From NCBI RefSeq assembly GCF_021555175.1, contig NZ_JAKGRW010000047.1:1-64000 (forward strand): a DNA stretch of 64,000 bases, given 5' to 3'. Shown here in pieces: positions 1 to 64,000 of this stretch. Below the pieces are notes generated by a model. It was not told the DNA's origin and did no database searches. It saw only the letters and a list, made by a program, of their open reading frames with translations. The DNA is from Nocardioides alcanivorans. GTDB taxonomy: Bacteria; Actinomycetota; Actinomycetes; Propionibacteriales; Nocardioidaceae. The number at the start of each line of letters is the position of its first letter. Position 1 is the first letter of the stretch. Position numbers and translations under genes: made by a program.

Positions 1-24
1 GGTCTCGACGGGCTCGACCAACGG
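1..24. repeat. Dispersed GGTCTCGAC-type repeat, copy at window edge
   Basis: The first 24 bases match the unit seen repeatedly at 29906-30035 and, in reverse complement, at 47031-47053 and 47080-47101 (core TCTCGAC, then GGCTCGACCAACG here). A weaker second half-copy follows at about 38-60. Once the frame of the neighbouring DUF4245 gene is corrected, this copy is intergenic, immediately downstream of that gene's stop. Confidence 0.6.
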
Positions 25-67
25 GGTGGGCCGCGAGGGTCTCGGGAGGGTCGACCGACGGCGGCGG

Positions 68-633
68 CTACTCGGCGGGGGAAGCTTGTCGGTGGTGAGA
101 CTCTCCACGTAGGCCTGGACCGTCTTCTCCGGGGCCCGGCTGAAGACCATCAGGTGCTGCTCACCGACCTCGGCAACGAGCACGTAGTCGCCGTCACTGC
201 TGTCGCGATAGACGTCCCACTCCGAAGCGAGGTCGCTGGAGAGCTCGACGGAGCCGTCCTTCTCCGCCTGGCCCTCGTCGTTGACGTAGACCCGCAGCAT
301 CTCGGGCACTGAACGTGCTTCCTGGCGCAGCCCCACCGAGAACTCGTCGTCCTCGGTGAGCACGTCGAGCGACCAGCCGTTGCCGGAGGGGCCGGCGCCG
401 ACGGAGCGCCAACCTGCGGGCAGCTCCGGCGGATAGGCGATCGTGAGGTCGCCGCCGTCCTGGAAGGCGCGCACCACGGGCTCGTAGGCGACCGTCTCGC
501 GAGTGATCTCGAGGTCCTCACGGACCAACGCCCGGAAGAGCACGAAGCCGATGATCACCGCCAGGGTCACCACCAGCGCACCGATCATCCCGCCGAAGCT
601 GCGCTCGTACCGACCGCCACGTTGACCACTCAC
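68..633 (-). CDS. DUF4245 domain protein (frame-corrected 3' end)
   Basis: Membrane-anchored protein of unknown function. The GTG start at 633 gives a short basic N-terminus, one transmembrane helix at about residues 15-32 ([19 protein letters not shown]), and an extracytoplasmic domain with the [12 protein letters not shown] pattern typical of DUF4245. It is divergent from glpX with a 66-bp gap; a DUF4245 gene beside glpX is a recurrent arrangement in Actinobacteria (Rv1100-Rv1099c in Mycobacterium). As written the frame stays open to the window edge and enters a repeat. Adding one G to the run at 77-81 gives an ending KLPPAE and a stop at 68 (188 aa), which I take as the true end. Function unknown. 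Confidence 0.75.
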
Positions 634-699
634 CCGCACGATTCTCCCCGATCGCTTCCCGCGCACCGACGGCCGGGTCGTGCCGATAGGATTCCCCTC

Positions 700-1725
700 A
701 TGCCACAGAGCCGCCGCCCCGCCGAATTCCGCGTCGACCCCGAGTCCCCGGACCGCAACCTTGCACTGGAGCTGGTCCGAGTCACCGAGGCCGCCGCCAT
801 GGCGGCCGGCAGGTGGGTGGGTCGCGGTGACAAGAACGGCGCTGACGGCGTCGCGGTCAACGCCATGCGGGTGATGATCTCCAGCATTGGCATGAACGGC
901 ACCGTGGTGATCGGCGAGGGCGAGAAGGACGACGCCCCGATGCTCTACAACGGCGAGCAGGTCGGCGACGGCTCGGGTCCCGAGTGCGACGTCGCGGTTG
1001 ACCCGATCGACGGCACCACCCTCACCGCCAAGGGCATGGCCAACGCAGTCTCCGTCCTCGCTGTCGCCCCGCGCGGCACCATGTATGACCCCTCCGCCGT
1101 CTTCTACATGGAGAAACTCGTCACCGGCCCGGAGGCCGCCGACGTGGTCGACATCCGCCTGCCCATCGCCGAGAACATCCGCCGGGTCGCGAAGGCCAAG
1201 GGCTCCGAGGCCGAGGACGTCACGGTCGTCCTGCTCGACCGCCCGCGCCATCTCCAGATGGCCGAGGAGATCCGCGCCACGGGCGCCCGCATCAAGTTCA
1301 TCACCGACGGCGACGTGGCCGGCGCCATCATGGCGGCCCGCCCCGACACCGGCATCGACCTGCTCCTGGGCATCGGCGGCACCCCCGAGGGCATCATTGC
1401 CGCCTGTGCGATGAAGTGCATCGGCGGCAAGATCCAGGGTCGTCTGTGGCCCACCGACGACGACGAGCGTCAGCGTGCCATCGATGCCGGGCACGACCTC
1501 GACAAGGTGCTCCAGACCGACGACCTCATCACCGGCGACGACTGCTTCTTCGTCGCCACCGGCATCACCGACGGCGAGCTCATGAAGGGCGTCCGCTACC
1601 GCTCCGGCGGCGCGACCACCCACTCACTCGTGATGCGTTCACGCAGCGGCACCATCCGCAACATCATCAGCGAGCACAAGATCGCCAAGCTCCGCGCCTA
1701 CTCGGCCATCGACTTCAGCAGCTGA
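700..1725 (+). CDS. glpX: Class II fructose-1,6-bisphosphatase
   Basis: Hydrolyses fructose-1,6-bisphosphate to fructose-6-phosphate in gluconeogenesis, in the cytoplasm. The 341-residue product has the GlpX hallmarks: [11 protein letters not shown] near residue 70, the lithium-sensitive phosphatase metal-binding motif DPIDGTT near residue 100, and GIGGTPEG near residue 200. I chose ATG 700 over the in-frame ATG at 622 because the upstream 26 residues are low-complexity, and the conserved family N-terminus ([24 protein letters not shown]) begins a few residues after this Met. Actinobacteria commonly rely on this class II enzyme. Divergent from the DUF4245 gene; the downstream regulator is convergent with a 6-bp gap. 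Confidence 0.95.
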
Positions 1726-1731
1726 GCACGC

Positions 1732-2970
1732 TCAGGGCCGGCCGGCAGCGGCCAGTCGGCCCTTGAGCAGGGCCTGGGCGGGGTGCGCCGATCCCGCCAA
1801 CGAGGCCAGGCAGACCTCCATCACCTCGACGTCGTACGGCGCCAGCTCGGTGTAGCGCACCACGGCAGTCGGCAGCGGATTGGCCAGCAACGCCTCCCGC
1901 ACGGCCACCGCCACGTAGTCGGCGAGCTCGATCAGCGCCGGCGAGTCGGTGCCGGGGAGCAGGTCACCGCCGTACTCCTCGACCGCCGGGCCCACCTGGC
2001 CCCGCCGGAGCAGCTCCAACACGGTCTCGACATCGCTGCGCACCGGCATCGTCAGCCGATAGGGCCGGGACGCCAGCTGGCCCGCGAGGGCGCTACGCAG
2101 GTGGGAGACCTCCGCCTTCAAGGTGGAGAGCGTGATCTGGGCGTCGCCGTAGAGCATGGCGTGCAACTGGTCGACGCTGAGCCCCTCGGGGTGCAGCGCG
2201 AGCAGCGCCAGGATCTCGGTCTGTCGACGACTCAGCAGCAACCGTGCCCCGTCGAGACGTGCCTCGACCTTGCCGAGCAGCTTCAGCTCCAACCCCGGCT
2301 GCGCCACCTCGTAGGGGTCGAACGGCACCGGGTGACCACTTCGCGGAAGTGCGGTCTCGATGAGACGGGCCAGCACCCGCGCGGTGGCCAGGCCGATCGG
2401 GTGGGTGCGGTCCCACGTCGTCGAGAGGTCGACCACACCGAGCTGCTCCCCCGTCGCCGGGTCGTGCAGGGGCGCCGCCCAGCAGACCCAGTTGTGGACC
2501 GCCGGCGAATAGTGCTCGGCGGAGAACACCATGCTCGGGGAGGCGTGCCGGTTGGCCAGGTCGAGCGCATTCGTGCCGATCGACTCGTCGTCCCAGCAAC
2601 CGCCGGCGACGAAGTTGACCGTCTCGGCACGACGCCGCATCACCCGGCCGCCGTAGGTCCACAGGATCCGCGTCTGCGGGTCGGTGACCGCCAGCACCAG
2701 GTCACCGTCCTCAGCGGTACGCCGCAGTTCCTCCTGGACGCGTTCGACCGCCACCTGCAGCGGCGAGCTGTGCCAGTAGTCGCGAGTCTCGCCCTCATCG
2801 GCCAACGGCGCCTCAGTGACCTCCTCGGCGCTCGCCGCACGAGAACGCCGCCAGCTCTTCAGGATCTCGGGGCGCACCGCGGTCTGCACCGCGTCGCCGT
2901 GCTCGACGAAGGCCGTCCAGGCGTGCATCGCATCGCCACGACGACCGCTCAGGTCCAACGGGTCGGTCAT
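1732..2970 (-). CDS. GAF-domain transcriptional regulator with C-terminal winged helix
   Basis: 412-residue cytoplasmic regulator. Residues about 75-210 form a GAF-type sensory domain like the N-terminal half of AcoR-type activators (NFVAGGCWDDESIGTNAL, then WAAPLHDPATGEQLGVVDLST). Residues about 226-310 look like a winged-helix DNA-binding domain (LLLSRRQTEILALLALHPEG, then LKAEVSHLRSAL). There is no sigma-54 AAA+ module, so it should not be an enhancer-type activator. It is the last gene after the xdhC/cox maturation set, 29 bp beyond the corrected xdhC stop, suggesting control of those genes or of a linked oxidoreductase. Ligand unknown; similar GAF regulators often lie beside aldehyde or alcohol dehydrogenases. 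Confidence 0.75.
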   Translation of the reverse strand: MTDPLDLSGRRGDAMHAWTAFVEHGDAVQTAVRPEILKSWRRSRAASAEEVTEAPLADEGETRDYWHSSPLQVAVERVQEELRRTAEDGDLVLAVTDPQTRILWTYGGRVMRRRAETVNFVAGGCWDDESIGTNALDLANRHASPSMVFSAEHYSPAVHNWVCWAAPLHDPATGEQLGVVDLSTTWDRTHPIGLATARVLARLIETALPRSGHPVPFDPYEVAQPGLELKLLGKVEARLDGARLLLSRRQTEILALLALHPEGLSVDQLHAMLYGDAQITLSTLKAEVSHLRSALAGQLASRPYRLTMPVRSDVETVLELLRRGQVGPAVEEYGGDLLPGTDSPALIELADYVAVAVREALLANPLPTAVVRYTELAPYDVEVMEVCLASLAGSAHPAQALLKGRLAAAGRP

Positions 2971-2999
2971 GGCACTCCTCGGGGGTGACGACCATCACA

Positions 3000-4123
3000 C
3001 TACCCGTGGATCCGGCCCTCCCGGGAGGCCAAGGGCTCCCCGATCCGCCCCAACGTCCGGCGATGATCTCGGCCGCGACGCTGATGGCCGTCTCCTCAGG
3101 GGTCCGCGCGCCCAGGTCGAGGCCGATCGGGCTACGCAGCCCCGCCAGCTCGTCCTCGCTCACCCCGGCCTCCAGAAGGCGTTGGGTGCGGTCGTCGTGG
3201 GTACGCCGCGAACCCATCGCGCCGACGTACGCCACCTCGGGGAGGCGCAGCGCCACCTCGAGCAGGGGTACATCGAACTTGGGGTCGTGGGTGAGCACGC
3301 AGATGACAGTGCGCTGGTCGACCCTCCCCGCATCACGCTCCGCCTCGAGGTAGCGGTGGGGCCACTCGTTGACGACCTCGTCGGCATGCGGGAAACGGGT
3401 GTGGGTGGCAAAGATCGGCCGGGCGTCACAGACGGTCACGTGGTAGCCGAGGAAGTCCCCGACCCGAGCGACGGCGGCGGCGAAGTCGATGGCGCCGAAC
3501 ACCAGCATTCGCGGACGCGGCGCGAATCCCCAGACGAAGACCCGCATCCCCTCACCGCGCCGCTCCCCGTCGGTGCCGTAGGTCAAGGTCTCGTTGCGGC
3601 CGTTGGCCAACAGCCCCAGGGCGTCGTCGCGGATCGCGTCGACCATCCGCTGGGAGAAGCCACGCGGGAGCGGGGCGACCACGGCATCGGGCCGCAGCAC
3701 CACGCGAGCGCCGAGCACCTCGGGGTCGGGGTGCTCCACCACGGTGGCCACGGCGACAGGTCGACCGGCTTCGATGTCGGCAGCGATGTCACCGAGCTCC
3801 GGGAAGGTCTCCCGGTCGACCTTCTCGACGAAGACGTCGAGGATGCCACCACAGGTGAGCCCGACCTCGAAGGCGTCGTCGTCGGAGATGCCGTAGCGCT
3901 TCAGCTCCGCTCGGCCGGTGCCGACGACCTCCTGCCCCAACTCGTAGACGGCGCCCTCGACGCAGCCGCCCGAGACCGAACCGACCGCCTCGCCCGAAGG
4001 CCCGACGAGCATCGATGCCCCCGGAGGGCGCGGCGCCGATCGGAAGGTGGCCACCACGGTGCCCATCCCGACCGATTCTCCACGCTCCCACCACTCCAGC
4101 AGCTGAGGCAACACCTCACGCAT
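3000..4123 (-). CDS. xdhC: XdhC/CoxI family maturation factor (frameshifted 3' end)
   Basis: XdhC/CoxI proteins bind molybdenum cofactor and help insert its sulfurated form into xanthine dehydrogenase/CO dehydrogenase-type enzymes. The N-terminal XdhC_CoxI domain is clear (TVVATFRSAPRPPGASMLV, GSVSGGCVEG) and a C-terminal Rossmann-like domain follows (RMLVFGAIDFAAAVARVG; VAYVGAMGSRRTH). As written the frame runs past the family end for about 60 extra residues into the next gene and stops at 2813. Adding one C to the run at 3038-3041 restores the family ending GEPLASREGRIHG and a stop at 3000 (374 aa), removing the overlap with the GAF regulator. It overlaps the upstream coxE gene by 8 bp. Confidence 0.85.
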
Positions 4124-5219
4124 TCCCCACCACCTCCATCAGCTCGGCGAAGGTCGCCAGTGAATGTCCGGCCAAGAAGTCGTCGACGTGCGGCAGCGCG
4201 GCGAGCACCCCCTGTTGCACGGGTTCATAACCCACCTTGCCACGATGCGGGTTGACCCACACGACACGGTGCGCGAGCCGCCCCAGCCTGGCCATCTGCT
4301 CGGCGAGCAACGTCGTGTCGCCGCGCTCCCAGCCGTCGCTGACCAGCACGACCACCGCGCCACGAGCCATCCCCCGGGCACCGAAGCGGTCGAGGAAGGC
4401 CTGCAACGACTCGCCCAGCCTGGTGCCGCCCGACCAGTCGGGCACGGTGTCACCGGCGGCAGCAAGCGCGCGGTCGGGATCACGCAACCTCAGGGCACGG
4501 GTGATCCGGGTCAGTCGGGTACCGACCGTGAACACCTCGACCGGCCCGCCTCCCTGGGCGATCCGGTGGGCCAGCCGGAGGTGCGCCTCGGCGTACGCCG
4601 CCATCGACCCGGAGATGTCGAGCAGCACCACCACCCGTCGCGGCTTGCGCGCCTGCCGGCGGTGGGCGATCTCGCCGGGCTCCCCCATCCGCCGCAGCAT
4701 GGCGCGCAGGGTGCGGTGGGCGTCCACCTCACCGCGGTGCCACCTCCGGTGACGAGAGGTACGCCGCAGCGGGGGTCGCGGACGCAACGTTGCGAACATC
4801 GTCGCGAGGCGGTGCTTCTCGTTCGGGCTCATCTCGGCCACATCGCGGTGCCGCAACACCTCGGTGTCGCTGGCCAGGGCATGGATGGTGTCGCTCTCCT
4901 CCTCGCCCTCGCCGCTGCTCTCACTGTCGGGCAGGCGCGCGATGGTGGTGCGGGCGGCGGGCGGCGGCTCCTTGGCGCTGAGCGCCGGCTCGCGGTGGTT
5001 GAACCAGGCGTCGAAGACCCGGTCGAAGCGCGCGACGTCCTCCGGCCCGGCGCACAAGGTGGCGTGGCCGGCCAACCGCACGTGCGTCGGGTCGCCGGCA
5101 CCGAGCTCCGTGGCGGCGACGAGGAAGGAGAGGTTGCGGTCCTGGGTGACGGGCACCCCGGCTGCCCGGAGCGCGCGGCTGAAGCCGAGCAGGATCTCGT
5201 CGGGGGCGTGCGTCGTCAC
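4116..5219 (-). CDS. coxE: CoxE-like VWA domain protein
   Basis: VWA-domain protein of the CoxE family, which acts with the MoxR/CoxD ATPase in assembling the Mo-[CuSMO2]-type active site of CO dehydrogenase and related hydroxylases. The C-terminal half carries a MIDAS signature: DISGS within VVVLLDISGSM, a conserved Thr in SGGTRLG, and an Asp in LVSDGWERGD. The N-terminal half is charged and low-complexity. The start is uncertain: GTG 5219 follows the moxR stop by a few bases, while a TTG at 5240 would overlap it. Located between the MoxR ATPase and XdhC genes, the usual accessory context. Confidence 0.85.
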   Translation of the reverse strand: MTTHAPDEILLGFSRALRAAGVPVTQDRNLSFLVAATELGAGDPTHVRLAGHATLCAGPEDVARFDRVFDAWFNHREPALSAKEPPPAARTTIARLPDSESSGEGEEESDTIHALASDTEVLRHRDVAEMSPNEKHRLATMFATLRPRPPLRRTSRHRRWHRGEVDAHRTLRAMLRRMGEPGEIAHRRQARKPRRVVVLLDISGSMAAYAEAHLRLAHRIAQGGGPVEVFTVGTRLTRITRALRLRDPDRALAAAGDTVPDWSGGTRLGESLQAFLDRFGARGMARGAVVVLVSDGWERGDTTLLAEQMARLGRLAHRVVWVNPHRGKVGYEPVQQGVLAALPHVDDFLAGHSLATFAELMEVVGNA

Positions 5220-5226
5220 GGTCTGC

Positions 5227-6141
5227 TCACTGACCGGCAAGCATGCGGTCGAGCGCCTTGCGCACCCGCTCGTCGTCCTCGCGGTACTTCACCAGCGCAC
5301 CGAGAGTGGCAGCTGCCTTGGCGAGGTCGAGCTCCTGGGAGCCGAGCAGGTGCAACGCCTTGGCCCAGTCGATCGTCTCGGCGACGCCCGGCGGTTTGAG
5401 CAGTCCGGCATCGCTGCGCAACTGCTGCACGACGGTCACGACCTGCTCGGCCAGCTGGTCGGAGAGCTCCGGGGCGCGGCTGCGCAGGATCCGCACTTCG
5501 CGCTCGAGCCCTGGGTGCTCGATCCAGTGATAGAGGCAGCGCCGCTTCAACGCGTCGTGCAGCTCGCGGGTGCGGTTGGAGGTGAGCACCACCAACGGTG
5601 GGGTCGCGGCAGCGACGGTGCCGATCTCGGGGATGGAGACCTGGTAGGTCGAGAGCACCTCGAGCAGGAACGCCTCGAACTCGTCGTCGGCGCGGTCGAC
5701 CTCGTCGACCAGCAGCACCGCCGGCGCCTGCCGCAGCGCTGACAGGACGGGGCGGGCGAGCAGGAAGCGCTCGTCGAAGAGGCTCTTCTCGGCCTCCTCC
5801 ACGTCCGTGGTGCCGGCGACTGCCTCCAGCGCCCGCAGGTGCAGGATCTGCCGCGGGAAGTCCCAGTCGTAGAGCGCCTGCGAGGCGTCGATGCCCTCGT
5901 AGCACTGCAGCCGCACCAGTGGCAGGTCGAAGCTCTCGGCCAACGCCTCGGCGAGGGCGGTCTTGCCGGTGCCGGGCTCACCCTCCAGCAGCAGCGGCCG
6001 TTGCATCCGCATGGCCAGGAACACCACGGTGGCCAACTCGTCGTCGCAGACGTATCCCGTGGACGCGATCCGGTCCCCGACCTCATCGACGGAGGCGACC
6101 TCCAGGGAGGCGGCACCGTGCTGCGCTGCTGTGGCTTCCAT
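5227..6141 (-). CDS. coxD: MoxR-family AAA+ ATPase (CoxD-like)
   Basis: 304-residue AAA+ ATPase with Walker A GEPGTGKT at residues 54-61, Walker B VLLVDEVD at about 131-138, and a sensor region VVLTSNRTRELHDALKRRC. MoxR/CoxD ATPases work with VWA partners as chaperones in metallocofactor maturation, and the VWA gene follows directly. ATG 6141 is 10 bp from the stop of the upstream nucleotidyltransferase gene, so mocA-coxD-coxE-xdhC form one transcription unit on the minus strand. No structural hydroxylase subunit lies in the window. Confidence 0.9.
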   Translation of the reverse strand: MEATAAQHGAASLEVASVDEVGDRIASTGYVCDDELATVVFLAMRMQRPLLLEGEPGTGKTALAEALAESFDLPLVRLQCYEGIDASQALYDWDFPRQILHLRALEAVAGTTDVEEAEKSLFDERFLLARPVLSALRQAPAVLLVDEVDRADDEFEAFLLEVLSTYQVSIPEIGTVAAATPPLVVLTSNRTRELHDALKRRCLYHWIEHPGLEREVRILRSRAPELSDQLAEQVVTVVQQLRSDAGLLKPPGVAETIDWAKALHLLGSQELDLAKAAATLGALVKYREDDERVRKALDRMLAGQ

Positions 6142-6150
6142 GCATGCAGG

Positions 6151-6744
6151 CTAGCCAGAGCGACGTTGGTGCGGGGTTGGTCCTCCCCAGGAGTCCACAT
6201 CGTGTCCACCGGCAAGGTGCCCGCACTCCACCAACTCATGGTCGTGCGCGCGCAGATAGCCCTTGGCGCCCTCGTCGCCGGCCAAGGAGTCACGGACGCC
6301 GGCCCAGTGCGAACGGCCGATCAACACCGGATGCCCGGGCCGACCGTCATAGGCGGCACGCGCCAGCCGTCGCGCCTCGGCGCCACCGGTCAACAACGCA
6401 GCCACGACGTCGGCACCTACGTCGGGGAGGTCAACGAGGTGCACCACGACTGCGTCGACGTCGTCCGCCAGGCCGACCAGCCCGTCGTGCAGCGACGCGC
6501 TCATTCCCTCGGCCCAGTCGAGCGAACGCACCGGCGTGACCCGCGGGTCGGAGTGACGGGCGAGCAGGGCCGCAGCATCGTCGTACGCCGCTCCGAGCAC
6601 GACGCGCACCGCGTCGCAACCACCTTCCAGCAGCACCTCGACCGACCGCAGCAGCCACGAGCCTTCGCGGTCGTGCACCAGCGCCTTCGGCTGCCCCATC
6701 CGGCTGCCGGCTCCGGCAGCGAGCAGAAGTCCCACCACGGTCAT
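6151..6744 (-). CDS. mocA: Molybdenum cofactor nucleotidyltransferase (MocA/MobA-like)
   Basis: 197-residue MobA-like NTP transferase. It has the nucleotide-binding signature LLAAGAGSRMGQPK at residues 7-20, a metal-binding-type HLVDLPDVG segment, and GRPGHPVLIGRSHW near residue 140, as in CTP:molybdopterin cytidylyltransferases. Known members convert Mo-molybdopterin to the cytosine dinucleotide form used by xanthine dehydrogenase-family enzymes, which matches the downstream MoxR, VWA and XdhC genes. First gene of the minus-strand accessory operon; divergent from the small gene at 6787 with a 42-bp gap. Confidence 0.85.
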   Translation of the reverse strand: MTVVGLLLAAGAGSRMGQPKALVHDREGSWLLRSVEVLLEGGCDAVRVVLGAAYDDAAALLARHSDPRVTPVRSLDWAEGMSASLHDGLVGLADDVDAVVVHLVDLPDVGADVVAALLTGGAEARRLARAAYDGRPGHPVLIGRSHWAGVRDSLAGDEGAKGYLRAHDHELVECGHLAGGHDVDSWGGPTPHQRRSG

Positions 6745-6786
6745 GGCCTCAACCTCTCATCACCGCCTCCGACGCACAATGGAGGA

Positions 6787-7146
6787 ATGGCCGACGACCT
6801 CCTCACCACCCGAGCACGAGTGATGCGCGACCTGATGGCGACCGGTGTCGCCACCGCCGACGTGGTCTCGCTGTTGGAGGACGCCGTGAGCGAGCGACGT
6901 TGGTGGAGCGAGCAGTGGCCGGCCGGCCGGGAGTACGTCGACGGGCTGGTCGCGCAGGACGTGCAGGACGCCCTCCTCGAGAAGGTCGGTCGCTGGCCGC
7001 TGTGCACCCAGTGCGAGGACGACGACGTGCACGCCCTCTACATCCACCCCGAGCTCGGCGGTCCCGATCCCGTGTGGGTCTGCGAGCACTCCGGCACCGC
7101 GATTGCCCCACTCGGTGGCCTGGGCACCGACTCCGCTTCGCGCTGA
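6787..7146 (+). CDS. Small protein with CxxC and C-E-H residues
   Basis: 119-residue soluble protein of unknown function. ATG 6787 follows a strong GGAGGA ribosome-binding sequence. The N-terminal half is helical and charged; the C-terminal half has CTQC followed about 27 residues later by CEH, spacing that could bind a metal (inference). Divergent from mocA and followed by a second small gene on the same strand. I do not recognise a named family. Confidence 0.65.
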   Translation: MADDLLTTRARVMRDLMATGVATADVVSLLEDAVSERRWWSEQWPAGREYVDGLVAQDVQDALLEKVGRWPLCTQCEDDDVHALYIHPELGGPDPVWVCEHSGTAIAPLGGLGTDSASR

Positions 7147-7322
7147 CGCGTAGCGCCTCGACCGGCCCGCCCTGCTGCGGTCCGCCGCTCCTGCGAGACC
7201 GGCCTGTGGATGGGCCCCTCCGTCCACAACCGGCGCGACCCGCCACACTCCGAGGCTCGTCTGACGCTTTGCTGGTCACCCAGCGACGCTTGACGCAGAA
7301 TGGAGGAGTGGAGGCCTTGACC

Positions 7323-7727
7323 ATGGACACCTGGGTCTCCCTCGCCGCACTGGCGGGGGCCATGTCCGTGCTCCTCGGCTACCTCCGCAGCATGCGCGCC
7401 GAGTTCAGGGGCGATATCGCCGTCAGCCGTCAGGCCACGAACGATCTCCGCACCGAACTCAAGGACGACATCGCCGAACTCCGCACCGAACTCAAGAACG
7501 ACATCGCCGAACTCCGCACCGAACTCAAGAACGACATCGCCGCCTGCCACCAAGCCACCGACAACCTCCGCACCGAACTCAAGACCGACATCGCCGATCT
7601 CCGCATGGAGATCAAGTCCGACGTTGCCGAGCTGCGGATGGCCGTGGCCACCCTCGATGCGAGGGTCTACGACCTCAACACGTCAGTCACCGGGCTGCTC
7701 GCCCGCGAGGCAGCGAAGGGGCGCTGA
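7323..7727 (+). CDS. Membrane-anchored coiled-coil protein with 11-residue repeats
   Basis: 134-residue protein with one N-terminal hydrophobic segment (WVSLAALAGAMSVLLGYL) followed by a long amphipathic helix built from an 11-residue unit, LRTELKNDIAE and variants, repeated about six times. The DNA shows the same repeat as near-identical 33-bp units at about 7447-7600. An 11-residue period fits a right-handed or flat coiled coil lying on a membrane or forming a bundle (inference). ATG 7323 was chosen because GGAGG sits 8 bp upstream; a GTG at 7308 abuts its putative ribosome-binding site. Function unknown. Confidence 0.65.
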   Translation: MDTWVSLAALAGAMSVLLGYLRSMRAEFRGDIAVSRQATNDLRTELKDDIAELRTELKNDIAELRTELKNDIAACHQATDNLRTELKTDIADLRMEIKSDVAELRMAVATLDARVYDLNTSVTGLLAREAAKGR

Positions 7728-7757
7728 CCGAACCGCACGACGGAGCGACCGGTCCGG

Positions 7758-8261
7758 TCACAGCACCTCGAAGTCGACGATCAACCAGGCTCCGCCGATG
7801 CGCCGGGCAGTGACATTAAGTTGGGCTGCCGAGACCGTGGCCTCCTCGTCACCGGCGCGTTCGCTGCGTTGATCGAGGAAGGCGACGGCGGTGGCCTCGT
7901 CATCACGCAACTCATTCACCCCGACGTCCTGCACGGTGGCGCTCAGGACGAGCTCCTGACCCGGGGCCTGCTCGAGCAGCGAGGCGAGGAGCACGTCGTA
8001 CTCCTCACGGGCCCGATCGGCGAGGTAGGTGTCGGCGGCTTCCTGGGCAGCCGCCGGGTTGGCGTGGTCGTAGCTGAAGACCGCGGTGAGTGCATAGGCC
8101 ACCTCGGTGCGTACCTGCTCGGTCCCGGCTCCGTCGACCATGGCCTGGTTGTCGAGCGCGGGTGGGTTGTCGAGTTGGTGGGCACGCAGCCAGAAGGCAC
8201 CGCCCACGATCAGCAGCACGACGGCAGCCACGAGCACGAAATGCTGGCGAAGACGACTCAT
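7758..8261 (-). CDS. Mce-associated membrane protein
   Basis: 167-residue protein with one N-terminal transmembrane helix (FVLVAAVVLLIVGGAFWL) and an extracytoplasmic alpha+beta domain ending IGGAWLIVDFEVL, typical of the Mce-associated (Mas) proteins that follow mceF in actinobacterial mce operons. These are thought to stabilise or assist the Mce lipid importer. ATG 8261 overlaps the upstream stop by 4 bp (ATGA), indicating translational coupling. It is the last gene of the operon. Confidence 0.85.
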   Translation of the reverse strand: MSRLRQHFVLVAAVVLLIVGGAFWLRAHQLDNPPALDNQAMVDGAGTEQVRTEVAYALTAVFSYDHANPAAAQEAADTYLADRAREEYDVLLASLLEQAPGQELVLSATVQDVGVNELRDDEATAVAFLDQRSERAGDEEATVSAAQLNVTARRIGGAWLIVDFEVL

Positions 8262-8835
8262 GAGACATCCACCGCCACCTGCTGCAGGTTCTCCAGCTTC
8301 CACGCTCCGTCACGCAGGACCAGGTCGGCAGCGAAGCGATTGCGCTTCACCACCGGTTCCTCGTCGGCGTCATCGATGCCGAAGGTGGTCACCTCGACCG
8401 CGGCGAGCATGACGGCGGTGTCACCACCGAGCTTGGTCAGCGCCGCGTCGACGACGCGTGCCTCGCTCCGCTTCTGCTGGTCGAGCAGCACCTGGCGGTC
8501 ATCGTCCGAGACGTTCTCGAGCTGGTCGCGGAGCACACCGGCGGTCGCCTCGTGCCACCGCTCGAGCGAGGCGGCGAGGTCACTCGGATCCATGGTCTGC
8601 ATGGTCTCCACGAGTCGGCGCCCCTCGATGAGTGCTTGGTCGCGACGCTCCGCCCGGTCGGCATCGTCGCTCCCGGCACCGCGCCAGGCGAGCACTCCGG
8701 TCACGAGCACCGCAAGAGCTGCGGCCAGCAGGCCCAACTGGGCCCACCGGGGGACGCCGTCCCGCGGCGTGGCCTCCCCACCGACGCGGTCACCTCGTCG
8801 GGCTCCGCCACGTCATCAGCAACATCAACCGCCAT
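8258..8835 (-). CDS. Mce-associated membrane protein (frameshifted N-terminus)
   Basis: Paralogue of the next gene: one transmembrane helix (LGLLAAALAVLVTGVLAW) and a similar C-terminal domain ending GAWKLENLQQVAVDVS. As written, the frame holding the membrane segment has no ATG or GTG upstream of a stop. ATG 8835 opens a natural-looking acidic N-terminus (MAVDVADDVAEPDEVTASVG) in another frame. One extra C in the run at 8776-8779 joins them into a 192-residue protein. It lies 35 bp after mceF and overlaps the following gene by 4 bp. Confidence 0.75.
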
Positions 8836-8870
8836 GCCATCTCCCGAGTCGTCAGCTGCCACCGGTCTGC

Positions 8871-10025
8871 TCACTGTCCCATCAGTTCATCGAGCGAGTG
8901 CGCAACCCGAACCCGCACCGGCGGGGCGGACTTCACGCTCTTGGGTCCGCGCACGTTGACCCCGCTGGAGGGTGACAGCGAGCAACCGGCCTCGAGGTTG
9001 AACTCCTCCCCTTCCGAGGTGTCGACTCCCTCGCGGGGCTGGGTCTTCCCATAACCGGAGGTGCAGGGCAGCGGGTCGAAGTACGTCTGGGCGAGCCCCA
9101 TGTTGAGCCCCTTGGAGGAGTTGATCGCCCATCCGATGCTGAAGGCCTCCGGCATCCGGATCATGGCGTCCTCCACACCGGAGGCGTTGATCCCGAAGAC
9201 CTGGGCCGGGGTGACCAGGTTGGCCATCAGCGCCCCGAGCGGGCCGCCGACCTCCTGGATCACCTTCTGGAACTCGCGAGCAGTGGCAGGGGTGCTGCGG
9301 ATCAGCTCGCGGAAGTCGGCGTCCGAACTGCGCAACGTCGACGCCAGCAACGACAGGTCCCGGCTGAACCCACGGATGCTCTCCTGCGCGGCCAGCTGCG
9401 TGTCGAGCACCTGGCCGGAGTTGCGGATGAGCGAAGAGGTGACCAGGAAGTTGACCTCGGCGGCCTCGGCGAAGTCCTGGAGCGTCGTGTTCATCTGTCG
9501 CAGCGGCCCAGCACCGTCGCGGGTCCACTCATAGGTCTCGTCGATGACGGTGGCCAGGTCGTCGCGCGGCACCGACCCCACGAAATCACGGCCGCTGCGC
9601 AACAACTCGTCGATCCTGGGCGGCAGCTGGGCGTCACGCGCATCGAGGTGGTCGCCCGCGACCAGGTGGTCGTCGGAGCCTTCTCCACGCAAGTCGAGAT
9701 ACTGCTCGCCGATCGCGGAGCGGTTGGCCACCACGACCTGCACGTCGTCAGGGATCGGCGGCGCGTCGCCCTCGATCCGGAGCACCACCTCGACCCCGTC
9801 CGGAGTGGCCCGCAGGTCGTCGATGCGACCCACGGGCACACCCCGGTAGGTGACCTCTCCGTTCTCGAAGAGGCCACCGGCCTCGGTCAGGGAAACCGAG
9901 ACCCGGTAGTCGCCGCCGAACGAGCCGACACCGAGGTACCTGACCGACAGGAATCCGGCGGCGAGAACCGAGACGATCACGAACGCAACCAGCTTGTATC
10001 TCACGCTGCGACTCAACACGGTCAC
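8871..10025 (-). CDS. mceF: Mce family protein F
   Basis: 384-residue MCE protein. One N-terminal transmembrane helix (LVAFVIVSVLAAGFLSVRY), then the MlaD/MCE fold at about residues 38-115 (GLFENGEVTYRGVPVGRIDDL), then a helical region. Six such proteins assemble a tunnel that passes lipids or steroids across the actinobacterial envelope to the YrbE permeases. GTG 10025 overlaps the mceE stop by 4 bp (GTGA). Sixth and last MCE subunit of the operon. The substrate cannot be read from sequence. Confidence 0.9.
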   Translation of the reverse strand: MTVLSRSVRYKLVAFVIVSVLAAGFLSVRYLGVGSFGGDYRVSVSLTEAGGLFENGEVTYRGVPVGRIDDLRATPDGVEVVLRIEGDAPPIPDDVQVVVANRSAIGEQYLDLRGEGSDDHLVAGDHLDARDAQLPPRIDELLRSGRDFVGSVPRDDLATVIDETYEWTRDGAGPLRQMNTTLQDFAEAAEVNFLVTSSLIRNSGQVLDTQLAAQESIRGFSRDLSLLASTLRSSDADFRELIRSTPATAREFQKVIQEVGGPLGALMANLVTPAQVFGINASGVEDAMIRMPEAFSIGWAINSSKGLNMGLAQTYFDPLPCTSGYGKTQPREGVDTSEGEEFNLEAGCSLSPSSGVNVRGPKSVKSAPPVRVRVAHSLDELMGQ

Positions 10026-11326
10026 TCACCTCCTTCCACGGTCACCGACGGGTCGGCATGGGGGAGGGTGGCAGATGGCGACGACGTCTGGGAGTCCGAA
10101 GGACTGGCCGGAACGGTGATGCTCGGCGACGGGATCCCCGGCACCGCCGTGTCGGTCGGGGTCAGGAACGTGGGCGACGGGGTGGGCGACTCACTCTGCT
10201 CCTCGCCGGGATCCGTCCCGAGTTCGGGATGGTCCTCCCACTGCAGTCCCGGCGCCAGGGATGGACCACGTGGGGCGGTACGTCGCCCCGCAGTCGTCGA
10301 GCCCGGCTGTGGCCAGGCGCAGGCGAGGGCCGCGCAGTTGTCGGGAGTCTGGAAGTTGGTGGTGACGAAGACGTTGAAGTAGTCGCCCTTGATGGCCTCG
10401 AGCACCGCGTCCGGGAAGGGGTAGGTCAACAGGATCTGGAGCGCGTTGGGCAGGTCGGATCCGGCCTTCGCCAGTTGGTCGAGGATCGGTTCGAGCGCCT
10501 TGAGGTCGGCGACGATGTCGTCCTGCGCGGCGTCGAGCGTGTCAACGGTGACGGCGGAGAGCCGGTCGAGCGCCGTGAGCATCTGGACCAGACCCTTGCG
10601 TTGGTCGACGAGCACCTGCATGCCCGGGCTCAGCTCCTCCAGAGCGGTCACGATCTTGTCCTTGTCGTTCTCGAGGGTGGCGCCGAGGCGATCGAGCCCG
10701 TCGAGGGTCGCGGTCAGTGCTTCCTTGCGCTCGTCGAGGCCGCCGACGAAGGCGTTGAGCTCACGCAGGAACCCCTTGATCTCCTCCGGTCGCCCGGCCG
10801 AGACCGCCTGCAGCTCGCGGGAGATGGTCTGGAACTGCTCCACCCCTCCCCCGTTGAGCACCAGCGAGAGCGATCCGAGAACCTGCTCGACCTCCGCTGC
10901 CTGCGAGGTGCCGGCCACGCCGATGTGCTCACCGTCCCCGAGGCCGCTGCCGCCACGGACGGCATCGGCGGGACGCACCAGGGCGACGTACTTCTCACCG
11001 AGCAGCGAGGTCTGCTGCAGTCGGGCGGTGGTGCCCGCGGGCAGCTCGGCGTCGCTGTTGACGGTGAGCTCGACCCGGGCGCTGCGGCCGTCGCCGTTGA
11101 GGGAGATCCGCGAGACCTGACCTACCTCGACGTTGTCGACCTTGACGCTCGACTGCGGCACCAGGTCGAGCACGTCGGTGAAGTCGGCGGTGATCTTGAT
11201 GGGACTGTCACCGAGGTCGGCGCCGCCGGGCAGGTCGGTGTCATAGACACCGCCGCCCAACAGCCCGCAGCCGGAGAGGGCCAGGCTCAGCGCGATGCCG
11301 CCGCCGAGGATCCGCACGCGCCTCAT
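10022..11326 (-). CDS. mceE: Mce family lipoprotein E (LprK-like)
   Basis: 434-residue lipoprotein subunit of the Mce complex, with a signal peptide and lipobox LSGC (ALSLALSGCGLL). The MCE domain follows (VPQSSVKVDNVEVGQVSRI), then a long helical region and a Pro/Ser/Thr-rich tail. Being the lipoprotein and fifth in order matches MceE/LprK of other clusters. ATG 11326 overlaps the corrected mceD stop (TGATG). The operon order upstream is ATPase-YrbE-A, YrbE-B, mceA-D. Confidence 0.9.
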   Translation of the reverse strand: MRRVRILGGGIALSLALSGCGLLGGGVYDTDLPGGADLGDSPIKITADFTDVLDLVPQSSVKVDNVEVGQVSRISLNGDGRSARVELTVNSDAELPAGTTARLQQTSLLGEKYVALVRPADAVRGGSGLGDGEHIGVAGTSQAAEVEQVLGSLSLVLNGGGVEQFQTISRELQAVSAGRPEEIKGFLRELNAFVGGLDERKEALTATLDGLDRLGATLENDKDKIVTALEELSPGMQVLVDQRKGLVQMLTALDRLSAVTVDTLDAAQDDIVADLKALEPILDQLAKAGSDLPNALQILLTYPFPDAVLEAIKGDYFNVFVTTNFQTPDNCAALACAWPQPGSTTAGRRTAPRGPSLAPGLQWEDHPELGTDPGEEQSESPTPSPTFLTPTDTAVPGIPSPSITVPASPSDSQTSSPSATLPHADPSVTVEGGE

Positions 11327-12359
11327 CACTCCCCTCCCCGTCGAGCATCACCGGCGGGGCGTCGGGCGAGGTGCGGGCAGTGAGCCCGTCCTTGCTCCAC
11401 AGGGTGATCTCGTTGAGGTTGCCACGACCGTCCACGGTGTTGGTCTTGGGGTTGTAGGCCTGGATGAAGTTCTGCAGCAGCAACGGGATCAACCGCACCG
11501 ACTCCTCGAGCGACTCCCGCTGCCGGGTGAGCACCTTGGTGGGTCCGTTGAGCTTCTTCACGCTGGTGCGCAGGTGGTCGCGGTTCTCGGCGATGAAGTC
11601 GTCGAGCACCACGAAGGCGTCGGCGAGGTTGGCTGTCGCCTCGGCCAGCTCATCCCGGTCGGCAGCGAGATACTCCGTGACGGTCGCGAAGCGCCGGTTC
11701 ATCGCTGCGACGTCGCCGTCATTGGCCTTGAGCATGGAATTGAACTCCTCGAGATTCGCCAGCGTGGCGAAGAAGTCGTCGTCGATGCCCGACAGCGTCG
11801 ACGATGCCTTGCCGAACTCGCGCAGCATCTGGTTGAGCCCGGCACCTTGGCCGTCGAGGTTGTCAGCTGCCACCGACAGCAGCCGCGAGAGCGCACCGTT
11901 GGCGTTGGCCCCACGTGGGCCGAGCTTCTCGCTGACGTCGATCATGCTCCGATAGAGATCGTCGATCTCCACGGGCACAGCCGTGCGATCGGCACTGATC
12001 TCCGTGCCGTCCTTGATCGACGGCCCGCCCGTCCACGGTTCGGTGAGCTGGACGAAGCGGTCGCTCACGACGGTGGGCGCCACGATCACCGCGGCCGTGT
12101 CGGGGTCGACCTTCTGCCCGGGCTCGAGCTCCATCACCACCCGCACCTGACCGCCGTCCGGTTCCACCTCGGTCACGTGGCCGACGGGTACGCCGAGGAT
12201 CTGAACGTCGTTGCCCGGATAAAGGCCGACGGTGGCCGGGAAGAGCGCCGAGATCTCGGTGCCCTCCTCGGCCAGCAGCGTCTGGCTGGCGGTCAGACCG
12301 CCGGCGACGACTACGAGGGCAGCGACCGCGCTGGTGCGCAGGAGGCGGGACTTCATCAT
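11326..12359 (-). CDS. mceD: Mce family protein D (frameshifted at C-terminus)
   Basis: MCE protein with an N-terminal membrane segment (AVAALVVVAGGLTASQTLL) and MCE domain (LYPGNDVQILGVPVGHVTEV). ATG 12359 overlaps the mceC stop (ATGA). As written the frame continues about 28 residues into mceE and stops at 11241. One extra C in either run at 11331-11334 or 11336-11339 gives the ending LDGEGE and a stop that shares its A with the mceE ATG, which is the spacing used throughout this operon (344 aa). Confidence 0.85.
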
Positions 12360-13374
12360 CGTCCACCGCCCTTCTTGGGATGGCAGTTGCGGATGACGTC
12401 GTTGTCGAGCAGCGGCGCGAGGTCCTCGTCGAACAGGCCGCACAGGTAGGACTCGATCCAGTGGCCGTTGCCGGTGGCCGAGGCGAGGACCCGGTAGTAG
12501 GGGCCCATCTTCTTCAGCGCCTCCTCGAGGTGGTCCTGGTTGCGCTGCAGGATCTCCGAGACCCGGTCGAGCTTGGCCAACGCCGGCGCGAGCGTCTTCT
12601 CGTTGTCGGCCACGAGCCCCTGGAGCTCGGTGCCGAGCCGCGCGGTGCCGGTGAGCATGGCGTGCACCGCTTCGCGCCGGTTCTCCAGCTCGCCGAGCAG
12701 GTCGGAGCCGTCCTGGATGATCTTGGCGAACTCGTCGTTGCGGTCCTTCAGCGTGCCGGTCACCGACGTGGTGGAGGCCAACAGGCTCGCCAGCTCCTCG
12801 TCGCGGCTGCTGATGGTGCGCGAGAGGGCGCTCAACCCGTCGACCATCTCCCGCACCGACTCGGGGGTGTCCTCGAAGGTCGTCGACAAGACGTTGAGGC
12901 TCTTCTCCAGCTTGGCCGTGTCGATCGCGGTGATCTCGTCGGAGAGGTCGGAGAAGGCAGCGTTGACGTCGTACGGCGTGGTGGTGCGTGCCAGCGGGAT
13001 CCTGCCGTCGAGGTCCTCGCGGCCCTGGGGCGAGAGCGCCAGGTACTTGCGCCCCAGCAGGGTGCGCACCTTGACCGCAGCAGTCGTCTGGTCGCCGACG
13101 TGCACTCCCTTGACCTGGAAGCTGACCACGACGGCGTCCTTCTCGAGCCGCACGTCGGTCACCTCCCCGACCTTGACCCCAGCGACCCGCACCTCGTTGC
13201 CCTCGCGAAGCCCCCGGACTCAGCGAACTCAGCGGTGTAGGTGTCGCCGTTGCCGATCACCGGCAACGAGGACGCGTTGAAGGTCAGCAGGAAGACCGTG
13301 ACCAGCGCGGCGATCCCGCCGAGCGCGATGATCACCTTGTTGCGCTCGGCGAAGGAGAGCGGGTAGCGCGCCAT
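12356..13374 (-). CDS. mceC: Mce family protein C (frameshifted)
   Basis: MCE protein split into two frames. The 5' part (from ATG 13374) holds the membrane helix (VIIALGGIAALVTVFLLTF); the 3' part holds the rest of the MCE domain (RVAGVKVGEVTDV) and the helical region with LSTTFEDTPESVREMVDGL. One extra C in the run at 13211-13215 restores SGGLREGNEVRVAGVKVG and a 339-residue product. The start overlaps the mceB stop by one base (TGATG) and the stop overlaps mceD by 4 bp. Confidence 0.85.
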
Positions 13375-14396
13375 CAGCGGCACCTCCCGGCAACCGGCTT
13401 GACTCCGAGGTCGCCCATGTAGCCCTCAGGCATCGGGATCCGCCCTTCGATCGAACAGAGATAGAAGTTGATCCACGAGCCGTAGCTCGCGGTGCGGCCG
13501 ATCCGGTCGAACTTCACCGGAAGGGTCGTGAAGAACGTGTCGAGCACGTCCTCGGAGTCCGCGAGGTTGCCCGACAGTTGGCCGAGCGCGTCGATGTTGC
13601 CCTTGAGCGGCTTGCGGGTGTCGGCCAGCAGGGTGGAGACGCTGTCGGTGAGGTCACCGAGTCCGTCCAGGGTCGATCCGATGACCTCGCGGTCCTCAGC
13701 CAGGCCACTGACGAGCTGCTGCATGGTGGTCAAGGTGGTGGAGAGGTCGTCGGAGCGGGTGTCGATCGTCTCCAGCACGGTGCTCAGCGATCCGATGAGG
13801 TCTCCGATCACCTGGTCGCGATCGGCCAACGTCGAGGTGAGGCTGGCGGTGCTGCGCAGCAATCCCTCGACGGTGGCGTCCTCGCCCTGGAAGACCGCGA
13901 TGATCTGGCCGCTGAGGGCGTTGATGTCCTTGGCGTCGAGCATCCGCAGCAGCGGCTGGAAACCGTTGAAGAGCACGGTGAGATCGAGCGCTGGCCGGGT
14001 CTCGCCGAGCTCGAAGGTGTGGCCCTCCTCCAGTGCCGGGGCGGCCTGTGCGGGCGGCTCGAGGGAGACGTAGCGCTGGCCCACGAGGTTGCGGAAGCGC
14101 AGCTCCACACTGGTGCCCTGCTCCATCGGCACGTCGTCGCTGACGGTGAAGGTGACCTCGGCCTCGCTGTCGTTGCGCACCTCGACCCCGCTGACGGTGC
14201 CGACGCGGACTCCGCTCATTCGCACGTCGTCGCCCTTGTTGAGGCTGGTGGCGTCGGTGAAGATCGCGGTGAACTCACGGTTGGCGTCACCCTTGCTGTT
14301 GAGGATGGTGGCGCCGAGCGCAGCGGTGGCCAGCACCGTGACGATCGTGAAGACCAGGCTCTTGGCGGTCAGCCCGACCAGTGGGGAGATCTTCAT
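13374..14396 (-). CDS. mceB: Mce family protein B
   Basis: 340-residue MCE subunit. N-terminal transmembrane helix (SLVFTIVTVLATAALGATIL), MCE domain (LNKGDDVRMSGVRVGTVSGV, LVGQRYVSLEP), then a helical region and the C-terminal segment GSWINFYLCSIEGRI common in MceB/C proteins. ATG 14396 overlaps the mceA stop by 4 bp. Intact in this sequence. Part of the hexameric lipid-transfer channel. Confidence 0.92.
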   Translation of the reverse strand: MKISPLVGLTAKSLVFTIVTVLATAALGATILNSKGDANREFTAIFTDATSLNKGDDVRMSGVRVGTVSGVEVRNDSEAEVTFTVSDDVPMEQGTSVELRFRNLVGQRYVSLEPPAQAAPALEEGHTFELGETRPALDLTVLFNGFQPLLRMLDAKDINALSGQIIAVFQGEDATVEGLLRSTASLTSTLADRDQVIGDLIGSLSTVLETIDTRSDDLSTTLTTMQQLVSGLAEDREVIGSTLDGLGDLTDSVSTLLADTRKPLKGNIDALGQLSGNLADSEDVLDTFFTTLPVKFDRIGRTASYGSWINFYLCSIEGRIPMPEGYMGDLGVKPVAGRCR

Positions 14397-15727
14397 CGGA
14401 TGCTCACCTCCGCGTTGCGCAGCACCGGACCGACCAGCAGGCTGGCCCAGTCGGGGTACTCCTCGGGCTCCACGCCGACGGTGGGTGCCATCAGCTCGGC
14501 GATCAGCCTGTTCTCCGACGGCGAGTTGGCCTGGCCGAGTCCGGCGGCAGCCAGCTGGTCGCGCAGCACGTTGCCCGGCGGCGGGGCGATCGGCTCGGGC
14601 ACCTCCCGCTTCGGTGCCACCGTCTCGTCGCCGAGCACGGCCCCGCGGGAGCGGTTCTGCCCGGTGACGTAGGGGCAGCTCTTCTTGCCGTCGGTGGCGA
14701 AGCGCGGCTTGTCCTTGCCGGCGACGTACTTGCCGCGCGAGGCCACCACGTTGAGCTTGACGTGGATGCCGGGCTCGTCAGTGCCCTTGCCGAGGTTGCG
14801 CTCCATCTCGGGGATGAACTTGCGCGCCGACTCCAGCAGGCACGGGAACTGCGAGGCGTACGGCGACACGGCCTTCAGAGCGCGCCGGCTCTCCTTGGAG
14901 AGCACCACGATCGTCGACTGGTTGTCGCGCATCCAGCCGGTGGTGTCATCGGCAGCGCCGACGACGGAGGCGAAGAGGGTGCTGAGCTTGGTCTGCTCAT
15001 CGACGAGGGTCCGGTTGGTGACGGCCAGTGACTCCACCGCCTCAAGCAGGTCGGGAGCGGCGTCGGCATACACCTCGGTCACCTGGGCGAACTTGCCGAG
15101 GTTGGTGGCCATCTCGGGCACGAGTGGGTTGAGCTTGGCGAAGTAGGCCTCCCAGGCGCTCATCGTGTCGCCGAGGGACTCGCCCTGGTCGCGCAGCATC
15201 TGCACGGTCTCGCCGAGGGCCGCGGAGAGCTTGTCTGGCTTGATCGCCTGGAGCATCGGGAGCAGTTCGTCGAAGACCTCCTGGAGCTCGACGGCCTCGG
15301 TCGAGTCGTCCTCGACGATGACGTCGCCCTCCTCCAGTCCCTGCCCGCTGCGATCGGTGGCGACCAGGGCGACGTACCGCTCCCCGAAGAGGGTCTTCGG
15401 CAGCAGCCGGGCGACGGTCTCCGGTGAGAGGTCGCGGGCGACGTCGGGGTCCAGCGCCAGGGTCACGTCGGCCCCGGTGGCGGTGGCGTCGATGGACTTC
15501 ACCCGGCCCACCGGCACGCCGCGGAGCTTCACGTCGGAACCCTTCTGCAGCGCGTTGCCGATCTTGCCGGTCTGCAAGGTCACCTCGATGCGATCGCTGA
15601 AGGTCTGGTTGTAGGCGGCCAGGGCCCCGGCGAGCAGCGCCAGGATGATCAGGCCGTAGCCGGCGCCGAGCAGCAGGTCGGGCCAGCGCCGTTCGCGCTT
15701 GAGCTGGCGACGCTTGGGCGCGCTCAT
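14393..15727 (-). CDS. mceA: Mce family protein A
   Basis: 444-residue MCE subunit. ATG 15727 (MSAPKRRQLKRERRW) overlaps the YrbE-B stop by 4 bp and is preferred over the in-frame start 33 bp upstream, inside the permease gene. A transmembrane helix (LLLGAGYGLIILALLAGALAA) is followed by the MCE domain (ALQKGSDVKLRGVPVGRVKSI, LFGERYVALVA), a long helical region with FPCLLESARKFIPEMERNL, and a C-terminal extension. First of six MCE proteins. Intact. Confidence 0.92.
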   Translation of the reverse strand: MSAPKRRQLKRERRWPDLLLGAGYGLIILALLAGALAAYNQTFSDRIEVTLQTGKIGNALQKGSDVKLRGVPVGRVKSIDATATGADVTLALDPDVARDLSPETVARLLPKTLFGERYVALVATDRSGQGLEEGDVIVEDDSTEAVELQEVFDELLPMLQAIKPDKLSAALGETVQMLRDQGESLGDTMSAWEAYFAKLNPLVPEMATNLGKFAQVTEVYADAAPDLLEAVESLAVTNRTLVDEQTKLSTLFASVVGAADDTTGWMRDNQSTIVVLSKESRRALKAVSPYASQFPCLLESARKFIPEMERNLGKGTDEPGIHVKLNVVASRGKYVAGKDKPRFATDGKKSCPYVTGQNRSRGAVLGDETVAPKREVPEPIAPPPGNVLRDQLAAAGLGQANSPSENRLIAELMAPTVGVEPEEYPDWASLLVGPVLRNAEVSIR

Positions 15728-16560
15728 CCGGCGATCCTCACGGTCGTGGTCGTCCCCCACAGCGCCATGGAGAGCACCAGGTCGAGCACTGCGACGGTGA
15801 CGATGCTGCGGCGTACGGCGGCGCCCACCGCCACGCCGACGCCGGCGGGCCCGCCCTTGGCCATGAAGCCCAGGCGGCAGTGGATCAGGATGATCAGCAC
15901 CGCGAAGATCAGCACCTTCACGAACGACAGCAGGATGTCGATCGGTGGGAGGAAGAGGTTGAAGTAGTGGTCGTAGGTGCCGGCCGACTGGCCGTAGAAA
16001 TAGACCGTGATGAACCGTGACCCGGCGTACGAGGTCAGCAGGCCGATCACATAGAGCGGGATGATCGCGATGAAGCCGGCGACCACGCGGGTGGTGACGA
16101 GATAGGGCACGCTCGGCACCGCCATCGCGGTGAGCGCGTCGACCTCCTCGTTGATCTGCATCGCGCCCAACTGGGCGGTGAAACCGGAGCCGACGGTGGC
16201 CGAGAGGGCCAGGGCCGCCACCAACGGGGCGATCTCACGGGTGTTGAAGTAGGCGGAGATGAAGCCGTTGAGGGTGGCAGTGCCCACCTGGTCGAGCGCG
16301 GCATATCCCTGCATGCCGACGACGGTGCCGACGAAGAGGGTCATCCCGAGCATCACGCCGATGGTGCCGCCGATGACGGCCAGTGCTCCGGAGCCGAAGC
16401 TCACCTCCGAGAGCAGCCGCAGCACTTCCTTCGGATAGCGCACGACGGTGTGGGGGATCCGCACCAGCACAGCGGCGTGGAAGCGGAGGTTTCGACCGAC
16501 GCCGGCGAGCTTGTCGACCTGCGCGTCGACCAGCGGCAGCCGGGGTTCCACGTCAGCCAT
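15724..16560 (-). CDS. yrbEB: YrbE-type ABC permease B (MlaE family)
   Basis: 278-residue integral membrane permease of the MlaE/YrbE family with five or six hydrophobic segments and the family patterns GFISAYFNTREIAPLVAALA and GAMQINEEVDALTAMAV. It pairs with the YrbE-A permease to form the membrane core of the Mce importer, energised by the MceG-type ATPase. It starts right after the stop of the fused ATPase-permease gene and overlaps mceA by 4 bp. Confidence 0.92.
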   Translation of the reverse strand: MADVEPRLPLVDAQVDKLAGVGRNLRFHAAVLVRIPHTVVRYPKEVLRLLSEVSFGSGALAVIGGTIGVMLGMTLFVGTVVGMQGYAALDQVGTATLNGFISAYFNTREIAPLVAALALSATVGSGFTAQLGAMQINEEVDALTAMAVPSVPYLVTTRVVAGFIAIIPLYVIGLLTSYAGSRFITVYFYGQSAGTYDHYFNLFLPPIDILLSFVKVLIFAVLIILIHCRLGFMAKGGPAGVGVAVGAAVRRSIVTVAVLDLVLSMALWGTTTTVRIAG

Positions 16561-16561
16561 G

Positions 16562-18334
16562 TCAGGCCGCCTTCCCGGGGAACAGTTGCAGATAGAGGGT
16601 GGTGATCACGAAGTTGACGAAGAAGAGCAGCAGGAAGGTGATGACCACCGACTGGTTGACGGCGTCGCCCACGCCCTTGGGGCCGGGTGGGGTGTTGAGC
16701 CCGCGGTAGCAGGCGACGACACCAGCGACGAAGCCGAAGATGACGGCCTTGATCTCCCCCACCCACAGGTCCTGGATCTGGGCGAGCGCGGTGAAGCTGG
16801 AGAGGTAGGCGCCCGGGGTGCCGCCCTGGACGACCACGTTGAAGAAGTAGCCGCCGAGCACGCCGACCACCGACACCAGCCCGTTGAGCAGCACGGCCGC
16901 GAAGACGCAGGCGAGCACCCGGGGTACGACGAGGCGTTGCACCGGGTCGATGCCGATCACCCGCATCGCGTCGATCTCGTCGCGGATGCGCCGGGCACCG
17001 AGCTCGGCGCAGATGGCGGCACCACCGGCGCCGGCGATCACGAGGGTGGTGACGATCGGCGCGGCCTGTTGTACGACGGCCAACACGCTGGCAGCGCCAG
17101 TGAACGACTGCGCGCCGATCTGCACGGTCAGGGTGCCGAGCTGCAGCGCGATCACGGCGCCGAACGGGATGGCGACCAGCATGGCCGGCATCCAGGAGAC
17201 GCTGACCACGAACCAGAACTGCTCCAGCACCTCGCGCGCCGAGAAGGGTCGCCGGAAGGTGGCTCGGATCGTGTCGAGGGCCAGGGCGAAGAGGGCGCCG
17301 ATGTTGGTCAGCGCGCGGGTGACGAATCCTCGAGTGGGAACGCGGCGCGCTCGGTCGTGTTCGTCGTCGTCGGCGACGTAGAGCCGCGCTTCGCCGCTGG
17401 TGACGCGTTCGCGATGCCGGGTTCCGCCGGCCCGCGGGATGCCGGTACGGGGCACCAGCTGGCGGGGCAGCACCTCGATGGGACGCGCACCCGCGTGACG
17501 GGTGAGGAGGGCGGTGTCGCCCGGCCCGCCCTCGGGCAGGTCGAAGTCGACCTGGTGGTTGGAGCTGTGGTCGGTCTCCTCGCTCATGCCGATCGGCCCG
17601 TCGGGGTCGCCGCTCATGAACTGGCTGACCACGGGGTGGTCGGTGAGCAGGAACTCCTCGCGGGGGCCGAACATCACCAGCTCGCGGCGATAGAGCATGC
17701 CGAGGTTGTCGGGGAGGGTGCGGGCCAGCTCGATGTTGTGGGTGACGATGAGCATCGTGGTGTCGGTGGCCGCGTTCACCTCCATGAGCAGCTGCGCGAG
17801 GTTGGAGGTGCGCACCGGGTCGAGGCCCGAGTCGGGCTCGTCGATGAGGATGATCTCGGGGTCGGTGACCAGCGCCCGGGCGAGACCGGCACGCTTCTTC
17901 ATGCCGCCGGAGATCTCGCCGGGCAGCTTGTGCTCCTGGCCCAGCAGACCCACCAGCTCGAGGTTGGTGAGCACGATCTCGCGGATCTCCCGCTCCGGCT
18001 TGCGGGTGTGCTCGCGCAGCGGGAAGGCGACGTTGTCATAGACGCTGAGGGATCCGAAGAGGGCGCCGTCCTGGAAGAGCACGCCGAACTTCTTGCGCAG
18101 CTCCAGCCGCTTGGACTCCCGGGAGGAGACCATGTCGACGCCGTCGATGAGGATCTGCCCCTCCTCCGGCTCCAGCAGACCGATCAGCGCCTTGAGGAAG
18201 ACCGACTTGCCCGTGCCCGACGGTCCGAGCAGCGCGGTGATCTCCCCCGGCGGCAGGGTCAGGCTCACGTCGTGCCAGATGTTCTGCCGGCCGAAGCTCT
18301 TGCTCAGGCCGGTGACCTCGACAAGTCCGCCCAT
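16562..18334 (-). CDS. Fused MceG ATPase - YrbE-A permease
   Basis: 590-residue single reading frame. Residues 1 to about 250 are an ABC ATPase of the MceG/MlaF type: Walker A GPSGTGKS at 37-44, signature EISGGMKKRAGLARAL, Walker B ILIDEPDSGLDP, H-loop VTHN. A charged linker of roughly 90 residues follows (including EARLYVADDDEHDRARRVP). The rest is a complete YrbE-A/MlaE permease (LEQFWFVVSVSWMPAML; GAAICAELGARRIRDEIDAM; GVGDAVNQSVVITFLLLFF). The two are normally separate genes; no ATG or GTG occurs in frame in the last 50 residues before the permease domain. ATG 18334 follows an AGGGAG ribosome-binding sequence. Either a real fusion or, less likely, a sequence error that joined two genes. 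Confidence 0.8.
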   Translation of the reverse strand: MGGLVEVTGLSKSFGRQNIWHDVSLTLPPGEITALLGPSGTGKSVFLKALIGLLEPEEGQILIDGVDMVSSRESKRLELRKKFGVLFQDGALFGSLSVYDNVAFPLREHTRKPEREIREIVLTNLELVGLLGQEHKLPGEISGGMKKRAGLARALVTDPEIILIDEPDSGLDPVRTSNLAQLLMEVNAATDTTMLIVTHNIELARTLPDNLGMLYRRELVMFGPREEFLLTDHPVVSQFMSGDPDGPIGMSEETDHSSNHQVDFDLPEGGPGDTALLTRHAGARPIEVLPRQLVPRTGIPRAGGTRHRERVTSGEARLYVADDDEHDRARRVPTRGFVTRALTNIGALFALALDTIRATFRRPFSAREVLEQFWFVVSVSWMPAMLVAIPFGAVIALQLGTLTVQIGAQSFTGAASVLAVVQQAAPIVTTLVIAGAGGAAICAELGARRIRDEIDAMRVIGIDPVQRLVVPRVLACVFAAVLLNGLVSVVGVLGGYFFNVVVQGGTPGAYLSSFTALAQIQDLWVGEIKAVIFGFVAGVVACYRGLNTPPGPKGVGDAVNQSVVITFLLLFFVNFVITTLYLQLFPGKAA

Positions 18335-18386
18335 CGTCTCCCTCTTCTTGGTGACGCCGACACGTCCGAGAAGTGCGGCTGTGGGT

Positions 18387-18412
18387 GGCACCGGTCGCCA
18401 GCGACCGGTGCC
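18387..18412. promoter_or_regulatory. Perfect palindrome upstream of mce operon
   Basis: Two perfect 12-bp arms (GGCACCGGTCGC and its complement) separated by CA, 53 bp upstream of the start codon of the first mce operon gene. It could be an operator for a dimeric repressor or a 5'-leader hairpin. No run of T follows, so it is not a typical terminator. Confidence 0.6.
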
Positions 18413-18494
18413 AGCAGCGACACTAGGTGTGGCGTAGCCCACTGGAGTGGGCTCTCGGCCAGAAATTTCGGTGGCGCCCAAGACAGGTCGAATA

Positions 18495-18516
18495 GTTGTG
18501 ATGCAGTTGACAAGTT
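18495..18516. promoter_or_regulatory. TTGTCA-N6-TGACAA dyad, copy 1 (mce operon / DUF6907)
   Basis: TTGTGA, six bases, TGACAA, followed by GTTT. It lies between the divergent mce operon (start 18334) and DUF6907 gene (start 18626), about 160 bp from the former and 110 bp from the latter. It matches five other intergenic copies in this window (see findings). Confidence 0.55.
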
Positions 18517-18625
18517 TTTGGAGGGCAACAGCCCACAGGGCCAGCTGCATCTGCCTCCGGCCGGCTCGTCGGACCCGCAAACTACATTCGTGTAATTAGC
18601 TCCGTACAACGCAACGAGGTGGGCC

Positions 18626-18967
18626 ATGGACGACGAGCAGAGAGTCGGCATCGCGGGAGAGGCATGCCCTCCTTGGTGCCGCAGCAATCACCTCGAGCAG
18701 GACCATCCCGACGACCACTACCACGACAGCGCCGCGGCCTACGTCCCTGTGCTCCTGGGGCGCGGGACGGGGCAGGGCCAGGTCGAGGCAGTGCAGACGG
18801 AATTGCTCATCGTCACCTCCCGCAAGAGTGGGCATCACGAAGACTGGCTCTTCATCGGAGAGCCGGACCGACCGGGCCAGCACCTCCAGCTCAGCCGCGA
18901 GAGCGCTCGCCGTTTGAACGTCGCCCTTACCCGTCATCTTGAGGCGATCAGCGGCGACTTGACTTGA
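18626..18967 (+). CDS. DUF6907-like protein
   Basis: 113-residue soluble protein. CPPWCRSNH near residues 14-22 followed by DHPDDHYH resembles the Cys/His-rich N-terminus of DUF6907 proteins, which are common in actinobacteria and usually lie beside XRE regulators; two such regulators follow here. The C-terminal LSRESARRLNVALTRHL is also typical. ATG 18626 has GAGGTGG just upstream. Function unknown; the Cys and His residues suggest metal binding (inference). Confidence 0.65.
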   Translation: MDDEQRVGIAGEACPPWCRSNHLEQDHPDDHYHDSAAAYVPVLLGRGTGQGQVEAVQTELLIVTSRKSGHHEDWLFIGEPDRPGQHLQLSRESARRLNVALTRHLEAISGDLT

Positions 18968-18973
18968 CCGCTG

Positions 18974-18995
18974 CGCTACTTATCCATCTGTAGAT
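18974..18995. promoter_or_regulatory. CGCTACTTAT-N3-TCTGTAGAT element, copy 1
   Basis: A 22-bp element repeated almost exactly at 19486-19507, with a partial third copy at about 34873-34890. CTAC and GTAG form a small inverted repeat with 10 bp between them. Copies 1 and 2 each precede an XRE-family gene, so an operator or promoter role is likely. Confidence 0.45.
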
Positions 18996-19123
18996 CTTCT
19001 CGGCAGGCCCCACGACAGTCGTCGGCGTGTTTGACAAGCCGCCGCCCTCTGTCCGGACGGGCGTGAACAAATGCCCAATGCATTGTGCAGACTTATCAGT
19101 CTCACCCCAACAGGGTGGTTGGC

Positions 19124-19456
19124 GTGCAGACTTCACCCGACCCTGACCACCCGCGACCCGCGGTGTTGGCGATGCTGCTCGGCAAGAAGGTCGAGGCAGC
19201 ACGAGAGGCGCGAGGGCTCACCCAGGGCGAGTTGATCACGCTCAGCCAGATCAGTCGCAGCAACATCCAGAACATTCTGTATGCACGTTTCTATGCGGGC
19301 GGCGAACCAAGCCCGAGCTACCCGAAACTGGACACGATCTTCAAGCTGGCGCTCGCCCTTCGCGTCGAGATGAGCTATCTGACCGACTGGAAACACCCAG
19401 TCGAGCCCGTGCCGCCACCCACTCCCCCAGAGGGCGAGCCCCCCGCGCCGAGCTAG
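19124..19456 (+). CDS. XRE-family helix-turn-helix protein
   Basis: About 110-residue DNA-binding protein with an HTH_XRE domain (ARGLTQGELITLSQISRSNI, then YPKLDTIFKLALALRVEMSYL) and a proline-rich tail. Start uncertain: GTG 19124 has AGGG at suitable spacing, while a GTG at 19085 gives 13 more residues. The insertion FYAGGEPSPS between the recognition helix and helix 4 is unusual. It lies between the DUF6907 gene and a second XRE gene on the same strand. Confidence 0.75.
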   Translation: MQTSPDPDHPRPAVLAMLLGKKVEAAREARGLTQGELITLSQISRSNIQNILYARFYAGGEPSPSYPKLDTIFKLALALRVEMSYLTDWKHPVEPVPPPTPPEGEPPAPS

Positions 19457-19485
19457 ACCATTCCCGAAGCGGAGTTCTCCGATTT

Positions 19486-19507
19486 CGCTACTTATAAGTC
19501 TGTAGAT
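19486..19507. promoter_or_regulatory. CGCTACTTAT-N3-TCTGTAGAT element, copy 2
   Basis: Second copy of the element at 18974-18995, here with a perfect ACTTATAAGT palindrome at its centre, 30 bp upstream of the GTG of the next XRE gene. The AT-rich core in a GC-rich background suggests promoter plus operator. Confidence 0.5.
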
Positions 19508-19537
19508 TGATCAGTAGCGCGAACCCAGACTCGATCT

Positions 19538-19774
19538 GTGACCGGAGACTTGCAGCGCCAACTCGGCGCACGGATACGCGAACTTCGACAGAGCCGAGGT
19601 TTGAGCCAGGAGAAGCTGGCCGAGCAGTTGGGAAACCACCGCACCTACATCGGCGCCATCGAACGCGGCGAGCGCAACATGAGTGTGCAGGTCATCGAAG
19701 GCTTGGCAGAACAACTCGGCGTCCACACCGATGACTTGCTGTGCTCCCGCGGTCCACACGGCGACTCCGAGTGA
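19538..19774 (+). CDS. Small XRE-family regulator
   Basis: 78-residue protein consisting almost only of an XRE helix-turn-helix (IRELRQSRGLSQEKLAEQLG, then YIGAIERGERNMSVQVIEGL), the size and layout of stand-alone controller-type repressors. GTG start 30 bp after the element at 19486-19507. No toxin or restriction gene is adjacent on this strand; the TIR locus downstream is convergent. Confidence 0.8.
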   Translation: MTGDLQRQLGARIRELRQSRGLSQEKLAEQLGNHRTYIGAIERGERNMSVQVIEGLAEQLGVHTDDLLCSRGPHGDSE

Positions 19775-20060
19775 CGCCACCGTAACGCTCAAGTTCCATC
19801 CCTGGCTGAACTGCAATGTTGCTCCCGCCGCCCCGGGGAGTACGACGCGTGATACCGAACGCAGACGAGCCGGGCCCCACACTGCAGCGAGTCGAGTCAT
19901 CGGATCTCGCACGCCATGTGTCAAACCGGCTCCAGAATGACCCTGCCTGAGCGAGCAGCTTGAACTTGTCTGAACTGGTCGCCGAAACGTCCGGAGTACA
20001 GAGTCGGACGTCAAAACCGGGCTGAGGAGAGGAACGCCCGGCTCGCACAAACCTCGTCTG

Positions 20061-20953
20061 CTACCCGTTAATGTCGACGAATACGTCTTGGGTCACTCTC
20101 TCGCCCTCGGCCGTATGGCCCGCGACTGTCACGTCGAAGGCATCTCGTCCTGCGTCTCCGAATGTGTTGTTCTTGTTCCAAACGTCGAGTGTCACCGACT
20201 TGCCTCCGCCTGGGACCTTCTCGATTAGACGGGCCGTGTCAACTAGCTCAAGGGAAGCATCGTCCGGAAGTACGACAATGACGTTGAATGCTGTCTCCGC
20301 CCCCGGTTGATGATGCGGAGTTTGTCGAATGATGCAGAGCCGGAAGTTCGGTTGAAGGCGACGTCGAACTTGATGGGCTTTACTTGAATGGCACTTGACG
20401 GTACTCGTCGCCCGAGCGGAAGTCCACCTCCTGGCGCCGCAGCGGTGAAGTCGCCGACGTTGAGCCAGTCGCCGCCACTTGTATCGACGTCAAGCCCTGA
20501 GTTGCGTAGACGGGTCACAAACGAGGATCGAGTCGTCGCATCGTTCGAAAGTCGTAACGCATGACGTCCTCCAACGTCTGAGAAGGGCCGAACGCTGCCA
20601 ATCTCGACAAGTAGGGTGTGGTCCGGGTTCCTTCCGAGGGCCATCCCAGCTTCAAACAACACGTTTGGACGAGCCTGGGGCGCCGGCGTCGTCTGGTCAT
20701 CGTCGGGCCCGCTGGCCCACTGCTGGTCGAGATAGGCGACTTCGTCGGGCGTCATCAAGACGACAACCGCGCGAGCATGGTCGAACGCAGCATCTAGAAC
20801 CTCACCGATGTATGGCGAGGCTTTGCCGGTCAGACCGACCGCCGTTTCCCATTCGAGCGGCTTGAGTCCGACAGCGCGTAAGAAGTTGAACATCGAGTCC
20901 CTGACGGGAACGTTGCGTCCGTGGACAACAAAGACGGCGCGAGAGTCGGTCAC
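20061..20953 (-). CDS. TIR-domain (CAP12/Pycsar-type) effector-like protein 1 (frameshifted)
   Basis: Residues 1 to about 155 form the predicted nucleotide-binding TIR-like domain (Pfam PF10137, known from CBASS/Pycsar effectors): FVVHGRN near the N-terminus, SPYIGEVLDAAF, VVVLMTPDEVAYL and NVLFEAGMALGR, whose Glu (E101) fits the expected NADase catalytic position. A C-terminal beta-sandwich-like domain follows. As written the frame breaks at about 20300. One extra C in the run at 20300-20304 restores a C-terminus parallel to its paralogue, ending VTQDVFVDING (297 aa). GTG 20953 is preferred to TTG 20971. Third gene of a three-gene unit behind an XRE regulator. Confidence 0.8.
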
Positions 20954-20978
20954 TGGGCATTCATCTTCCAAGTGAGAG

Positions 20979-21452
20979 TCATGCAGCGAACGGCGAGCCG
21001 CATACGAGGCAATAGACCCGATCGGTTGCGTCGCCCGACACTTTCACCGGCTCGTTCGGGTGACAAGGCGATTCGACAATGACCATGTCGTCAGGCTCAT
21101 GGAGAGACTCTGGAGTCGGCGTACCGCTGCTGTAGCGCCCACTCCGCTTCACCTTCAAATGCTTGCTGTTCAGTCCCTTGAACAGGTCGTCGAGCGCCCC
21201 ATTGACGAAGTCATCGATGGCGGGCGCTGCGGCACCGTGGGCGTACTCGAGTTGTGCGGGCGTCCACCACGAGTCGAGTCCGGCACCCTGGCCGCATCGC
21301 GGGCAAAAGTACTGGTCGACTTGCTCGGCGTCTGGGTCGCCCTCGGCGTGGCTGAACCACTTGAACTCTTCCTCGCAGTTCGGGCATTCGCGCCGAAGGA
21401 AGCCATCTGCATCAAGAGGGAGACTCACGGGAATGTTGATCTCGTCGTTCAC
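20979..21452 (-). CDS. Zinc-ribbon protein between two TIR genes
   Basis: 157-residue soluble protein with two probable zinc-binding pairs: CPNC with a later CPRCG (residues about 24-54), and a C-terminal SPCHPNEP with YCLVCGSPF. The middle is unremarkable. GTG 21452 begins 9 bp after the stop of the upstream TIR gene, and the stop is about 25 bp from the next TIR start, so all three are probably co-transcribed. The family is unknown to me; the position suggests a partner or sensor for the TIR proteins (inference). Confidence 0.7.
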   Translation of the reverse strand: MNDEINIPVSLPLDADGFLRRECPNCEEEFKWFSHAEGDPDAEQVDQYFCPRCGQGAGLDSWWTPAQLEYAHGAAAPAIDDFVNGALDDLFKGLNSKHLKVKRSGRYSSGTPTPESLHEPDDMVIVESPCHPNEPVKVSGDATDRVYCLVCGSPFAA

Positions 21453-21461
21453 GAGTGAATC

Positions 21462-22379
21462 CTAGCCGTTGATATCGAGAAACACGTCCTGCCGGACTGT
21501 CTGGCCGGACTCGTCGCGCCCGGAAACAGTGATGTCAAAGCGCACCTCTCCGAACGGACCGCCCATGGTCCTTGCTCCACGGTTCAGCGTCGCGAGTGTG
21601 ACTGACCTCCCGCCGCCGGGAATCTTCACGATGGTCTCGTCCTTTTCACGCAGGCTAAGTGCTGCTTCCGTCGGAATGGAGACCGTGACGTCGTAGGCGG
21701 TCTCAGTGCCTCGATTGATGACCTGAAGGCTACCGCCGAGACTCTTGCCGCCCAGCGAGCGGTACTTCACGTCGAAGTCCACAGGCGGACGCGGAGTCGG
21801 GTTCGACGGAACACGGCGGCCCAATGTAAGTCCGTCACCGGGTGGCGGCGGGGTCGCGAAGTCACCGGTCCTGAGCCAGTCCGTCCCCGTCAAGTTCACT
21901 GCGCAGCCGGCGGTTTCGAGTCGTTTAGCGAGACTCTGACGCGAAGATGCGCTGTCAGTAAGGCGGATCGTGTGCCTGCCCGCGATGTCCGAGAACGGAC
22001 GGACTTCGCCAACCTCCACAACGACGGTGCGGCCGGGGTCTCGGCCCAGCGCCATGCCGGCCTCAAATAGCACGTTGGGACGCGCTTGGGCCGCGGGCTG
22101 GGTCTCGGGGTCACCTGCACCGTGCCCGTAACGGGGCTGAAGGTACGCCACCTCGTCCGGGGTGAGGAGTACGACCACCGCCTGCGCGTGCGCGAACGCA
22201 GCGTCAAGCACCTCGCCGATGTACGGTGACCCCGATCCGGTTAGTTCCACAGCACGATTCCACTCGATTGGCGCGAGGTCGAGTGCTCGCAGGAATTCGA
22301 ACATTGACTTTCGGAGAGCCTCGTTACGCCCGTGCACGACGAACACCGCTCGCTCATCCTTGACCGACTCCACCGCCAC
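21462..22379 (-). CDS. TIR-domain (CAP12/Pycsar-type) effector-like protein 2
   Basis: 305-residue intact paralogue of the gene at 20061. The N-terminal TIR-like domain has FVVHGRN at residues 13-19, SPYIGEVLDAAF, VVVLLTPDEVAYL, and NVLFEAGMALGR with E106 at the predicted catalytic place, then RPFSDIAGRH. After a proline-rich hinge (about 176-200) comes a beta-sandwich-like domain (FDVKYRSLGG; QVINRGTETAYDVTVSIP; ending RQDVFLDING). GTG 22379 chosen for the GGAGAAG upstream; GTG 22373 is also possible. Known relatives degrade NAD+ on activation by a cyclic nucleotide. No cyclase gene is nearby, so the trigger here must differ. Confidence 0.85.
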   Translation of the reverse strand: MAVESVKDERAVFVVHGRNEALRKSMFEFLRALDLAPIEWNRAVELTGSGSPYIGEVLDAAFAHAQAVVVLLTPDEVAYLQPRYGHGAGDPETQPAAQARPNVLFEAGMALGRDPGRTVVVEVGEVRPFSDIAGRHTIRLTDSASSRQSLAKRLETAGCAVNLTGTDWLRTGDFATPPPPGDGLTLGRRVPSNPTPRPPVDFDVKYRSLGGKSLGGSLQVINRGTETAYDVTVSIPTEAALSLREKDETIVKIPGGGRSVTLATLNRGARTMGGPFGEVRFDITVSGRDESGQTVRQDVFLDING

Positions 22380-22666
22380 CGCTTCTCCACATCTCTTGGC
22401 TGCCCAGCCATAATCTAGTAGAGCCGCCCGACGGACCCGAGCCAAACGCGACACTTGGCGGTTGTGTTTGGCGTGCATGGGAACGGGAGGCGGAGGCAAT
22501 CAGTGCGTCGACGCCGTTGGAGCGCCCAGAGTTGTCGCAAGCCAACGCCCGCTTCGGAGTTGCGTCTTACCGGCTCTCTTCTGTTGTCAACCGCTCGCTA
22601 CGAGGCGGCACCCTGCGGCTGGAACTCCGACCGACGTCGCCATTGTTCAGCGGGAGCCGGCCGTGT

Positions 22667-22960
22667 TCAGTGACGCTCTACCGGGCGGCTGGAGTCGACC
22701 AAGTACGCGGGCTCGACTTCCAAGGCGTCGGCCAAGCGCCAGATCACGTCCAGCGTGGGATTCGGAAGCTTGAACTCACCCTGCGCGTCTTTGTGGCTAC
22801 CGCGGTCCTTCAGGAGAAGCGAGATGTAGCCCCGACTCAGGCTCGCCCGCTCGGCGAGCCTACGTTCGGAGAGACCCAACTCAGCGCGGCGACTGCGGAC
22901 CTTGTCTCCGAAGAGCTTCGCCTTCTCGGCGAAGTCGGGTTGATGGTCGGTAGCCGGCAC
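22667..22960 (-). CDS. XRE-family regulator of the TIR locus
   Basis: 97-residue protein with an HTH_XRE domain (RSRRAELGLSERRLAERASL, RGYISLLL, LDVIWRLADALEVEPAYLV). GTG start. It is the first gene of the minus-strand TIR locus, 287 bp before the first TIR gene, and a perfect inverted repeat lies 33 bp upstream of its start at 22994-23011. Probably represses the locus and itself. Confidence 0.8.
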   Translation of the reverse strand: MPATDHQPDFAEKAKLFGDKVRSRRAELGLSERRLAERASLSRGYISLLLKDRGSHKDAQGEFKLPNPTLDVIWRLADALEVEPAYLVDSSRPVERH

Positions 22961-22993
22961 ACATCAACCCTGTTCCGCACCACGATCGAGAGT

Positions 22994-23011
22994 GGATCAA
23001 CATATTGATCC
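22994..23011. promoter_or_regulatory. Perfect inverted repeat upstream of XRE/TIR locus
   Basis: GGATCAA and its exact complement TTGATCC separated by four bases (CATA), in an AT-rich patch 33 bp upstream of the XRE start codon. Size, symmetry and position fit an operator for the XRE dimer encoded next to it. Confidence 0.65.
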
Positions 23012-23743
23012 ATTGGCTCAACGTGTTGCGCCAGCAAAGCCGGCGACCCGGATCCTGAGCCCTCGTGCACATCGTGGATGACCCCTCCGACACTCCGACG
23101 ATCCGCCAGGACAACTGATTGTCCGGCCTCCTCGGGCATACGGAGATGAGCAGGAGTGGGGCGTGTACTCAGATAGACGTGCAACTCCGTCGCGGCAGTC
23201 CTACCTCCCGCGCTGAGGCACAAGTAGCCAGTCCCTCGGTGCCCGAGCACCAGGGACCGCTACTGGCTCACCCCTTGCTGACGCACTGCTTACAGCGCGG
23301 GTATCCCCCGGTCCCGTCGAGTTTGTTGTGAGCGGGAATCTGCTGCCCCGTGGGGCAGTCACTGTGGTTGTGATGGATGTCCGGATCGGACTGATTGCTT
23401 GAGTGGTACGCCGGCACTCTCACTTGTTGCTCCTATCTGTTCACTGACAGCCGCCGAATTGGCGGCTTCGGGAGGCTCAGCAGGACCACCAGCCCTGCGG
23501 CCCCTAATTGAGACGCGGATGAGTCAGCCGCTGGCGCGCCTGACCCTCGCGCTTGTCCTTCTTGCTAGCCAGCCGCCGCAGCGAGCCCTTCGGGGCTGCT
23601 CCAGTAGGGCAGGTCGTAGCGCCGACTTGAGGCGTGACGATCTCGGGGTGCTTTCGTTGGGTAGTTAAGGTCAAGTTGGGGGTGCTGGGCAGGTCTAGGG
23701 TCCGGCACCCCCACTTGACTCCTGGCGGGCTGCGCCCCGGCAC
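23012..23743. other. Gene-poor stretch with hairpins and a possible ORF remnant
   Basis: I see no convincing full-length gene here. On the minus strand, 23268 to about 23400 reads as a 44-codon Cys/His-rich tail (HHNHSDC, CKQCVSKG) without a start codon, which may be the remnant of a zinc-binding or HNH-type gene. A hairpin-forming segment lies at about 23226-23268. At 23670-23719 a strong stem (GTCAAGT plus GGGGGTGC with their complements) follows the secreted-protein gene ending at 23744 and probably terminates it. GC content and codon bias fall in this stretch, which fits acquired or decayed DNA next to the TIR locus. Confidence 0.45.
23670..23719 (-). terminator. Hairpin downstream of secreted-protein gene
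   Basis: GTCAAGT-T-GGGGGTGC pairs with GCACCCCC-ACTTGAC around an 18-bp loop. It starts 24 bp after the stop at 23744 on the minus strand; no U-tract is evident. Confidence 0.55.
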
Positions 23744-24493
23744 TCAGGGCATCAAGTTGATGGGATACACCTCGGTGATGTTCCCCTTGGTGTTCCAGAC
23801 GCTGTCCGTGCCGATCTTGAAGCTGCTGTTGACGTCGATCACGCTCCCGACTGGCGTGAGACCCAGGCAGTCGCCAGCCGCCGAGACGATCGTCAGGTCT
23901 CCGCTAAAGCCGCTCTCGTCAAACGCCAGCACCTGCGCCGCTTCGTCGAAAGTGCCATCCACGTAGCCTTCGACGACGAAGTTGCACGTCGTTCCAGTCG
24001 GCCCTCCTGACGTGGCATACACGTGAACCTGAAGCGGAGCATCATTCGGCCCACTCAGATAGATGTTCAAGACATCCGTGGCCGACGCACTTGCGGTTCC
24101 GAGCGCATGGACTTCCCAGTCATTAGTCTGGATGATGCGCATATCCAGGCTGAACGGAGCAATGCAACCCTTGCGCTCCGAGCCGTCAACTATATCTGGC
24201 GCGTTCAGCAGTGAAACCGGTTTGATTTCCATGAACGGGTCAACACCAGAGCCGGAATGCACTTCGCCCTCCAGATTGACGTCGTCGCAACTCATGGAGG
24301 TGACAGTTGAATCCGAAACTCTCTTGACCGAAAAGGCCACACCGCTCAAGTCGCTAGCATAGAAGAGGTGGCTCCCGGGTGCCGTCGACCCGCCGACGCT
24401 CACCGTATGGGTGTCTGGATGCGCAACTGCAGTTGCAGTCAACGCAGCGCATACGGCCACCGCTCCGAGCACACTCAGGGTTGTTCTTCTCAT
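23744..24493 (-). CDS. Secreted protein of unknown function, paralogue of 25318 gene
   Basis: 249-residue protein with a signal peptide (TLSVLGAVAVCAALTATAVAHP). The mature region is closely related to the product at 25318-26100: TVSVGGSTAP.SHLFYASD, FSVKR.SD.TVT.MSCD, NDWEVHA, GTTCNFVVEGY.DG.FDE and the ending NTKGNITEVYPINLMP. The even spread of beta-prone sequence and paired Cys suggests a disulfide-bonded beta-sandwich outside the cell. ATG 24493 is chosen; the GTG at 24517 lies inside the upstream hairpin. I do not recognise a named family. Confidence 0.7.
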   Translation of the reverse strand: MRRTTLSVLGAVAVCAALTATAVAHPDTHTVSVGGSTAPGSHLFYASDLSGVAFSVKRVSDSTVTSMSCDDVNLEGEVHSGSGVDPFMEIKPVSLLNAPDIVDGSERKGCIAPFSLDMRIIQTNDWEVHALGTASASATDVLNIYLSGPNDAPLQVHVYATSGGPTGTTCNFVVEGYVDGTFDEAAQVLAFDESGFSGDLTIVSAAGDCLGLTPVGSVIDVNSSFKIGTDSVWNTKGNITEVYPINLMP

Positions 24494-24516
24494 CTCTTCA
24501 CCAACCTTCCTGAACA

Positions 24517-24556
24517 CAGGCGGCTGGCTCGGCTCTCGGCCGATGCCAGCCGCCTG
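24517..24556 (-). terminator. Hairpin between secreted-protein genes
   Basis: Perfect 12-bp stem (CAGGCGGCTGGC and complement) with a 16-base loop, 7 bp after the stop at 24564. Probably ends or attenuates transcription between the two secreted-protein genes. Confidence 0.65.
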
Positions 24557-24563
24557 TCTGTCA

Positions 24564-25199
24564 TCAGCTGAGTCGAGCGTTGGCCATGTCGATCTCCACC
24601 TGGTTGCCCGATCCGGGGATCAGGAGGTTGATCAGCCAGGTGTTGAGCCCACAGTTCTGGAAGTCCCCGATGGAGAACTCGCCGTGGACCGTGCCGCCCA
24701 CGAAGAGATCGAAACCGCCTTCGGGCGGAGACGAGATCGGAATCGTCACCGGATTGATGGTTCGGCAGTGATTGCCGGTGATGGTCGGGAAACCGACAAT
24801 CTTGATGTTCGAAAGCCGGATGTGGTAGCTCGCGACGCCATCGACGCGACTGCCCACCTGGCCAGCGCTCAGGGTGCCCGTCACCGGTGCCGCCTCAACG
24901 AACGCAACATCGGCCTTCACGGGGATGAAGCCAGCGACCTCGAACTTGGTGGTCGTGCCGGGCAAGGGCATCGAACCGGTAAAGTCTCCGGTCGCATAGT
25001 CCAACTGGGTTGTAAGCGTCGACGGGCCCAGATCAATGGACGAGTCGGTGCTCGCGATGTAAGCGGAACCGCCTGCATCATAAGTAACGTTCAGAATCGG
25101 CGCCGCCGAGGCCGACGACGGCATCATCGTTGCCGCAACTACTCCAGCGCTGGCAAGGCCAACGGCCATGCGACGTAACGTTCCACCACTTTTCTTCAC
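24564..25199 (-). CDS. Secreted protein of unknown function
   Basis: 211-residue protein with a clear signal peptide (MAVGLASAGVVAATMMPSSASA). The mature part is beta-rich, with two Cys (NHCRT, QNCGL) and alternating Gly/Thr/Asp strands. GTG 25199 follows GAGGAGAA at good spacing. It lies between two paralogous secreted proteins but is not related to them. No family recognised; a periplasmic or cell-surface lipid-handling or porin-like beta protein is possible but unproven. Confidence 0.65.
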   Translation of the reverse strand: MKKSGGTLRRMAVGLASAGVVAATMMPSSASAAPILNVTYDAGGSAYIASTDSSIDLGPSTLTTQLDYATGDFTGSMPLPGTTTKFEVAGFIPVKADVAFVEAAPVTGTLSAGQVGSRVDGVASYHIRLSNIKIVGFPTITGNHCRTINPVTIPISSPPEGGFDLFVGGTVHGEFSIGDFQNCGLNTWLINLLIPGSGNQVEIDMANARLS

Positions 25200-25259
25200 A
25201 ACTTCTCCTCACGATTCTCAGAGACAAGGGTCTTGCAACTGCTGCGACGATCCCGAGAT

Positions 25260-25294
25260 TGGGGCGCTGAGAAGGTCTAGCTCCCAGCGCCCCA
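25260..25294 (-). terminator. Hairpin terminator after 25318 gene
   Basis: Stem TGGGGCGCTG paired with CAGCGCCCCA around a 15-base loop, 24 bp downstream of the stop at 25318. Confidence 0.65.
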
Positions 25295-25317
25295 CTCCTT
25301 CATCTAGTCGCGTGGGT

Positions 25318-26100
25318 TCACGGGGTGGAGATGAGGTTGATCGGGTGGTTCACCGTGATGTTGCCCTTGGTGTTACCCGAGTCGTCCTTGCCGATCTCGA
25401 AGGAGCCCTCGAAGTCGGCGGGTGAGCCGGCGGGAACGAGCTCGAAACAATCACCTTCCGTGGAGACCACGGTCAGATCACCACTGAATCCGGTCTCGGT
25501 GATGTTCAGAGTCTGGTCCGACTCGTCGAAGTTGCCGTCGGCGTAACCCTCGACGATGAAGTTGCAGCTGGTGCCCTCCTTGCCGCCCAAGGTTGCAAAG
25601 ACATGCGCTCGCAGGGGGTCATTGTTCGGACCACTGACGTAGCCACTGACGATGTTCGTCAGCGCAGACGTCGGGTTGGTTCCGTCAGCATGTACTTCCC
25701 AGTCGTTCAACTGCTTGACGGTCATATCCAAACCAAATGGTCCCGTGCATCCCTTCCACTCCGTGGCCTGCCCAGGGTTGTTGGCCGGCCCGACGATGTC
25801 GGGTGCGTTTGCCAAGCTCACCTGCTTGATGACCCCGATCGGGTCGATGCCGGTTCCCGAATAGACCTCACCCTCCGCGTTGACCTCGTCGCACGACATC
25901 GGCGTGACGGTCGCGTCAGAGAGCCTCTTCACGGAGAAGTCAATCCCATTGACATCGCTGGCATAGAACAGGTGGCTGGCCGGCGCGGTCGAACCGCCGA
26001 CGCTGACCGTATAGGTGTAGGGGTGCGCAAATGCTGCAGCGCCGATGGCCGCAGTGGTCACGAGTCCGCCGACGGCGACCCCGATCAGTGACTTCCTCAT
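25318..26100 (-). CDS. Secreted protein of unknown function, paralogue of 23744 gene
   Basis: 260-residue secreted protein. Signal peptide MRKSLIGVAVGGLVTTAAIG...FAHP, then the same domain as the product at 23744: VSVGGSTAPASHLFYASD, FSVKRLSDATVTPMSCDEVN, NDWEVHADG, GTSCNFIVEGYADGNFDE, FSGDLTVVS.EGDCFEL. ATG 26100 has AAGGGAA at suitable distance. Divergent from the 26475 gene across a 374-bp region that holds two TTGTCA-type dyads. Function unknown; the duplication suggests dosage or specialisation of an envelope component. Confidence 0.75.
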   Translation of the reverse strand: MRKSLIGVAVGGLVTTAAIGAAAFAHPYTYTVSVGGSTAPASHLFYASDVNGIDFSVKRLSDATVTPMSCDEVNAEGEVYSGTGIDPIGVIKQVSLANAPDIVGPANNPGQATEWKGCTGPFGLDMTVKQLNDWEVHADGTNPTSALTNIVSGYVSGPNNDPLRAHVFATLGGKEGTSCNFIVEGYADGNFDESDQTLNITETGFSGDLTVVSTEGDCFELVPAGSPADFEGSFEIGKDDSGNTKGNITVNHPINLISTP

Positions 26101-26224
26101 GGGAGTTCCCTTCTCGTTGGTATGTGACGTGATTCACGCCACGGACACATGTTGGGCGCGTCTGGTGCTTGGACGTCCAGTCCCACGTGGGGTTTCGGGA
26201 CCATCTCGAGCCCAAGAAGTCGCA

Positions 26225-26250
26225 GAAGTTGTTATGCGCGTGACAACTTC
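26225..26250. promoter_or_regulatory. TTGTCA-N6-TGACAA dyad, copy 2
   Basis: Arms GAAGTTGT and ACAACTTC are perfectly complementary; written to the consensus it is TTGTTA, six bases, TGACAA. About 125 bp upstream of the minus-strand secreted gene (start 26100). Confidence 0.65.
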
Positions 26251-26371
26251 GGCCTTCCGGCCAGTGTTTCCACGTTGGTTGGGGCACCGCCCGAAAACGG
26301 ACCACCATCGCATCCCGAGACTCGGCTCGAGCGGCAGGCGACCGAAGCTGAATGCTCCGGCGCTACCGAGG

Positions 26372-26393
26372 ACTTGTCATGTAGGTGACAAGA
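26372..26393. promoter_or_regulatory. TTGTCA-N6-TGACAA dyad, copy 3
   Basis: Perfect CTTGTCA / TGACAAG arms with a six-base spacer (TGTAGG). 82 bp upstream of ATG 26475. The best-conserved copy in the window. Confidence 0.65.
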
Positions 26394-26474
26394 AACGCGA
26401 CCTGTTCCACCGATGAGCCCGCGTTATCCATCAATCCGATTGTGACGCGACTCGTCGGCTGCAACTGTCGTCAC

Positions 26475-27445
26475 ATGCAACGACAGTCTGTGGTGCGGGT
26501 TCTCGCGGGGATAGCGCTACTTGCCACCGCGTTGACAGTGGTCGGCGGCTCGGCCGGAAACGCGGACGGACCTCGTCCTGGTCTTCCGAACCCACCTGAG
26601 CAGGGCGGCGCTTGGACCCCTGTCGTGCAGGGTGGCGCGGCCGAAGCCAAGAAGGCCAAGCAGTGGACGCGTGTGCCCATGCAGGTAACAACCGTCTACA
26701 ACCTCACACAGTCGGTGCCGCTGCCGCCCGGTGACCCGCGGATGGACCGTAAGAAAGCTACCAACTACCTGTATCTGATGCCGGAGGCCAACGCACCCCA
26801 CAACTACGGATTAACCGCGCCGTTCACTGTGCGCACCGTAGCGTTCGGCAGCATCCCCGTGACCGCGACACTACGCATGGCGCAACGTCGCGATGCTGCA
26901 GGTCTACCGATTCCGCTGGTTGTCACCAACTACGACGACTACTACCGCTCCGGGACACAGCCTCCTGACTGGCCAGCGTGGGCCGGCACCCGGTTCTATG
27001 AGGACACCGAGGTCGCCGAACAATTGGATGTGCTCGTCCAGGCGGTCATCGTCGACGGCGTCGACCTTGGACTGCGTCCCGGCTGCAAAACGGTGGAGAT
27101 GGCTACCCTCGCCCTCCACGGCGCGGGTTTCATCTCCCGCGATCCCACCGTGAACGAGCTCAAGCCGTGGCTGAGCGGCCACTACGCCCCCGCTGCGGGC
27201 GGGTTGTTGTCCGGCACCGTCGACGTCCCCGCCTTCGCGAGTTGCGTCACCGAGTCCGGCGAGGACGTGTCCGCGCTGCTGACGGCCACCGTGTCGGGCC
27301 CAGACAACGGGGTGGCACTACACGCGAACAGTCCCTTCGTTCCCTGCACCCATACGAATCTGCCGCAAGTCGGCGAGTACGACGCCGCCGCGACCTGTCC
27401 CGACGCAATTCCCGGTCACGTCAACCTCCCCCGGAGCGACCCTGA
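26475..27445 (+). CDS. Secreted protein of unknown function (frameshifted C-terminus)
   Basis: 323-residue exported protein. Signal peptide VVRVLAGIALLATALTVVGGSAG, then a mature region with TNYLYLMPEANAPHNYGLT, a Tyr-rich NYDDYYRSGT segment, and several Cys (PGCKTVE, ASCVTE, FVPCTH, ATCPDA) that could pair. As written the frame runs into the next gene to 27521. One extra C in the run at 27428-27432 gives the ending HVNLPPERP and a stop at 27445, leaving room for the AAGGAGA ribosome-binding site of the RCC1 gene. Family not recognised. Confidence 0.7.
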
Positions 27446-27477
27446 CCGACCACCGGCCTCAACAACAAGGAGAGAAC

Positions 27478-29034
27478 ATGTCATCGAGACTGCTAACCCG
27501 CGGCGTAGCCACCGTAGGTAGCCTCGCAGTCGCTGTCGGTCTGCTCACAGCTGGCGGAGCGCAGGCGACCACTACCCCGTCCGATGCCGGGCAGGCGCTG
27601 GCATGGGGCGTACCCGACACTTCCGATCCCACACTTTCAGCAGCGCTACTCAACACCCCGCTCGCTAAGGTGGAGTCAGGTTTTAAGCACGCAGTGTTCT
27701 TGTCTGCGTCGGGCAAGGTTTTCACAAGTACCGACAAACCCGAGTACGAGCCGCCTTCCTCCCTCATCAATCAGACGGTAGTCGACGTCTCAGTCTCCAT
27801 GAGCGGATCCGTCTACGTCGCGCTCAATGACGCCGGCGAGATGACCTTTTGGGGAGCTCCAGCAACCGGCGCCGATCCCAGCGCTGTCGACGTCAGCAAC
27901 CTGGTCCAGGTGAGCATGGGGGGCGGCCATGCGGTCGGCATCAAGGAAGACGGCACCGTCGTCGCCTGGGGAAACAACACATACGGACAGACCGACGTGC
28001 CAGAGGGGCTCAGCAACGTCACTAAGGTTGTAACTGGAACGCAGCACACCTACGCCCTGCGCGCCAACGGTTCTGTCGTCGCTTGGGGCGATGACACGAA
28101 CAAGCAAGTCAGCCACCTCCCGACTGAGCTGACCCTTCCCGGAGCGGTGAAGGACATCGAGGCCCGGTCCGACGGCGGCCTCGCACTCCTCGCCGACGGC
28201 ACTCTTGCTTCCTGGGGCAAGAGTGCGACCGTGGGTCGCGGCACAATGTATAACCAAGTACCCGCGTCGCTGGATGGCAAGATCATTACTCAGATCAGCG
28301 CAGGTGCTGACACAAACCTCGCGATCGATTCCGACGGTGCCATCACCACCTGGGGCAACAGCTTCGGAACGCCTTCGAACGTCCCGGATGGTCTAGACGG
28401 CCGTGGGGTGGCTTCAGTCTCCGTGGGGCAGGACTACGCCTTCGCCATCCAGCGCAAGGTGATGACCATCTCCGAGTCGACTGTCGCAGGCACCGCCAAG
28501 GAAGGCCAGACCCTGACCGGCACCCCGGCGAGCTTCTCGGGTGGACCCGAGATCACCTATGAGTGGCTCGCCAACGGCACCCAGATCGCCGGTGCAGACA
28601 GCACGACGCTGACGTTGAGCAAGGCCGAGGTGGGCAAGAAGATCGCCTTCCGGACGGTCGCCACCAAGGACGGCGAGGTTCTCACGTCCGACTCGACGGC
28701 AACCGCTGCAGTCGTCGCGCTGGCACCGGCCGTCAGCACGACCAAGACCCAGATCGGCAAGCCCAAGGTCAAGAACACCAAGAAGGGCAAGAAGAACGGC
28801 AAGGCCAACTTCACGGTCAAAGTGACGGGCAACAAGCCCGCCGGCAAGGTCAAGGTCGTCGTCAAGCTCGGCAAGAAGAAGGCCTTCAACAAGGCCGTGA
28901 ATCTCAACAAGAAGGGCGTGGCCAAGGTCAAGCTCAAGAAGTTGAAGAAGGGCCAATACAAGATCGCCGCCAAGTACGCAGGCAACAAGGCGAACAAGAA
29001 GTCGACCGCGAAGTCGAAGTTCCGCGTGAAGTGA
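27478..29034 (+). CDS. Secreted RCC1-repeat protein with lysine-rich Ig-like tail
   Basis: 518-residue exported protein. After a signal peptide (SLAVAVGLLTAGGAQA), residues about 40-325 contain RCC1-type beta-propeller repeats (e.g. VQVSMGGGHAVGIKEDGTVVAWG, KVVTGTQHTYALRANGSVVAWG; one per 40-50 residues). Next comes a SGGPEITYEWLANG...I Ig-like domain, and from about residue 420 a lysine-rich beta domain (KNTKKGKKNGKANFTVKV; ending SKFRVK). The tail resembles that of the amine-oxidase-like protein encoded at 29865. Strong AAGGAGA ribosome-binding site. Probably cell-surface; ligand unknown. Confidence 0.85.
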   Translation: MSSRLLTRGVATVGSLAVAVGLLTAGGAQATTTPSDAGQALAWGVPDTSDPTLSAALLNTPLAKVESGFKHAVFLSASGKVFTSTDKPEYEPPSSLINQTVVDVSVSMSGSVYVALNDAGEMTFWGAPATGADPSAVDVSNLVQVSMGGGHAVGIKEDGTVVAWGNNTYGQTDVPEGLSNVTKVVTGTQHTYALRANGSVVAWGDDTNKQVSHLPTELTLPGAVKDIEARSDGGLALLADGTLASWGKSATVGRGTMYNQVPASLDGKIITQISAGADTNLAIDSDGAITTWGNSFGTPSNVPDGLDGRGVASVSVGQDYAFAIQRKVMTISESTVAGTAKEGQTLTGTPASFSGGPEITYEWLANGTQIAGADSTTLTLSKAEVGKKIAFRTVATKDGEVLTSDSTATAAVVALAPAVSTTKTQIGKPKVKNTKKGKKNGKANFTVKVTGNKPAGKVKVVVKLGKKKAFNKAVNLNKKGVAKVKLKKLKKGQYKIAAKYAGNKANKKSTAKSKFRVK

Positions 29035-29050
29035 TCACGCCAGCATGACC

Positions 29051-29087
29051 GCATGTGGGTGGGCGCCGTCGGCGTCCACCCACATGC
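29051..29087 (+). terminator. Hairpin after RCC1 gene
   Basis: A 17-bp stem with one mismatch (GCATGTGGGTGG.CGCC and complement) with a 3-base loop, 16 bp after the stop codon. No T-tract follows; in high-GC actinobacteria such stems can still terminate. Confidence 0.7.
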
Positions 29088-29115
29088 AGTTCCAGCCGTT
29101 CATCCGGGAGGAATC

Positions 29116-29868
29116 ATGGGACGTACCCGACGCAGGAGGCTGCTCGTCGCGGCCGTGACCGCAGCACTGCTCTGCGGGTTCGTGTTCAGCCTGGTCGAGT
29201 CCCGCGGCCAGCGGGCGAGCAGCGCCGGCGCAACGCCTGGTGACGACTTCGTCGTACTCGGCGACGGCTCGCTCCCCGAGGAGCGACCGCCGTTGGGCGC
29301 TCCCCGTGACCCGCTCAGTGCAGAAGAGACCGGCTATGCCATCTCCCTCGCGACCCGCAACGCGCACCTCCCACAGAAAGCCACCGACGTACTCGGAGAA
29401 CCGGGTGCCGAAATCCTCAGCGCCGAGCTCCCGGCCAGCGCAGAGAGCACCGATCGCATGGCGGTCGTCCACCTCTACGACTACACCAGCAACACCGGCC
29501 TCCAGCAGACCGTCAACCTGAGCACCGGCACCGTCTTGACGCGAGCCCACCGCCGTATGCAGGCACCGATGTCGACGGCAGAAGCCAGCGTGGCAGTCCA
29601 GGTGGCCATCGAGCACCAGCCCGCCTTGGAGTTCCTCCGCGAGTTCGAGGAGGCCCAGGGCACTCCCCTGCTCTCCTCCGACCAGGTCACCGCCGTCGTC
29701 GGCACCTTCGTCCACGACGGGAGCACCCTCGGTGGCGCCTCATGTGGCAAGAACCGGTGTGCGCAATTGATGCTGCGCACACCCAGCGGGGCTTACCTGG
29801 CCACATGGGAGTTCGTGGTCGACCTGAGCCGGAAGCGGGTTCTGCTTGTCAACGAGGAGGGGTCGTGA
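29116..29868 (+). CDS. Membrane-anchored or secreted partner of amine-oxidase-like protein
   Basis: 250-residue protein with a twin-arginine-like N-terminus and hydrophobic segment (RTRRRRLLVAAVTAALLCGFVF). The rest is a soluble domain (VVHLYDYTSNTGLQQTVNLS; two Cys in GASCGKNRCAQL; ending WEFVVDLSRKRVLLVNEEGS). Strong GGAGGA ribosome-binding site. Its stop overlaps the next start (GTGA), so the two products are likely made together. It resembles proteins annotated as accessory subunits beside copper-amine-oxidase-like genes in related bacteria (recollection, not checked). Confidence 0.65.
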   Translation: MGRTRRRRLLVAAVTAALLCGFVFSLVESRGQRASSAGATPGDDFVVLGDGSLPEERPPLGAPRDPLSAEETGYAISLATRNAHLPQKATDVLGEPGAEILSAELPASAESTDRMAVVHLYDYTSNTGLQQTVNLSTGTVLTRAHRRMQAPMSTAEASVAVQVAIEHQPALEFLREFEEAQGTPLLSSDQVTAVVGTFVHDGSTLGGASCGKNRCAQLMLRTPSGAYLATWEFVVDLSRKRVLLVNEEGS

Positions 29869-31925
29869 GGCTGGCTGGGGTTGTTGGGCTCGTCGTCGTG
29901 GCGATGGTCTCGACAGGCTCGACCAACGGTGGGATCTCGACCAACGGGGTCTCGACAGGCTCGACCAACGGAGGGGTCTCGACAGGCTCGACCAACGGAG
30001 GGGTCTCGACAGGCTCGACCAACGGTGGGGTCTCGCCCGACGATCTCCCCTGCCCGGAGAGCATGATCGAGGAGAGCCTGGCGAACGGGGCGTCGTGGCG
30101 GATGTGTGCGCGGATCGACGAGACGAAGGGGCTCGTGCTCGAGAACGTCGAGTTCAAGCCACCCACGACTCGGGAGTACGCCGGCTACAAACGTGTGCTC
30201 GACCAGTTGTGGCTGGCGCAGCTCAACGTGCCCTACGACAACGGGCTGGTGCAGTACAACGACATCACCTCCTACGGCTTCGGCGGCGAGCACCTCATCC
30301 CCCAGAACGACGTCACCTGCCCCGGCGACCAGGTCGAGGTCACGCAGACCTACCTGCGCCGAGATGAGCTGGTGAGCCGCACCGTCCCGGGCATCTGCAC
30401 CAGCGAGGTCGAGACCGGCCTCGCCACGCACTCACTCGAGGCCGAGGGCACCAAGGAGGCTCGGATCGCCGAACGCGGCACCGCACTCGAGGTCAGTTCA
30501 CTCTCCAAGATCTCCTGGTACGAATACCAACAGAGCATCAAGCTCGACGACCAGGGCCAGCTCGACATCGGGCTGGGCGCCACCGGCGACGTCGCACCCG
30601 GTGGCCCCGGCGGCACCATGTTCTCCGCCGATCCGAGGTTCGGCTGGCCCCTCGGCGGCGCCGAAGCCCCACTCGGCGGCCACACCCACGCCGCCTCCCA
30701 CTGGCACAACGCCATCTGGCGTGTCGACTTCGGGATCGACGACGCCGAGCGGCAGTACGTCCAGCAGTGGGATCACGAGAACACTGCGGAGGCCGGACTC
30801 ACCCCGCGCCTCGAGGGCACCGGCGCACAGAAGGAGTCATCCTTCCATGCCGTTGCCGGCGAAGACATCGACGAGCGGAGTTGGTTCCGGGTGGTGAACC
30901 CCGGCTCCCTCAACCCGGACGGCCACCCGCGCTCCTACGAGATCGTCAACCAGAACGATCCTCACACCGACATGGAGGTCTTCACGCCGCTGGTGAGCTT
31001 CACCAACGCGCAGCCCTGCCAGGAATATGCATCGATGAACCTCAACGCCGACTGCCCGGGCCTGTCGGTCCTGGACTACGTCGCGCAGGACACTGAGGAA
31101 CTCGACGATCCTGTCGCCTGGGTCAACGTCGGGTTCCACCATGTCGACCGCGACGAGGACCAGAGTCCGATGCACATGCACTGGCAACGGTTCCAGCTCG
31201 TTCCCCGCGACTTCTTCGCCCAGAAGCCCAGCACCCCGCCCGAACGACTCTGCATCAACGGCGCCGGTTGGATCGACTCCTTCGGCTCCCCCTGTGTCGC
31301 CACCAACATCGTGCCGCCGTCGATCAAGGTCGGGACCACCTCGCCCGGCACGGGCGACGCTCTCCGGGCCGACCGGGGCATCTGGAACGAGTCGAGGACT
31401 CGGTGGGCCTACTCCTACCTCTGGTATCGCGACGGCGAACCCATCCTGGTCGCCAGCGACGACCACGACCACGGAGGTGACCCCCACCTGCAGCCCGTCA
31501 CCGGTGAGGACTACGTGCTTCGAGCGGAAGACCTCGGCGCCGCGATCACGGTCAGGGTGACCGCCTCGCAGATCGGCTATCCCTCCGGGACCGCGGAATC
31601 TGCGCCGCTCCTCGTCCCCGAGCCGCCGCAGACCACCCCCACCAAGGTCGCGAGCCGCATCAAGATCGCCAAGAAGAAGTTCCGCACCGGCCGACGGGGA
31701 GTCCTCGTGGTCAAGGTGACCGCCCCCGGTACGACGCCCGGCGGGCGCGTGGTCGTCAAACGGCGCGGGAAGACCATCGCTTCCGGCGCCCTTGCCGCCG
31801 GCCGGGTCAAACTGAAGGTGAAGGCCATCAAGAAGCTGGGTCGCCACCGGGTCCGTGTCGTCTATCGCGGCTCCGACCACGTGCTGCGGTCGGCGAAGCG
31901 GATCACCGTGCGGGTCCGCAAATGA
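29865..31925 (+). CDS. Secreted copper-amine-oxidase-like protein
   Basis: 686-residue exported protein. Short signal sequence (LAGVVGLVVVAM), then four or more VSTGSTNGG repeats, then a catalytic-like domain resembling copper amine oxidases (about residues 110-480): LVQYNDITSYGFGG, QSIKLDDQGQLDIGLGATGD, HTHAASHWHNAIWRVDFGID, and MHMHWQRFQLVPRDFF. The usual NY(D/E) motif that provides the topaquinone Tyr seems absent before ISWYEYQQ, so quinone chemistry is doubtful. An Ig-like domain and a Lys/Arg-rich C-terminal beta domain follow. GTG 29865 overlaps the upstream stop and has GAGGAGGGG before it. Confidence 0.65.
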   Translation: MRLAGVVGLVVVAMVSTGSTNGGISTNGVSTGSTNGGVSTGSTNGGVSTGSTNGGVSPDDLPCPESMIEESLANGASWRMCARIDETKGLVLENVEFKPPTTREYAGYKRVLDQLWLAQLNVPYDNGLVQYNDITSYGFGGEHLIPQNDVTCPGDQVEVTQTYLRRDELVSRTVPGICTSEVETGLATHSLEAEGTKEARIAERGTALEVSSLSKISWYEYQQSIKLDDQGQLDIGLGATGDVAPGGPGGTMFSADPRFGWPLGGAEAPLGGHTHAASHWHNAIWRVDFGIDDAERQYVQQWDHENTAEAGLTPRLEGTGAQKESSFHAVAGEDIDERSWFRVVNPGSLNPDGHPRSYEIVNQNDPHTDMEVFTPLVSFTNAQPCQEYASMNLNADCPGLSVLDYVAQDTEELDDPVAWVNVGFHHVDRDEDQSPMHMHWQRFQLVPRDFFAQKPSTPPERLCINGAGWIDSFGSPCVATNIVPPSIKVGTTSPGTGDALRADRGIWNESRTRWAYSYLWYRDGEPILVASDDHDHGGDPHLQPVTGEDYVLRAEDLGAAITVRVTASQIGYPSGTAESAPLLVPEPPQTTPTKVASRIKIAKKKFRTGRRGVLVVKVTAPGTTPGGRVVVKRRGKTIASGALAAGRVKLKVKAIKKLGRHRVRVVYRGSDHVLRSAKRITVRVRK
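29906..30035 (+). repeat. 27-bp tandem array of dispersed repeat inside a gene
   Basis: Four full copies (from 29906, 29948, 29975 and 30002) and two partial copies of a unit with core TCTCGACAGGCTCGACCAAC. They are spaced so that reading frame is kept and encode VSTGSTNGG. The same unit, with CAAGC in place of CAGGC, occurs in narG (46994-47116) and at the window edge (1-24). Confidence 0.85.
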
Positions 31926-31951
31926 CCCCTTCCGCCCAATTCACCGACAGA

Positions 31952-31973
31952 ATTTGTCACCCACATGCCAACT
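31952..31973. promoter_or_regulatory. TTGTCA-N6-TGACAA dyad, copy 4
   Basis: TTGTCA, CCCACA, TGCCAA (one mismatch in the right arm). The reverse complement CATGTGGGTGACAA closely matches copy 3, including spacer bases. About 210 bp upstream of the PucR-type gene at 32184. Confidence 0.55.
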
Positions 31974-32183
31974 TTCGGCACTGATTCCCCGCCTCCCGGT
32001 GACCTCGCTTGTCGAGCACCGCGCCGAGGGCTTGAATCCAGACAGCACCGGGGCCGCTGCTGCAAGGACTCTTTGACGATCTGCATCACCAAGGTGGACC
32101 ATGTGACCCACAACACACCGGAGCGCGGAGGGAAAGCCGATGGTCTGTCGTACTTGGGGGCGCGGGCTGCATGGAAACGCGTC

Positions 32184-33432
32184 ATGAGTCATGCCCAGGC
32201 TGAGGTTTCCCAGCCATCCGATCTCAATGCACTGATCCTGGACGCGCGAACCGCCATCCCGGCCCTCGTGGCCGAGATCGTGGCCGACATCCGCGCCTCC
32301 GTCTCGGCCTACGCCGGACCAGAGGGCGGCGAACGACAACGGGTGATCGCACTTGCTGTCACCAAGGCGGCCCACCAGTTTCTCGACACCCTCGCCGGCC
32401 CGACCCCGCCCGACCCACAGGTCGCGAAGCTCTTCCAGGACATGGGGTTCGGCGAACTCCAGGAAGGCCACACCCTGGACCCGATGCGGCGGGCGCTCCG
32501 CATCGCGACCCGGCATTCGTGGCGGGTGCTGCACCGTTATGCCAGCCACCACGAGTTCAGCGCGGCCTTCCTCGGGCACGTCGGCGATGCGCTTCTCGCC
32601 TACATCGACCACCTCGATCGGGAGGTGGAGCGCGGCCACCGCTTGGCAACCGTTCGCGGGCGAGGCCACCCGGAGCGGGTCCGCGAGCACCTGATCGACG
32701 CCCTGCTGCTCGACGTACCCAACTGCGAAGCTCGCCTCACCGAGCTCAAGGCGGAGGCCAAGAGTGCCGGATGGACACTCCCAGCGGAGATCGTGGTGCT
32801 GCGCGTCAGCCACCATGGCGCCTTCCCCGAGATGGGAGTTCGACGACAGCGTCCTGGTCAGGCGGACGACCAGGCCCGCGCTGCTGATCAGCGCCAGCCG
32901 GGACGCGGAGGAGCTGGCCCGCCGCGTCAGCCGAGCGGGCCCAGGACTCCGAGGTCGCGGTGAGCTGGCCGTTGCTGCCCACGCAGGGCGCCGCCGCGGA
33001 CCGGTGGGCCCGCCGTGCGCTGGAGCTTGGTCGACGCCGGCGTCATCCCGCCCGACCCCGTGATCCGCTGCCGCGACCTGCGCCACCCAGCTCTGGCTGC
33101 ACGCCGAGCCGGTGCTGCGCCAGCAACTCACCCAGGAGCTCCTCACCCCGTTGCTCGCGGAGACAGCGAACTCTCGCGAGATCCTCTCCGAGACGATGCT
33201 CGCCTGGTTGGAGTCGCGCGACAGCGCGCCTGCGATCGCCAGCAAGCTCCACGTGCACCCGCAGACCGTGCGCTATCGCTGGAAACGCATCAACGAGCTC
33301 TTCGGCGACCTGCTCCACGACCCCGACTACGTGATCTCGGTGACGACGCTTCTCAAGGCAACCGTGCCGCTGTGGAAGGCGGGAGACCTCACCGACGTGC
33401 AGAGTTTCAAGGCATCCCAAGGGGCCCCATGA
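32184..33432 (+). pseudogene. PucR/CdaR-type regulator with four +1 insertions
   Basis: Paralogue of the gene at 34976. The intact homologous order is: N-terminal helical region, a central GGDEF-like region (PAEIVVLRVSHHGAFPEM), then the PucR C-terminal helix-turn-helix (AIASKLHVHPQTVRYRWKRI). Four single-base insertions break it: near 32835 (ATGGGAG for ATGGAG), near 32955 (extra A in CTCCGAGGTC), near 33030 (GCTTGG for GCTGG) and near 33088 (CGCCACC for CGCACC). Removing four bases gives 414 residues colinear with the paralogue. The 3' part overlaps the next start by ATGA. ATG 32184 is chosen; others lie upstream. Either a decaying gene or a poorly sequenced patch. Confidence 0.75.
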
Positions 33433-34745
33433 ACGAACACGACGAGCCGCCCGTCGCCACCCTCCCCATGGGTTGGGCAACGGCGGGATGCACCGCGCTC
33501 GCCCTTCACCTCCTCTGGCTCGTGCCTGCCGTGCGGGCTTCGGCGGCAACCACCTACGGCGCCGCGGCGGCCGGAAGCGTCGTGCTGGTTGCCCTTGCCA
33601 TCGCACTCCTGCGTCGCGAGAGCGTTCCCGGCCCCTTCCTACGGCGATCCTGGGCGGCGGTGCTTCTCGGAGTGGCTGTCGCCGGCACCGCATGGGCACT
33701 GCGCGACGGACCCTCGACCGCGGTCTCGACCCTCGCAGCCGCCGGTATCGCCAGCGCCCCGGGAGCCGTGCTCCTCAGTCGTCCGTTGACCTTGGCGGCG
33801 TTGCGCCAGCACGCCCAACGCCAAGGGATCGGGCTGCCGAACGGGCAACATCTGATGGCTGCCGGCGACCTCGATTCCCTGGTGCTCGACAAGCACCGCA
33901 GCGTCACCACAGGATCGATGGAGATCACCTCTGTCGAACCGATCGATGCGGAGCACCGAAACAACCTGCTCTTCTTCGCCGGCGCCCTCTCCCACTCCTC
34001 CACCGAGCCTGCAACCGCAGCGTTGGCCCGACGTACCGGCAAAGGACGGGTGACGGACTTCAAGGAGCTCGATGGCAAGGGGCTCACCGGGGCCGTCGAC
34101 CGCCATCCGGTGCGGGTCGGACGACCGGATTGGCTGGGCCTCACGACCCCCGAGATACGCGGAGTCACCATGGCGGTCGAGGTCGACCACCGGACGCTGG
34201 GTGCGATCACCGTCGATGACGTGCTCCGTCCACACGCCCGGGAGCAATGCGCAGACCTCGCCGCCATGGCGCCCCTGACGCTGGTCACCGACGCCCCCGC
34301 AGGCGACGCGGCCGCGCTGGCCGAGGACGTGGGCGTTGCCCGACACATCGCCGGCTGTGGCGCCGACTGTCGACTGGACGTCGTCAAGCGGACGCAGGGC
34401 GACGGCCACCGGGTCGGCTTCATCGGCACTCGATCCGCCACCAACCTGCAGGCGTTGGAACAGTGCGACCTCGCCGTCACCGACCACCGGCCGGGCACCC
34501 CTCGGCTGGAGCACGCCGTGACGCTCGACGAGTTCGACCTCACCGGCATCGTTCGTGGGCTGTCACTGACGCGCAATGCCCGACGCCGGGTGCGTAGAGC
34601 CGACCTCGTCCCCGTCGCGCTCTCCCTCACTGGCGGAGTTGCCGGAGCCTCGGGGCTGCTCAGTGCGTACGCCGCAGCGAGTGTCGGTCTCGCGGTCTCG
34701 GTGATCGCCGCAACCTGGGTGTTCGCGGTCGCTCGTCGAAGCTGA
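33429..34745 (+). CDS. P1B-type ATPase-like pseudoenzyme (degenerate catalytic motifs)
   Basis: 438-residue membrane protein. The N-terminal 120 residues hold about four hydrophobic segments. The remainder aligns motif by motif with the cytoplasmic part of heavy-metal P-type ATPases, but each catalytic motif is changed: LVLDKHRSVTTG where DKTGTLT is expected, SSTEPATAAL for SEHPLA.AI, GAVDRHPVRVGRPDWL for G.VDG..V.VGN...L, ITVDDVLRPHAREQ for I...D.LRP.A, TLVTDAP for MLTGD, and GFIGTRSATNLQALEQCDLAV for GDGINDAPALA.ADVGIA. It should not hydrolyse ATP through a phospho-Asp cycle in the usual way. Translationally coupled to the upstream PucR-type gene (ATGA). Confidence 0.7.
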   Translation: MNEHDEPPVATLPMGWATAGCTALALHLLWLVPAVRASAATTYGAAAAGSVVLVALAIALLRRESVPGPFLRRSWAAVLLGVAVAGTAWALRDGPSTAVSTLAAAGIASAPGAVLLSRPLTLAALRQHAQRQGIGLPNGQHLMAAGDLDSLVLDKHRSVTTGSMEITSVEPIDAEHRNNLLFFAGALSHSSTEPATAALARRTGKGRVTDFKELDGKGLTGAVDRHPVRVGRPDWLGLTTPEIRGVTMAVEVDHRTLGAITVDDVLRPHAREQCADLAAMAPLTLVTDAPAGDAAALAEDVGVARHIAGCGADCRLDVVKRTQGDGHRVGFIGTRSATNLQALEQCDLAVTDHRPGTPRLEHAVTLDEFDLTGIVRGLSLTRNARRRVRRADLVPVALSLTGGVAGASGLLSAYAAASVGLAVSVIAATWVFAVARRS

Positions 34746-34843
34746 GATCTCATTTCGGTGCCATCGCGCGACCGCATCGGCGACCCGCGACAGCCCCGAG
34801 AGGCGCCGTTCTAACGGCCATGCGACGGGTCGTACCGGTCCGT

Positions 34844-34867
34844 TTTTGTCTCCCCCGTGACAACTTC
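34844..34867. promoter_or_regulatory. TTGTCA-N6-TGACAA dyad, copy 5
   Basis: TTGTCT, CCCCCG, TGACAA, then CTTC as in copy 2. About 110 bp upstream of the second PucR-type gene. A partial CTACTTAT element (like 18974 and 19486) follows at about 34873-34890. Confidence 0.55.
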
Positions 34868-34975
34868 TGGATGCTACTTATATGTCTCGCTCCAGATCGG
34901 TTGCCGTGTCGGTCCTCGCCTGTATCAATGTATTGACGCAGGCGACCGAGACCAGCACGGAAGGGCGGTAGTCAT

Positions 34976-36237
34976 TTGCCCCAGGGGGAGACACCGCAGG
35001 GCTCCACAGAAGAACGCCCGCAGACCTGGGTCGACGTGGTCCGAGCCGTCCGCGAGGCCCTGACGCCGGCCGAACGCGACTCAGTGGTGGCAGCAGCGCG
35101 GTTCAGACTCGCAGCGATGTCGGCACGTGCGACGGGCGACGTGCTCGCACAACTCGACACCACTCCTGGACCAGTGGCCCTGGACGCGATCGAGGGTGCC
35201 GTCGTGGCCGTGCCCCAGCAGTTCCTCGCGGCCCTGGCCGACAGCGAGGTCACGCACGGGGCAGCCGTCACCCGGTTCCTGGATCTGAACCTCTTCGATC
35301 GGTCCGACGACGGCAGTGACCTGCGAAGATCGCTGCGCACGATCGGCCGTCACACCTGGCGGCTTCTCTATCTCGCGTCCGCCGACGTCCTCGACACGGC
35401 ACCCCTGGGTCTCCTCGGCGAGGCACTGTTGAGTTACCTCGGTGACCTCGACCGGCGAGCAGCGCGCAGTCTCCAGACCGACGACAAGCTCACCGACTAC
35501 GACCACCTCATCGAAGCGCTGCTGACGGACGAACCTGATTCCGAAGCCCGGATGGAGGAGCTCGCTGCCGACTCGCTCGGCGTCGACTGGACGCTGCCCA
35601 CCTCCATCGTCGTGATGCGGGTGAAGTATCACGGCACGCTCCCGACGTTGCGGACCACCCACGACATCCTGATCCAGGATCTCGGCAATCCAGCACTCGT
35701 CATCTGTGACGCCGAGGTGGCCGCGGAGGTCGCGGCACAGATCAAGCAGGCAGCGCCCGGGCTGCGGGTCGCGATCAGTTTGCCCATGCCACCGACCCAG
35801 GCCGCTGCCGCAGATCGGTGGGCCCTCCGTGCGTTGGCCCTGGTCGACGCCGGCGTGATCCCGCCCCACCCGATCGTCCGCTGCCGAGATCACGTCACGC
35901 ACCTGTGGCTGCACGCCGAGCCGATGCTGCGACGCCAGCTGACCCAGGAGCTCCTCACACCACTGCTCGCCGAGAGCTCCAACTCGCGCGAGATCCTCTC
36001 CGAGACGATGCTCGCCTGGCTGGAGTCGCGCGACAGCGCCCCGCGATCGCAGACCGACTCCGGGTCCACCCCCAGACCGTGCGCTATCGCTGGCGCAGGA
36101 TCAACGAGCTCTTCGGCGACCTGCTCCACGATCCCGAGTTCGTGGTCACCGTGACCATCCTCCTCAAGGCGACCGTGCCGATGTGGAAGGCCGGGGACCT
36201 GAGTGACGTGGCCATCTACAAGGCGGCGCAAGCCTGA
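34976..36237 (+). CDS. PucR/CdaR-type transcriptional regulator (frameshifted near HTH)
   Basis: 420-residue regulator, intact apart from one lost C. The N-terminal region is helical, the middle resembles the GGDEF-like region of CdaR/PucR proteins (TSIVVMRVKYHGTLPTL, NPALVICDAEVAAEVAAQI), and the C-terminus is a PucR helix-turn-helix (AIADRLRVHPQTVRYRWRRI). As written the frame breaks at 36039-36042; one extra C there restores SAPAIADRL. TTG 34976 with AAGGG upstream is the likely start. Paralogous to the broken gene at 32184. A good candidate for the factor that reads the TTGTCA dyads (inference). Confidence 0.8.
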
Positions 36238-36239
36238 CA

Positions 36240-36267
36240 AGAACTCATCACCCAGATGACAAGTTCT
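36240..36267. promoter_or_regulatory. TTGTCA-N6-TGACAA dyad, copy 6 (weaker)
   Basis: On the reverse strand ACTTGTCAT, CTGGG, TGATGAG: left arm perfect, right arm degenerate. A second TGACAAGAAC half-site overlaps the preceding stop codon at 36235. 68 bp upstream of the transglycosylase gene. Confidence 0.45.
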
Positions 36268-36334
36268 CCAACCATTCAACTCATCCCCACATAAGGTCTT
36301 GTAGTGAGACACCGTTGGGTGGCTCACTAGAGGG

Positions 36335-37581
36335 ATGGAAGAGCACGTGCGCAGATCAAAACCCCGGGGAGACCGCGTCAAGGGACTGGTACGGCTGCGA
36401 GGCGCCGCCGTACTTGCGGTCGTGCCACTGGCAGCACTGACCTATGCCGCGCCACTCAGCCTCTCCCCCGCGCCCCTTCCCAGCACGGCCGCCCACGCCG
36501 AGCAGCCGGTGCCCGACCCGGACACACCGGCCGCACCGACGAACTCCGCCTTCGAGGCCCGGACCGCGCCCGCCGCCTTCCGCTCCGCGGCCCCCACCTC
36601 CGACCTCCCCGGCAGCGCCTATGCCGCCTACCAGCGAGCTGAGGCAGTCATCAACGCCTCGTCGACCGGCTGCAACCTCCCGTGGGAGCTGCTTGCAGCC
36701 GTCGGCCAGGTCGAGACCGACCACGGGCGACGTACGCCGCCGAAGGTCACCCCCACCGCCGACTCCGACGGCGGCCTGTACGACGGCAGCGCGGCGGGCG
36801 ACATCCCCGTCGGCCCACTGCAGCTCACCCCTCAGGCCTGGGCAGCTGTCGGTGTCGACGCGGACGGTGACGGCAACCGGGATGCCGAAGACATCGATGA
36901 CGCAGCACTCGGACTCGCCGTACTGCTCTGCAGCGCCAAGGAGGACCTCGCCACGCAGGCGGGTCAGCGTGCGGCCCTGAGCCAGCACAACCAGGACCCG
37001 GGCTACCTCGACCTCGTGCTGCGACTGGCCGATGCCTACACCCTGCCGGTCAGCATCTCTGCACGGATGGCGACACCGACGATGGTCTCTCCCAAGGCCG
37101 AGCAGGCCAAGGTCAAGAGCCGCGCCAACGGCAAGTCCGGCGGCGGCAACAGCTCCTTCGAGGCGAAGATCCCGGGTGGGGGCGGCGCGGTGGCGAGTGC
37201 ACTCGATTCCACCCCGAAGCCCACGACTCCCCCACCGACGAGCCGACCGACCCCCAGGCGCCCACCCAGCCGGAGACACCTCCGACCGGCGAGCCCACGC
37301 CGGACGAGCCGGGCACGGAGGAGCCGGGCACGGAAACGCCCACGGAGCCCGGCACGGAAGAGCCGACTGAGCCCACCGACCCGTGCGTGACGCCCGACGA
37401 CGCGGCAACCGAGCCGGAGGAGGAGCTCACCGAGGGTTCATCCAGCGAGGACGCGGCGTCGGGCACCGATGACTCCGAGGAGACCGACGAGGAGTCGGAG
37501 TGCACCCCCGAAGGCGACCCCGGCGCTGACCCTGACGCCGCTGACCCGACGACCACAGCCAGTCGAGAAGCCTCCGACTGA
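36335..37581 (+). CDS. Secreted lytic transglycosylase-like protein (frameshifted)
   Basis: 415-residue exported protein. Signal segment GAAVLAVVPLAALTYAAPLSL, then a lytic-murein-transglycosylase-like (SLT type) domain at about residues 95-235: CNLPWELLAAVGQVETDHGR with the probable catalytic Glu, VGPLQLTPQAW, and DDAALGLAVLLCSA. A long Pro/Thr/Glu-rich acidic tail follows. As written the frame breaks at 37229-37233; one extra C restores the tail (PTDEPTDPQAPTQPETPP...) to the stop at 37581. Likely peptidoglycan remodelling at the cell surface. Preceded by dyad copy 6. Confidence 0.8.
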
Positions 37582-37598
37582 GCTGTCGATCGGTCGGC

Positions 37599-38111
37599 TC
37601 AGCGAAGGGACGGCAGTTTCGGGTCCTTTAGCCAGTCCGGCGCCTCGGGGAGGTCCGGAAGCAGGTCGGCGATGTAGCCCTTGCCGCATGACTTCGTGAC
37701 CCACCACGTGAACGAGCGCAGGTCGGCCCGCTCCTGCTTGTCGAGGTCGCGATAGAGCCGCACGGAGTCGCTGACCGAACCGAGCTCGCTCGCGTGGTCG
37801 AGCAGCACCTGCAGGCCCTGCTTCGCATCGCCGTCGAGGTCCTCCGGAAGGCCGCGCTGCAGGATCGTGAACGCCGCCCTGGTGCGTGCGGCACCGTCGT
37901 CCCCGGTGACATCGCGGACCAGCTCACAGAACTCGGAGGTGGTCACCGGCTCGGGCGGAGGAGCCGGAGTCGGCGTGGGAGCACCAAGCCCCTCACCGCT
38001 CGAACTCGCCACCGGCGTCGGGGTCGCCCCATCGTCAGGCGTCCCATCGTCCCCGGAGCAGGCGCTCAGCACCAGCACCCCAGCGAGCACCCAACCCACG
38101 ACCCCACGCAT
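37599..38111 (-). CDS. Small lipoprotein of unknown function
   Basis: 170-residue lipoprotein: signal peptide with lipobox LSAC (WVLAGVLVLSACSG), a Pro/Thr-rich linker (GAPTPTPAPPPEP), then a helical domain with SEFCELV and SCGKGYI whose two Cys may pair. ATG 38111 is preferred over upstream in-frame starts because it begins the signal peptide. Convergent with the transglycosylase gene (17-bp gap). No family recognised. Confidence 0.7.
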   Translation of the reverse strand: MRGVVGWVLAGVLVLSACSGDDGTPDDGATPTPVASSSGEGLGAPTPTPAPPPEPVTTSEFCELVRDVTGDDGAARTRAAFTILQRGLPEDLDGDAKQGLQVLLDHASELGSVSDSVRLYRDLDKQERADLRSFTWWVTKSCGKGYIADLLPDLPEAPDWLKDPKLPSLR

Positions 38112-38146
38112 GAGAACGAGGATAGAGCGGCTGTCGAAACCCGGCC

Positions 38147-38172
38147 CGCTCGGCTCGGCTCGGCTCGGCTCA
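38147..38172. repeat. CGGCT pentanucleotide tandem repeat
   Basis: About five head-to-tail CGGCT units between the lipoprotein gene and the groEL terminator; a simple-sequence tract that may vary in length. Confidence 0.6.
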
Positions 38173-38328
38173 GGAGATCTTCTCAAGAGACAACGTCGCA
38201 CTGAGATTCGTCGGGGTCGGGCTGGCGCCCTCTGACCGCAACGACACCCGGTCGCCAGCGGCGAAGTGACGGATCCCGGAACAGTCGACCGCCGCACCGT
38301 CGACCAGCACCTTCGGGGTCAGGACCAA
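38170..38328 (-). other. Possible small ORF or 3' remnant of a gene
   Basis: A 52-codon minus-strand frame (TTG 38328 or GTG 38310) reads [16 protein letters not shown]...[15 protein letters not shown] with plausible codon bias, but it is too short to identify and has no clear ribosome-binding site. The 38112-38420 gap otherwise holds only the pentanucleotide repeat and the groEL terminator. Confidence 0.25.
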
Positions 38329-38349
38329 GCCTTGCGCCAGAAATACAGC

Positions 38350-38390
38350 GATGCGGTGGGCCCGGTGCAGTGCACCGAACCCACCGCATC
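38350..38390 (-). terminator. groEL terminator hairpin
   Basis: Nested stem: GATGCGGTGGG pairs with CCCACCGCATC, enclosing CGGTGC/TGCACCG. It begins 31 bp after the groEL stop on the minus strand. Confidence 0.75.
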
Positions 38391-38420
38391 ACCGGTGGTT
38401 CTCTTGAAAGGAGCGTGGAC

Positions 38421-40069
<1,649 letters not shown>

Positions 40070-40182
40070 TCACGCTTCAGAGTTCGTGGACGGCCCGGTT
40101 CGCTGCCCGCGACGGCCGATCTGGCTGACCCGGCAGACCCTTCCCGCCGACGCTTCAGACCTCAACTCACCGGTCCGTGTGT

Positions 40183-40209
40183 TTGTCACTCTCATAGCGA
40201 GAGTGCCAA
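40183..40209. promoter_or_regulatory. CIRCE element 1 (HrcA operator)
   Basis: TTGTCACTC, nine bases, GAGTGCCAA: two mismatches in total to the TTAGCACTC-N9-GAGTGCTAA consensus arms. 129 bp upstream of groEL. Confidence 0.88.
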
Positions 40210-40217
40210 CCCCATGT

Positions 40218-40244
40218 TTAGCACTCGCATGGTGAGAGTGCAAG
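40218..40244. promoter_or_regulatory. CIRCE element 2 (HrcA operator)
   Basis: TTAGCACTC (perfect arm), nine bases, GAGTGCAAG. Eight bp beyond element 1. Tandem CIRCE sites upstream of groEL are known in actinobacteria. The rest of the 40055-40410 gap shows nothing else I can assign. Confidence 0.92.
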
Positions 40245-40410
40245 ACCGCTCAGCGCCTCCAAGCCGGTCCAGACCACCACGCCGGGCGCTGTCCATCGCC
40301 GACTGCTTGCACTACGCATGCCATGTCCGGGGCAGGGGTCGGCCCCGTGCACGCACGGGGCCGTTCGCTTCCCACGACTCACACGTCGCGGCGTACTGCC
40401 GTCGAGAAGA

Positions 40411-41280
40411 TCACGATGCCGGGAGCTGAGCGACGACCATGTCGGCGAAGACCGCCGCGTTGCCGGGCAGGTGGTCGAGATACAGACCCGGCTCGGTCAG
40501 CTCGAGCTCGCTCACGGCAAGGCTGCCGTCGGGCAGCCGCATCTGGTCGACCCGGGCGTAGGGGAGCCGGCAACCGAGCAGCTCCTCGGCGGCGCGGACC
40601 GCGGCCAGCGCGAGGGTCCCGTGGCCGGCCGTCACCTCCGCGACGACGGTGTGGCCGCCGTACTCCTCGTGCACCCGGATGTCGCCGCGCGCCGGCATTT
40701 TGCGGGCGGCCGAGACGACCTTGCCGTCCAGCACGTAGACGGACCACTCCCCCTCGGTGTGGATCGACTCCACGAGCGGCTGCACGAGCCACGGACCGAT
40801 CTGGAGCGCGGACTCGTCGATGCCTTCGGGGCCGCCCTCCTCGAGATCGAAGACCACCACCCCACGACCACCGGCACCGGTGCGCGGCTTGACCACGGCC
40901 CGGCCGAACTCGGCGATCGCTGCGGGCAGTCCCTCCTCACCTTCGACCACGACCGTGGGTACGACGGACACGCCGGCCCGGTCGAGCTCGCGGATGTAGG
41001 CCTTGTCGGTGTTCCACTCGAAGACCCGGGAACCGTTGAGCACCGTGGCGCCCTCCGCCTCGACGCGACGTGCCCAGGCCAGGAACTCGGGCAGCCTGGA
41101 GTCGTAGTCCCACGTCGAGCGCACGGCGACCAGATCAGCCGCGACCCAGTCGACGTCCGGGTCGTCCCACGCGACCCAACGCGCCGTCACGCCGCGCTGA
41201 GCCAGGGCATCCACGAGCAGCCACCCACGGGGCTCACCATCGGGCAGGGCACCACACGTCACCAGGAGGATCTCGCTCAC
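40411..41280 (-). CDS. ATP-grasp family protein
   Basis: 289-residue cytoplasmic enzyme of the ATP-grasp superfamily (ATP-dependent carboxylate-amine/thiol ligation). Recognised from VVKPRTGAGGRGVVVFDLE (nucleotide loop), WLVQPLVESIHTEGEWSVYVLDGK, and the metal-binding end YARVDQMRLPDGSLAVSELELTEPGLYL. The N-terminal pre-ATP-grasp region carries AVRSTWDY. The substrate cannot be deduced; similar stand-alone ATP-grasp proteins are loosely compared to glutathione synthetase. Start ATG/GTG at 41280. Confidence 0.85.
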   Translation of the reverse strand: MSEILLVTCGALPDGEPRGWLLVDALAQRGVTARWVAWDDPDVDWVAADLVAVRSTWDYDSRLPEFLAWARRVEAEGATVLNGSRVFEWNTDKAYIRELDRAGVSVVPTVVVEGEEGLPAAIAEFGRAVVKPRTGAGGRGVVVFDLEEGGPEGIDESALQIGPWLVQPLVESIHTEGEWSVYVLDGKVVSAARKMPARGDIRVHEEYGGHTVVAEVTAGHGTLALAAVRAAEELLGCRLPYARVDQMRLPDGSLAVSELELTEPGLYLDHLPGNAAVFADMVVAQLPAS

Positions 41281-41361
41281 CCCGCTGAGCCTACTGGGCC
41301 TCCCCGGGCGGAGGCGTCCAGACGTTCTTGCAGGTTCGCTGGAGCCAACTGAAGGTTCGCG

Positions 41362-42102
41362 TCAGCTCACGCGGTCCCAGCCGCGACGGGGGCGGTGGGA
41401 GCCGAGCTGGCCGGTCTCGCTCTCGTCGCGAGAGCGATAGACGATGTAGGGGCGGGTGAGGTAGCCGAGTGGGGCGCTGAAGACGTGCACCAGCCGGGTG
41501 AAGGGCCACAGCGCGAAGAGCAGCATCGCCGCCATCCCGTGGGCCTGGAAGCCGAGCGGGGCATCGGCCATCAGCTCCGGGTGCGTGTCGAAGCGGAAGA
41601 TCCCGCGGAACCACACCGAGACTCCGGCGCGGTAGTCGTAGTGGCCGTTGATCTCCATCACGGTCACCGTGATCGTGGTCCAGAAGCCCAGCAGCATGAC
41701 CAGCCCGAGCACCGCATACATGACCTTGTCCATCGCGGTGGTGGCGGAGAAGACCGGGCCGACCGTACGACGCCGATAGATCAGGATGACGAGCCCGACG
41801 ACCGCAGCGATCCCCGCAACCATGCCGCCGAAGACCGCCACCGTGTGATAGAGCCCGTCGGAGATGTTCACCGCCCGGGTCCACGAGCGCGGCACCCCGA
41901 GTCCCATGACGTGCCCGAGGAAGACCCCCAGGATCCCGAAGTGGAACAACGGACTGCCCAGGCGCAGCAGCTTGGACTCGTAGAGCTGTGAGGAGCGCGT
42001 GGTCCATCCGAACTTGTCGTAGCGATAGCGCCACACGTGGCCCAGCACGAAGGTCGTCAGGCAGACGTAGGGCACCACGATCCACAAGAAGGTGTCCATC
42101 AC
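41362..42102 (-). CDS. narI: Respiratory nitrate reductase gamma subunit
   Basis: 246-residue membrane cytochrome b that takes electrons from menaquinol for NarGH. Five hydrophobic segments; the haem-ligand His residues are in VLGHVWRYRYDKFGW, LFHFGILGVFLGHVMG, and GFQAHGMAAMLLFALWPFTRLVHVFSAPLGYL. Intact. ATG 42102 overlaps the narJ stop by 4 bp. Last gene of narKGHJI. Confidence 0.95.
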   Translation of the reverse strand: MMDTFLWIVVPYVCLTTFVLGHVWRYRYDKFGWTTRSSQLYESKLLRLGSPLFHFGILGVFLGHVMGLGVPRSWTRAVNISDGLYHTVAVFGGMVAGIAAVVGLVILIYRRRTVGPVFSATTAMDKVMYAVLGLVMLLGFWTTITVTVMEINGHYDYRAGVSVWFRGIFRFDTHPELMADAPLGFQAHGMAAMLLFALWPFTRLVHVFSAPLGYLTRPYIVYRSRDESETGQLGSHRPRRGWDRVS

Positions 42103-42811
42103 GAACTCCTCGTCTCGACGTTGCTCGACGACCGCACGGGGATCCTCGGCATCGGCAGGTCCACCGGTCCCGATGCCTCCGCCAGCGCGGCGTCGAAGGC
42201 TGGGGTCCCGTAGGGCGTCAGGCCGACCTCCTCGGCCGGCGGCCCCTCCGCGGCGAGCCGGTGCACCGCCTGCTCCTCGTCACCTCGCAGCGTGGGCAGG
42301 GTCGCGGTCACGGCCTGCACCGCTCCGGCCCATGGTGAGCCCGACTCGACCAGGGAGAGCCGCAGCAGCTCCACCCCGGCGCGGTGGTCGAGCAGCAACT
42401 GCCGACCCACCGCCAGGTCTGCGGTCGCGCCGAACTCCAGCACCACGCACAGGTGGTCGGGCAGCTCCTCGTCACTCAGCTCGAGTCCGGCCGCCAGGTA
42501 GGCCTGCTTGAACCTCAGCAACGCCATCCCCGCTTGCGGGTGTCACCGTGCAGGAAGTAGGTGAGGAAGAGGTTGTGCCGCCGCCGGGTGTCGAAGGTGT
42601 CGACGTAGTCGGCCTGCAGGTCGGTGAGCGGGGTGCGGTCGAGGTGGCCGAGCACCCGGGCCAGCGGCTCCCCCAGCTCACGTGGCAGCTGCGGCACCAC
42701 CCGACGTACGCCGGTGAGGTCGGTCTGGCCCGGGTAGTCCAGCAGCAGCGAGGCGCACTGCCAAGCGGCCGCGACCGCCTGGTCGTCGGGGGTGCGCCGC
42801 CGGCGGATCAC
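42099..42811 (-). CDS. narJ: Nitrate reductase assembly chaperone NarJ (frameshifted)
   Basis: 237-residue cytoplasmic TorD-family chaperone that promotes Mo-cofactor insertion into NarG. N-terminal half: WQCASLLLDYPGQ and YVDTFDTRRRHNLFLTYFLHGDTR; C-terminal half: MALLRFKQAYLAAGLELSDEELPDHL, both typical. The halves are in different frames; one extra C in the run at 42528-42531 joins them as GDTRKRGMALLRF. GTG 42811 overlaps narH by 4 bp. Confidence 0.92.
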
Positions 42812-44489
42812 GATCCCACCCGCGGCTGGCCGTCGGGCCGGTCGTCGGGGGCCGGCGGGAACAATCCGTCGGGCACGCCCTTGCCGTCCCAGTTCAGCAG
42901 GTTGACCCGTCCGGAGAGGTCACCGCTCACGTCGTCCGCGGTCTGCCTGTCGCGGAGCACTGCGAAGTTCTCCACCGCGATCGGCACCGACTGCGCTCCC
43001 GACCCCTCGCCGAAGGGTCCCGAGCCGCCCATCCCGGGGCCTCCCTCGTAGTCGAGCGAGCACTCGGTGGCGAGCTCCTCGAGAGAATGCGCCTGCTCCA
43101 CATGGGCACGCGGGATGACGTAGCGCTCGTCGTACTTGGCCAGGGCGAGGAGGCGGTACATGTCATACATCTCCTCCTCCCCCATGCCGACCGACGCGGG
43201 GATCGAGGCGTCCGGCTCGCGACCCATGTTGATGTCACGCATGTAGGAGCGCATCGCAGCCAGCTTGCGCAGCACCCCTCGACCGGCGCCACGTCGCCGG
43301 CGGTGAAGAGCTCGGCGAGATACTCGATCGGGATCCGCAGCTTGTCGATCGCAGCGAAGAGGTTGTCGGGGTCCTCGGCGTCGTTGCCGGTGTCGCGCAC
43401 CACGTCGACCACCGGGGAGAGCGGTGGGACGTACCAGACCATCGGCATCGTGCGATATTCCGGGTGCAGCGGCAGCGCCACCTTGAAGACGTTGATCAAC
43501 GCGTGGATCGGGCTGCGTTGCGCCGCCTCGATCCAGTCGTGCGGGATGCCGTCACGTTCGGCAGCACGCACCACGTCGGGGTCGTGGGGATCGAGCAGCA
43601 CCGATCGCTGCGCCTCGTAGAGATCCTGGTCGTCCGGCGTGGACGCGGCCTCAAGGACCCGGTCGGCGTCGTACAGCACGAGGCCGAGGTAGCGCAGCCT
43701 GCCGACGCAGGTCTCCGAGCAGACCGTCGGCAACCCGACCTCGATCCGCGGGAAGCAGAAGGTGCACTTCTCCGCCTTGCCGGTGCGGTGGTTGAAGTAG
43801 ACCTTCTTGTAGGGGCAGCCGGAGACGCACATCCGCCAGCCGCGGCACCGGTCCTGGTCGACCAGGACAATGCCGTCCTCGGAGCGCTTGTAGATCGCCC
43901 CGCTCGGGCACGACGCCGCGCACGACGGGTTGAGGCAGTGCTCGCAGATGCGCGGGAGGTAGAACATGAAGGTCTCCTCCAGGGAGCGCTTCACGTCGAC
44001 CGATGCCTTCGCCAGCACCGGGTCGTTCTCCCAGACCGCCTTCGAGCCACCGAGGTTGTCGTCCCAGTTGGCCGACCAGTTCACCTTCATCGTCTTGCCG
44101 CTGATCAGGGAGCGCGGTCGGGCCACCGGGATGTGCTCCTGCGCGGGCGCGTTGGTGAGCGTCGCGTAGTCATAGGTCCACGGCTCGTAGTAGTCGTCGA
44201 TCGACGGCATCTTCGGATTGCTGAAGATCGTCGCGAGCTTCTTCAACCGGCCGCCGGCGCGCAGCTGCAGCCGGCCCCGCTTGTTGAGCGACCAGCCACC
44301 CTTCCACTCGTCCTGGTCCTCGTAACGCCGGGGATACCCCTGCCCCGGTCGGGTCTCGACGTTGTTGAACCAGACGTACTCGGTGCCGGCCCGGTTGGTC
44401 CATGCCTGCTTGCAGGTCACCGAGCAGGTGTGGCATCCGATGCACTTGTCGAGGTTCATCACCATCGCCATCTGGGCCATGACCTTCAT
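42808..44489 (-). CDS. narH: Nitrate reductase beta subunit (frameshifted near C-terminus)
   Basis: 560-residue iron-sulfur subunit carrying electrons from NarI to NarG. Cys clusters for the Fe-S centres are visible: CIGCHTCSVTCKQAW at the N-terminus, CEHCLNPSCAASCPSGA, and CRGWRMCVSGCPYKKVYFN, the Trp-containing cluster typical of NarH, with CTFCFPR later. ATG 44489 shares a base with the narG stop (TGATG). As written the frame breaks at GDVAPVEG; one extra C at 43275-43278 restores VLRKLAAMRSYMRDINMG and the C-terminus. Confidence 0.95.
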
Positions 44490-47400
44490 CAGTAGGTCAC
44501 CTCCTGCGACCGCTTGCGGATCACCGTCACCTCGTCGCGCTGGTTGCCCGTGGGTCCGATGTAGTTGAAGGCCCACGAGAGCTGCGCATAGCCGCCGATC
44601 AGGTGCGAGGGCTTGATCAGCAACCGGGTCAACGAGTTGTGGATGCCACCGCGCCGACCCGACGTCTCCGAGAGCGGTACGTCGATGAGCCGGTCCTGCG
44701 CGTGGTGCATGTAGACCGTGCCCTGCGGCATTCGGTGCGACACGATCGCCCGGGCCACCACCACGCCGTTGCGGTTGACCGCCTCGATCCAGTCGTTGTC
44801 CTCGATGCCGACCTTGTCGGCGTCGGCCTCACTCATCCAGATCGACTGGCCCCCGCGCGAGAGCGAGAGCATGAAGAGGTTGTCCTGGTACTCCGAGTGG
44901 ATCGACCACTTGTTGTGCGGGGTCAGGTAGCGCACCGTGATCCCCTCCACCCGAGGGCCGCCCTGGTTGACGTCACCGATCGGTGGCTCGTCGAAGAGCG
45001 CCGCCATGTTGAGGGAGGTCGATAGACCGGCAGCCCCTCACCGAGCTCCAGCATCCAGTCGTGGTCGAGGTAGAAGTGCTGCCGTCCGGTCAGCGTGTGC
45101 CACGGTTTGAGCCGCTCCACGTTGACGGTGAACGGCGAATACCTGCGCCCGCCGGACTCGGACCCGGACCACTCCGGCGAGGTGATCACCGGCACCGGCG
45201 CCGCCTGGGTGTCCGCGAAGGAGATCTGCTTGCCCTCGTGCTCGGCCGCCAGGTCGTGCAACTGCTTGCCGACCCGCTGCTCCAACTGCTTGAACCCCTC
45301 GGTCGCCAGGTGCCCATTGGTGGTGCCCGACATCGCCAGGATGGCCTCACACATGTGTACGTCGGTCTCCAGCTTCGGCCGCCCGTCACCGGGACCACCA
45401 CGAGTCGAGCCGTTCTTGGCGCGCAGGTGGGCGACGGGACGGCTCAGGTCGAAGGTGACGCCCTTGGTGGTGCCGCCGAGCGTGTCGACCAGCGGGCCCA
45501 GCGACGTCATCTTCTGCGCCACCGCGCCGTAGTCGCGCTCCACTTCGACGAGCTTCGGCATCGTCACCCCCGGCACCGGCTCGCACTCCCCCTCACGCCA
45601 GTCGCGCACCACGCCGTGCGGGTTCGCCATCGCGTCTGGGGTGTCGTGCGAGAGCGGCACCGCCACCACGTCGCTGCGGACCCCGAGCCGCGGACCGGCC
45701 AGCTCGGAGAACCTCTGGGCGATCGCCTTCCACGCATCCCAGTCGGTGCGGGTCTGCCACGGCGGCGCGATCGCCGGGTTGAAGGAGTGCACGAACGGAT
45801 GCATGTCGGTGGTGGAGAGGTCGTGCTTCTCGTACCAGGTGGCCGCAGGCAGCACCACGTCGGAGAACAGCGTGGTCGACGTCTGCCTGAAGTCGAGGGT
45901 GAGCAACAGGTCGAGCTTGCCGACCGGCGACTCCTCCCGCCAGGTGACGTCGCGTGGCCGTAGCCCCTCGGGAGTCTCCTCTGCCCGCACGCTGGAGTCG
46001 GTGCCGAGCAAGTGGCGCAGGAAGTACTCGTTGCCCTTCGACGACGACCCCAACAGGTTGGCGCGCCAGATCGAGAGCACCCGCGGGAAGTTCTCGGGAG
46101 CGTCGGGGTCCTCCCCTGCAAAGCCGAGCCGTTGCTCGCGGAGCTGCTCCACGACGTACTCACCGACGGGCTTGCCCACCTCCCGCGCCTCGTCGGCCAG
46201 GTCGAGCGGGTTGCGGTCGAAGGTGGGGTACGTCGGCGCCCACCCCATCCGCGCCGCCTTGGCGATCACGTCGGCGGTGGTGAGCCCCTCGAACGACGAA
46301 CCGGAATGGGCCGCGAGCGTGTCGGCACCGAACTGGTCGTAGCGGAACTGGTCACCGTTGAGGTACCAGTAGGCGGTCTGGTTCATGTTGCGCGGCGGCC
46401 GCGACCAGTCCAGCGCGTTGGCCACCTGGTTGTAGCCGGTGATCGGACGCACCTTCTCCTGGCCGACGTAGTGCGCCCAGCCGCCACCGTTGACGCCCTG
46501 GCAGCCGGTGAGCGTGGTCAGCGCGAGGAACGCGCGATAGATGGTGTCGGAGTGGAACCAGTGGTTGGTGCCCGCGCCCATCAGGATCATCGAGCGTCCC
46601 CGTGACTCCTCCGCGTTGCGCGCGAACTCACGACCGATCCGGGCCGCGGCAGCAGCCGGTACGCCGGTGATCGGCTCCTGCCACTGCGGGGTGAAGTCGG
46701 CGTACTGCGCCAGCAGCAGCTCGAAGACCGTGGTGACCAGGTGGCCGTCGACCCTGCGGGCCGGCACCTCCACCGTGGTCGTCGACGGCAGCCCGTCGAT
46801 CTCCCCGAAACGCGGCAGCTCGACGGTGACCGTCTCGTCGCCGAGCCGGAGCAGCGGGTCGACACCTTCGAGATCGAGGTTCCATCGACCCTTCCCGCTC
46901 TCCCCGAACCGGTGCCCCAGACTCCCGTTCGGCACCACCGGCCTGCCGTCGGCATCGAGCAGCACCGTCCGGAACGCCGCGTTCTCACCCCCACCGTCGG
47001 TCGAGCCCTCACCGTCGGTCGAGCCCCCACCGTCGGTCGAGCTTGTCGAGACCCCACCCCCGTCGGTCGAGCCCCCACCGTTGGTCGAGCTTGTCGAGAC
47101 CCCACCGCCGGTCGGGACCAGGTCCTCCGCCGTGAGGAACTTCCCCGCCCGGTGAACGCCCTCGCCCTCATCCAGCTTCACCAGATAGGGCAGGTCGGTG
47201 AACCGCTTCACGTAGTCGACGAAGTAGGGCACCTCCCGCTCCACGAAGAACTCCTGCAGGATCGTGTGCCCCATCGCCAGGGCCAGGGCTCCATCCGTGC
47301 CGGGGTTGACCGCCAGCCAGTCGTCGGCGAACTTCACGTTGTCGGCGTAGTCGGGCGAGACCGCGACCACCTTCTGCCCGCGATAGCGCGCCTCGGTCAT

Positions 47401-48233
47401 CCAGTGGGCGTCCGGGGTGCGGGTCACCGGCACGTTGGAACCCCACATGATCAGGTAGCCCGCGTCCCACCAGTCACCGGACTCCGGTACGTCGGTCTGG
47501 TCACCGAACACCTGCGGCGAGGCCACGGGGAGGTCGGCGTACCAGTCGTAGAAGCTGAGCATCGTGCCACCGACCAGGTGCATGAAGCGGGCCCCCGAGG
47601 CGTGGGAGACCATCGACATCGCCGGGATCGGCGAGAAGCCGGCCACCCGGTCCGGCCCCCACCGATCGATCGTGTGCACATGGGCGGCGGCGACCATCTC
47701 CACGGCCTCGTCCCAGGTCGCCCGGACCAGGCCGCCCTTGCCCCGCGCCTTCTTGTACGTCGCCGCCCGCTGCGGGTGATCGACCACGTGCGACCACGCC
47801 TTGACCGGGTCGCCGTCGTGCTGGCGCTTGCCCTCTCGATACATCTCCAGCAGCACGCCGCGGACATAGGGATAACGGATCCGGGTCGGCGAGTAGGTGT
47901 ACCAGGAGAAGGCGGCACCTCGCGGGCACCCACGCGGTTCGTACTCCGGCCGGTCGGGACCTGTGGAGGGGTAGTCGGTCTGCTGGGTCTCCCAGGTGAT
48001 GATCCCGTCCTTGACGTAGACCTTCCACGAGCAGGAGCCGGTGCAGTTCACCCCGTGGGTGGAGCGCACCACCAGGTCGTGGCTCCACCTGTCGCGGTAG
48101 AAGTCATCGGCATCGCGGCCGCCTCTGCGGTGCAGGCTGCGCAGGTCCTCGCTCACCTCCCCCGGGTGAAGAATCGGCGCGATCCGACAAGTAGGTCGGT
48201 CAGCGCGTTGTCCAGTCCCGGGGCGTGGTTCAC
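44489..48233 (-). CDS. narG: Nitrate reductase alpha subunit (two frameshifts, repeat insertion)
   Basis: 1248-residue molybdenum catalytic subunit reducing nitrate to nitrite on the cytoplasmic side. HGVNCTGSCSW near the N-terminus holds the FS0 cluster ligands. Two single-base losses interrupt it. At 48159-48163 one extra C joins the leader (ALTDLLVGSRRFFTRGE) to VSEDLRSLHRRGGRD; at 45013-45015 one extra G joins LPVYRPP to LNMAALFDEPPIGDV. Between LTAEDLVPTGG and NAAFRTVLLDADG lies a roughly 45-residue Gly/Ser/Thr insertion of VSTSSTNGG/VSTSSTDGG type, encoded by the dispersed repeat. GTG 48233 overlaps the narK stop by 4 bp. Confidence 0.95.
46994..47116 (-). repeat. Dispersed repeat array inserted in narG
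   Basis: Two full copies (47031-47053 and 47080-47101, core GGTCGAGCTTGTCGAGACC on the plus strand) and several half-copies (TCGGTCGAGCCC). It encodes the Gly/Ser/Thr-rich insertion in NarG while keeping reading frame. Confidence 0.85.
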
Positions 48234-49477
48234 GCGGTCTCCTCCTGGGGGTCGTCTATCAGGTGTCGGACACTCGTGAGGGTGAGCACCAAGGTGAGCG
48301 CCGCGGTCACCGCCAGCAGCCACAGCCCGATGGCATAGGACTCCGTGCGGCCGTAGATGTAGCCCATGAGCAACGGTGGCGCGAAGCCGCCGAGGCCGCC
48401 TGCCGCACCGACCAGTCCGGTCACACTTCCCACCTGTGCCGGATCGGTCGCCTGGGCGATCAGGGCGAAGGTGGCACCGCTTCCGGCACCCAGCGCGGCC
48501 GCCATGAGCAGGAAGGCCGTGGTGCCGCGCACGTCCATCGGCGGATTGGTCGCCGCGACGGCCGCGCAGATCGTGACCAGGGCGAAGCATCCGGCGAGCA
48601 CCCAGACGGTGGAGAACCGGTCACAGAGCCAGCCGCCGAGTGGGCGCATCACCACGGCGACCGCGACGAAGCCGGCCATTCGGTTGCTCGCGTCGGCAGC
48701 GGTCAGGTCATGGGCCGTCTTGAGGTACGCCGGCAGATAGACCGAGAACGCCACGTAGCCGCCGAACGCCACCGCATAGAGGGCGCCGGCCTGCCAGGTC
48801 ACCGGCAGCCGCACGGTCGCGCGCATCCGGGTCAGCATGCTGGTCGTCGGCACCTGGCGCCCAGGGGCATCTCGCAGCACCAGCCACGCGACCACGGCAT
48901 AGATCGCCAGCGCAGCAGCGGCCAGCAGGAACGGCGTACGCCGCCCCAGGTTGTCCCAGATCGCGACCGTCGTGAGCGCGCTGATCGCCGTGCCCACCAT
49001 GCCTGCGCCGAAGATGCCGGTCGCCAGGCCCCTGCGCTCGGGTGGGAACCAGGCGTTCACGAAGGGCACGCCGACCGCGAAGGTGGTGCCGCCGAGGCCG
49101 AGGAAGAAGCCCCCCACCAGCAGCAGCGAGTAGGAGTCCAGCGCGAAGAACGCGATGAAGAGCACCGGCACGATGGTTGCCGCCGAGACGGCGGGAAACA
49201 TCACCCGCCCGCCGAAGCGATCGGTGAGCGCGCCCATCACGATGCGGCCCAGCGAGCCCACGATCACCGGCACCGCGACCAGCAGGGCCACGTCCGACTC
49301 GGTCAGCGCGCCCAGTTCCCCGGAGTCGCGATACTTGGGCCCGAGGGGGCTCAGCAGGGCCCAGGCCCAGAAGTTGACCGCGAATCCGATGGTGGCCACG
49401 GCCAGCATCAACTCGGGCGACCTCTCGGCACCCCTGTCTGCGAAACGCCCCTCCAGTGCGTTCATGGCAACCACCAT
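48230..49477 (-). CDS. narK: Nitrate/nitrite MFS transporter
   Basis: 415-residue major facilitator with 12 predicted helices. NarK-type features: the N-terminal helix FAVNFWAWALLSPLG, the loop LGRIVMGALTDRFGGR, and the nitrate-signature-like GLGGTTFAVGVPFVNAWFPPERRGLATG. First gene of narKGHJI; its stop overlaps the narG GTG. ATG 49477 or 49465. Divergent from the acyl-CoA synthetase across 103 bp. Confidence 0.93.
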   Translation of the reverse strand: MVVAMNALEGRFADRGAERSPELMLAVATIGFAVNFWAWALLSPLGPKYRDSGELGALTESDVALLVAVPVIVGSLGRIVMGALTDRFGGRVMFPAVSAATIVPVLFIAFFALDSYSLLLVGGFFLGLGGTTFAVGVPFVNAWFPPERRGLATGIFGAGMVGTAISALTTVAIWDNLGRRTPFLLAAAALAIYAVVAWLVLRDAPGRQVPTTSMLTRMRATVRLPVTWQAGALYAVAFGGYVAFSVYLPAYLKTAHDLTAADASNRMAGFVAVAVVMRPLGGWLCDRFSTVWVLAGCFALVTICAAVAATNPPMDVRGTTAFLLMAAALGAGSGATFALIAQATDPAQVGSVTGLVGAAGGLGGFAPPLLMGYIYGRTESYAIGLWLLAVTAALTLVLTLTSVRHLIDDPQEETA

Positions 49478-49547
49478 GGCGCAACCTGAACCTAGTGTCG
49501 AGGGTCACACCTGCAGGAACCGTCTCGGCTTTCGGGAGTGGCTTTGC

Positions 49548-49561
49548 GAGAACACGTTCTC
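49548..49561. promoter_or_regulatory. KstR-like inverted repeat upstream of acyl-CoA synthetase
   Basis: GAGAAC-AC-GTTCTC: six-base arms, two-base spacer, ending 19 bp before the GTG of fadD. The AGAAC..GTTCT core is the known KstR operator core (steroid catabolism repressor of TetR type). It also lies 71 bp from narK. Confidence 0.55.
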
Positions 49562-49580
49562 GTTTGCGACCCTTGGGTCT

Positions 49581-51166
49581 GTGACCGAGACCACAGCCGC
49601 GCCCCGTCCGCTGACCATCGCCGATGTCCTGGAAGCGATGGCCGACACGATTCCCGAACGGGTGGCCATCTTCACGATGGACCACCCCTACACCTTCGCC
49701 GAGATCGACGAGCGGGCCACGCGTCTGGCCAACCACCTCGTCTCGATCGGCGTGAAGCCCGGCGACCACGTCGCCGTCCACTCCGCCAACCGCATCGAGT
49801 GGGTCGACGCGTTCTACGCCTGCCTGAAGGCCCGCGCCGTGCCGATCAACATCAACTACAAGTACAAGAAGTCCGAGCTCGAGTACCTCTACGGCAACGC
49901 CGACTGCGTCGCCGCCGTGATCGCACCCGAGCACCTCGAGGCGGTCAAGGAACTCGACCTGCCCGCGCTGAAGACTCTCATCGTGCTCGACGACTCCTAC
50001 GAGCAGCTGCTGGCCGCCGCCTCCCCGAGCGCACGATCACCGGGCGCACCGAGGACGACCACTACGTGCTCTACACCGGTGGCACCACCGGCTATCCCAA
50101 GGGTGTGGTGTGGCGCAACGCCGACGTCATCAAGGCCGCCCTCAACGCCAGCCGCTTCGGCGCCCCCATCGAGTCGGTGGAAGCCCTCGCTGCCGAGGCC
50201 AAGGCCAACGAGAACCCGATGACCCTGCTGGCCTGCGGCCCGATGATGCACGGTGGCAGCCAGTGGATCCTCGGCAACGCCCACGTCGCCGGAGCCTGCG
50301 CCGCGCTCTACACCGAGCCCAACTTCTCGGCCGAGAAGATCCTCGACCTGGTCGAGGCGGGCAAGGTCGTCTCCCTCACCTTCCTCGGTGACGCCATGGG
50401 CCGCCCGGTCGCCGAGGCAGTGCTGGCCGAACCGGACCGTTGGGACCTCAGCAGCCTGGTCGCGGTCTCCAACGGCGCCGCTCCGCTCTCCGAAGGCGTG
50501 CGCGAGGAGATCCGCAGGGCCCTGCCGGGCCGCTACATCCTCGACTCGTACGGCGCCTCCGAGTCGGGCGCGACCGGTTCCTACATGGACGACGGCAGCG
50601 ATGGCCCGAGCGGCGCCCCGAAGTTCGGCGTCGGTCCCGACGTCGAGGTGTTCGACGCCGACTTCAAGCCTGCCGCTCCCGGGGTCGAGGGACTGCTCGG
50701 TCGCTCTGGGCCGGTGCCGCTCGGCTACTACAAGGACGAGGTCAAGACGGCCGCGACCTTCAAGGAGATCGACGGCGTCCGCTGGGTCATTCCCGGTGAC
50801 GCCGCCCGCCGGGAGGAGGACGGCACCGTGACCGTGCTCGGCCGCGGTTCGGTGTCGATCAACACCGGCGGCGAGAAGGTGCACCCGGAGGAGGTCGAGG
50901 CCATCCTGCTGCGCCACGAGGACGTCTTCGACGCCGTCGTCGTCGGCACCGCTCACGAGCGCTGGGGCCAGCAGGTGACCGCCCTGGTGCAGCTGCGCGA
51001 AGGCGTCGAGATCACCGAGAAGGAGCTGCAGGACTTCTGCCGCGAGTTGATCTCCAACTACAAGGTGCCCAAGGTGATCCTCTTCGTCGACCAGGTGCCC
51101 CGCACCGCGGTCAGCAAGGTCGACTACCCGGCCAGCGCCAAGCTCGCCAACGAGCTGCTGGGCTGA
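49581..51166 (+). CDS. fadD: FadD-type acyl-CoA synthetase (frameshifted)
   Basis: 528-residue AMP-forming acyl-CoA ligase. Motifs: YVLYTGGTTGYPKGVVWR (P-loop), LDSYGASESG (A5), WVIPGDAARREEDGTVTVLGRGSVSINTGGEKVHPEEVE (hinge and A8 region), VPRTAVSKVDYP (near the catalytic Lys). The region between P-loop and A5 resembles FadD19-type enzymes that activate steroid side-chain or long-chain acids. As written the frame breaks at 50023-50026; one extra C restores AAASPERTITGRTEDDHYVLY. GTG 49581. The KstR-like box upstream supports a steroid or fatty-acid role. Confidence 0.88.
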
Positions 51167-51196
51167 GCACGACGGGCTCTCGGCAGCAGACCCGAT

Positions 51197-51247
51197 GAGC
51201 CGCGTTGGGTGTGGTCCGGCATTCGAGGACCGCACCCAACGCGGCTC
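51197..51247. terminator. Bidirectional terminator hairpin
   Basis: Very strong stem: GAGCCGCGTTGGGTG with its perfect complement, and an inner GGTCC/GGACC pair. It lies between convergent fadD and the IclR-family gene, whose stop codon is at its right edge. Confidence 0.85.
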
Positions 51248-52196
51248 AAACACTTCCGCGGGCGTGGCAGACGTGCCGGTCGGCCCTCGTGGCGGGGCGA
51301 GCTCCCACGCTCGGCTCTGCTGACGAGATCGATGCCGCGGTGCGGTGCGGGTGCTGGCGCTCGGCGGGAAAGAGCGCTTCGGAGATCCGGTTGGCCGCCT
51401 CGGCGACGAGTGACGCCAGGCGTTCTGCACGTGCCGAACGCACCGCCACCGACACCGCGGCGACTGCGCCTCCCGGACCCATGACGGGTGCGGCCGCGTT
51501 GGTCAGCCCGATCGGGTGGAGTCGGGCCGGCAACATCATCACCCCATGATTGCGTCGGGCGCGGGCCAGGCTCTCCCGGAGACGCTGCTGCTCCTCAACG
51601 TCACAGGGCCGGGCCGCGTGCCGGTCGGCCACCCATGCTGGTGGCATCGACGCCAACAGTGAGTGGCCGCTGACCGTCGAGCAGGCGGGAACCTTCGCGC
51701 CCACCACCGACGGCACCGTGGGTAGGGCGTCGCCACCCACCTTGTCCAGGTAGTGCACGTTCCAGCCGTCCCGGACTGTCAGGTGAGCCACCCCGTGGGT
51801 CAGCCAGTGCAACTCCATCAGCGTTTCGGCTGCAGCCCCGCGAATCTCGACGACATCGGGCATTGCGCCAGCGAACCTCTCCGCTCGCCAACCGAGGCAG
51901 TAGCGGCCGTCACCGTGGGGCGCCACCCAACCGTTCGTCATCAGCGCCGACAACAGTCGGAAGATGGTCGACTGCGGGAGTCCTGTCGCCGCCGCGATCC
52001 GCTCGTGGTTGATCGGCTCGGCCGCCCGGATCGCGTCCATGACCGACGTGATGCGCTCGATCATGCCCGAGCGACTTCCCGTCGTGGGCGGACGCCGAGG
52101 CGCCACCACGGACTGAGGTCCGCGTGGCTCGGCCGGCTCCGCAGTGGGCCGACAGAGTGCCGCCAGTGGCACGCTCGGACGATTCCCGGGTCGCAT
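51246..52196 (-). CDS. IclR-family transcriptional regulator
   Basis: 316-residue regulator. The N-terminal winged helix starts near residue 45 (IERITSVMDAIRAAEPINHERIAAATGLPQSTIFRLLSAL) and an IclR effector domain follows (WNVHYLDKVGGDALPTVPSVVGAKVPACSTVSGHSLLASM). ATG 52196 has AAGGA just upstream, so the extra N-terminal segment is probably translated. Last gene of the SBP-DUF1214-monooxygenase unit, 18 bp after the monooxygenase stop. Likely senses a substrate of that pathway. Confidence 0.88.
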   Translation of the reverse strand: MRPGNRPSVPLAALCRPTAEPAEPRGPQSVVAPRRPPTTGSRSGMIERITSVMDAIRAAEPINHERIAAATGLPQSTIFRLLSALMTNGWVAPHGDGRYCLGWRAERFAGAMPDVVEIRGAAAETLMELHWLTHGVAHLTVRDGWNVHYLDKVGGDALPTVPSVVGAKVPACSTVSGHSLLASMPPAWVADRHAARPCDVEEQQRLRESLARARRNHGVMMLPARLHPIGLTNAAAPVMGPGGAVAAVSVAVRSARAERLASLVAEAANRISEALFPAERQHPHRTAASISSAEPSVGARPATRADRHVCHARGSV

Positions 52197-52214
52197 TCCT
52201 TCTTCTCCGCTACG

Positions 52215-53278
52215 TCACGCCTCGCACGCGACCACCGCGCCCACCTGCCGTCGCGTGGTGATGTCTCGCGCGGCGACGATCACCTCCGCCATGCGCGGAT
52301 CGTCGTCGGGGTCGGCGGGCAGGTCGAGGATCAGGCCGTCGCACCGACCGTCGTACCAGCGTGCCAACACAGCCGCAAGTTCAGCATGGGGACCCGACGG
52401 CACCAGGCGTTCCATGACGTCGTCGTCGAGGCAGTCCGCCATTGCCTCCCAGTTCTCGCCCTTGGCATGGCTGGCCAGGCGGGCTGCCAGGTCGCCGAGG
52501 CCGAGCATCTCCAACTGCCGGGCGTAGGCCGGCGTGCTGTAGAGGAAGGCCAGGTCGGGCCGGTACGCATCACGTGCACGTGCGACGTCTGCGGCGGTCT
52601 GACCCGACAACGGTTTCGCGGCCAGGACGATCTTCGGGCCACCGTCGACACGGCCCGCACGTCGCACTCCCTCTCGACCGCGGGCAGCACCTGGCCCTGC
52701 AGGAAGTCGGAGTGTGAGGCGGTGGGGTGGCAGACGAACCCGTCGGACACCTCACCCCCGAGAGCACACATGCCCTCGTTGACGCCACCGCTCCACACCT
52801 CAGGCGCCGGATGATCGAGCGGTCCGGGGTTGAAGAACGGTTGCAGCCGGTTGAAACGATAGTGCGGCCCCTCGTGATCCAGCGGCACCCCGTGCTGGAA
52901 GGAGGCGAAGATCGCCCGCAACGAGTGGATGTAGTCACGCAACTGACTGACGGGATCGATCCACGGAGCTGAATACCGGCCGACGATGTTGCCACGCACC
53001 TGCGACGCCACCCCGAGATGGAACCTGCCACCGGAGAACCGGGACAGGCTCCATGTCGAGTACGCCGTGAGCATCGGACTGCGAGGAAACGCCACCACCA
53101 TGCTGGTGCGCACGGTCAGGTCACTGGTGTGCTCCAGCGCCAGCGCACTCGTGGCGAACGGGTCGTTCAGGGTCTCCGACACGTGAAGCGTGTCGAAACC
53201 GAGCCGCTCCACGCGGCGGGCCCACCCGCCGACCTCCCCGAGCGGGAGATCGGCGGGCAGGGAGGTGATCAGTTCCAT
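52215..53278 (-). CDS. LLM-class flavin-dependent monooxygenase (frameshifted)
   Basis: 354-residue luciferase-like TIM-barrel enzyme using reduced flavin (F420 or FMN). N-terminal half: LGFDTLHVSETLNDPFATSAL, LTVRTSMVVAFPRSP, SGGRFHLGVASQVRGNI, VWSGGVNEGMCALGGEVSDGF. C-terminal half, in another frame: KIVLAAKPLSGQTAADVARA and FLYSTPAYARQLEMLGLGDL. One extra C near 52651 (ACACGG to ACACCGG) joins them as DVRAGVDGGPKIV. Upstream neighbours on the same strand are the DUF1214 protein and the solute-binding lipoprotein. Substrate unknown. Confidence 0.85.
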
Positions 53279-53298
53279 GTCATTCCTTCCGGCCAGGC

Positions 53299-54488
53299 TC
53301 AGGACGAGAAACGCTGAGCCATGTTCACTCGTCGAGCCCGCAGCTGCTCGGCGCGCCGGGCCGGTGTGGCCCGGGGATGCCCCTGCGGCAGTACGTCGTC
53401 GAGCTCGGCCAGGGGCACCAGTCGCACCGTGGGCGCGGCCGGAGCCGTCGGTCCGGTCACCCGCCAGTTGAACGTGCCGTTCGGGTGGCCACTCGCGTCG
53501 AGCCAGTTGACGACGCCGGGGTCACGCGTGGCGATGACAAGTCGGTGATGACCGTCAGTGTCGGGCACGGCCTCTGCGTCGTTCAGGCTGATCTGTCGGT
53601 GCATGAAGTCCATCGCCTGGGCCCACGCGTTGTAGAGGGTGAATCCGAAGTAGCGCGCATCCTCGGGAGCGACGAGATCGATGACGACGACATGGTCGTC
53701 ATCGATCTCGTAACGTCCGTGGGAGAAGAAGGTGTCGAGTGCAGCAACCTGGATGTGTTGCGGCTCGGTCGCCATCGAGTTCGCCTGCAGGTCGGCCTCC
53801 CTCTTGCCGCGGGTTTCCAGCCAGTAGCCGATGACGTCAGCGACGTCGGCGGCCGCCTCGTCGAGCGAGGCGATCACGTGCTCGGTGGAAGGGTGTGTCG
53901 GCAGCGCATCCTCAGCTCCGACAGCTTCGATCGTGAAGCTCCCCTTGGTCTCCTCCCAGGCGCCGAACGTCTGGTAGATCGTGACGACGGTGGCGCCTTC
54001 GATGAGCGGCAACCAGTTCTCCTCGTTGCTCGGCTCCCGGCTCAGCAGCAGCGTGAAGTTGCCGTCGGCATCGGTCTTGAGGCTTCTGTCGGTGGCGCGC
54101 TCCCCGCACCGGTGTGCGCGTTCTTGGCGTAGGCATAGCTGCCGATGGTCGTCTGCACGGCCGTGCCCAGCCGCCCCGTGATCCGGTAGTCGTAGTCACC
54201 CGAGACCTTGGCCGTCAAGTAGTAGGTGTCGGGGTTCGGATACTTGGAGTCCCACTCCGCCGCGCAGGAGTTGTGGAACCGCGGGAAGCGGGGATCCGAG
54301 TAATACATGGCAGTCGTGGTGGCGAGCGCTTCCATGCTCTTGAGGTAGCGCACCGCCTCGGCGCGCGCGACGTCATCACAGAAGTGCGGACTGGCGAACA
54401 ACGTCGCTCGCACCTGCTCGACGCGACGCGTGAATCGATCCAGGGCGTCGTTGAGGCCTGCTGCGGACTGGTCGTCGACTTCGGTCAT
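53299..54488 (-). CDS. DUF1214-domain protein (frameshifted)
   Basis: 396-residue protein of the DUF1214 type, known from many catabolic and envelope loci but without a settled function. The C-terminal DUF1214 domain is clear (ISLNDAEAVPDTDGHHRLVI, RDPGVVNWLDASGHPNGTFN). The N-terminal half (ATG 54488) includes HFCDDVARAEAVRYLKSMEAL. As written the frame breaks at 54102-54105; one extra C restores GAGERATDRSLKTDADGNFTLLLSREP. Between the solute-binding protein (50-bp gap) and the monooxygenase (20-bp gap). Confidence 0.8.
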
Positions 54489-54538
54489 GGTTGTCTCCTC
54501 GATTTTCTCAACTGGCTCAAGAACGGTCGCCGGGCGCT

Positions 54539-56170
54539 TCACTGCGCCAGCCAGGCCTGGTCGTAGTGCACGAGCCCCTCCGCAGTCGGCACGATGCCGT
54601 GGACGTCTTCGGACCAGGTCAAGAAGATGCCGGTGGCCGCGAGCGGGATCCCTGGCACCTCTTCCTGCCAGAGCTTCTCGATCTTCGCCAGGACCGGCTT
54701 GCCCTCCTCGGGCGACGCCGCTTCTCGCAGTTCTGCGAGCAGTTCGTCCATCGTTGCGTTGGCAAAGCCGGACGGGTTGGTCGGCGCGTTGCTGCTGAGC
54801 GCGCCGCTGAGTCGTGCGTAGGGGTCCTCGTCCGACATGTTGTTGCCAGCGACCGCAAGGTCGAAGGCGTGGTCTGCATAGATGGTCTTCACCTGTTCGC
54901 TGATGGTCCTCTGCGCCTTGTACTCGACGGTGAACCCCACCTGCTCCAGCATGCCGGTCAGCGTGACCGCGCCAGCGGTGGCGACGGGATCGTTGCCCCC
55001 GACCAAGGAGATCTTGCCGTCGAAGCCGTCGGCCTTGGCGGCCTCGACCAGCTTCTTGGCGGCGTCCAGGTCGACCTCGACCTGTTCGACGTCGGTCTTC
55101 CACGCAGAGCTGTCAGGGAGGAGCGCCTTGGTCGGCAGACCGTAGTCGCCCTGGTTGAGGCGCCCGACGTAGACCTTGGGGTCGATGGCGAGGTTCATGG
55201 CCTGGCGGACGCGCACGTCCGCACCGGGACGCCCCTCTCGGTTGTTGACCCACAGCAGCGTGCCCAGGCCGTAGGTCGACATGAAGCCGGGCCGTCCGGC
55301 CGTGCGCGCCGCCTCGACCGTCTTCGCCTCGCGCAGGAAGGCAACATCCACATCCCCGTTGTCGAGGGAGTCCCGGCGGGCCGCGTCGGTGCCCGGCCAC
55401 ATCATCCGCAACTGCTCGAGGTGCGGTGCGCCGTTCCAGTAGTCCTTGTTCGCGGTCAGCAGGAGCTCCTCGCTGGGCGAGTAGCGCTGATAGGTGAACG
55501 GTCCGGCACCGATCGGCTCGAACTTCTCGGGGTCCGCGTACGACGCGGGTGCCACGATCATCCCGAGCCCACCGGCCAACTGGTTGGCGAGACCAGGCCA
55601 CGGGCTGTTGAGACTGACGACCACGGTCCGATCGTCAGGCGCCGTCATCGACTTCAAGAGGCCCGAGACAAGTGCCGCCTGGTAGGCCTTCTCGTCGAGG
55701 TAACGCTGGAAGCTCGCCAGCACCGCGTCTGCGTCGACCGACGTGCCGTCGGTGAAGGTGACTCCGTCGCGGAGCGTGATCGTCCACGTCTTGTGGTCGT
55801 CGGTCTCGAGCGACTCCGCCATCCGGGGCTCGACGCTCCCGGTCTCGACGTCGTACGTCATCAGCGTGTCGTAGACCGCAGCCAGGGCGCTGCCGCCGAC
55901 CGCTGCGTTTGCATAGGTCACCGTCGGGTCGAGACTGGTCGGCTCGCCGCTCTCGGCAACGGTGAGGGTGCCGCCGTCCTCCGGCTGTCCGTCGTCGGAG
56001 ACGTTGACGAGACCGCTGACATAGATCGCCTCCTTCGCCCCCGGCTCGGGCTGCGACGACGAGGAGTCATCGCTCGCGCATCCGGCGGCCAGCACCGTGA
56101 CCGCGAGGAGGACGACCCAGCGGTGCCGGGCTGAGCGCCGTTGCCCGTTGATGTGTGACCGGACCTTCAT
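54539..56170 (-). CDS. Family 5 extracellular solute-binding lipoprotein
   Basis: 543-residue lipoprotein (lipobox LAAGC) of the peptide/opine/nickel-binding SBP_bac_5 family: GGTLTVAESGEPTSLDPT, AVYDTLMTYD, DGVTFTDGTSVDADAVLASFQRYLD, PIGAGPFTYQRYSPSEELLLTANKDYWNG, VRQAMNLAIDPKVYV. No permease or ATPase genes of the matching ABC transporter are in the window, which is unusual. ATG 56170. First gene of the unit SBP-DUF1214-LLM-IclR; divergent from tetR with a shared operator. Confidence 0.9.
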   Translation of the reverse strand: MKVRSHINGQRRSARHRWVVLLAVTVLAAGCASDDSSSSQPEPGAKEAIYVSGLVNVSDDGQPEDGGTLTVAESGEPTSLDPTVTYANAAVGGSALAAVYDTLMTYDVETGSVEPRMAESLETDDHKTWTITLRDGVTFTDGTSVDADAVLASFQRYLDEKAYQAALVSGLLKSMTAPDDRTVVVSLNSPWPGLANQLAGGLGMIVAPASYADPEKFEPIGAGPFTYQRYSPSEELLLTANKDYWNGAPHLEQLRMMWPGTDAARRDSLDNGDVDVAFLREAKTVEAARTAGRPGFMSTYGLGTLLWVNNREGRPGADVRVRQAMNLAIDPKVYVGRLNQGDYGLPTKALLPDSSAWKTDVEQVEVDLDAAKKLVEAAKADGFDGKISLVGGNDPVATAGAVTLTGMLEQVGFTVEYKAQRTISEQVKTIYADHAFDLAVAGNNMSDEDPYARLSGALSSNAPTNPSGFANATMDELLAELREAASPEEGKPVLAKIEKLWQEEVPGIPLAATGIFLTWSEDVHGIVPTAEGLVHYDQAWLAQ

Positions 56171-56263
56171 GACAGTGACTCCTTCATTGCTGCAAGCCGG
56201 GGCGCGATCGGACGGAATCGCCGACGTCGCCGAGGGCACTCGGGAACGGGCTTGATTGAAAGG

Positions 56264-56277
56264 TAGACAGTTGTCTA
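56264..56277. promoter_or_regulatory. TetR-type operator
   Basis: TAGACA-GT-TGTCTA, a perfect inverted repeat, 10 bp upstream of the tetR start and 94 bp upstream of the solute-binding protein gene. Placement fits autoregulation and control of the divergent unit. Confidence 0.7.
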
Positions 56278-56287
56278 AAGTCAAGGG

Positions 56288-56887
56288 GTGATTCCAGCCG
56301 AAGACAAGCCCCGAGGGCCCAAGCAGGTCCGTCACGCAATCCTCACCGCCGCCCACACGAGGTTCGCCGAGAAGGGTTTCTCCGCCTCCCTGCGGGAGAT
56401 CGCCGCGGATGCCGGCGTCAACCTCGGGCTGATCCACAAGTACGTGGGCAACAAGGAGGAGCTGATCCGCGAGATCCTCCGCCGCGACCTCAAGGTCGGA
56501 GCCGTGCTGATCAAGCGGGAGACCACGCTCCCGGAGTTGCTGCGCCGCATGTTCCTCACCGGAGTCGCCGACCCGGCGTACGTTCGCATCACCGCCTGGC
56601 TGACCCTGGAGGGCCGCACCGACCTCCTGCGTCAGGAGCAGCCGGGCAGCATGGCGCTGATCCAGGCCGCTGAGCCGTCGAGCAAGGGCGACATCCGGCT
56701 GACGACCGCGCTCGCCGCCGTCTACGGGTGGTCCCTCTTCAGCTCGGAGATCCTCTTCTTCGCCGGCATCCCGGACGAGCAGAAGGAAGAGGTCGAGCAG
56801 CGCATGGCCGACCTCCTCGCCTCACTCGTCGACCGCGAGGAAGGCGCGGCCGAAGGCAGCGGCGCCCAGGCCCCGACCGGACCCTGA
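56288..56887 (+). CDS. TetR-family regulator
   Basis: 199-residue TetR regulator. N-terminal helix-turn-helix at about residues 14-60 (AILTAAHTRFAEKGFSASLREIAADAGVNLGLIHKYVGNKEEL), then a helical ligand-binding domain (TTALAAVYGWSLFSSEILFF). GTG 56288. Divergent from the solute-binding protein operon with a perfect operator between. Convergent with the siderophore ATPase gene. Confidence 0.92.
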   Translation: MIPAEDKPRGPKQVRHAILTAAHTRFAEKGFSASLREIAADAGVNLGLIHKYVGNKEELIREILRRDLKVGAVLIKRETTLPELLRRMFLTGVADPAYVRITAWLTLEGRTDLLRQEQPGSMALIQAAEPSSKGDIRLTTALAAVYGWSLFSSEILFFAGIPDEQKEEVEQRMADLLASLVDREEGAAEGSGAQAPTGP

Positions 56888-56899
56888 GCACACTGACGA

Positions 56900-57673
56900 T
56901 CAGTGCGCCGGCACGACCATGGGGGTGCCGGTCACCGGGTCAGGCACGATCACCGCTTCCATGCCGAAGACCTCCTCGACGACCTCGGCAGTCACCACCT
57001 CCGCCGGGGTGCCCCGAGCAATGATCCGGCCCTCGCGCATCGCCACCACGTGGTCGGCGAAGCGCGAGGCCTGGTTGAGGTCGTGCAGCACCGTGACCAC
57101 GGTGCGGCCATCCTCGACCAACCCGCGCAGCAGCCGGAGCAGGTCGTACTGGTGGGCGATGTCGAGGAAGGTCGTCGGCTCGTCCAGCAGCAGGTACGGC
57201 GTCTCCTGCGCCAGCACCATCGCGATCCAGACCCGCTGGCGTTGGCCGCCGGAGAGTTCGGAGAGCAGCCGATCGGCCAGGTCCGCCACCCCGGCGGACG
57301 CCATCGCGTCGTCCACGGCCACCTCGTCGGACGGGTTCCAGGCGCCCAGCATCGACTGGTGCGCGTAGCGGCCCCGGCGTACCAGTGCCTCCACCCGGAT
57401 CCCTTCCGGGCTCAGCGTCGTCTGGGGCAGGAACCCCAGTTCGCGGGCGACCTCCTTGCCCTTCCACGCGGTGACCGGACGCTCATCCAGCTCGACCGCT
57501 CCGGCCCGCGCCGGCTGCAGCCGTACCAGCGACCGCAGCAGCGTCGACTTGCCGCACGCGTTGGGGCCGACGATCGCGGTGAAGGCGCCATGGGGCACCT
57601 CGAGGTCGAGTCCGTCGACGACCAGGCGGTCGCCGTACCCCAGGCTCAGTCCACGAGCACGCAGCCGGTTCAT
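56900..57673 (-). CDS. Siderophore ABC transporter ATPase (FepC-like)
   Basis: 257-residue ATPase of the iron-siderophore class: Walker A GPNACGKST, signature LSGGQRQRVWIAMVLAQ, Walker B LLLDEPTTFLDIAHQ, H-loop VLHDLNQA. Last gene of the iron uptake operon. ATG 57673 is the start as written. If one G is missing from the run in GGAGGGCACC just upstream, the frame opens at ATG 57762, overlapping the permease stop by ATGA, with a 29-residue N-terminal extension. Both are possible. Confidence 0.9.
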   Translation of the reverse strand: MNRLRARGLSLGYGDRLVVDGLDLEVPHGAFTAIVGPNACGKSTLLRSLVRLQPARAGAVELDERPVTAWKGKEVARELGFLPQTTLSPEGIRVEALVRRGRYAHQSMLGAWNPSDEVAVDDAMASAGVADLADRLLSELSGGQRQRVWIAMVLAQETPYLLLDEPTTFLDIAHQYDLLRLLRGLVEDGRTVVTVLHDLNQASRFADHVVAMREGRIIARGTPAEVVTAEVVEEVFGMEAVIVPDPVTGTPMVVPAH

Positions 57674-57762
57674 CGGTGCCCTCCTTCCGCTGATCCCTGC
57701 GGTGCCTCGCTCCGGCACACCTCGTACCTCGGCGTACCTCCACGGGGGCTCCTCGCAGTCAT
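57670..57762 (-). other. Short ORF bridging permease and ATPase genes
   Basis: ATG 57762 to TGA 57670 encodes 30 residues (MTARSPRGG...SAEGGHR), overlapping the permease stop and the ATPase start by ATGA at both ends. Either a translational-coupling peptide or the displaced N-terminus of the ATPase. Confidence 0.4.
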
Positions 57763-58778
57763 CGGCGGATCTCCTTCGTCAGTAGCCACAAGAGGTAGAG
57801 GCCGCCCACGCCTGTGGTCACCACACCCACCGGCAGCATGGTGGGCGCGAGCAGGCTCTGCGCCAGCAGGTCGGAGGCGGTCAGCAGGAACGCACCCGCG
57901 AGCGCTGCGGGCAGCAGCGGCACCCCCGCTGCGGCCGCCAGCCGCCGCGCGATCTGCGGTGCAGAGAGGGCGATGAAGACGATGGGTCCGGCGATGGCCG
58001 TGACCGTTGCCGAGAGGCCGACGCCGACCAGGATCAGCATGATCCGCAACCGCCCGAGGTGGACCCCGGAAGCGATCGCCAGCTCGTCGCCCATGGCGGC
58101 CTGGTGCATCGGTCGCGACAGCACGACGAGCGCCAGGCACAGCACCACGATGATCGTCACCGGGCTGTCGATGTCGACCCAGTCGAGGCCGTTGAGCGAA
58201 CCGGCCTGCCAGACGCTGGCCGAGATCGCCACGTCGAGTTCGGCACGCAGGATGATCCACGAGTTCAAGGCGGTCAGCATCGCCTGGACACCGATGCCGA
58301 TCACGATCAGCCGCAGCCCGGAGAAGCCCGCCCCCGCAGACAGGACGTAGACGACCAGGGCCGCGGTCAGTCCACCCGCAATGGCGGCGAGGGTGATCGT
58401 GGCCTCGCTCGCGACCGTCAGCGTGAAGACCAGCAGTACCCCGGTGTAGGCACCGGCATCGAGACCGATGATGTCGGGGGCACCCAGCGGGTTGCGGGTG
58501 ATGTTCTGGAAGATCGCCCCGGCCAGCCCCAGGGCCGCGCCGAAGACCAGGGCTGCCACGACCCGCGGCATCCGCCACTGGGTCACGGAGACGTGGATGG
58601 GTCCGTCACCGCGCAGCGCTGCCAGCACGTCGGCCGGGCGGTCCCAGCCGCTGCCGTAACAGAGCGAGATCGCCCCGACGGCGAGCGACAGCAGCAACAG
58701 GATGAGGCAGACCAGCGACGTACGCACGTCGAGGCGCAGGGTGCGGCCGGCGCCCACCGGCACGACGAGGGTGTTCAC
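57759..58778 (-). CDS. FecCD-family siderophore permease (second)
   Basis: 339-residue integral membrane permease with about nine to ten helices. FecCD patterns: WRMPRVVAALVFGAALGLAGAIFQNITRNPLGAPDIIGLDAGA, and GPIVFIALSAPQIARRLA. GTG 58778 overlaps the corrected stop of the preceding permease by 4 bp. Pairs with the 58775-59769 product as a heterodimer. Confidence 0.92.
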   Translation of the reverse strand: MNTLVVPVGAGRTLRLDVRTSLVCLILLLLSLAVGAISLCYGSGWDRPADVLAALRGDGPIHVSVTQWRMPRVVAALVFGAALGLAGAIFQNITRNPLGAPDIIGLDAGAYTGVLLVFTLTVASEATITLAAIAGGLTAALVVYVLSAGAGFSGLRLIVIGIGVQAMLTALNSWIILRAELDVAISASVWQAGSLNGLDWVDIDSPVTIIVVLCLALVVLSRPMHQAAMGDELAIASGVHLGRLRIMLILVGVGLSATVTAIAGPIVFIALSAPQIARRLAAAAGVPLLPAALAGAFLLTASDLLAQSLLAPTMLPVGVVTTGVGGLYLLWLLTKEIRR

Positions 58779-59769
58779 ACGCCCACCGCCCCGTGTCGGC
58801 GGACCACCCAGATCAGCACCGGCCCCCGATGACCGAGGTGAGGATCGCCACGGGCACCTCACCGGTCACCAGCAGGACGCGCGCGAGCGTGTCGGAGAGG
58901 ACCACGAGCAGCGGCCCGATCACCAGACACAACAGCAGCAGCCAGGTGACCGACGCCTGGGCGAAACGCCGGACCAGGTGCGGCACGATGAGGCCGACGA
59001 ACATGATCGGACCAGCGACCGCCGTGGCCGTCGCGGCCAGCACCGTGGCCACCAGGAGGGCCAGGATCCGGGTGCGGACGACGGAGACTCCGAGTCCGTG
59101 CGCCACGTCGTCACCGAGCGCCACCGCGCTGAGCGGACGCCCGAGGAGCAGGGCCGCAGCAAGGGCAGCGACCAGGACCACGCACGGAATGAGCAGCGGC
59201 ATCTGCTCACGCCCCGCGAGGGATCCGACCGACCAGAAGCGATAGGTGTCGAAGGTGTCCGGATCGGTCAACCGGATGCCGATCGAGAATCCGGCCAGCA
59301 CCGCGGTGAGCGCGACTCCTGCCAGCAGCAGCCGGAGCGGGTCCGCGCCGCCCACGGCCTGGACGGCGAAAGCCGCAGCGGTGGCGCCGATGAACGCCAC
59401 GACCAACGTGGCGGTCTGTCCGGAGACGTCGAGGAGCTGGGTGGCGATCACCACCGCGAACGAGGCACCTGCGGTGACACCGAGCAGCCCGGGCTCCGCG
59501 AGCGGGTTGCGCGTCAGGGTCTGCACCAGGGCTCCGCTGAGCGCCAGCGCGGCGCCGACCAGGATCGCGAGCATCGCTCGCGGCACCCGCACGCTACGCA
59601 CCGTGATGTGCGCATTGTCGGTGGGGTCAGGACGGATCAGGGCCCGGAACGACTCGGCCACGCTCACGTCGCCCTGGCCCGCGGTGAGGCTGAGCAACAC
59701 CGCTGCGATCAAGAAGACCAGGCCGCCGACGAAGACGAGCGTCGGGACCCGGTGTAGGGCGCCGCTCAC
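58775..59769 (-). CDS. FecCD-family siderophore permease (first; frameshifted C-terminus)
   Basis: 331-residue permease paired with the next gene: VRVPRAMLAILVGAALALSGALVQTLTRNPLAEPGLLGVTAGA and GPIMFVGLIVPHLVRRFA. As written it stops early at 58813 after SVIGGRC. One extra C at 58823-58827 restores SVIGGPVLIWVVRRHGAVGV and a stop overlapping the next GTG. ATG 59769 overlaps the SIP gene stop by 4 bp. Confidence 0.9.
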
Positions 59770-60650
59770 TCCTCGTGTTCGTCGTGCTCGTCATCGGCGT
59801 GGCCCTCGTCCTCGTGGTCGACCTCGACGGCGCCGCGCTTCCAGTAGCCGGTGACCAGCGATGCCACGCCCAGCCCCTTCGCCCAACGACGCAGCGGCTT
59901 GATGCCGCCTGCCTCGCCTGCCGCGAAGAGGAAGACGTCGGCGGCGTCGCGATCACCGAGGTCGAGCTCCGCCACGGCATCGGCCAGCCGCGACCCGCCC
60001 GCACGGGAGAGCCAGGTGACGTCGACACCGGGCCGCTCACACAACGGGTAGGCCGTCTCCGCGAGATGGTCATGGTCGACGAGCACCTGGACGGTCACGC
60101 CCCGGGGCTCGATCCACTCGGCCTCGTCGAGCCAGCGCGCGAGCGCGGGCAGCGCCGTGGTGTCGATCGCGAAGACGTAGTGCCCGTAGGTGTGCGGGAA
60201 GGCGAGCGCTCCGGGCGGGCCGGCCAGCACGACCTCATCTCCGGGCTGGGCCGCCGTCGCCCAGTCGGACGCCAGGCCACCGGGATGGACGACGATGTCG
60301 AGGTCCAGTTCACCGGCGACCGGGTCGTGGCGGCGGATGGTGTACTTCCGCATCTGCGGAGCCGGTGCGACCCAGTCGAGCATCAACCGCTCGGGGTTGT
60401 ACGTCGGGTCGTTGCGGGTGCCGTCGTCCAGCGGGAAGACGACACCGACGTGGTCGTCGCAGGCATAGGAGTGCAGCACCCGGATCTCCGGGCCGGCCAG
60501 GGTCAGCCGCAGCATGTGGGGCGTGACCTCGGTCCGGGAGACGAGCCGAGTGGTCCGGATCTGCGTGGCGTAGGGGATCCGGACGGTCCCGCGCCCACCG
60601 GTCTGGTGGGCGCGGACCAGCGGGCCCGGGTTGGTGCGGTCCTGTGTCAC
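59766..60650 (-). CDS. Siderophore-interacting protein (ferric-siderophore reductase)
   Basis: 294-residue SIP-family flavoprotein. The FAD-binding part has RKYTIRRHDPVAGELDLDIVVHPGGLASDWA, with GDEVVLAGPPG following; the C-terminal NAD(P)-binding SIP domain holds DVFLFAAGEAGGIKPLRRW and VTGYWKRG. It ends in an acidic, His-rich tail (DHEDEGHADDEHDEHEE) that may bind iron. GTG 60650 overlaps the SBP stop by 4 bp. Reduces ferric siderophore in the cytoplasm to release iron. Confidence 0.92.
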   Translation of the reverse strand: MTQDRTNPGPLVRAHQTGGRGTVRIPYATQIRTTRLVSRTEVTPHMLRLTLAGPEIRVLHSYACDDHVGVVFPLDDGTRNDPTYNPERLMLDWVAPAPQMRKYTIRRHDPVAGELDLDIVVHPGGLASDWATAAQPGDEVVLAGPPGALAFPHTYGHYVFAIDTTALPALARWLDEAEWIEPRGVTVQVLVDHDHLAETAYPLCERPGVDVTWLSRAGGSRLADAVAELDLGDRDAADVFLFAAGEAGGIKPLRRWAKGLGVASLVTGYWKRGAVEVDHEDEGHADDEHDEHEE

Positions 60651-61660
60651 TGGAGTTCCTCGGCGAAGGCCTCGCCGAACGCTTCGTCGATCGCGTCCAG
60701 GGTGAGCAGCGCCGACTTGTAGGTGGCGGCCTCGCTGTAGCGGATCGGGATCACGTGACCCGCCTTCACGGCCGGGAGGTTCTTCCACAGCGGCGAGTCC
60801 AGCACGTACTGCACCGCGTCGGAGATCGTGCCGTCGTTGTCCAGCGTGTAGGTGATGTAGTCGGCATCCTTGAAGCTCGAGGGCAGTTCCTCGATGGAGG
60901 AGTACTCGGAGACCTCGGCGGCACCGCCGTCGCTGGCGTCCTTGACCCCGCCGTAGTAGTTCGCACCGACGTCACCGACGATGTGGGTGCCGTAGGAGCC
61001 ACCGAACTCACGCTGGAACTCACCCGCGGTGAGGTCCCCGTAGGCGCCCAGGTGCCCGAAGTCGATGCCGTCGAGCACGTCGGCGTACTTCTCCTTCAGC
61101 TCGTCGGCCTTGGCGTAGTAGGTCGCCTTCTGCTCCTCCCAGTTGCTGAGCACACCCGCCGCTTCGGCCTGCCGCCCGCCGAGCTCCTTCCAGGAGTCCG
61201 GCACGCTCGGGCCGAGGACGACGACAGGGGCGATCTTCTCGAGACGCTCCATGTTCACGTCGCCCAGCACGGGGAGCGGAACGCCCAGGATGATCACGTC
61301 GGGGTCGACCTTCTCGACCGCGTCGTAGTTCACCGTGTCGGCGGTCTCGCCCATGATCTTCTCGGTCGCCTCATAGGTGGCGCGGTCCTCGTCGGTCATC
61401 ATCGGGACGCCGCGGCCCCACTCGGAGATGCCCACCAGCGGTGCATCTGCCTCAAGCATCACCGGCACCGCATAGCCGGTCGCGATGACCCGCTCGGGCT
61501 TCGCAGGGATCTCGATGTCGCCGTTCTCGGCAGTGAAGGTGACGGTCTCACCCTCGACCTTGGCCTCGCTCTCGCCTGCCCAGCAACCACTCAGCGCGAG
61601 TCCGAGGGTGGCTGCTGCCAGGACGGCGGTGGCACGGCGGACTGTGGGACGTGATCGCAT
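60647..61660 (-). CDS. Iron-siderophore substrate-binding lipoprotein
   Basis: 337-residue lipoprotein (lipobox LSGC) of the FepB/FhuD class: PKRVI-type motif as KPERVIATGYAVPVMLEADA, DPDVIILG, and IEELPSSFKDADYITYTL. Signal peptide AVLAAATLGLALSGC. First gene of the operon SBP-SIP-FecCD-FecCD-ATPase. ATG 61660. Preceded by an IdeR/DmdR-type iron box at 61761-61779. Confidence 0.92.
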   Translation of the reverse strand: MRSRPTVRRATAVLAAATLGLALSGCWAGESEAKVEGETVTFTAENGDIEIPAKPERVIATGYAVPVMLEADAPLVGISEWGRGVPMMTDEDRATYEATEKIMGETADTVNYDAVEKVDPDVIILGVPLPVLGDVNMERLEKIAPVVVLGPSVPDSWKELGGRQAEAAGVLSNWEEQKATYYAKADELKEKYADVLDGIDFGHLGAYGDLTAGEFQREFGGSYGTHIVGDVGANYYGGVKDASDGGAAEVSEYSSIEELPSSFKDADYITYTLDNDGTISDAVQYVLDSPLWKNLPAVKAGHVIPIRYSEAATYKSALLTLDAIDEAFGEAFAEELQ

Positions 61661-61760
61661 GACGCTTTTCCTTAGTGGTGTTCCAGGCGCACCCGTGGTC
61701 GATGCACGCCCTGGATTCGGGCACGACGGCTCGCTGGTCGGGATACCTGCACGACCAGCG

Positions 61761-61779
61761 CAAGGTGAGGCTAGCCTTA
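61761..61779. promoter_or_regulatory. IdeR/DmdR-type iron box
   Basis: AAGGTGAGGCTAGCCTTA matches 14 of 19 positions of TTAGGTTAGGCTAACCTAA. Between the divergent siderophore operon (100 bp) and AraC regulator (33 bp), so both are probably iron-repressed. Confidence 0.75.
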
Positions 61780-61812
61780 TCAACGATCGTATCCGTGTCG
61801 TACAGGAGTCAG

Positions 61813-62658
61813 ATGGTGTCGCCCAGAGGACAGTCGGACGCGCTGACGACCTCGCACACCGCCAGCGACGTGGGCGAGATCACCGTGCAGGAGTACGGCT
61901 ACGGCCTCGGCCCGCCGGACGGCATCCTGGTGCTGCGTTATCCCCCGGACCGGACCATCCCGGACTTCCCCGAGGATCGTGACGACTTCCTGCACCAGGT
62001 CTTCTGGTCGCCCGACGGCGTCCTGGTCGCCCGCCGCGGTGGCACGGCGCGCTTCGTCTCCTCCGGCGAGATGCTCTGGGTGCGCCGCGGCGTCGTCGCC
62101 GAGGTGCGCGGACTCGGCCTCCAGACGGTGCTGCGGGTGTGCGTACGTCGCGCGCCCGCAGCCCTCACCGCGTTGCCGGCCGCAGCGTTGACCCCCGATG
62201 CGCAGGTGTGCGCGAGGCTGTCCGCGCTCGCACGACCGGGCGTCAGCGAGGCCGACGGCCTCCGCGCGCGGGTCGACATCCTCACCGCGTTGGCCGAGGC
62301 CCCGGCGGTCCAGATCGATCATGCGGGAGTGGGTGAGACCCCCGCCCACATCGTGACCCGGGCGCTGCTCTCCGAGCCCGCCGACACGACCAGCCTCGCC
62401 GACTGGGCAGAGCGGCTGCACGTGAGTGCGAAGACACTGCAGCGCGACCTCGAGCGCGAGTTCGCGACGACCTTCACCGTGCTGCGCACCCGGATCCGGC
62501 TCCGGGCTGCCGTTGCCCTGCTGCACGACAGGTCGGTCACCGAGACGGCGCACCTGGTCGGCTACGCGAGCGCCTCAGCGTTCGTCGCCGCCTTCACCCG
62601 CGAGTTCGGCGAGACCCCCGGCCGCTACGTCGCCGGGGACCACGCCGATTCCGCCTGA
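61813..62658 (+). CDS. AraC-family regulator of iron uptake
   Basis: 281-residue regulator with a C-terminal AraC double helix-turn-helix (SLADWAERLHVSAKTLQRDL...TFTVLRTRIRLRAAVALLH, then VTETAHLVGYASASAFVAAFTREFGETPGRY). The N-terminal sensory half is beta-rich (PDRTIPDFPEDRDDFLHQVFWSPDGVL). ATG 61813 with AGGAG 4 bp upstream. Divergent from the siderophore operon over an iron box; a function like siderophore-sensing AraC activators is likely. Confidence 0.9.
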   Translation: MVSPRGQSDALTTSHTASDVGEITVQEYGYGLGPPDGILVLRYPPDRTIPDFPEDRDDFLHQVFWSPDGVLVARRGGTARFVSSGEMLWVRRGVVAEVRGLGLQTVLRVCVRRAPAALTALPAAALTPDAQVCARLSALARPGVSEADGLRARVDILTALAEAPAVQIDHAGVGETPAHIVTRALLSEPADTTSLADWAERLHVSAKTLQRDLEREFATTFTVLRTRIRLRAAVALLHDRSVTETAHLVGYASASAFVAAFTREFGETPGRYVAGDHADSA

Positions 62659-62679
62659 GCGTCGGCTCAGAACACGTTC

Positions 62680-63957
62680 TCAGACGCCGAGGCCGGTGGC
62701 GACGAAGGCGTCGTACGACGGGGCGATGGTGGCTGCGGGACCGACCTGGTCCGCGACGGCGTCCAAGGTCTTGAGGCCCATGCCGGTGTTGATGACGACG
62801 GTCTCGAGGCTGGTGTCGAGCTGGCCGGTCTCCACGAGCTTCTTGAGGACGCCGACGGTGGTGCCGCCAGCGGTCTCGGTGAAGATGCCCTCGGTACGGG
62901 CGAGGAGCAGGATGCCCTCACGCACCTCGTCGTCGGTGATGTCCTCCACCGCACCGCCCGTCTGGCGGCAGATGTCGAGCACGTAGATGCCGTCGGCCGG
63001 GTTGCCGATGGCGAGGCTCTTGGCGATGGTGTCGGGCTTCACCGGGCGGATCGCGTCGACGCCGGCCTTGTAGGCCACGGAGACGGGCGAGCAGCCGGTG
63101 GCCTGGGCGCCGAAGATCTTGACGGGCTTGTCCTCGACGAGGCCGAGCTTCACGAGCTCCTGGAAGGCCTTGTGCACCTTGGTCAGCTGCGAGCCCGAGG
63201 CGACGGGGATGACCACCTGGTCGGGCAGGCGCCAGCCGAGCTGCTCGGCGATCTCGTAGCCCAGCGTCTTCGAGCCCTCGGCGTAGTAGGGGCGGACGTT
63301 GACGTTGACGAACGCCCAGCCCTCCTCCTCGGCAGCGATCTCCTGCGCCAGCTTGTTGACGTCGTCGTAGTTGCCGTCGACGGCAACCAGGGAGTCGGTG
63401 TAGACCGCCGAGTTGACCTGCTTGGGCTTCTCCAGGTTGCTCGGGATGAAGACCACCGTCTTGATCCCGGCCCGGGCACCGGCGGCGGCCACGGCGTTGG
63501 CCAGGTTGCCGGTCGACGGGCAGGCGAAGACCTTGGCGTCGAACTCGCGGGCGGCGCTCAGGGCGCAGGCGACCACGCGGTCCTTGAACGAGTTGGTCGG
63601 GTTGGTGGAGTCGTCCTTCACCCACAGGTTGTCGATGCCCAGGCTGGCGCCGAGGTTGTGGGCCTTGAGCAGCCGGGTGAAGCCGGGCTCGGTGTTGGGA
63701 CTCTCGGTGATGTCGGTGGGCACCGGCAGCAGCGCCTGGTAGCGCCAGATGTTGGCCGGGCCGGCCTCGATCTCCTCGCGGGTGATCACCGGGAACTCAT
63801 AGGCGACCTCCAGGGGGCCGAAGCACTCCGGACACGCATAGTGCGGGCCGAGCTCGAGCTGATGGCCGCACTCGCGGCAGGCGAGGCCGACAGCGTTGCC
63901 GAACGCGCCCTCACGCAAGCCCTTGGTGCTGGTGGTCTCGCTGGTCAATGCGCTCAT
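62680..63957 (-). CDS. thrC: Threonine synthase
   Basis: 425-residue PLP enzyme converting O-phosphohomoserine to threonine. PLP-binding Lys in NPTNSFKDRVVACA; phosphate-loop-type GSQLTK; an N-terminal zinc-ribbon-like CRECGHQ...CPECFGPLEVAYEF; TGNLANAVAAAGARAG. This actinobacterial class has the N-terminal Cys motif. ATG 63957 follows GGAGGAGGG. Convergent with the AraC gene (21-bp gap). Confidence 0.95.
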   Translation of the reverse strand: MSALTSETTSTKGLREGAFGNAVGLACRECGHQLELGPHYACPECFGPLEVAYEFPVITREEIEAGPANIWRYQALLPVPTDITESPNTEPGFTRLLKAHNLGASLGIDNLWVKDDSTNPTNSFKDRVVACALSAAREFDAKVFACPSTGNLANAVAAAGARAGIKTVVFIPSNLEKPKQVNSAVYTDSLVAVDGNYDDVNKLAQEIAAEEEGWAFVNVNVRPYYAEGSKTLGYEIAEQLGWRLPDQVVIPVASGSQLTKVHKAFQELVKLGLVEDKPVKIFGAQATGCSPVSVAYKAGVDAIRPVKPDTIAKSLAIGNPADGIYVLDICRQTGGAVEDITDDEVREGILLLARTEGIFTETAGGTTVGVLKKLVETGQLDTSLETVVINTGMGLKTLDAVADQVGPAATIAPSYDAFVATGLGV

Positions 63958-64000
63958 GAGTACCCTCCTCCTCATCTTCCCCGAGCGACGTTCGCACCGG

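Follow-up and report, generated by a model that had tools for sequence, protein, structure and literature searches.

The window, that is, the whole stretch of 64,000 nucleotides analysed here, carries on its forward strand an open frame of 438 amino acids (33429..34745) that we call the pseudo-P1B-ATPase gene, an assignment supported by the NCBIfam profile TIGR01525, an AlphaFold2 model, and structural matching with Foldseek and VIA. Its ATG start overlaps the TGA stop of a PucR-type regulator gene (gene 1, 32088..33432, forward strand) as ATGA. The extent of gene 1 was taken from tblastn with the intact PucR proteins of two related loci, L061 and L062 (match extent plus stop codon), and the gene lies in two pieces that are in different frames and overlap at about 32827-33077. 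A second PucR-type gene, also found by tblastn, is located at 34976..36237 of the same strand and has a frame change near 36040. Since frame changes are seen in both PucR genes and in the groEL gene of the window, assembly indels are likely. Thus, the ATGA overlap with a PucR-type gene that the first-pass annotation had described is present in the sequence, though PucR gene 1 is split by a frame change.

The reverse strand holds an Mce operon. Its first gene encodes a fused MlaF-MlaE type ABC ATPase and permease (16565..18580; Pfam MlaE, E = 4.4e-68, and ABC_tran, E = 1.6e-32), and the rest of the operon (8874..16560) encodes Mce proteins with MlaD and/or Mce4_CUP1 domains and a YrbE/MlaE permease (15727-16560). 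Three further reverse-strand genes within 23747..26100 (23747-24517, 24567-25199, and 25321-26100) belong to families that recur beside the PucR/pseudo-ATPase pair; a Pfam scan of these three returned no match, signal peptides were judged by eye in the second and the third, and structure prediction gave a beta-barrel model for the product of 24567-25199. A gene of a recurrent secreted-type family (cluster 1) follows on the forward strand at 26385..27518.

Copies of a dyad, TTGTCA-N6-TGACAA, lie next to these genes. The sole exact copy in the window, TTGTCATGTAGGTGACAA (26374..26391), is located between the divergent secreted-protein genes, and the same divergent region contains TTGTTATGCGCGTGACAA (26229..26246, one mismatch). 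Sites with one mismatch were also found upstream of PucR gene 1 (TTGTCACCCACATGCCAA, 31954..31971), upstream of PucR gene 2 (TTGTCTCCCCCGTGACAA, 34846..34863), and at the head of the Mce operon (TTGTGATGCAGTTGACAA, 18496..18513). The last of these sits 76 bases inside the called frame, the start of which was probably called too far upstream. Two weaker sites with two mismatches were detected, one before a transglycosylase-like gene (TCATCACCCAGATGACAA, 36245..36262), which may be due to chance, and another at 26521. In total, the window has five sites with at most one mismatch versus 0.01 expected from shuffled sequence, and seven with at most two versus 0.72 expected, so the dyad regulon proposed earlier is real in the form TTGTCA-N6-TGACAA. 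The dyads tried first, TCAATNNATTGA and TGCCNANTTTCGGCA, led nowhere.

Catalytic motifs and predicted fold

Alignment with intact P1B ATPases revealed that in the window copy DKTGT is replaced by DKHRS (residues 154-158), SEHP by SSTEP, TGD by TDA (residues 287-289), and GDGxNDAP by GTRSATNL (residues 333-340), which bears out the initial reading of DKTGT, SEHP, TGD, and GDGINDAP as altered. In the same alignment the CPC metal motif of M4 reads APG in this copy. TIGR01525 (heavy-metal P-type ATPase) matched residues 83-428 with an E-value of 1.3e-24 and 87 bits, below the curated cut-off of 346 bits for this profile; the sequence of a solved copper ATPase (PDB 3rfu) matched with an E-value of 2e-13, and a Pfam scan of the window copy returned zero matches. 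Judged by these sequence matches, homology to P1B ATPases is beyond chance, and the cytoplasmic part does follow heavy-metal P-type ATPases as first proposed.

An AlphaFold2 model of the window copy (built from 35 sequences) had a pLDDT of 87.1 and a pTM of 0.86. When it was compared with PDB structures by Foldseek, P1B ATPases were the top matches (4bbj, E = 2.0e-21; 3rfu, E = 2.7e-20), and VIA-align gave Z-scores of 23.9 with 7qbz (413 aligned residues, rmsd 3.9) and 23.8 with 3rfu (423 aligned residues, rmsd 3.7). The model thus retains the P- and N-domain fold of a P1B ATPase, and a different fold for this protein is ruled out by the Foldseek and VIA matches.

The modelled membrane helices flank the P- and N-domains (approximately residues 140-366). 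Ahead of the soluble part the model has helices at 15-37, 41-64, 73-93, 95-109, and 111-131, the last two of which are probably one kinked helix, and behind it helices at 371-407 and 413-436. The overall layout is therefore four helices or helix pairs N-terminal and two C-terminal of the soluble part, while a simple hydropathy count gives 3+2 membrane segments. The actuator domain is absent: just 8 residues separate helices 41-64 and 73-93, and the model has no room for it elsewhere. The first-pass claim that the protein lacks a six-helix metal channel is thus upheld in part, as the actuator domain and CPC are missing, but about six membrane helices are kept.

Conservation and spread of the family

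The three best non-self matches to the window protein among 58 genomes, its own included, had 34-36% identity; they are short proteins encoded directly behind a PucR-type gene and have lost the same catalytic motifs. With a threshold of 177 bits, a profile search of 215 genus genomes identified 36 places in 35 genomes. Of these places, 33 were fetched (those in G063 and G233 and a second place in G188 were left out), and a member in G144, which scores 153.8 bits and thus falls below the 177-bit line, was confirmed by inspection. A separate set of 33 loci from a named collection, covering Nocardioides, Pimelobacter, Aeromicrobium, Mumia, and a few records placed at higher rank, holds 34 members; the two sets are not independent, some genomes probably being in both. 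The peptide patterns used on the named collection were built from the altered motifs and favour altered members, a bias from which the genus profile search is free. The family rows comprised 43 sequences (34 from the 33-locus set, the window copy, and 8 from other genomes), of which 39 remained after reduction at 90% identity. Two members found later, L122 (genome G336) and L144 (genome G144), stand outside the 39; L122 keeps SEHP and has VDKHP and DKQGY.

None of the 39 non-redundant members has an intact DKTGT, SEHP, or GDGxND, while VDRHP is present in all 39 and NLRWFA in 34. Conservation of the individual catalytic positions is uneven. The phospho-acceptor Asp (Asp154 column) is kept in 33 members, replaced by another residue in five, and falls in a gap in one (L055); the Thr at the fifth position of DKTGT is kept in 31. 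At the TGD position, Asp is found in 17 members and Gly (column 288) in one, and [ST]GD, counted regardless of position, is present in seven sequences. The His of SEHP is kept in 11 members, the two Asp of GDGxND are found at their columns in two and nine members, and the motif III Lys is Arg in 22. With the acceptor Asp, the TGD Asp, and the SEHP-position His kept to this extent, residual chemistry or nucleotide binding is possible.

Comparison with 30 control ATPases, 23 of them non-redundant, pointed to gains as well. The controls were chosen for DKTGT, so its presence in 23 of 23 is by construction. Twelve columns are near-invariant in the family (at least 90% of the 39) and found in at most 25% of the 23 intact ATPases: R178, N179, R181, W182, F183, G206, R225, P227, R229, G237, R255, and R267. 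Ten of the twelve lie within residues 178-237, i.e. in the N-domain. Fourteen old near-invariant positions are retained, including G218, G221, and G231; G218 is found in 38 members and G231 in all 39.

In a maximum-likelihood tree of 73 rows, a branch supported at 100/100 separates the 43 family rows from the 30 same-order ATPases, which fits a single origin of the family. For 17 pairs of relatives that partly overlap and leave out the window copy, the dN/dS ratio was 0.06-0.44; by this sequence measure, relatives lacking the catalytic motifs are under purifying selection. The window gene is, on these comparisons, a member of a family rather than a single decayed copy, and decay of one copy is ruled out by orthologues with the same losses, by selection, and by the new near-invariant positions. 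As far as sequence can tell, the family is a pseudoenzyme, with its fold kept, its catalytic residues lost, and selection acting on it (measured on relatives). The suggestion of a pseudoenzyme made at first pass is thereby supported, and the altered motifs on which it was based turn out to be common to the family.

The membrane part varies between members. N-terminal hydrophobic segments range from 0 to 6 over the 43 rows: 24 have one segment ahead of the soluble part, and four (two Mumia, one Aeromicrobium, and one Propionibacteriales record) have six. At least one N-terminal segment is present in 42 rows, the exception being L055, a 269-aa protein the start of which is probably truncated, and one to three C-terminal segments are present in all 43. 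When the tree is rooted at its midpoint, the earliest branches are those of the Mumia copies and of one long Aeromicrobium member. Several separate reductions of the membrane part are likely, because the other long forms are nested in the tree.

Within the genomes searched, all members of the family come from Nocardioidaceae, apart from a few in closely related, unplaced actinobacteria. When 394 genomes of the class were scanned for DNA encoding VDRHPxRxG, 20 places in 19 genomes were found. Fourteen of them, in 13 genomes, match the family profile and all belong to Nocardioidaceae, the window included, with one of the fourteen (L156) truncated or frameshifted; the six places in six genomes outside Nocardioidaceae gave no match to that profile. 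The pattern misses some members: G079 carries the family but was not matched. At the level of the order, a profile search over 293 genomes returned the family mixed with true ATPases, and among the matches listed outside Nocardioidaceae the frames were of about 730 aa or more and scored at most about 232 bits. Judging from these searches, spread beyond Nocardioidaceae is unlikely.

PucR pairing and distribution of the dyad

A PucR-type gene adjoins all 34 members of the 33-locus set on the same strand, so the pairing recurs across the family; in L067 the PucR frame is partial, covering the C-terminal 603 nt only and lying behind other gene pieces. As start codon we took the first one found from 40 bases ahead of the PucR stop onwards. 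With this rule the pseudo-ATPase start overlaps the PucR stop by four bases (-4, ATGA or GTGA) in 26 of the 34; the remaining spacings are -1 in two and +6 to +13 in three, and the gene order is reversed in three, two of which have a possible start at -4. The three intact partners scanned all carry an HTH_30 domain (L083, E = 1.3e-15; L062, 1e-15; L061, 2.5e-14). Searched against the PDB, a PucR profile matched MabR/Rv2242 (9f80) at 1.7e-5, and the match was confined to the HTH part. All family members come from in or near one bacterial family, so PucR adjacency may be partly inherited linkage.

The 33 loci (417,274 bases in all) were selected for the protein rather than for the dyad. They contain 44 exact copies of the dyad, spread over 22 loci, compared with no copy for any other spacer from 0 to 15 in the same loci and no exact dyad when the sequence was resampled five times from an order-1 Markov model. 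Of the 44, 31 have a PucR gene, an Mce-type gene, or a recurrent neighbour (mostly secreted-protein genes) starting less than or equal to 500 bases away; of the other 13, three are near another gene and ten near none. Five of the 44 are inside called frames, the gene calls around the dyads being crude. A wider listing has 71 exact dyads, ten of them inside called frames; 27 of the 71 come from the window and from stretches many of which were fetched for holding dyads. The recurrent neighbour clusters 1, 2, and 3 are present in 20, 14, and 14 of the 33 loci, respectively, and the MlaF-MlaE type (Mce-type) cluster 5 was called in only four.

At the level of whole genomes, the exact dyad was found in 34 of 209 genus genomes, 31 of which carry the family at 177 bits or more, or 32 if G144 is counted. 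The family is thus present in 32 of 34 genomes with the dyad versus three of 175 without it (Fisher's test, P = 6e-32, kinship not controlled); G144 was inspected because it had dyads, and dyad-less genomes were not inspected alike. G165, which carries the family, is outside the 209 genomes. In G110, G124, and G132 the family is present with no exact dyad in the genome and no site within one mismatch in the fetched stretches; because of this, operator drift is possible. Conversely, G140 and G227 have the exact dyad and lack the family, and in G140 the dyad sits before a thiamine-pyrophosphate enzyme gene; this number, two, is close to the three genomes matched by a reversed control pattern. 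Three of the four exact dyads in the window's own genome are elsewhere than in the window, with no recurrent family beside them, and two of these three are inside called frames, which speaks against the switch proposed below. Exact dyads lying far from the pair include G000 C4, C52, and C57 and several in G080 and G014; some of their neighbours look secreted by eye and others do not.

Proposed role of the pseudo-ATPase

Gene order and the shared dyad suggest that the pseudo-ATPase acts jointly with the PucR-type protein. We consider it probable that this membrane-tethered protein is a regulatory partner, or co-sensor, of the PucR-type factor and helps to set a lipid-uptake regulon. In this view, a P1B copper-type ATPase would have given rise to a protein that has probably lost catalysis and was recruited as a partner of PucR. 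The two proteins would be made in matched amounts and touch each other, and PucR would bind the dyad. The N-domain, which retains its glycine loop and has the new invariant VDRHP and Arg residues, may bind either PucR or a ligand, for which a nucleotide, an acyl-CoA, or another anionic lipid-derived molecule are candidates. In response to the signal, the pseudo-ATPase would hold PucR at the membrane or release it, and expression of the lipid-uptake regulon would change. Because Mce-type importers are among the apparent dyad targets, a lipid-uptake switch seems to be the simplest reading, and a dead ATPase tethered to the membrane would be in a good position to act as co-sensor of such a switch. 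More tentatively, we propose that a metal pump has turned into a signalling subunit: the former ATP-binding domain of a dead P-type ATPase would read a lipid-linked or nucleotide signal and pass it to a DNA-binding partner. The two proteins would then form a membrane switch controlling lipid import, a type of system for which the literature searched offers no description.

Other explanations were weighed against these data. The pseudo-ATPase may be an effector, acting as a scaffold in the membrane or as an assembly factor, either for the Mce importer or for the secreted barrel-like proteins, and merely co-regulated through the PucR operon. Its membrane segments and the dyad common to the pseudo-ATPase and Mce-type operons agree with such a role, which we nevertheless regard as unlikely: the overlap in 26 of 34 cases is with the PucR gene, not with mce genes, PucR adjacency persists in the three reversed-order loci, and Mce-type genes (cluster 5) were called in only 4 of 33 loci. 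Less likely still is a residual enzyme that would serve signalling through slow nucleotide binding and hydrolysis or through phosphatase action at the retained Asp. The conservation of Asp154 (33/39), the fifth-position Thr (31/39), G218 (38/39), G231 (39/39), and the TGD Asp (17/39) speaks for such an enzyme, but the rarity of the two GDGxND Asp residues (present at their columns in 2/39 and 9/39) and of the TGD Gly (1/39), the change of the motif III Lys to Arg in 22 members, and the replacement of Asp154 in five and its gap in L055 argue against it.

Frame changes in both PucR genes and groEL, together with a truncated or frameshifted copy in G301 (L156, a 189-aa frame), could raise the suspicion of a decaying gene or of an ATPase misread through sequencing error. 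This is highly improbable, however, given the open frame, the orthologues with the same losses, the purifying selection in relatives, and the new near-invariant residues. We retain the regulatory partnership with PucR as the preferred reading.

We know of no P-type ATPase that has turned into a bacterial transcriptional co-regulator, and in the open-licence literature (titles and abstract openings) we found no description of a P-type ATPase/PucR pair or of such a co-regulator. The C. elegans P-type ATPase CATP-1 reportedly acts independently of its predicted pump function and resembles our case in having a regulatory role, but it is of the animal Na/K-exchange type and has no tie to a transcription factor gene. 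With the heavy-metal P1B ATPases CopA and ZntA, the protein studied here shares the P- and N-domain fold, membrane helices, and clear sequence descent; unlike them, the family lacks DKTGT, GDGxND, and SEHP (39 members) and is encoded beside a PucR gene, and the window copy lacks CPC and the actuator domain. The likely target operon in the window resembles the Mce and Mce4 lipid and steroid importers in having MlaE, MlaD, and Mce4_CUP1 domains.

The partner genes scanned carry HTH_30, as do the PucR-type lipid regulators MabR (Rv2242) and its Streptomyces relative FasR. In the accessible sections of the published work, MabR regulates mycolic acid genes and recognises TTTTGT-N9-ACAAAA (PMC5541348), gel-shift results point to sensing of acyl-CoAs longer than C18, and its parts are an N-terminal globin-like, a GGDEF-like, and an HTH domain (PMC11617747). 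Compared with the MabR site as given in those sections (PMC5541348), our dyad shares the TTGT...ACAA half-sites but separates them by one base more. Unlike MabR, for which the same sections of the two papers name no partner of the pseudo-ATPase type (PMC5541348, PMC11617747), the regulator found here has a pseudo-ATPase partner and apparent Mce and secreted-protein targets. The main text of two steroid transcriptomes of Nocardioides simplex, in the sections accessible, makes no mention of PucR, and the one motif shown there, Lcin1, differs from the dyad (PMC7593942, PMC7807495).

The Nocardioides/Pimelobacter group includes steroid-transforming strains. Our analysis provides a candidate regulon with a testable operator in Nocardioides and Pimelobacter, comprising Mce-type importers and secreted proteins, one of which is modelled as a barrel. 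If the proposed partnership is true, it would illustrate the way in which a P-type ATPase can have its N- and P-domains reused for sensing.

Variant members of the pseudo-ATPase family and unusual pairs with PucR

Among the P1B-ATPase-like proteins with altered catalytic motifs (pseudo-ATPases), the member from genome G336 (loci L122 and L150) retains the SEHP motif and carries VDKHP and DKQGY. A PucR-type regulator gene adjoins it, and this member perhaps represents an intermediate state. In contrast to the conserved members, the copy at L156 (G301) is truncated or frameshifted, with a frame of 189 aa.

The arrangement with PucR also varies. Two PucR/pseudo-ATPase pairs stand in tandem at L078 (Mumia) and L151 (G284), which are probably one contig; the longest membrane parts among the pseudo-ATPases are found at these tandem-pair loci. 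In Nocardioides daeguensis (L067) only the C-terminal part of the PucR partner is left, preceded by other gene pieces, a state that would reflect either rearrangement or misassembly; despite the cut PucR, the pseudo-ATPase frame is intact.

Frame changes in the assembly

The groEL gene (38421-40073, minus strand) is split over two frames. Both PucR genes of the window show the same kind of split, which suggests that indels are present in this assembly.

Mce operon, secreted-type protein and other genes

The Mce operon (8874-18580, minus strand), whose first gene encodes an ABC ATPase fused to an MlaE permease, has the TTGTCA-N6-TGACAA dyad with one mismatch at its head. The cluster that contains the secreted-type gene at 24567-25199 also encodes a protein with RCC1-like repeats and an Ig-like tail (27478-29031, plus strand). 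A copper amine oxidase domain protein (29742-31922, plus strand; PF01179, 5.1e-29) bears STGSTNGG-type repeats close to its start.

The secreted-type protein encoded at 24567-25199 (minus strand), which has relatives, is predicted to fold as a beta-barrel (pLDDT 84.8). Foldseek gave no match to this model at E ≤ 0.001. In VIA comparisons the model scored Z 12.9 against NspA and 12.7 against OmpW, with soluble barrels scoring lower. If outer-membrane-like or lipid-binding, the modelled barrel would be notable for such a bacterium.
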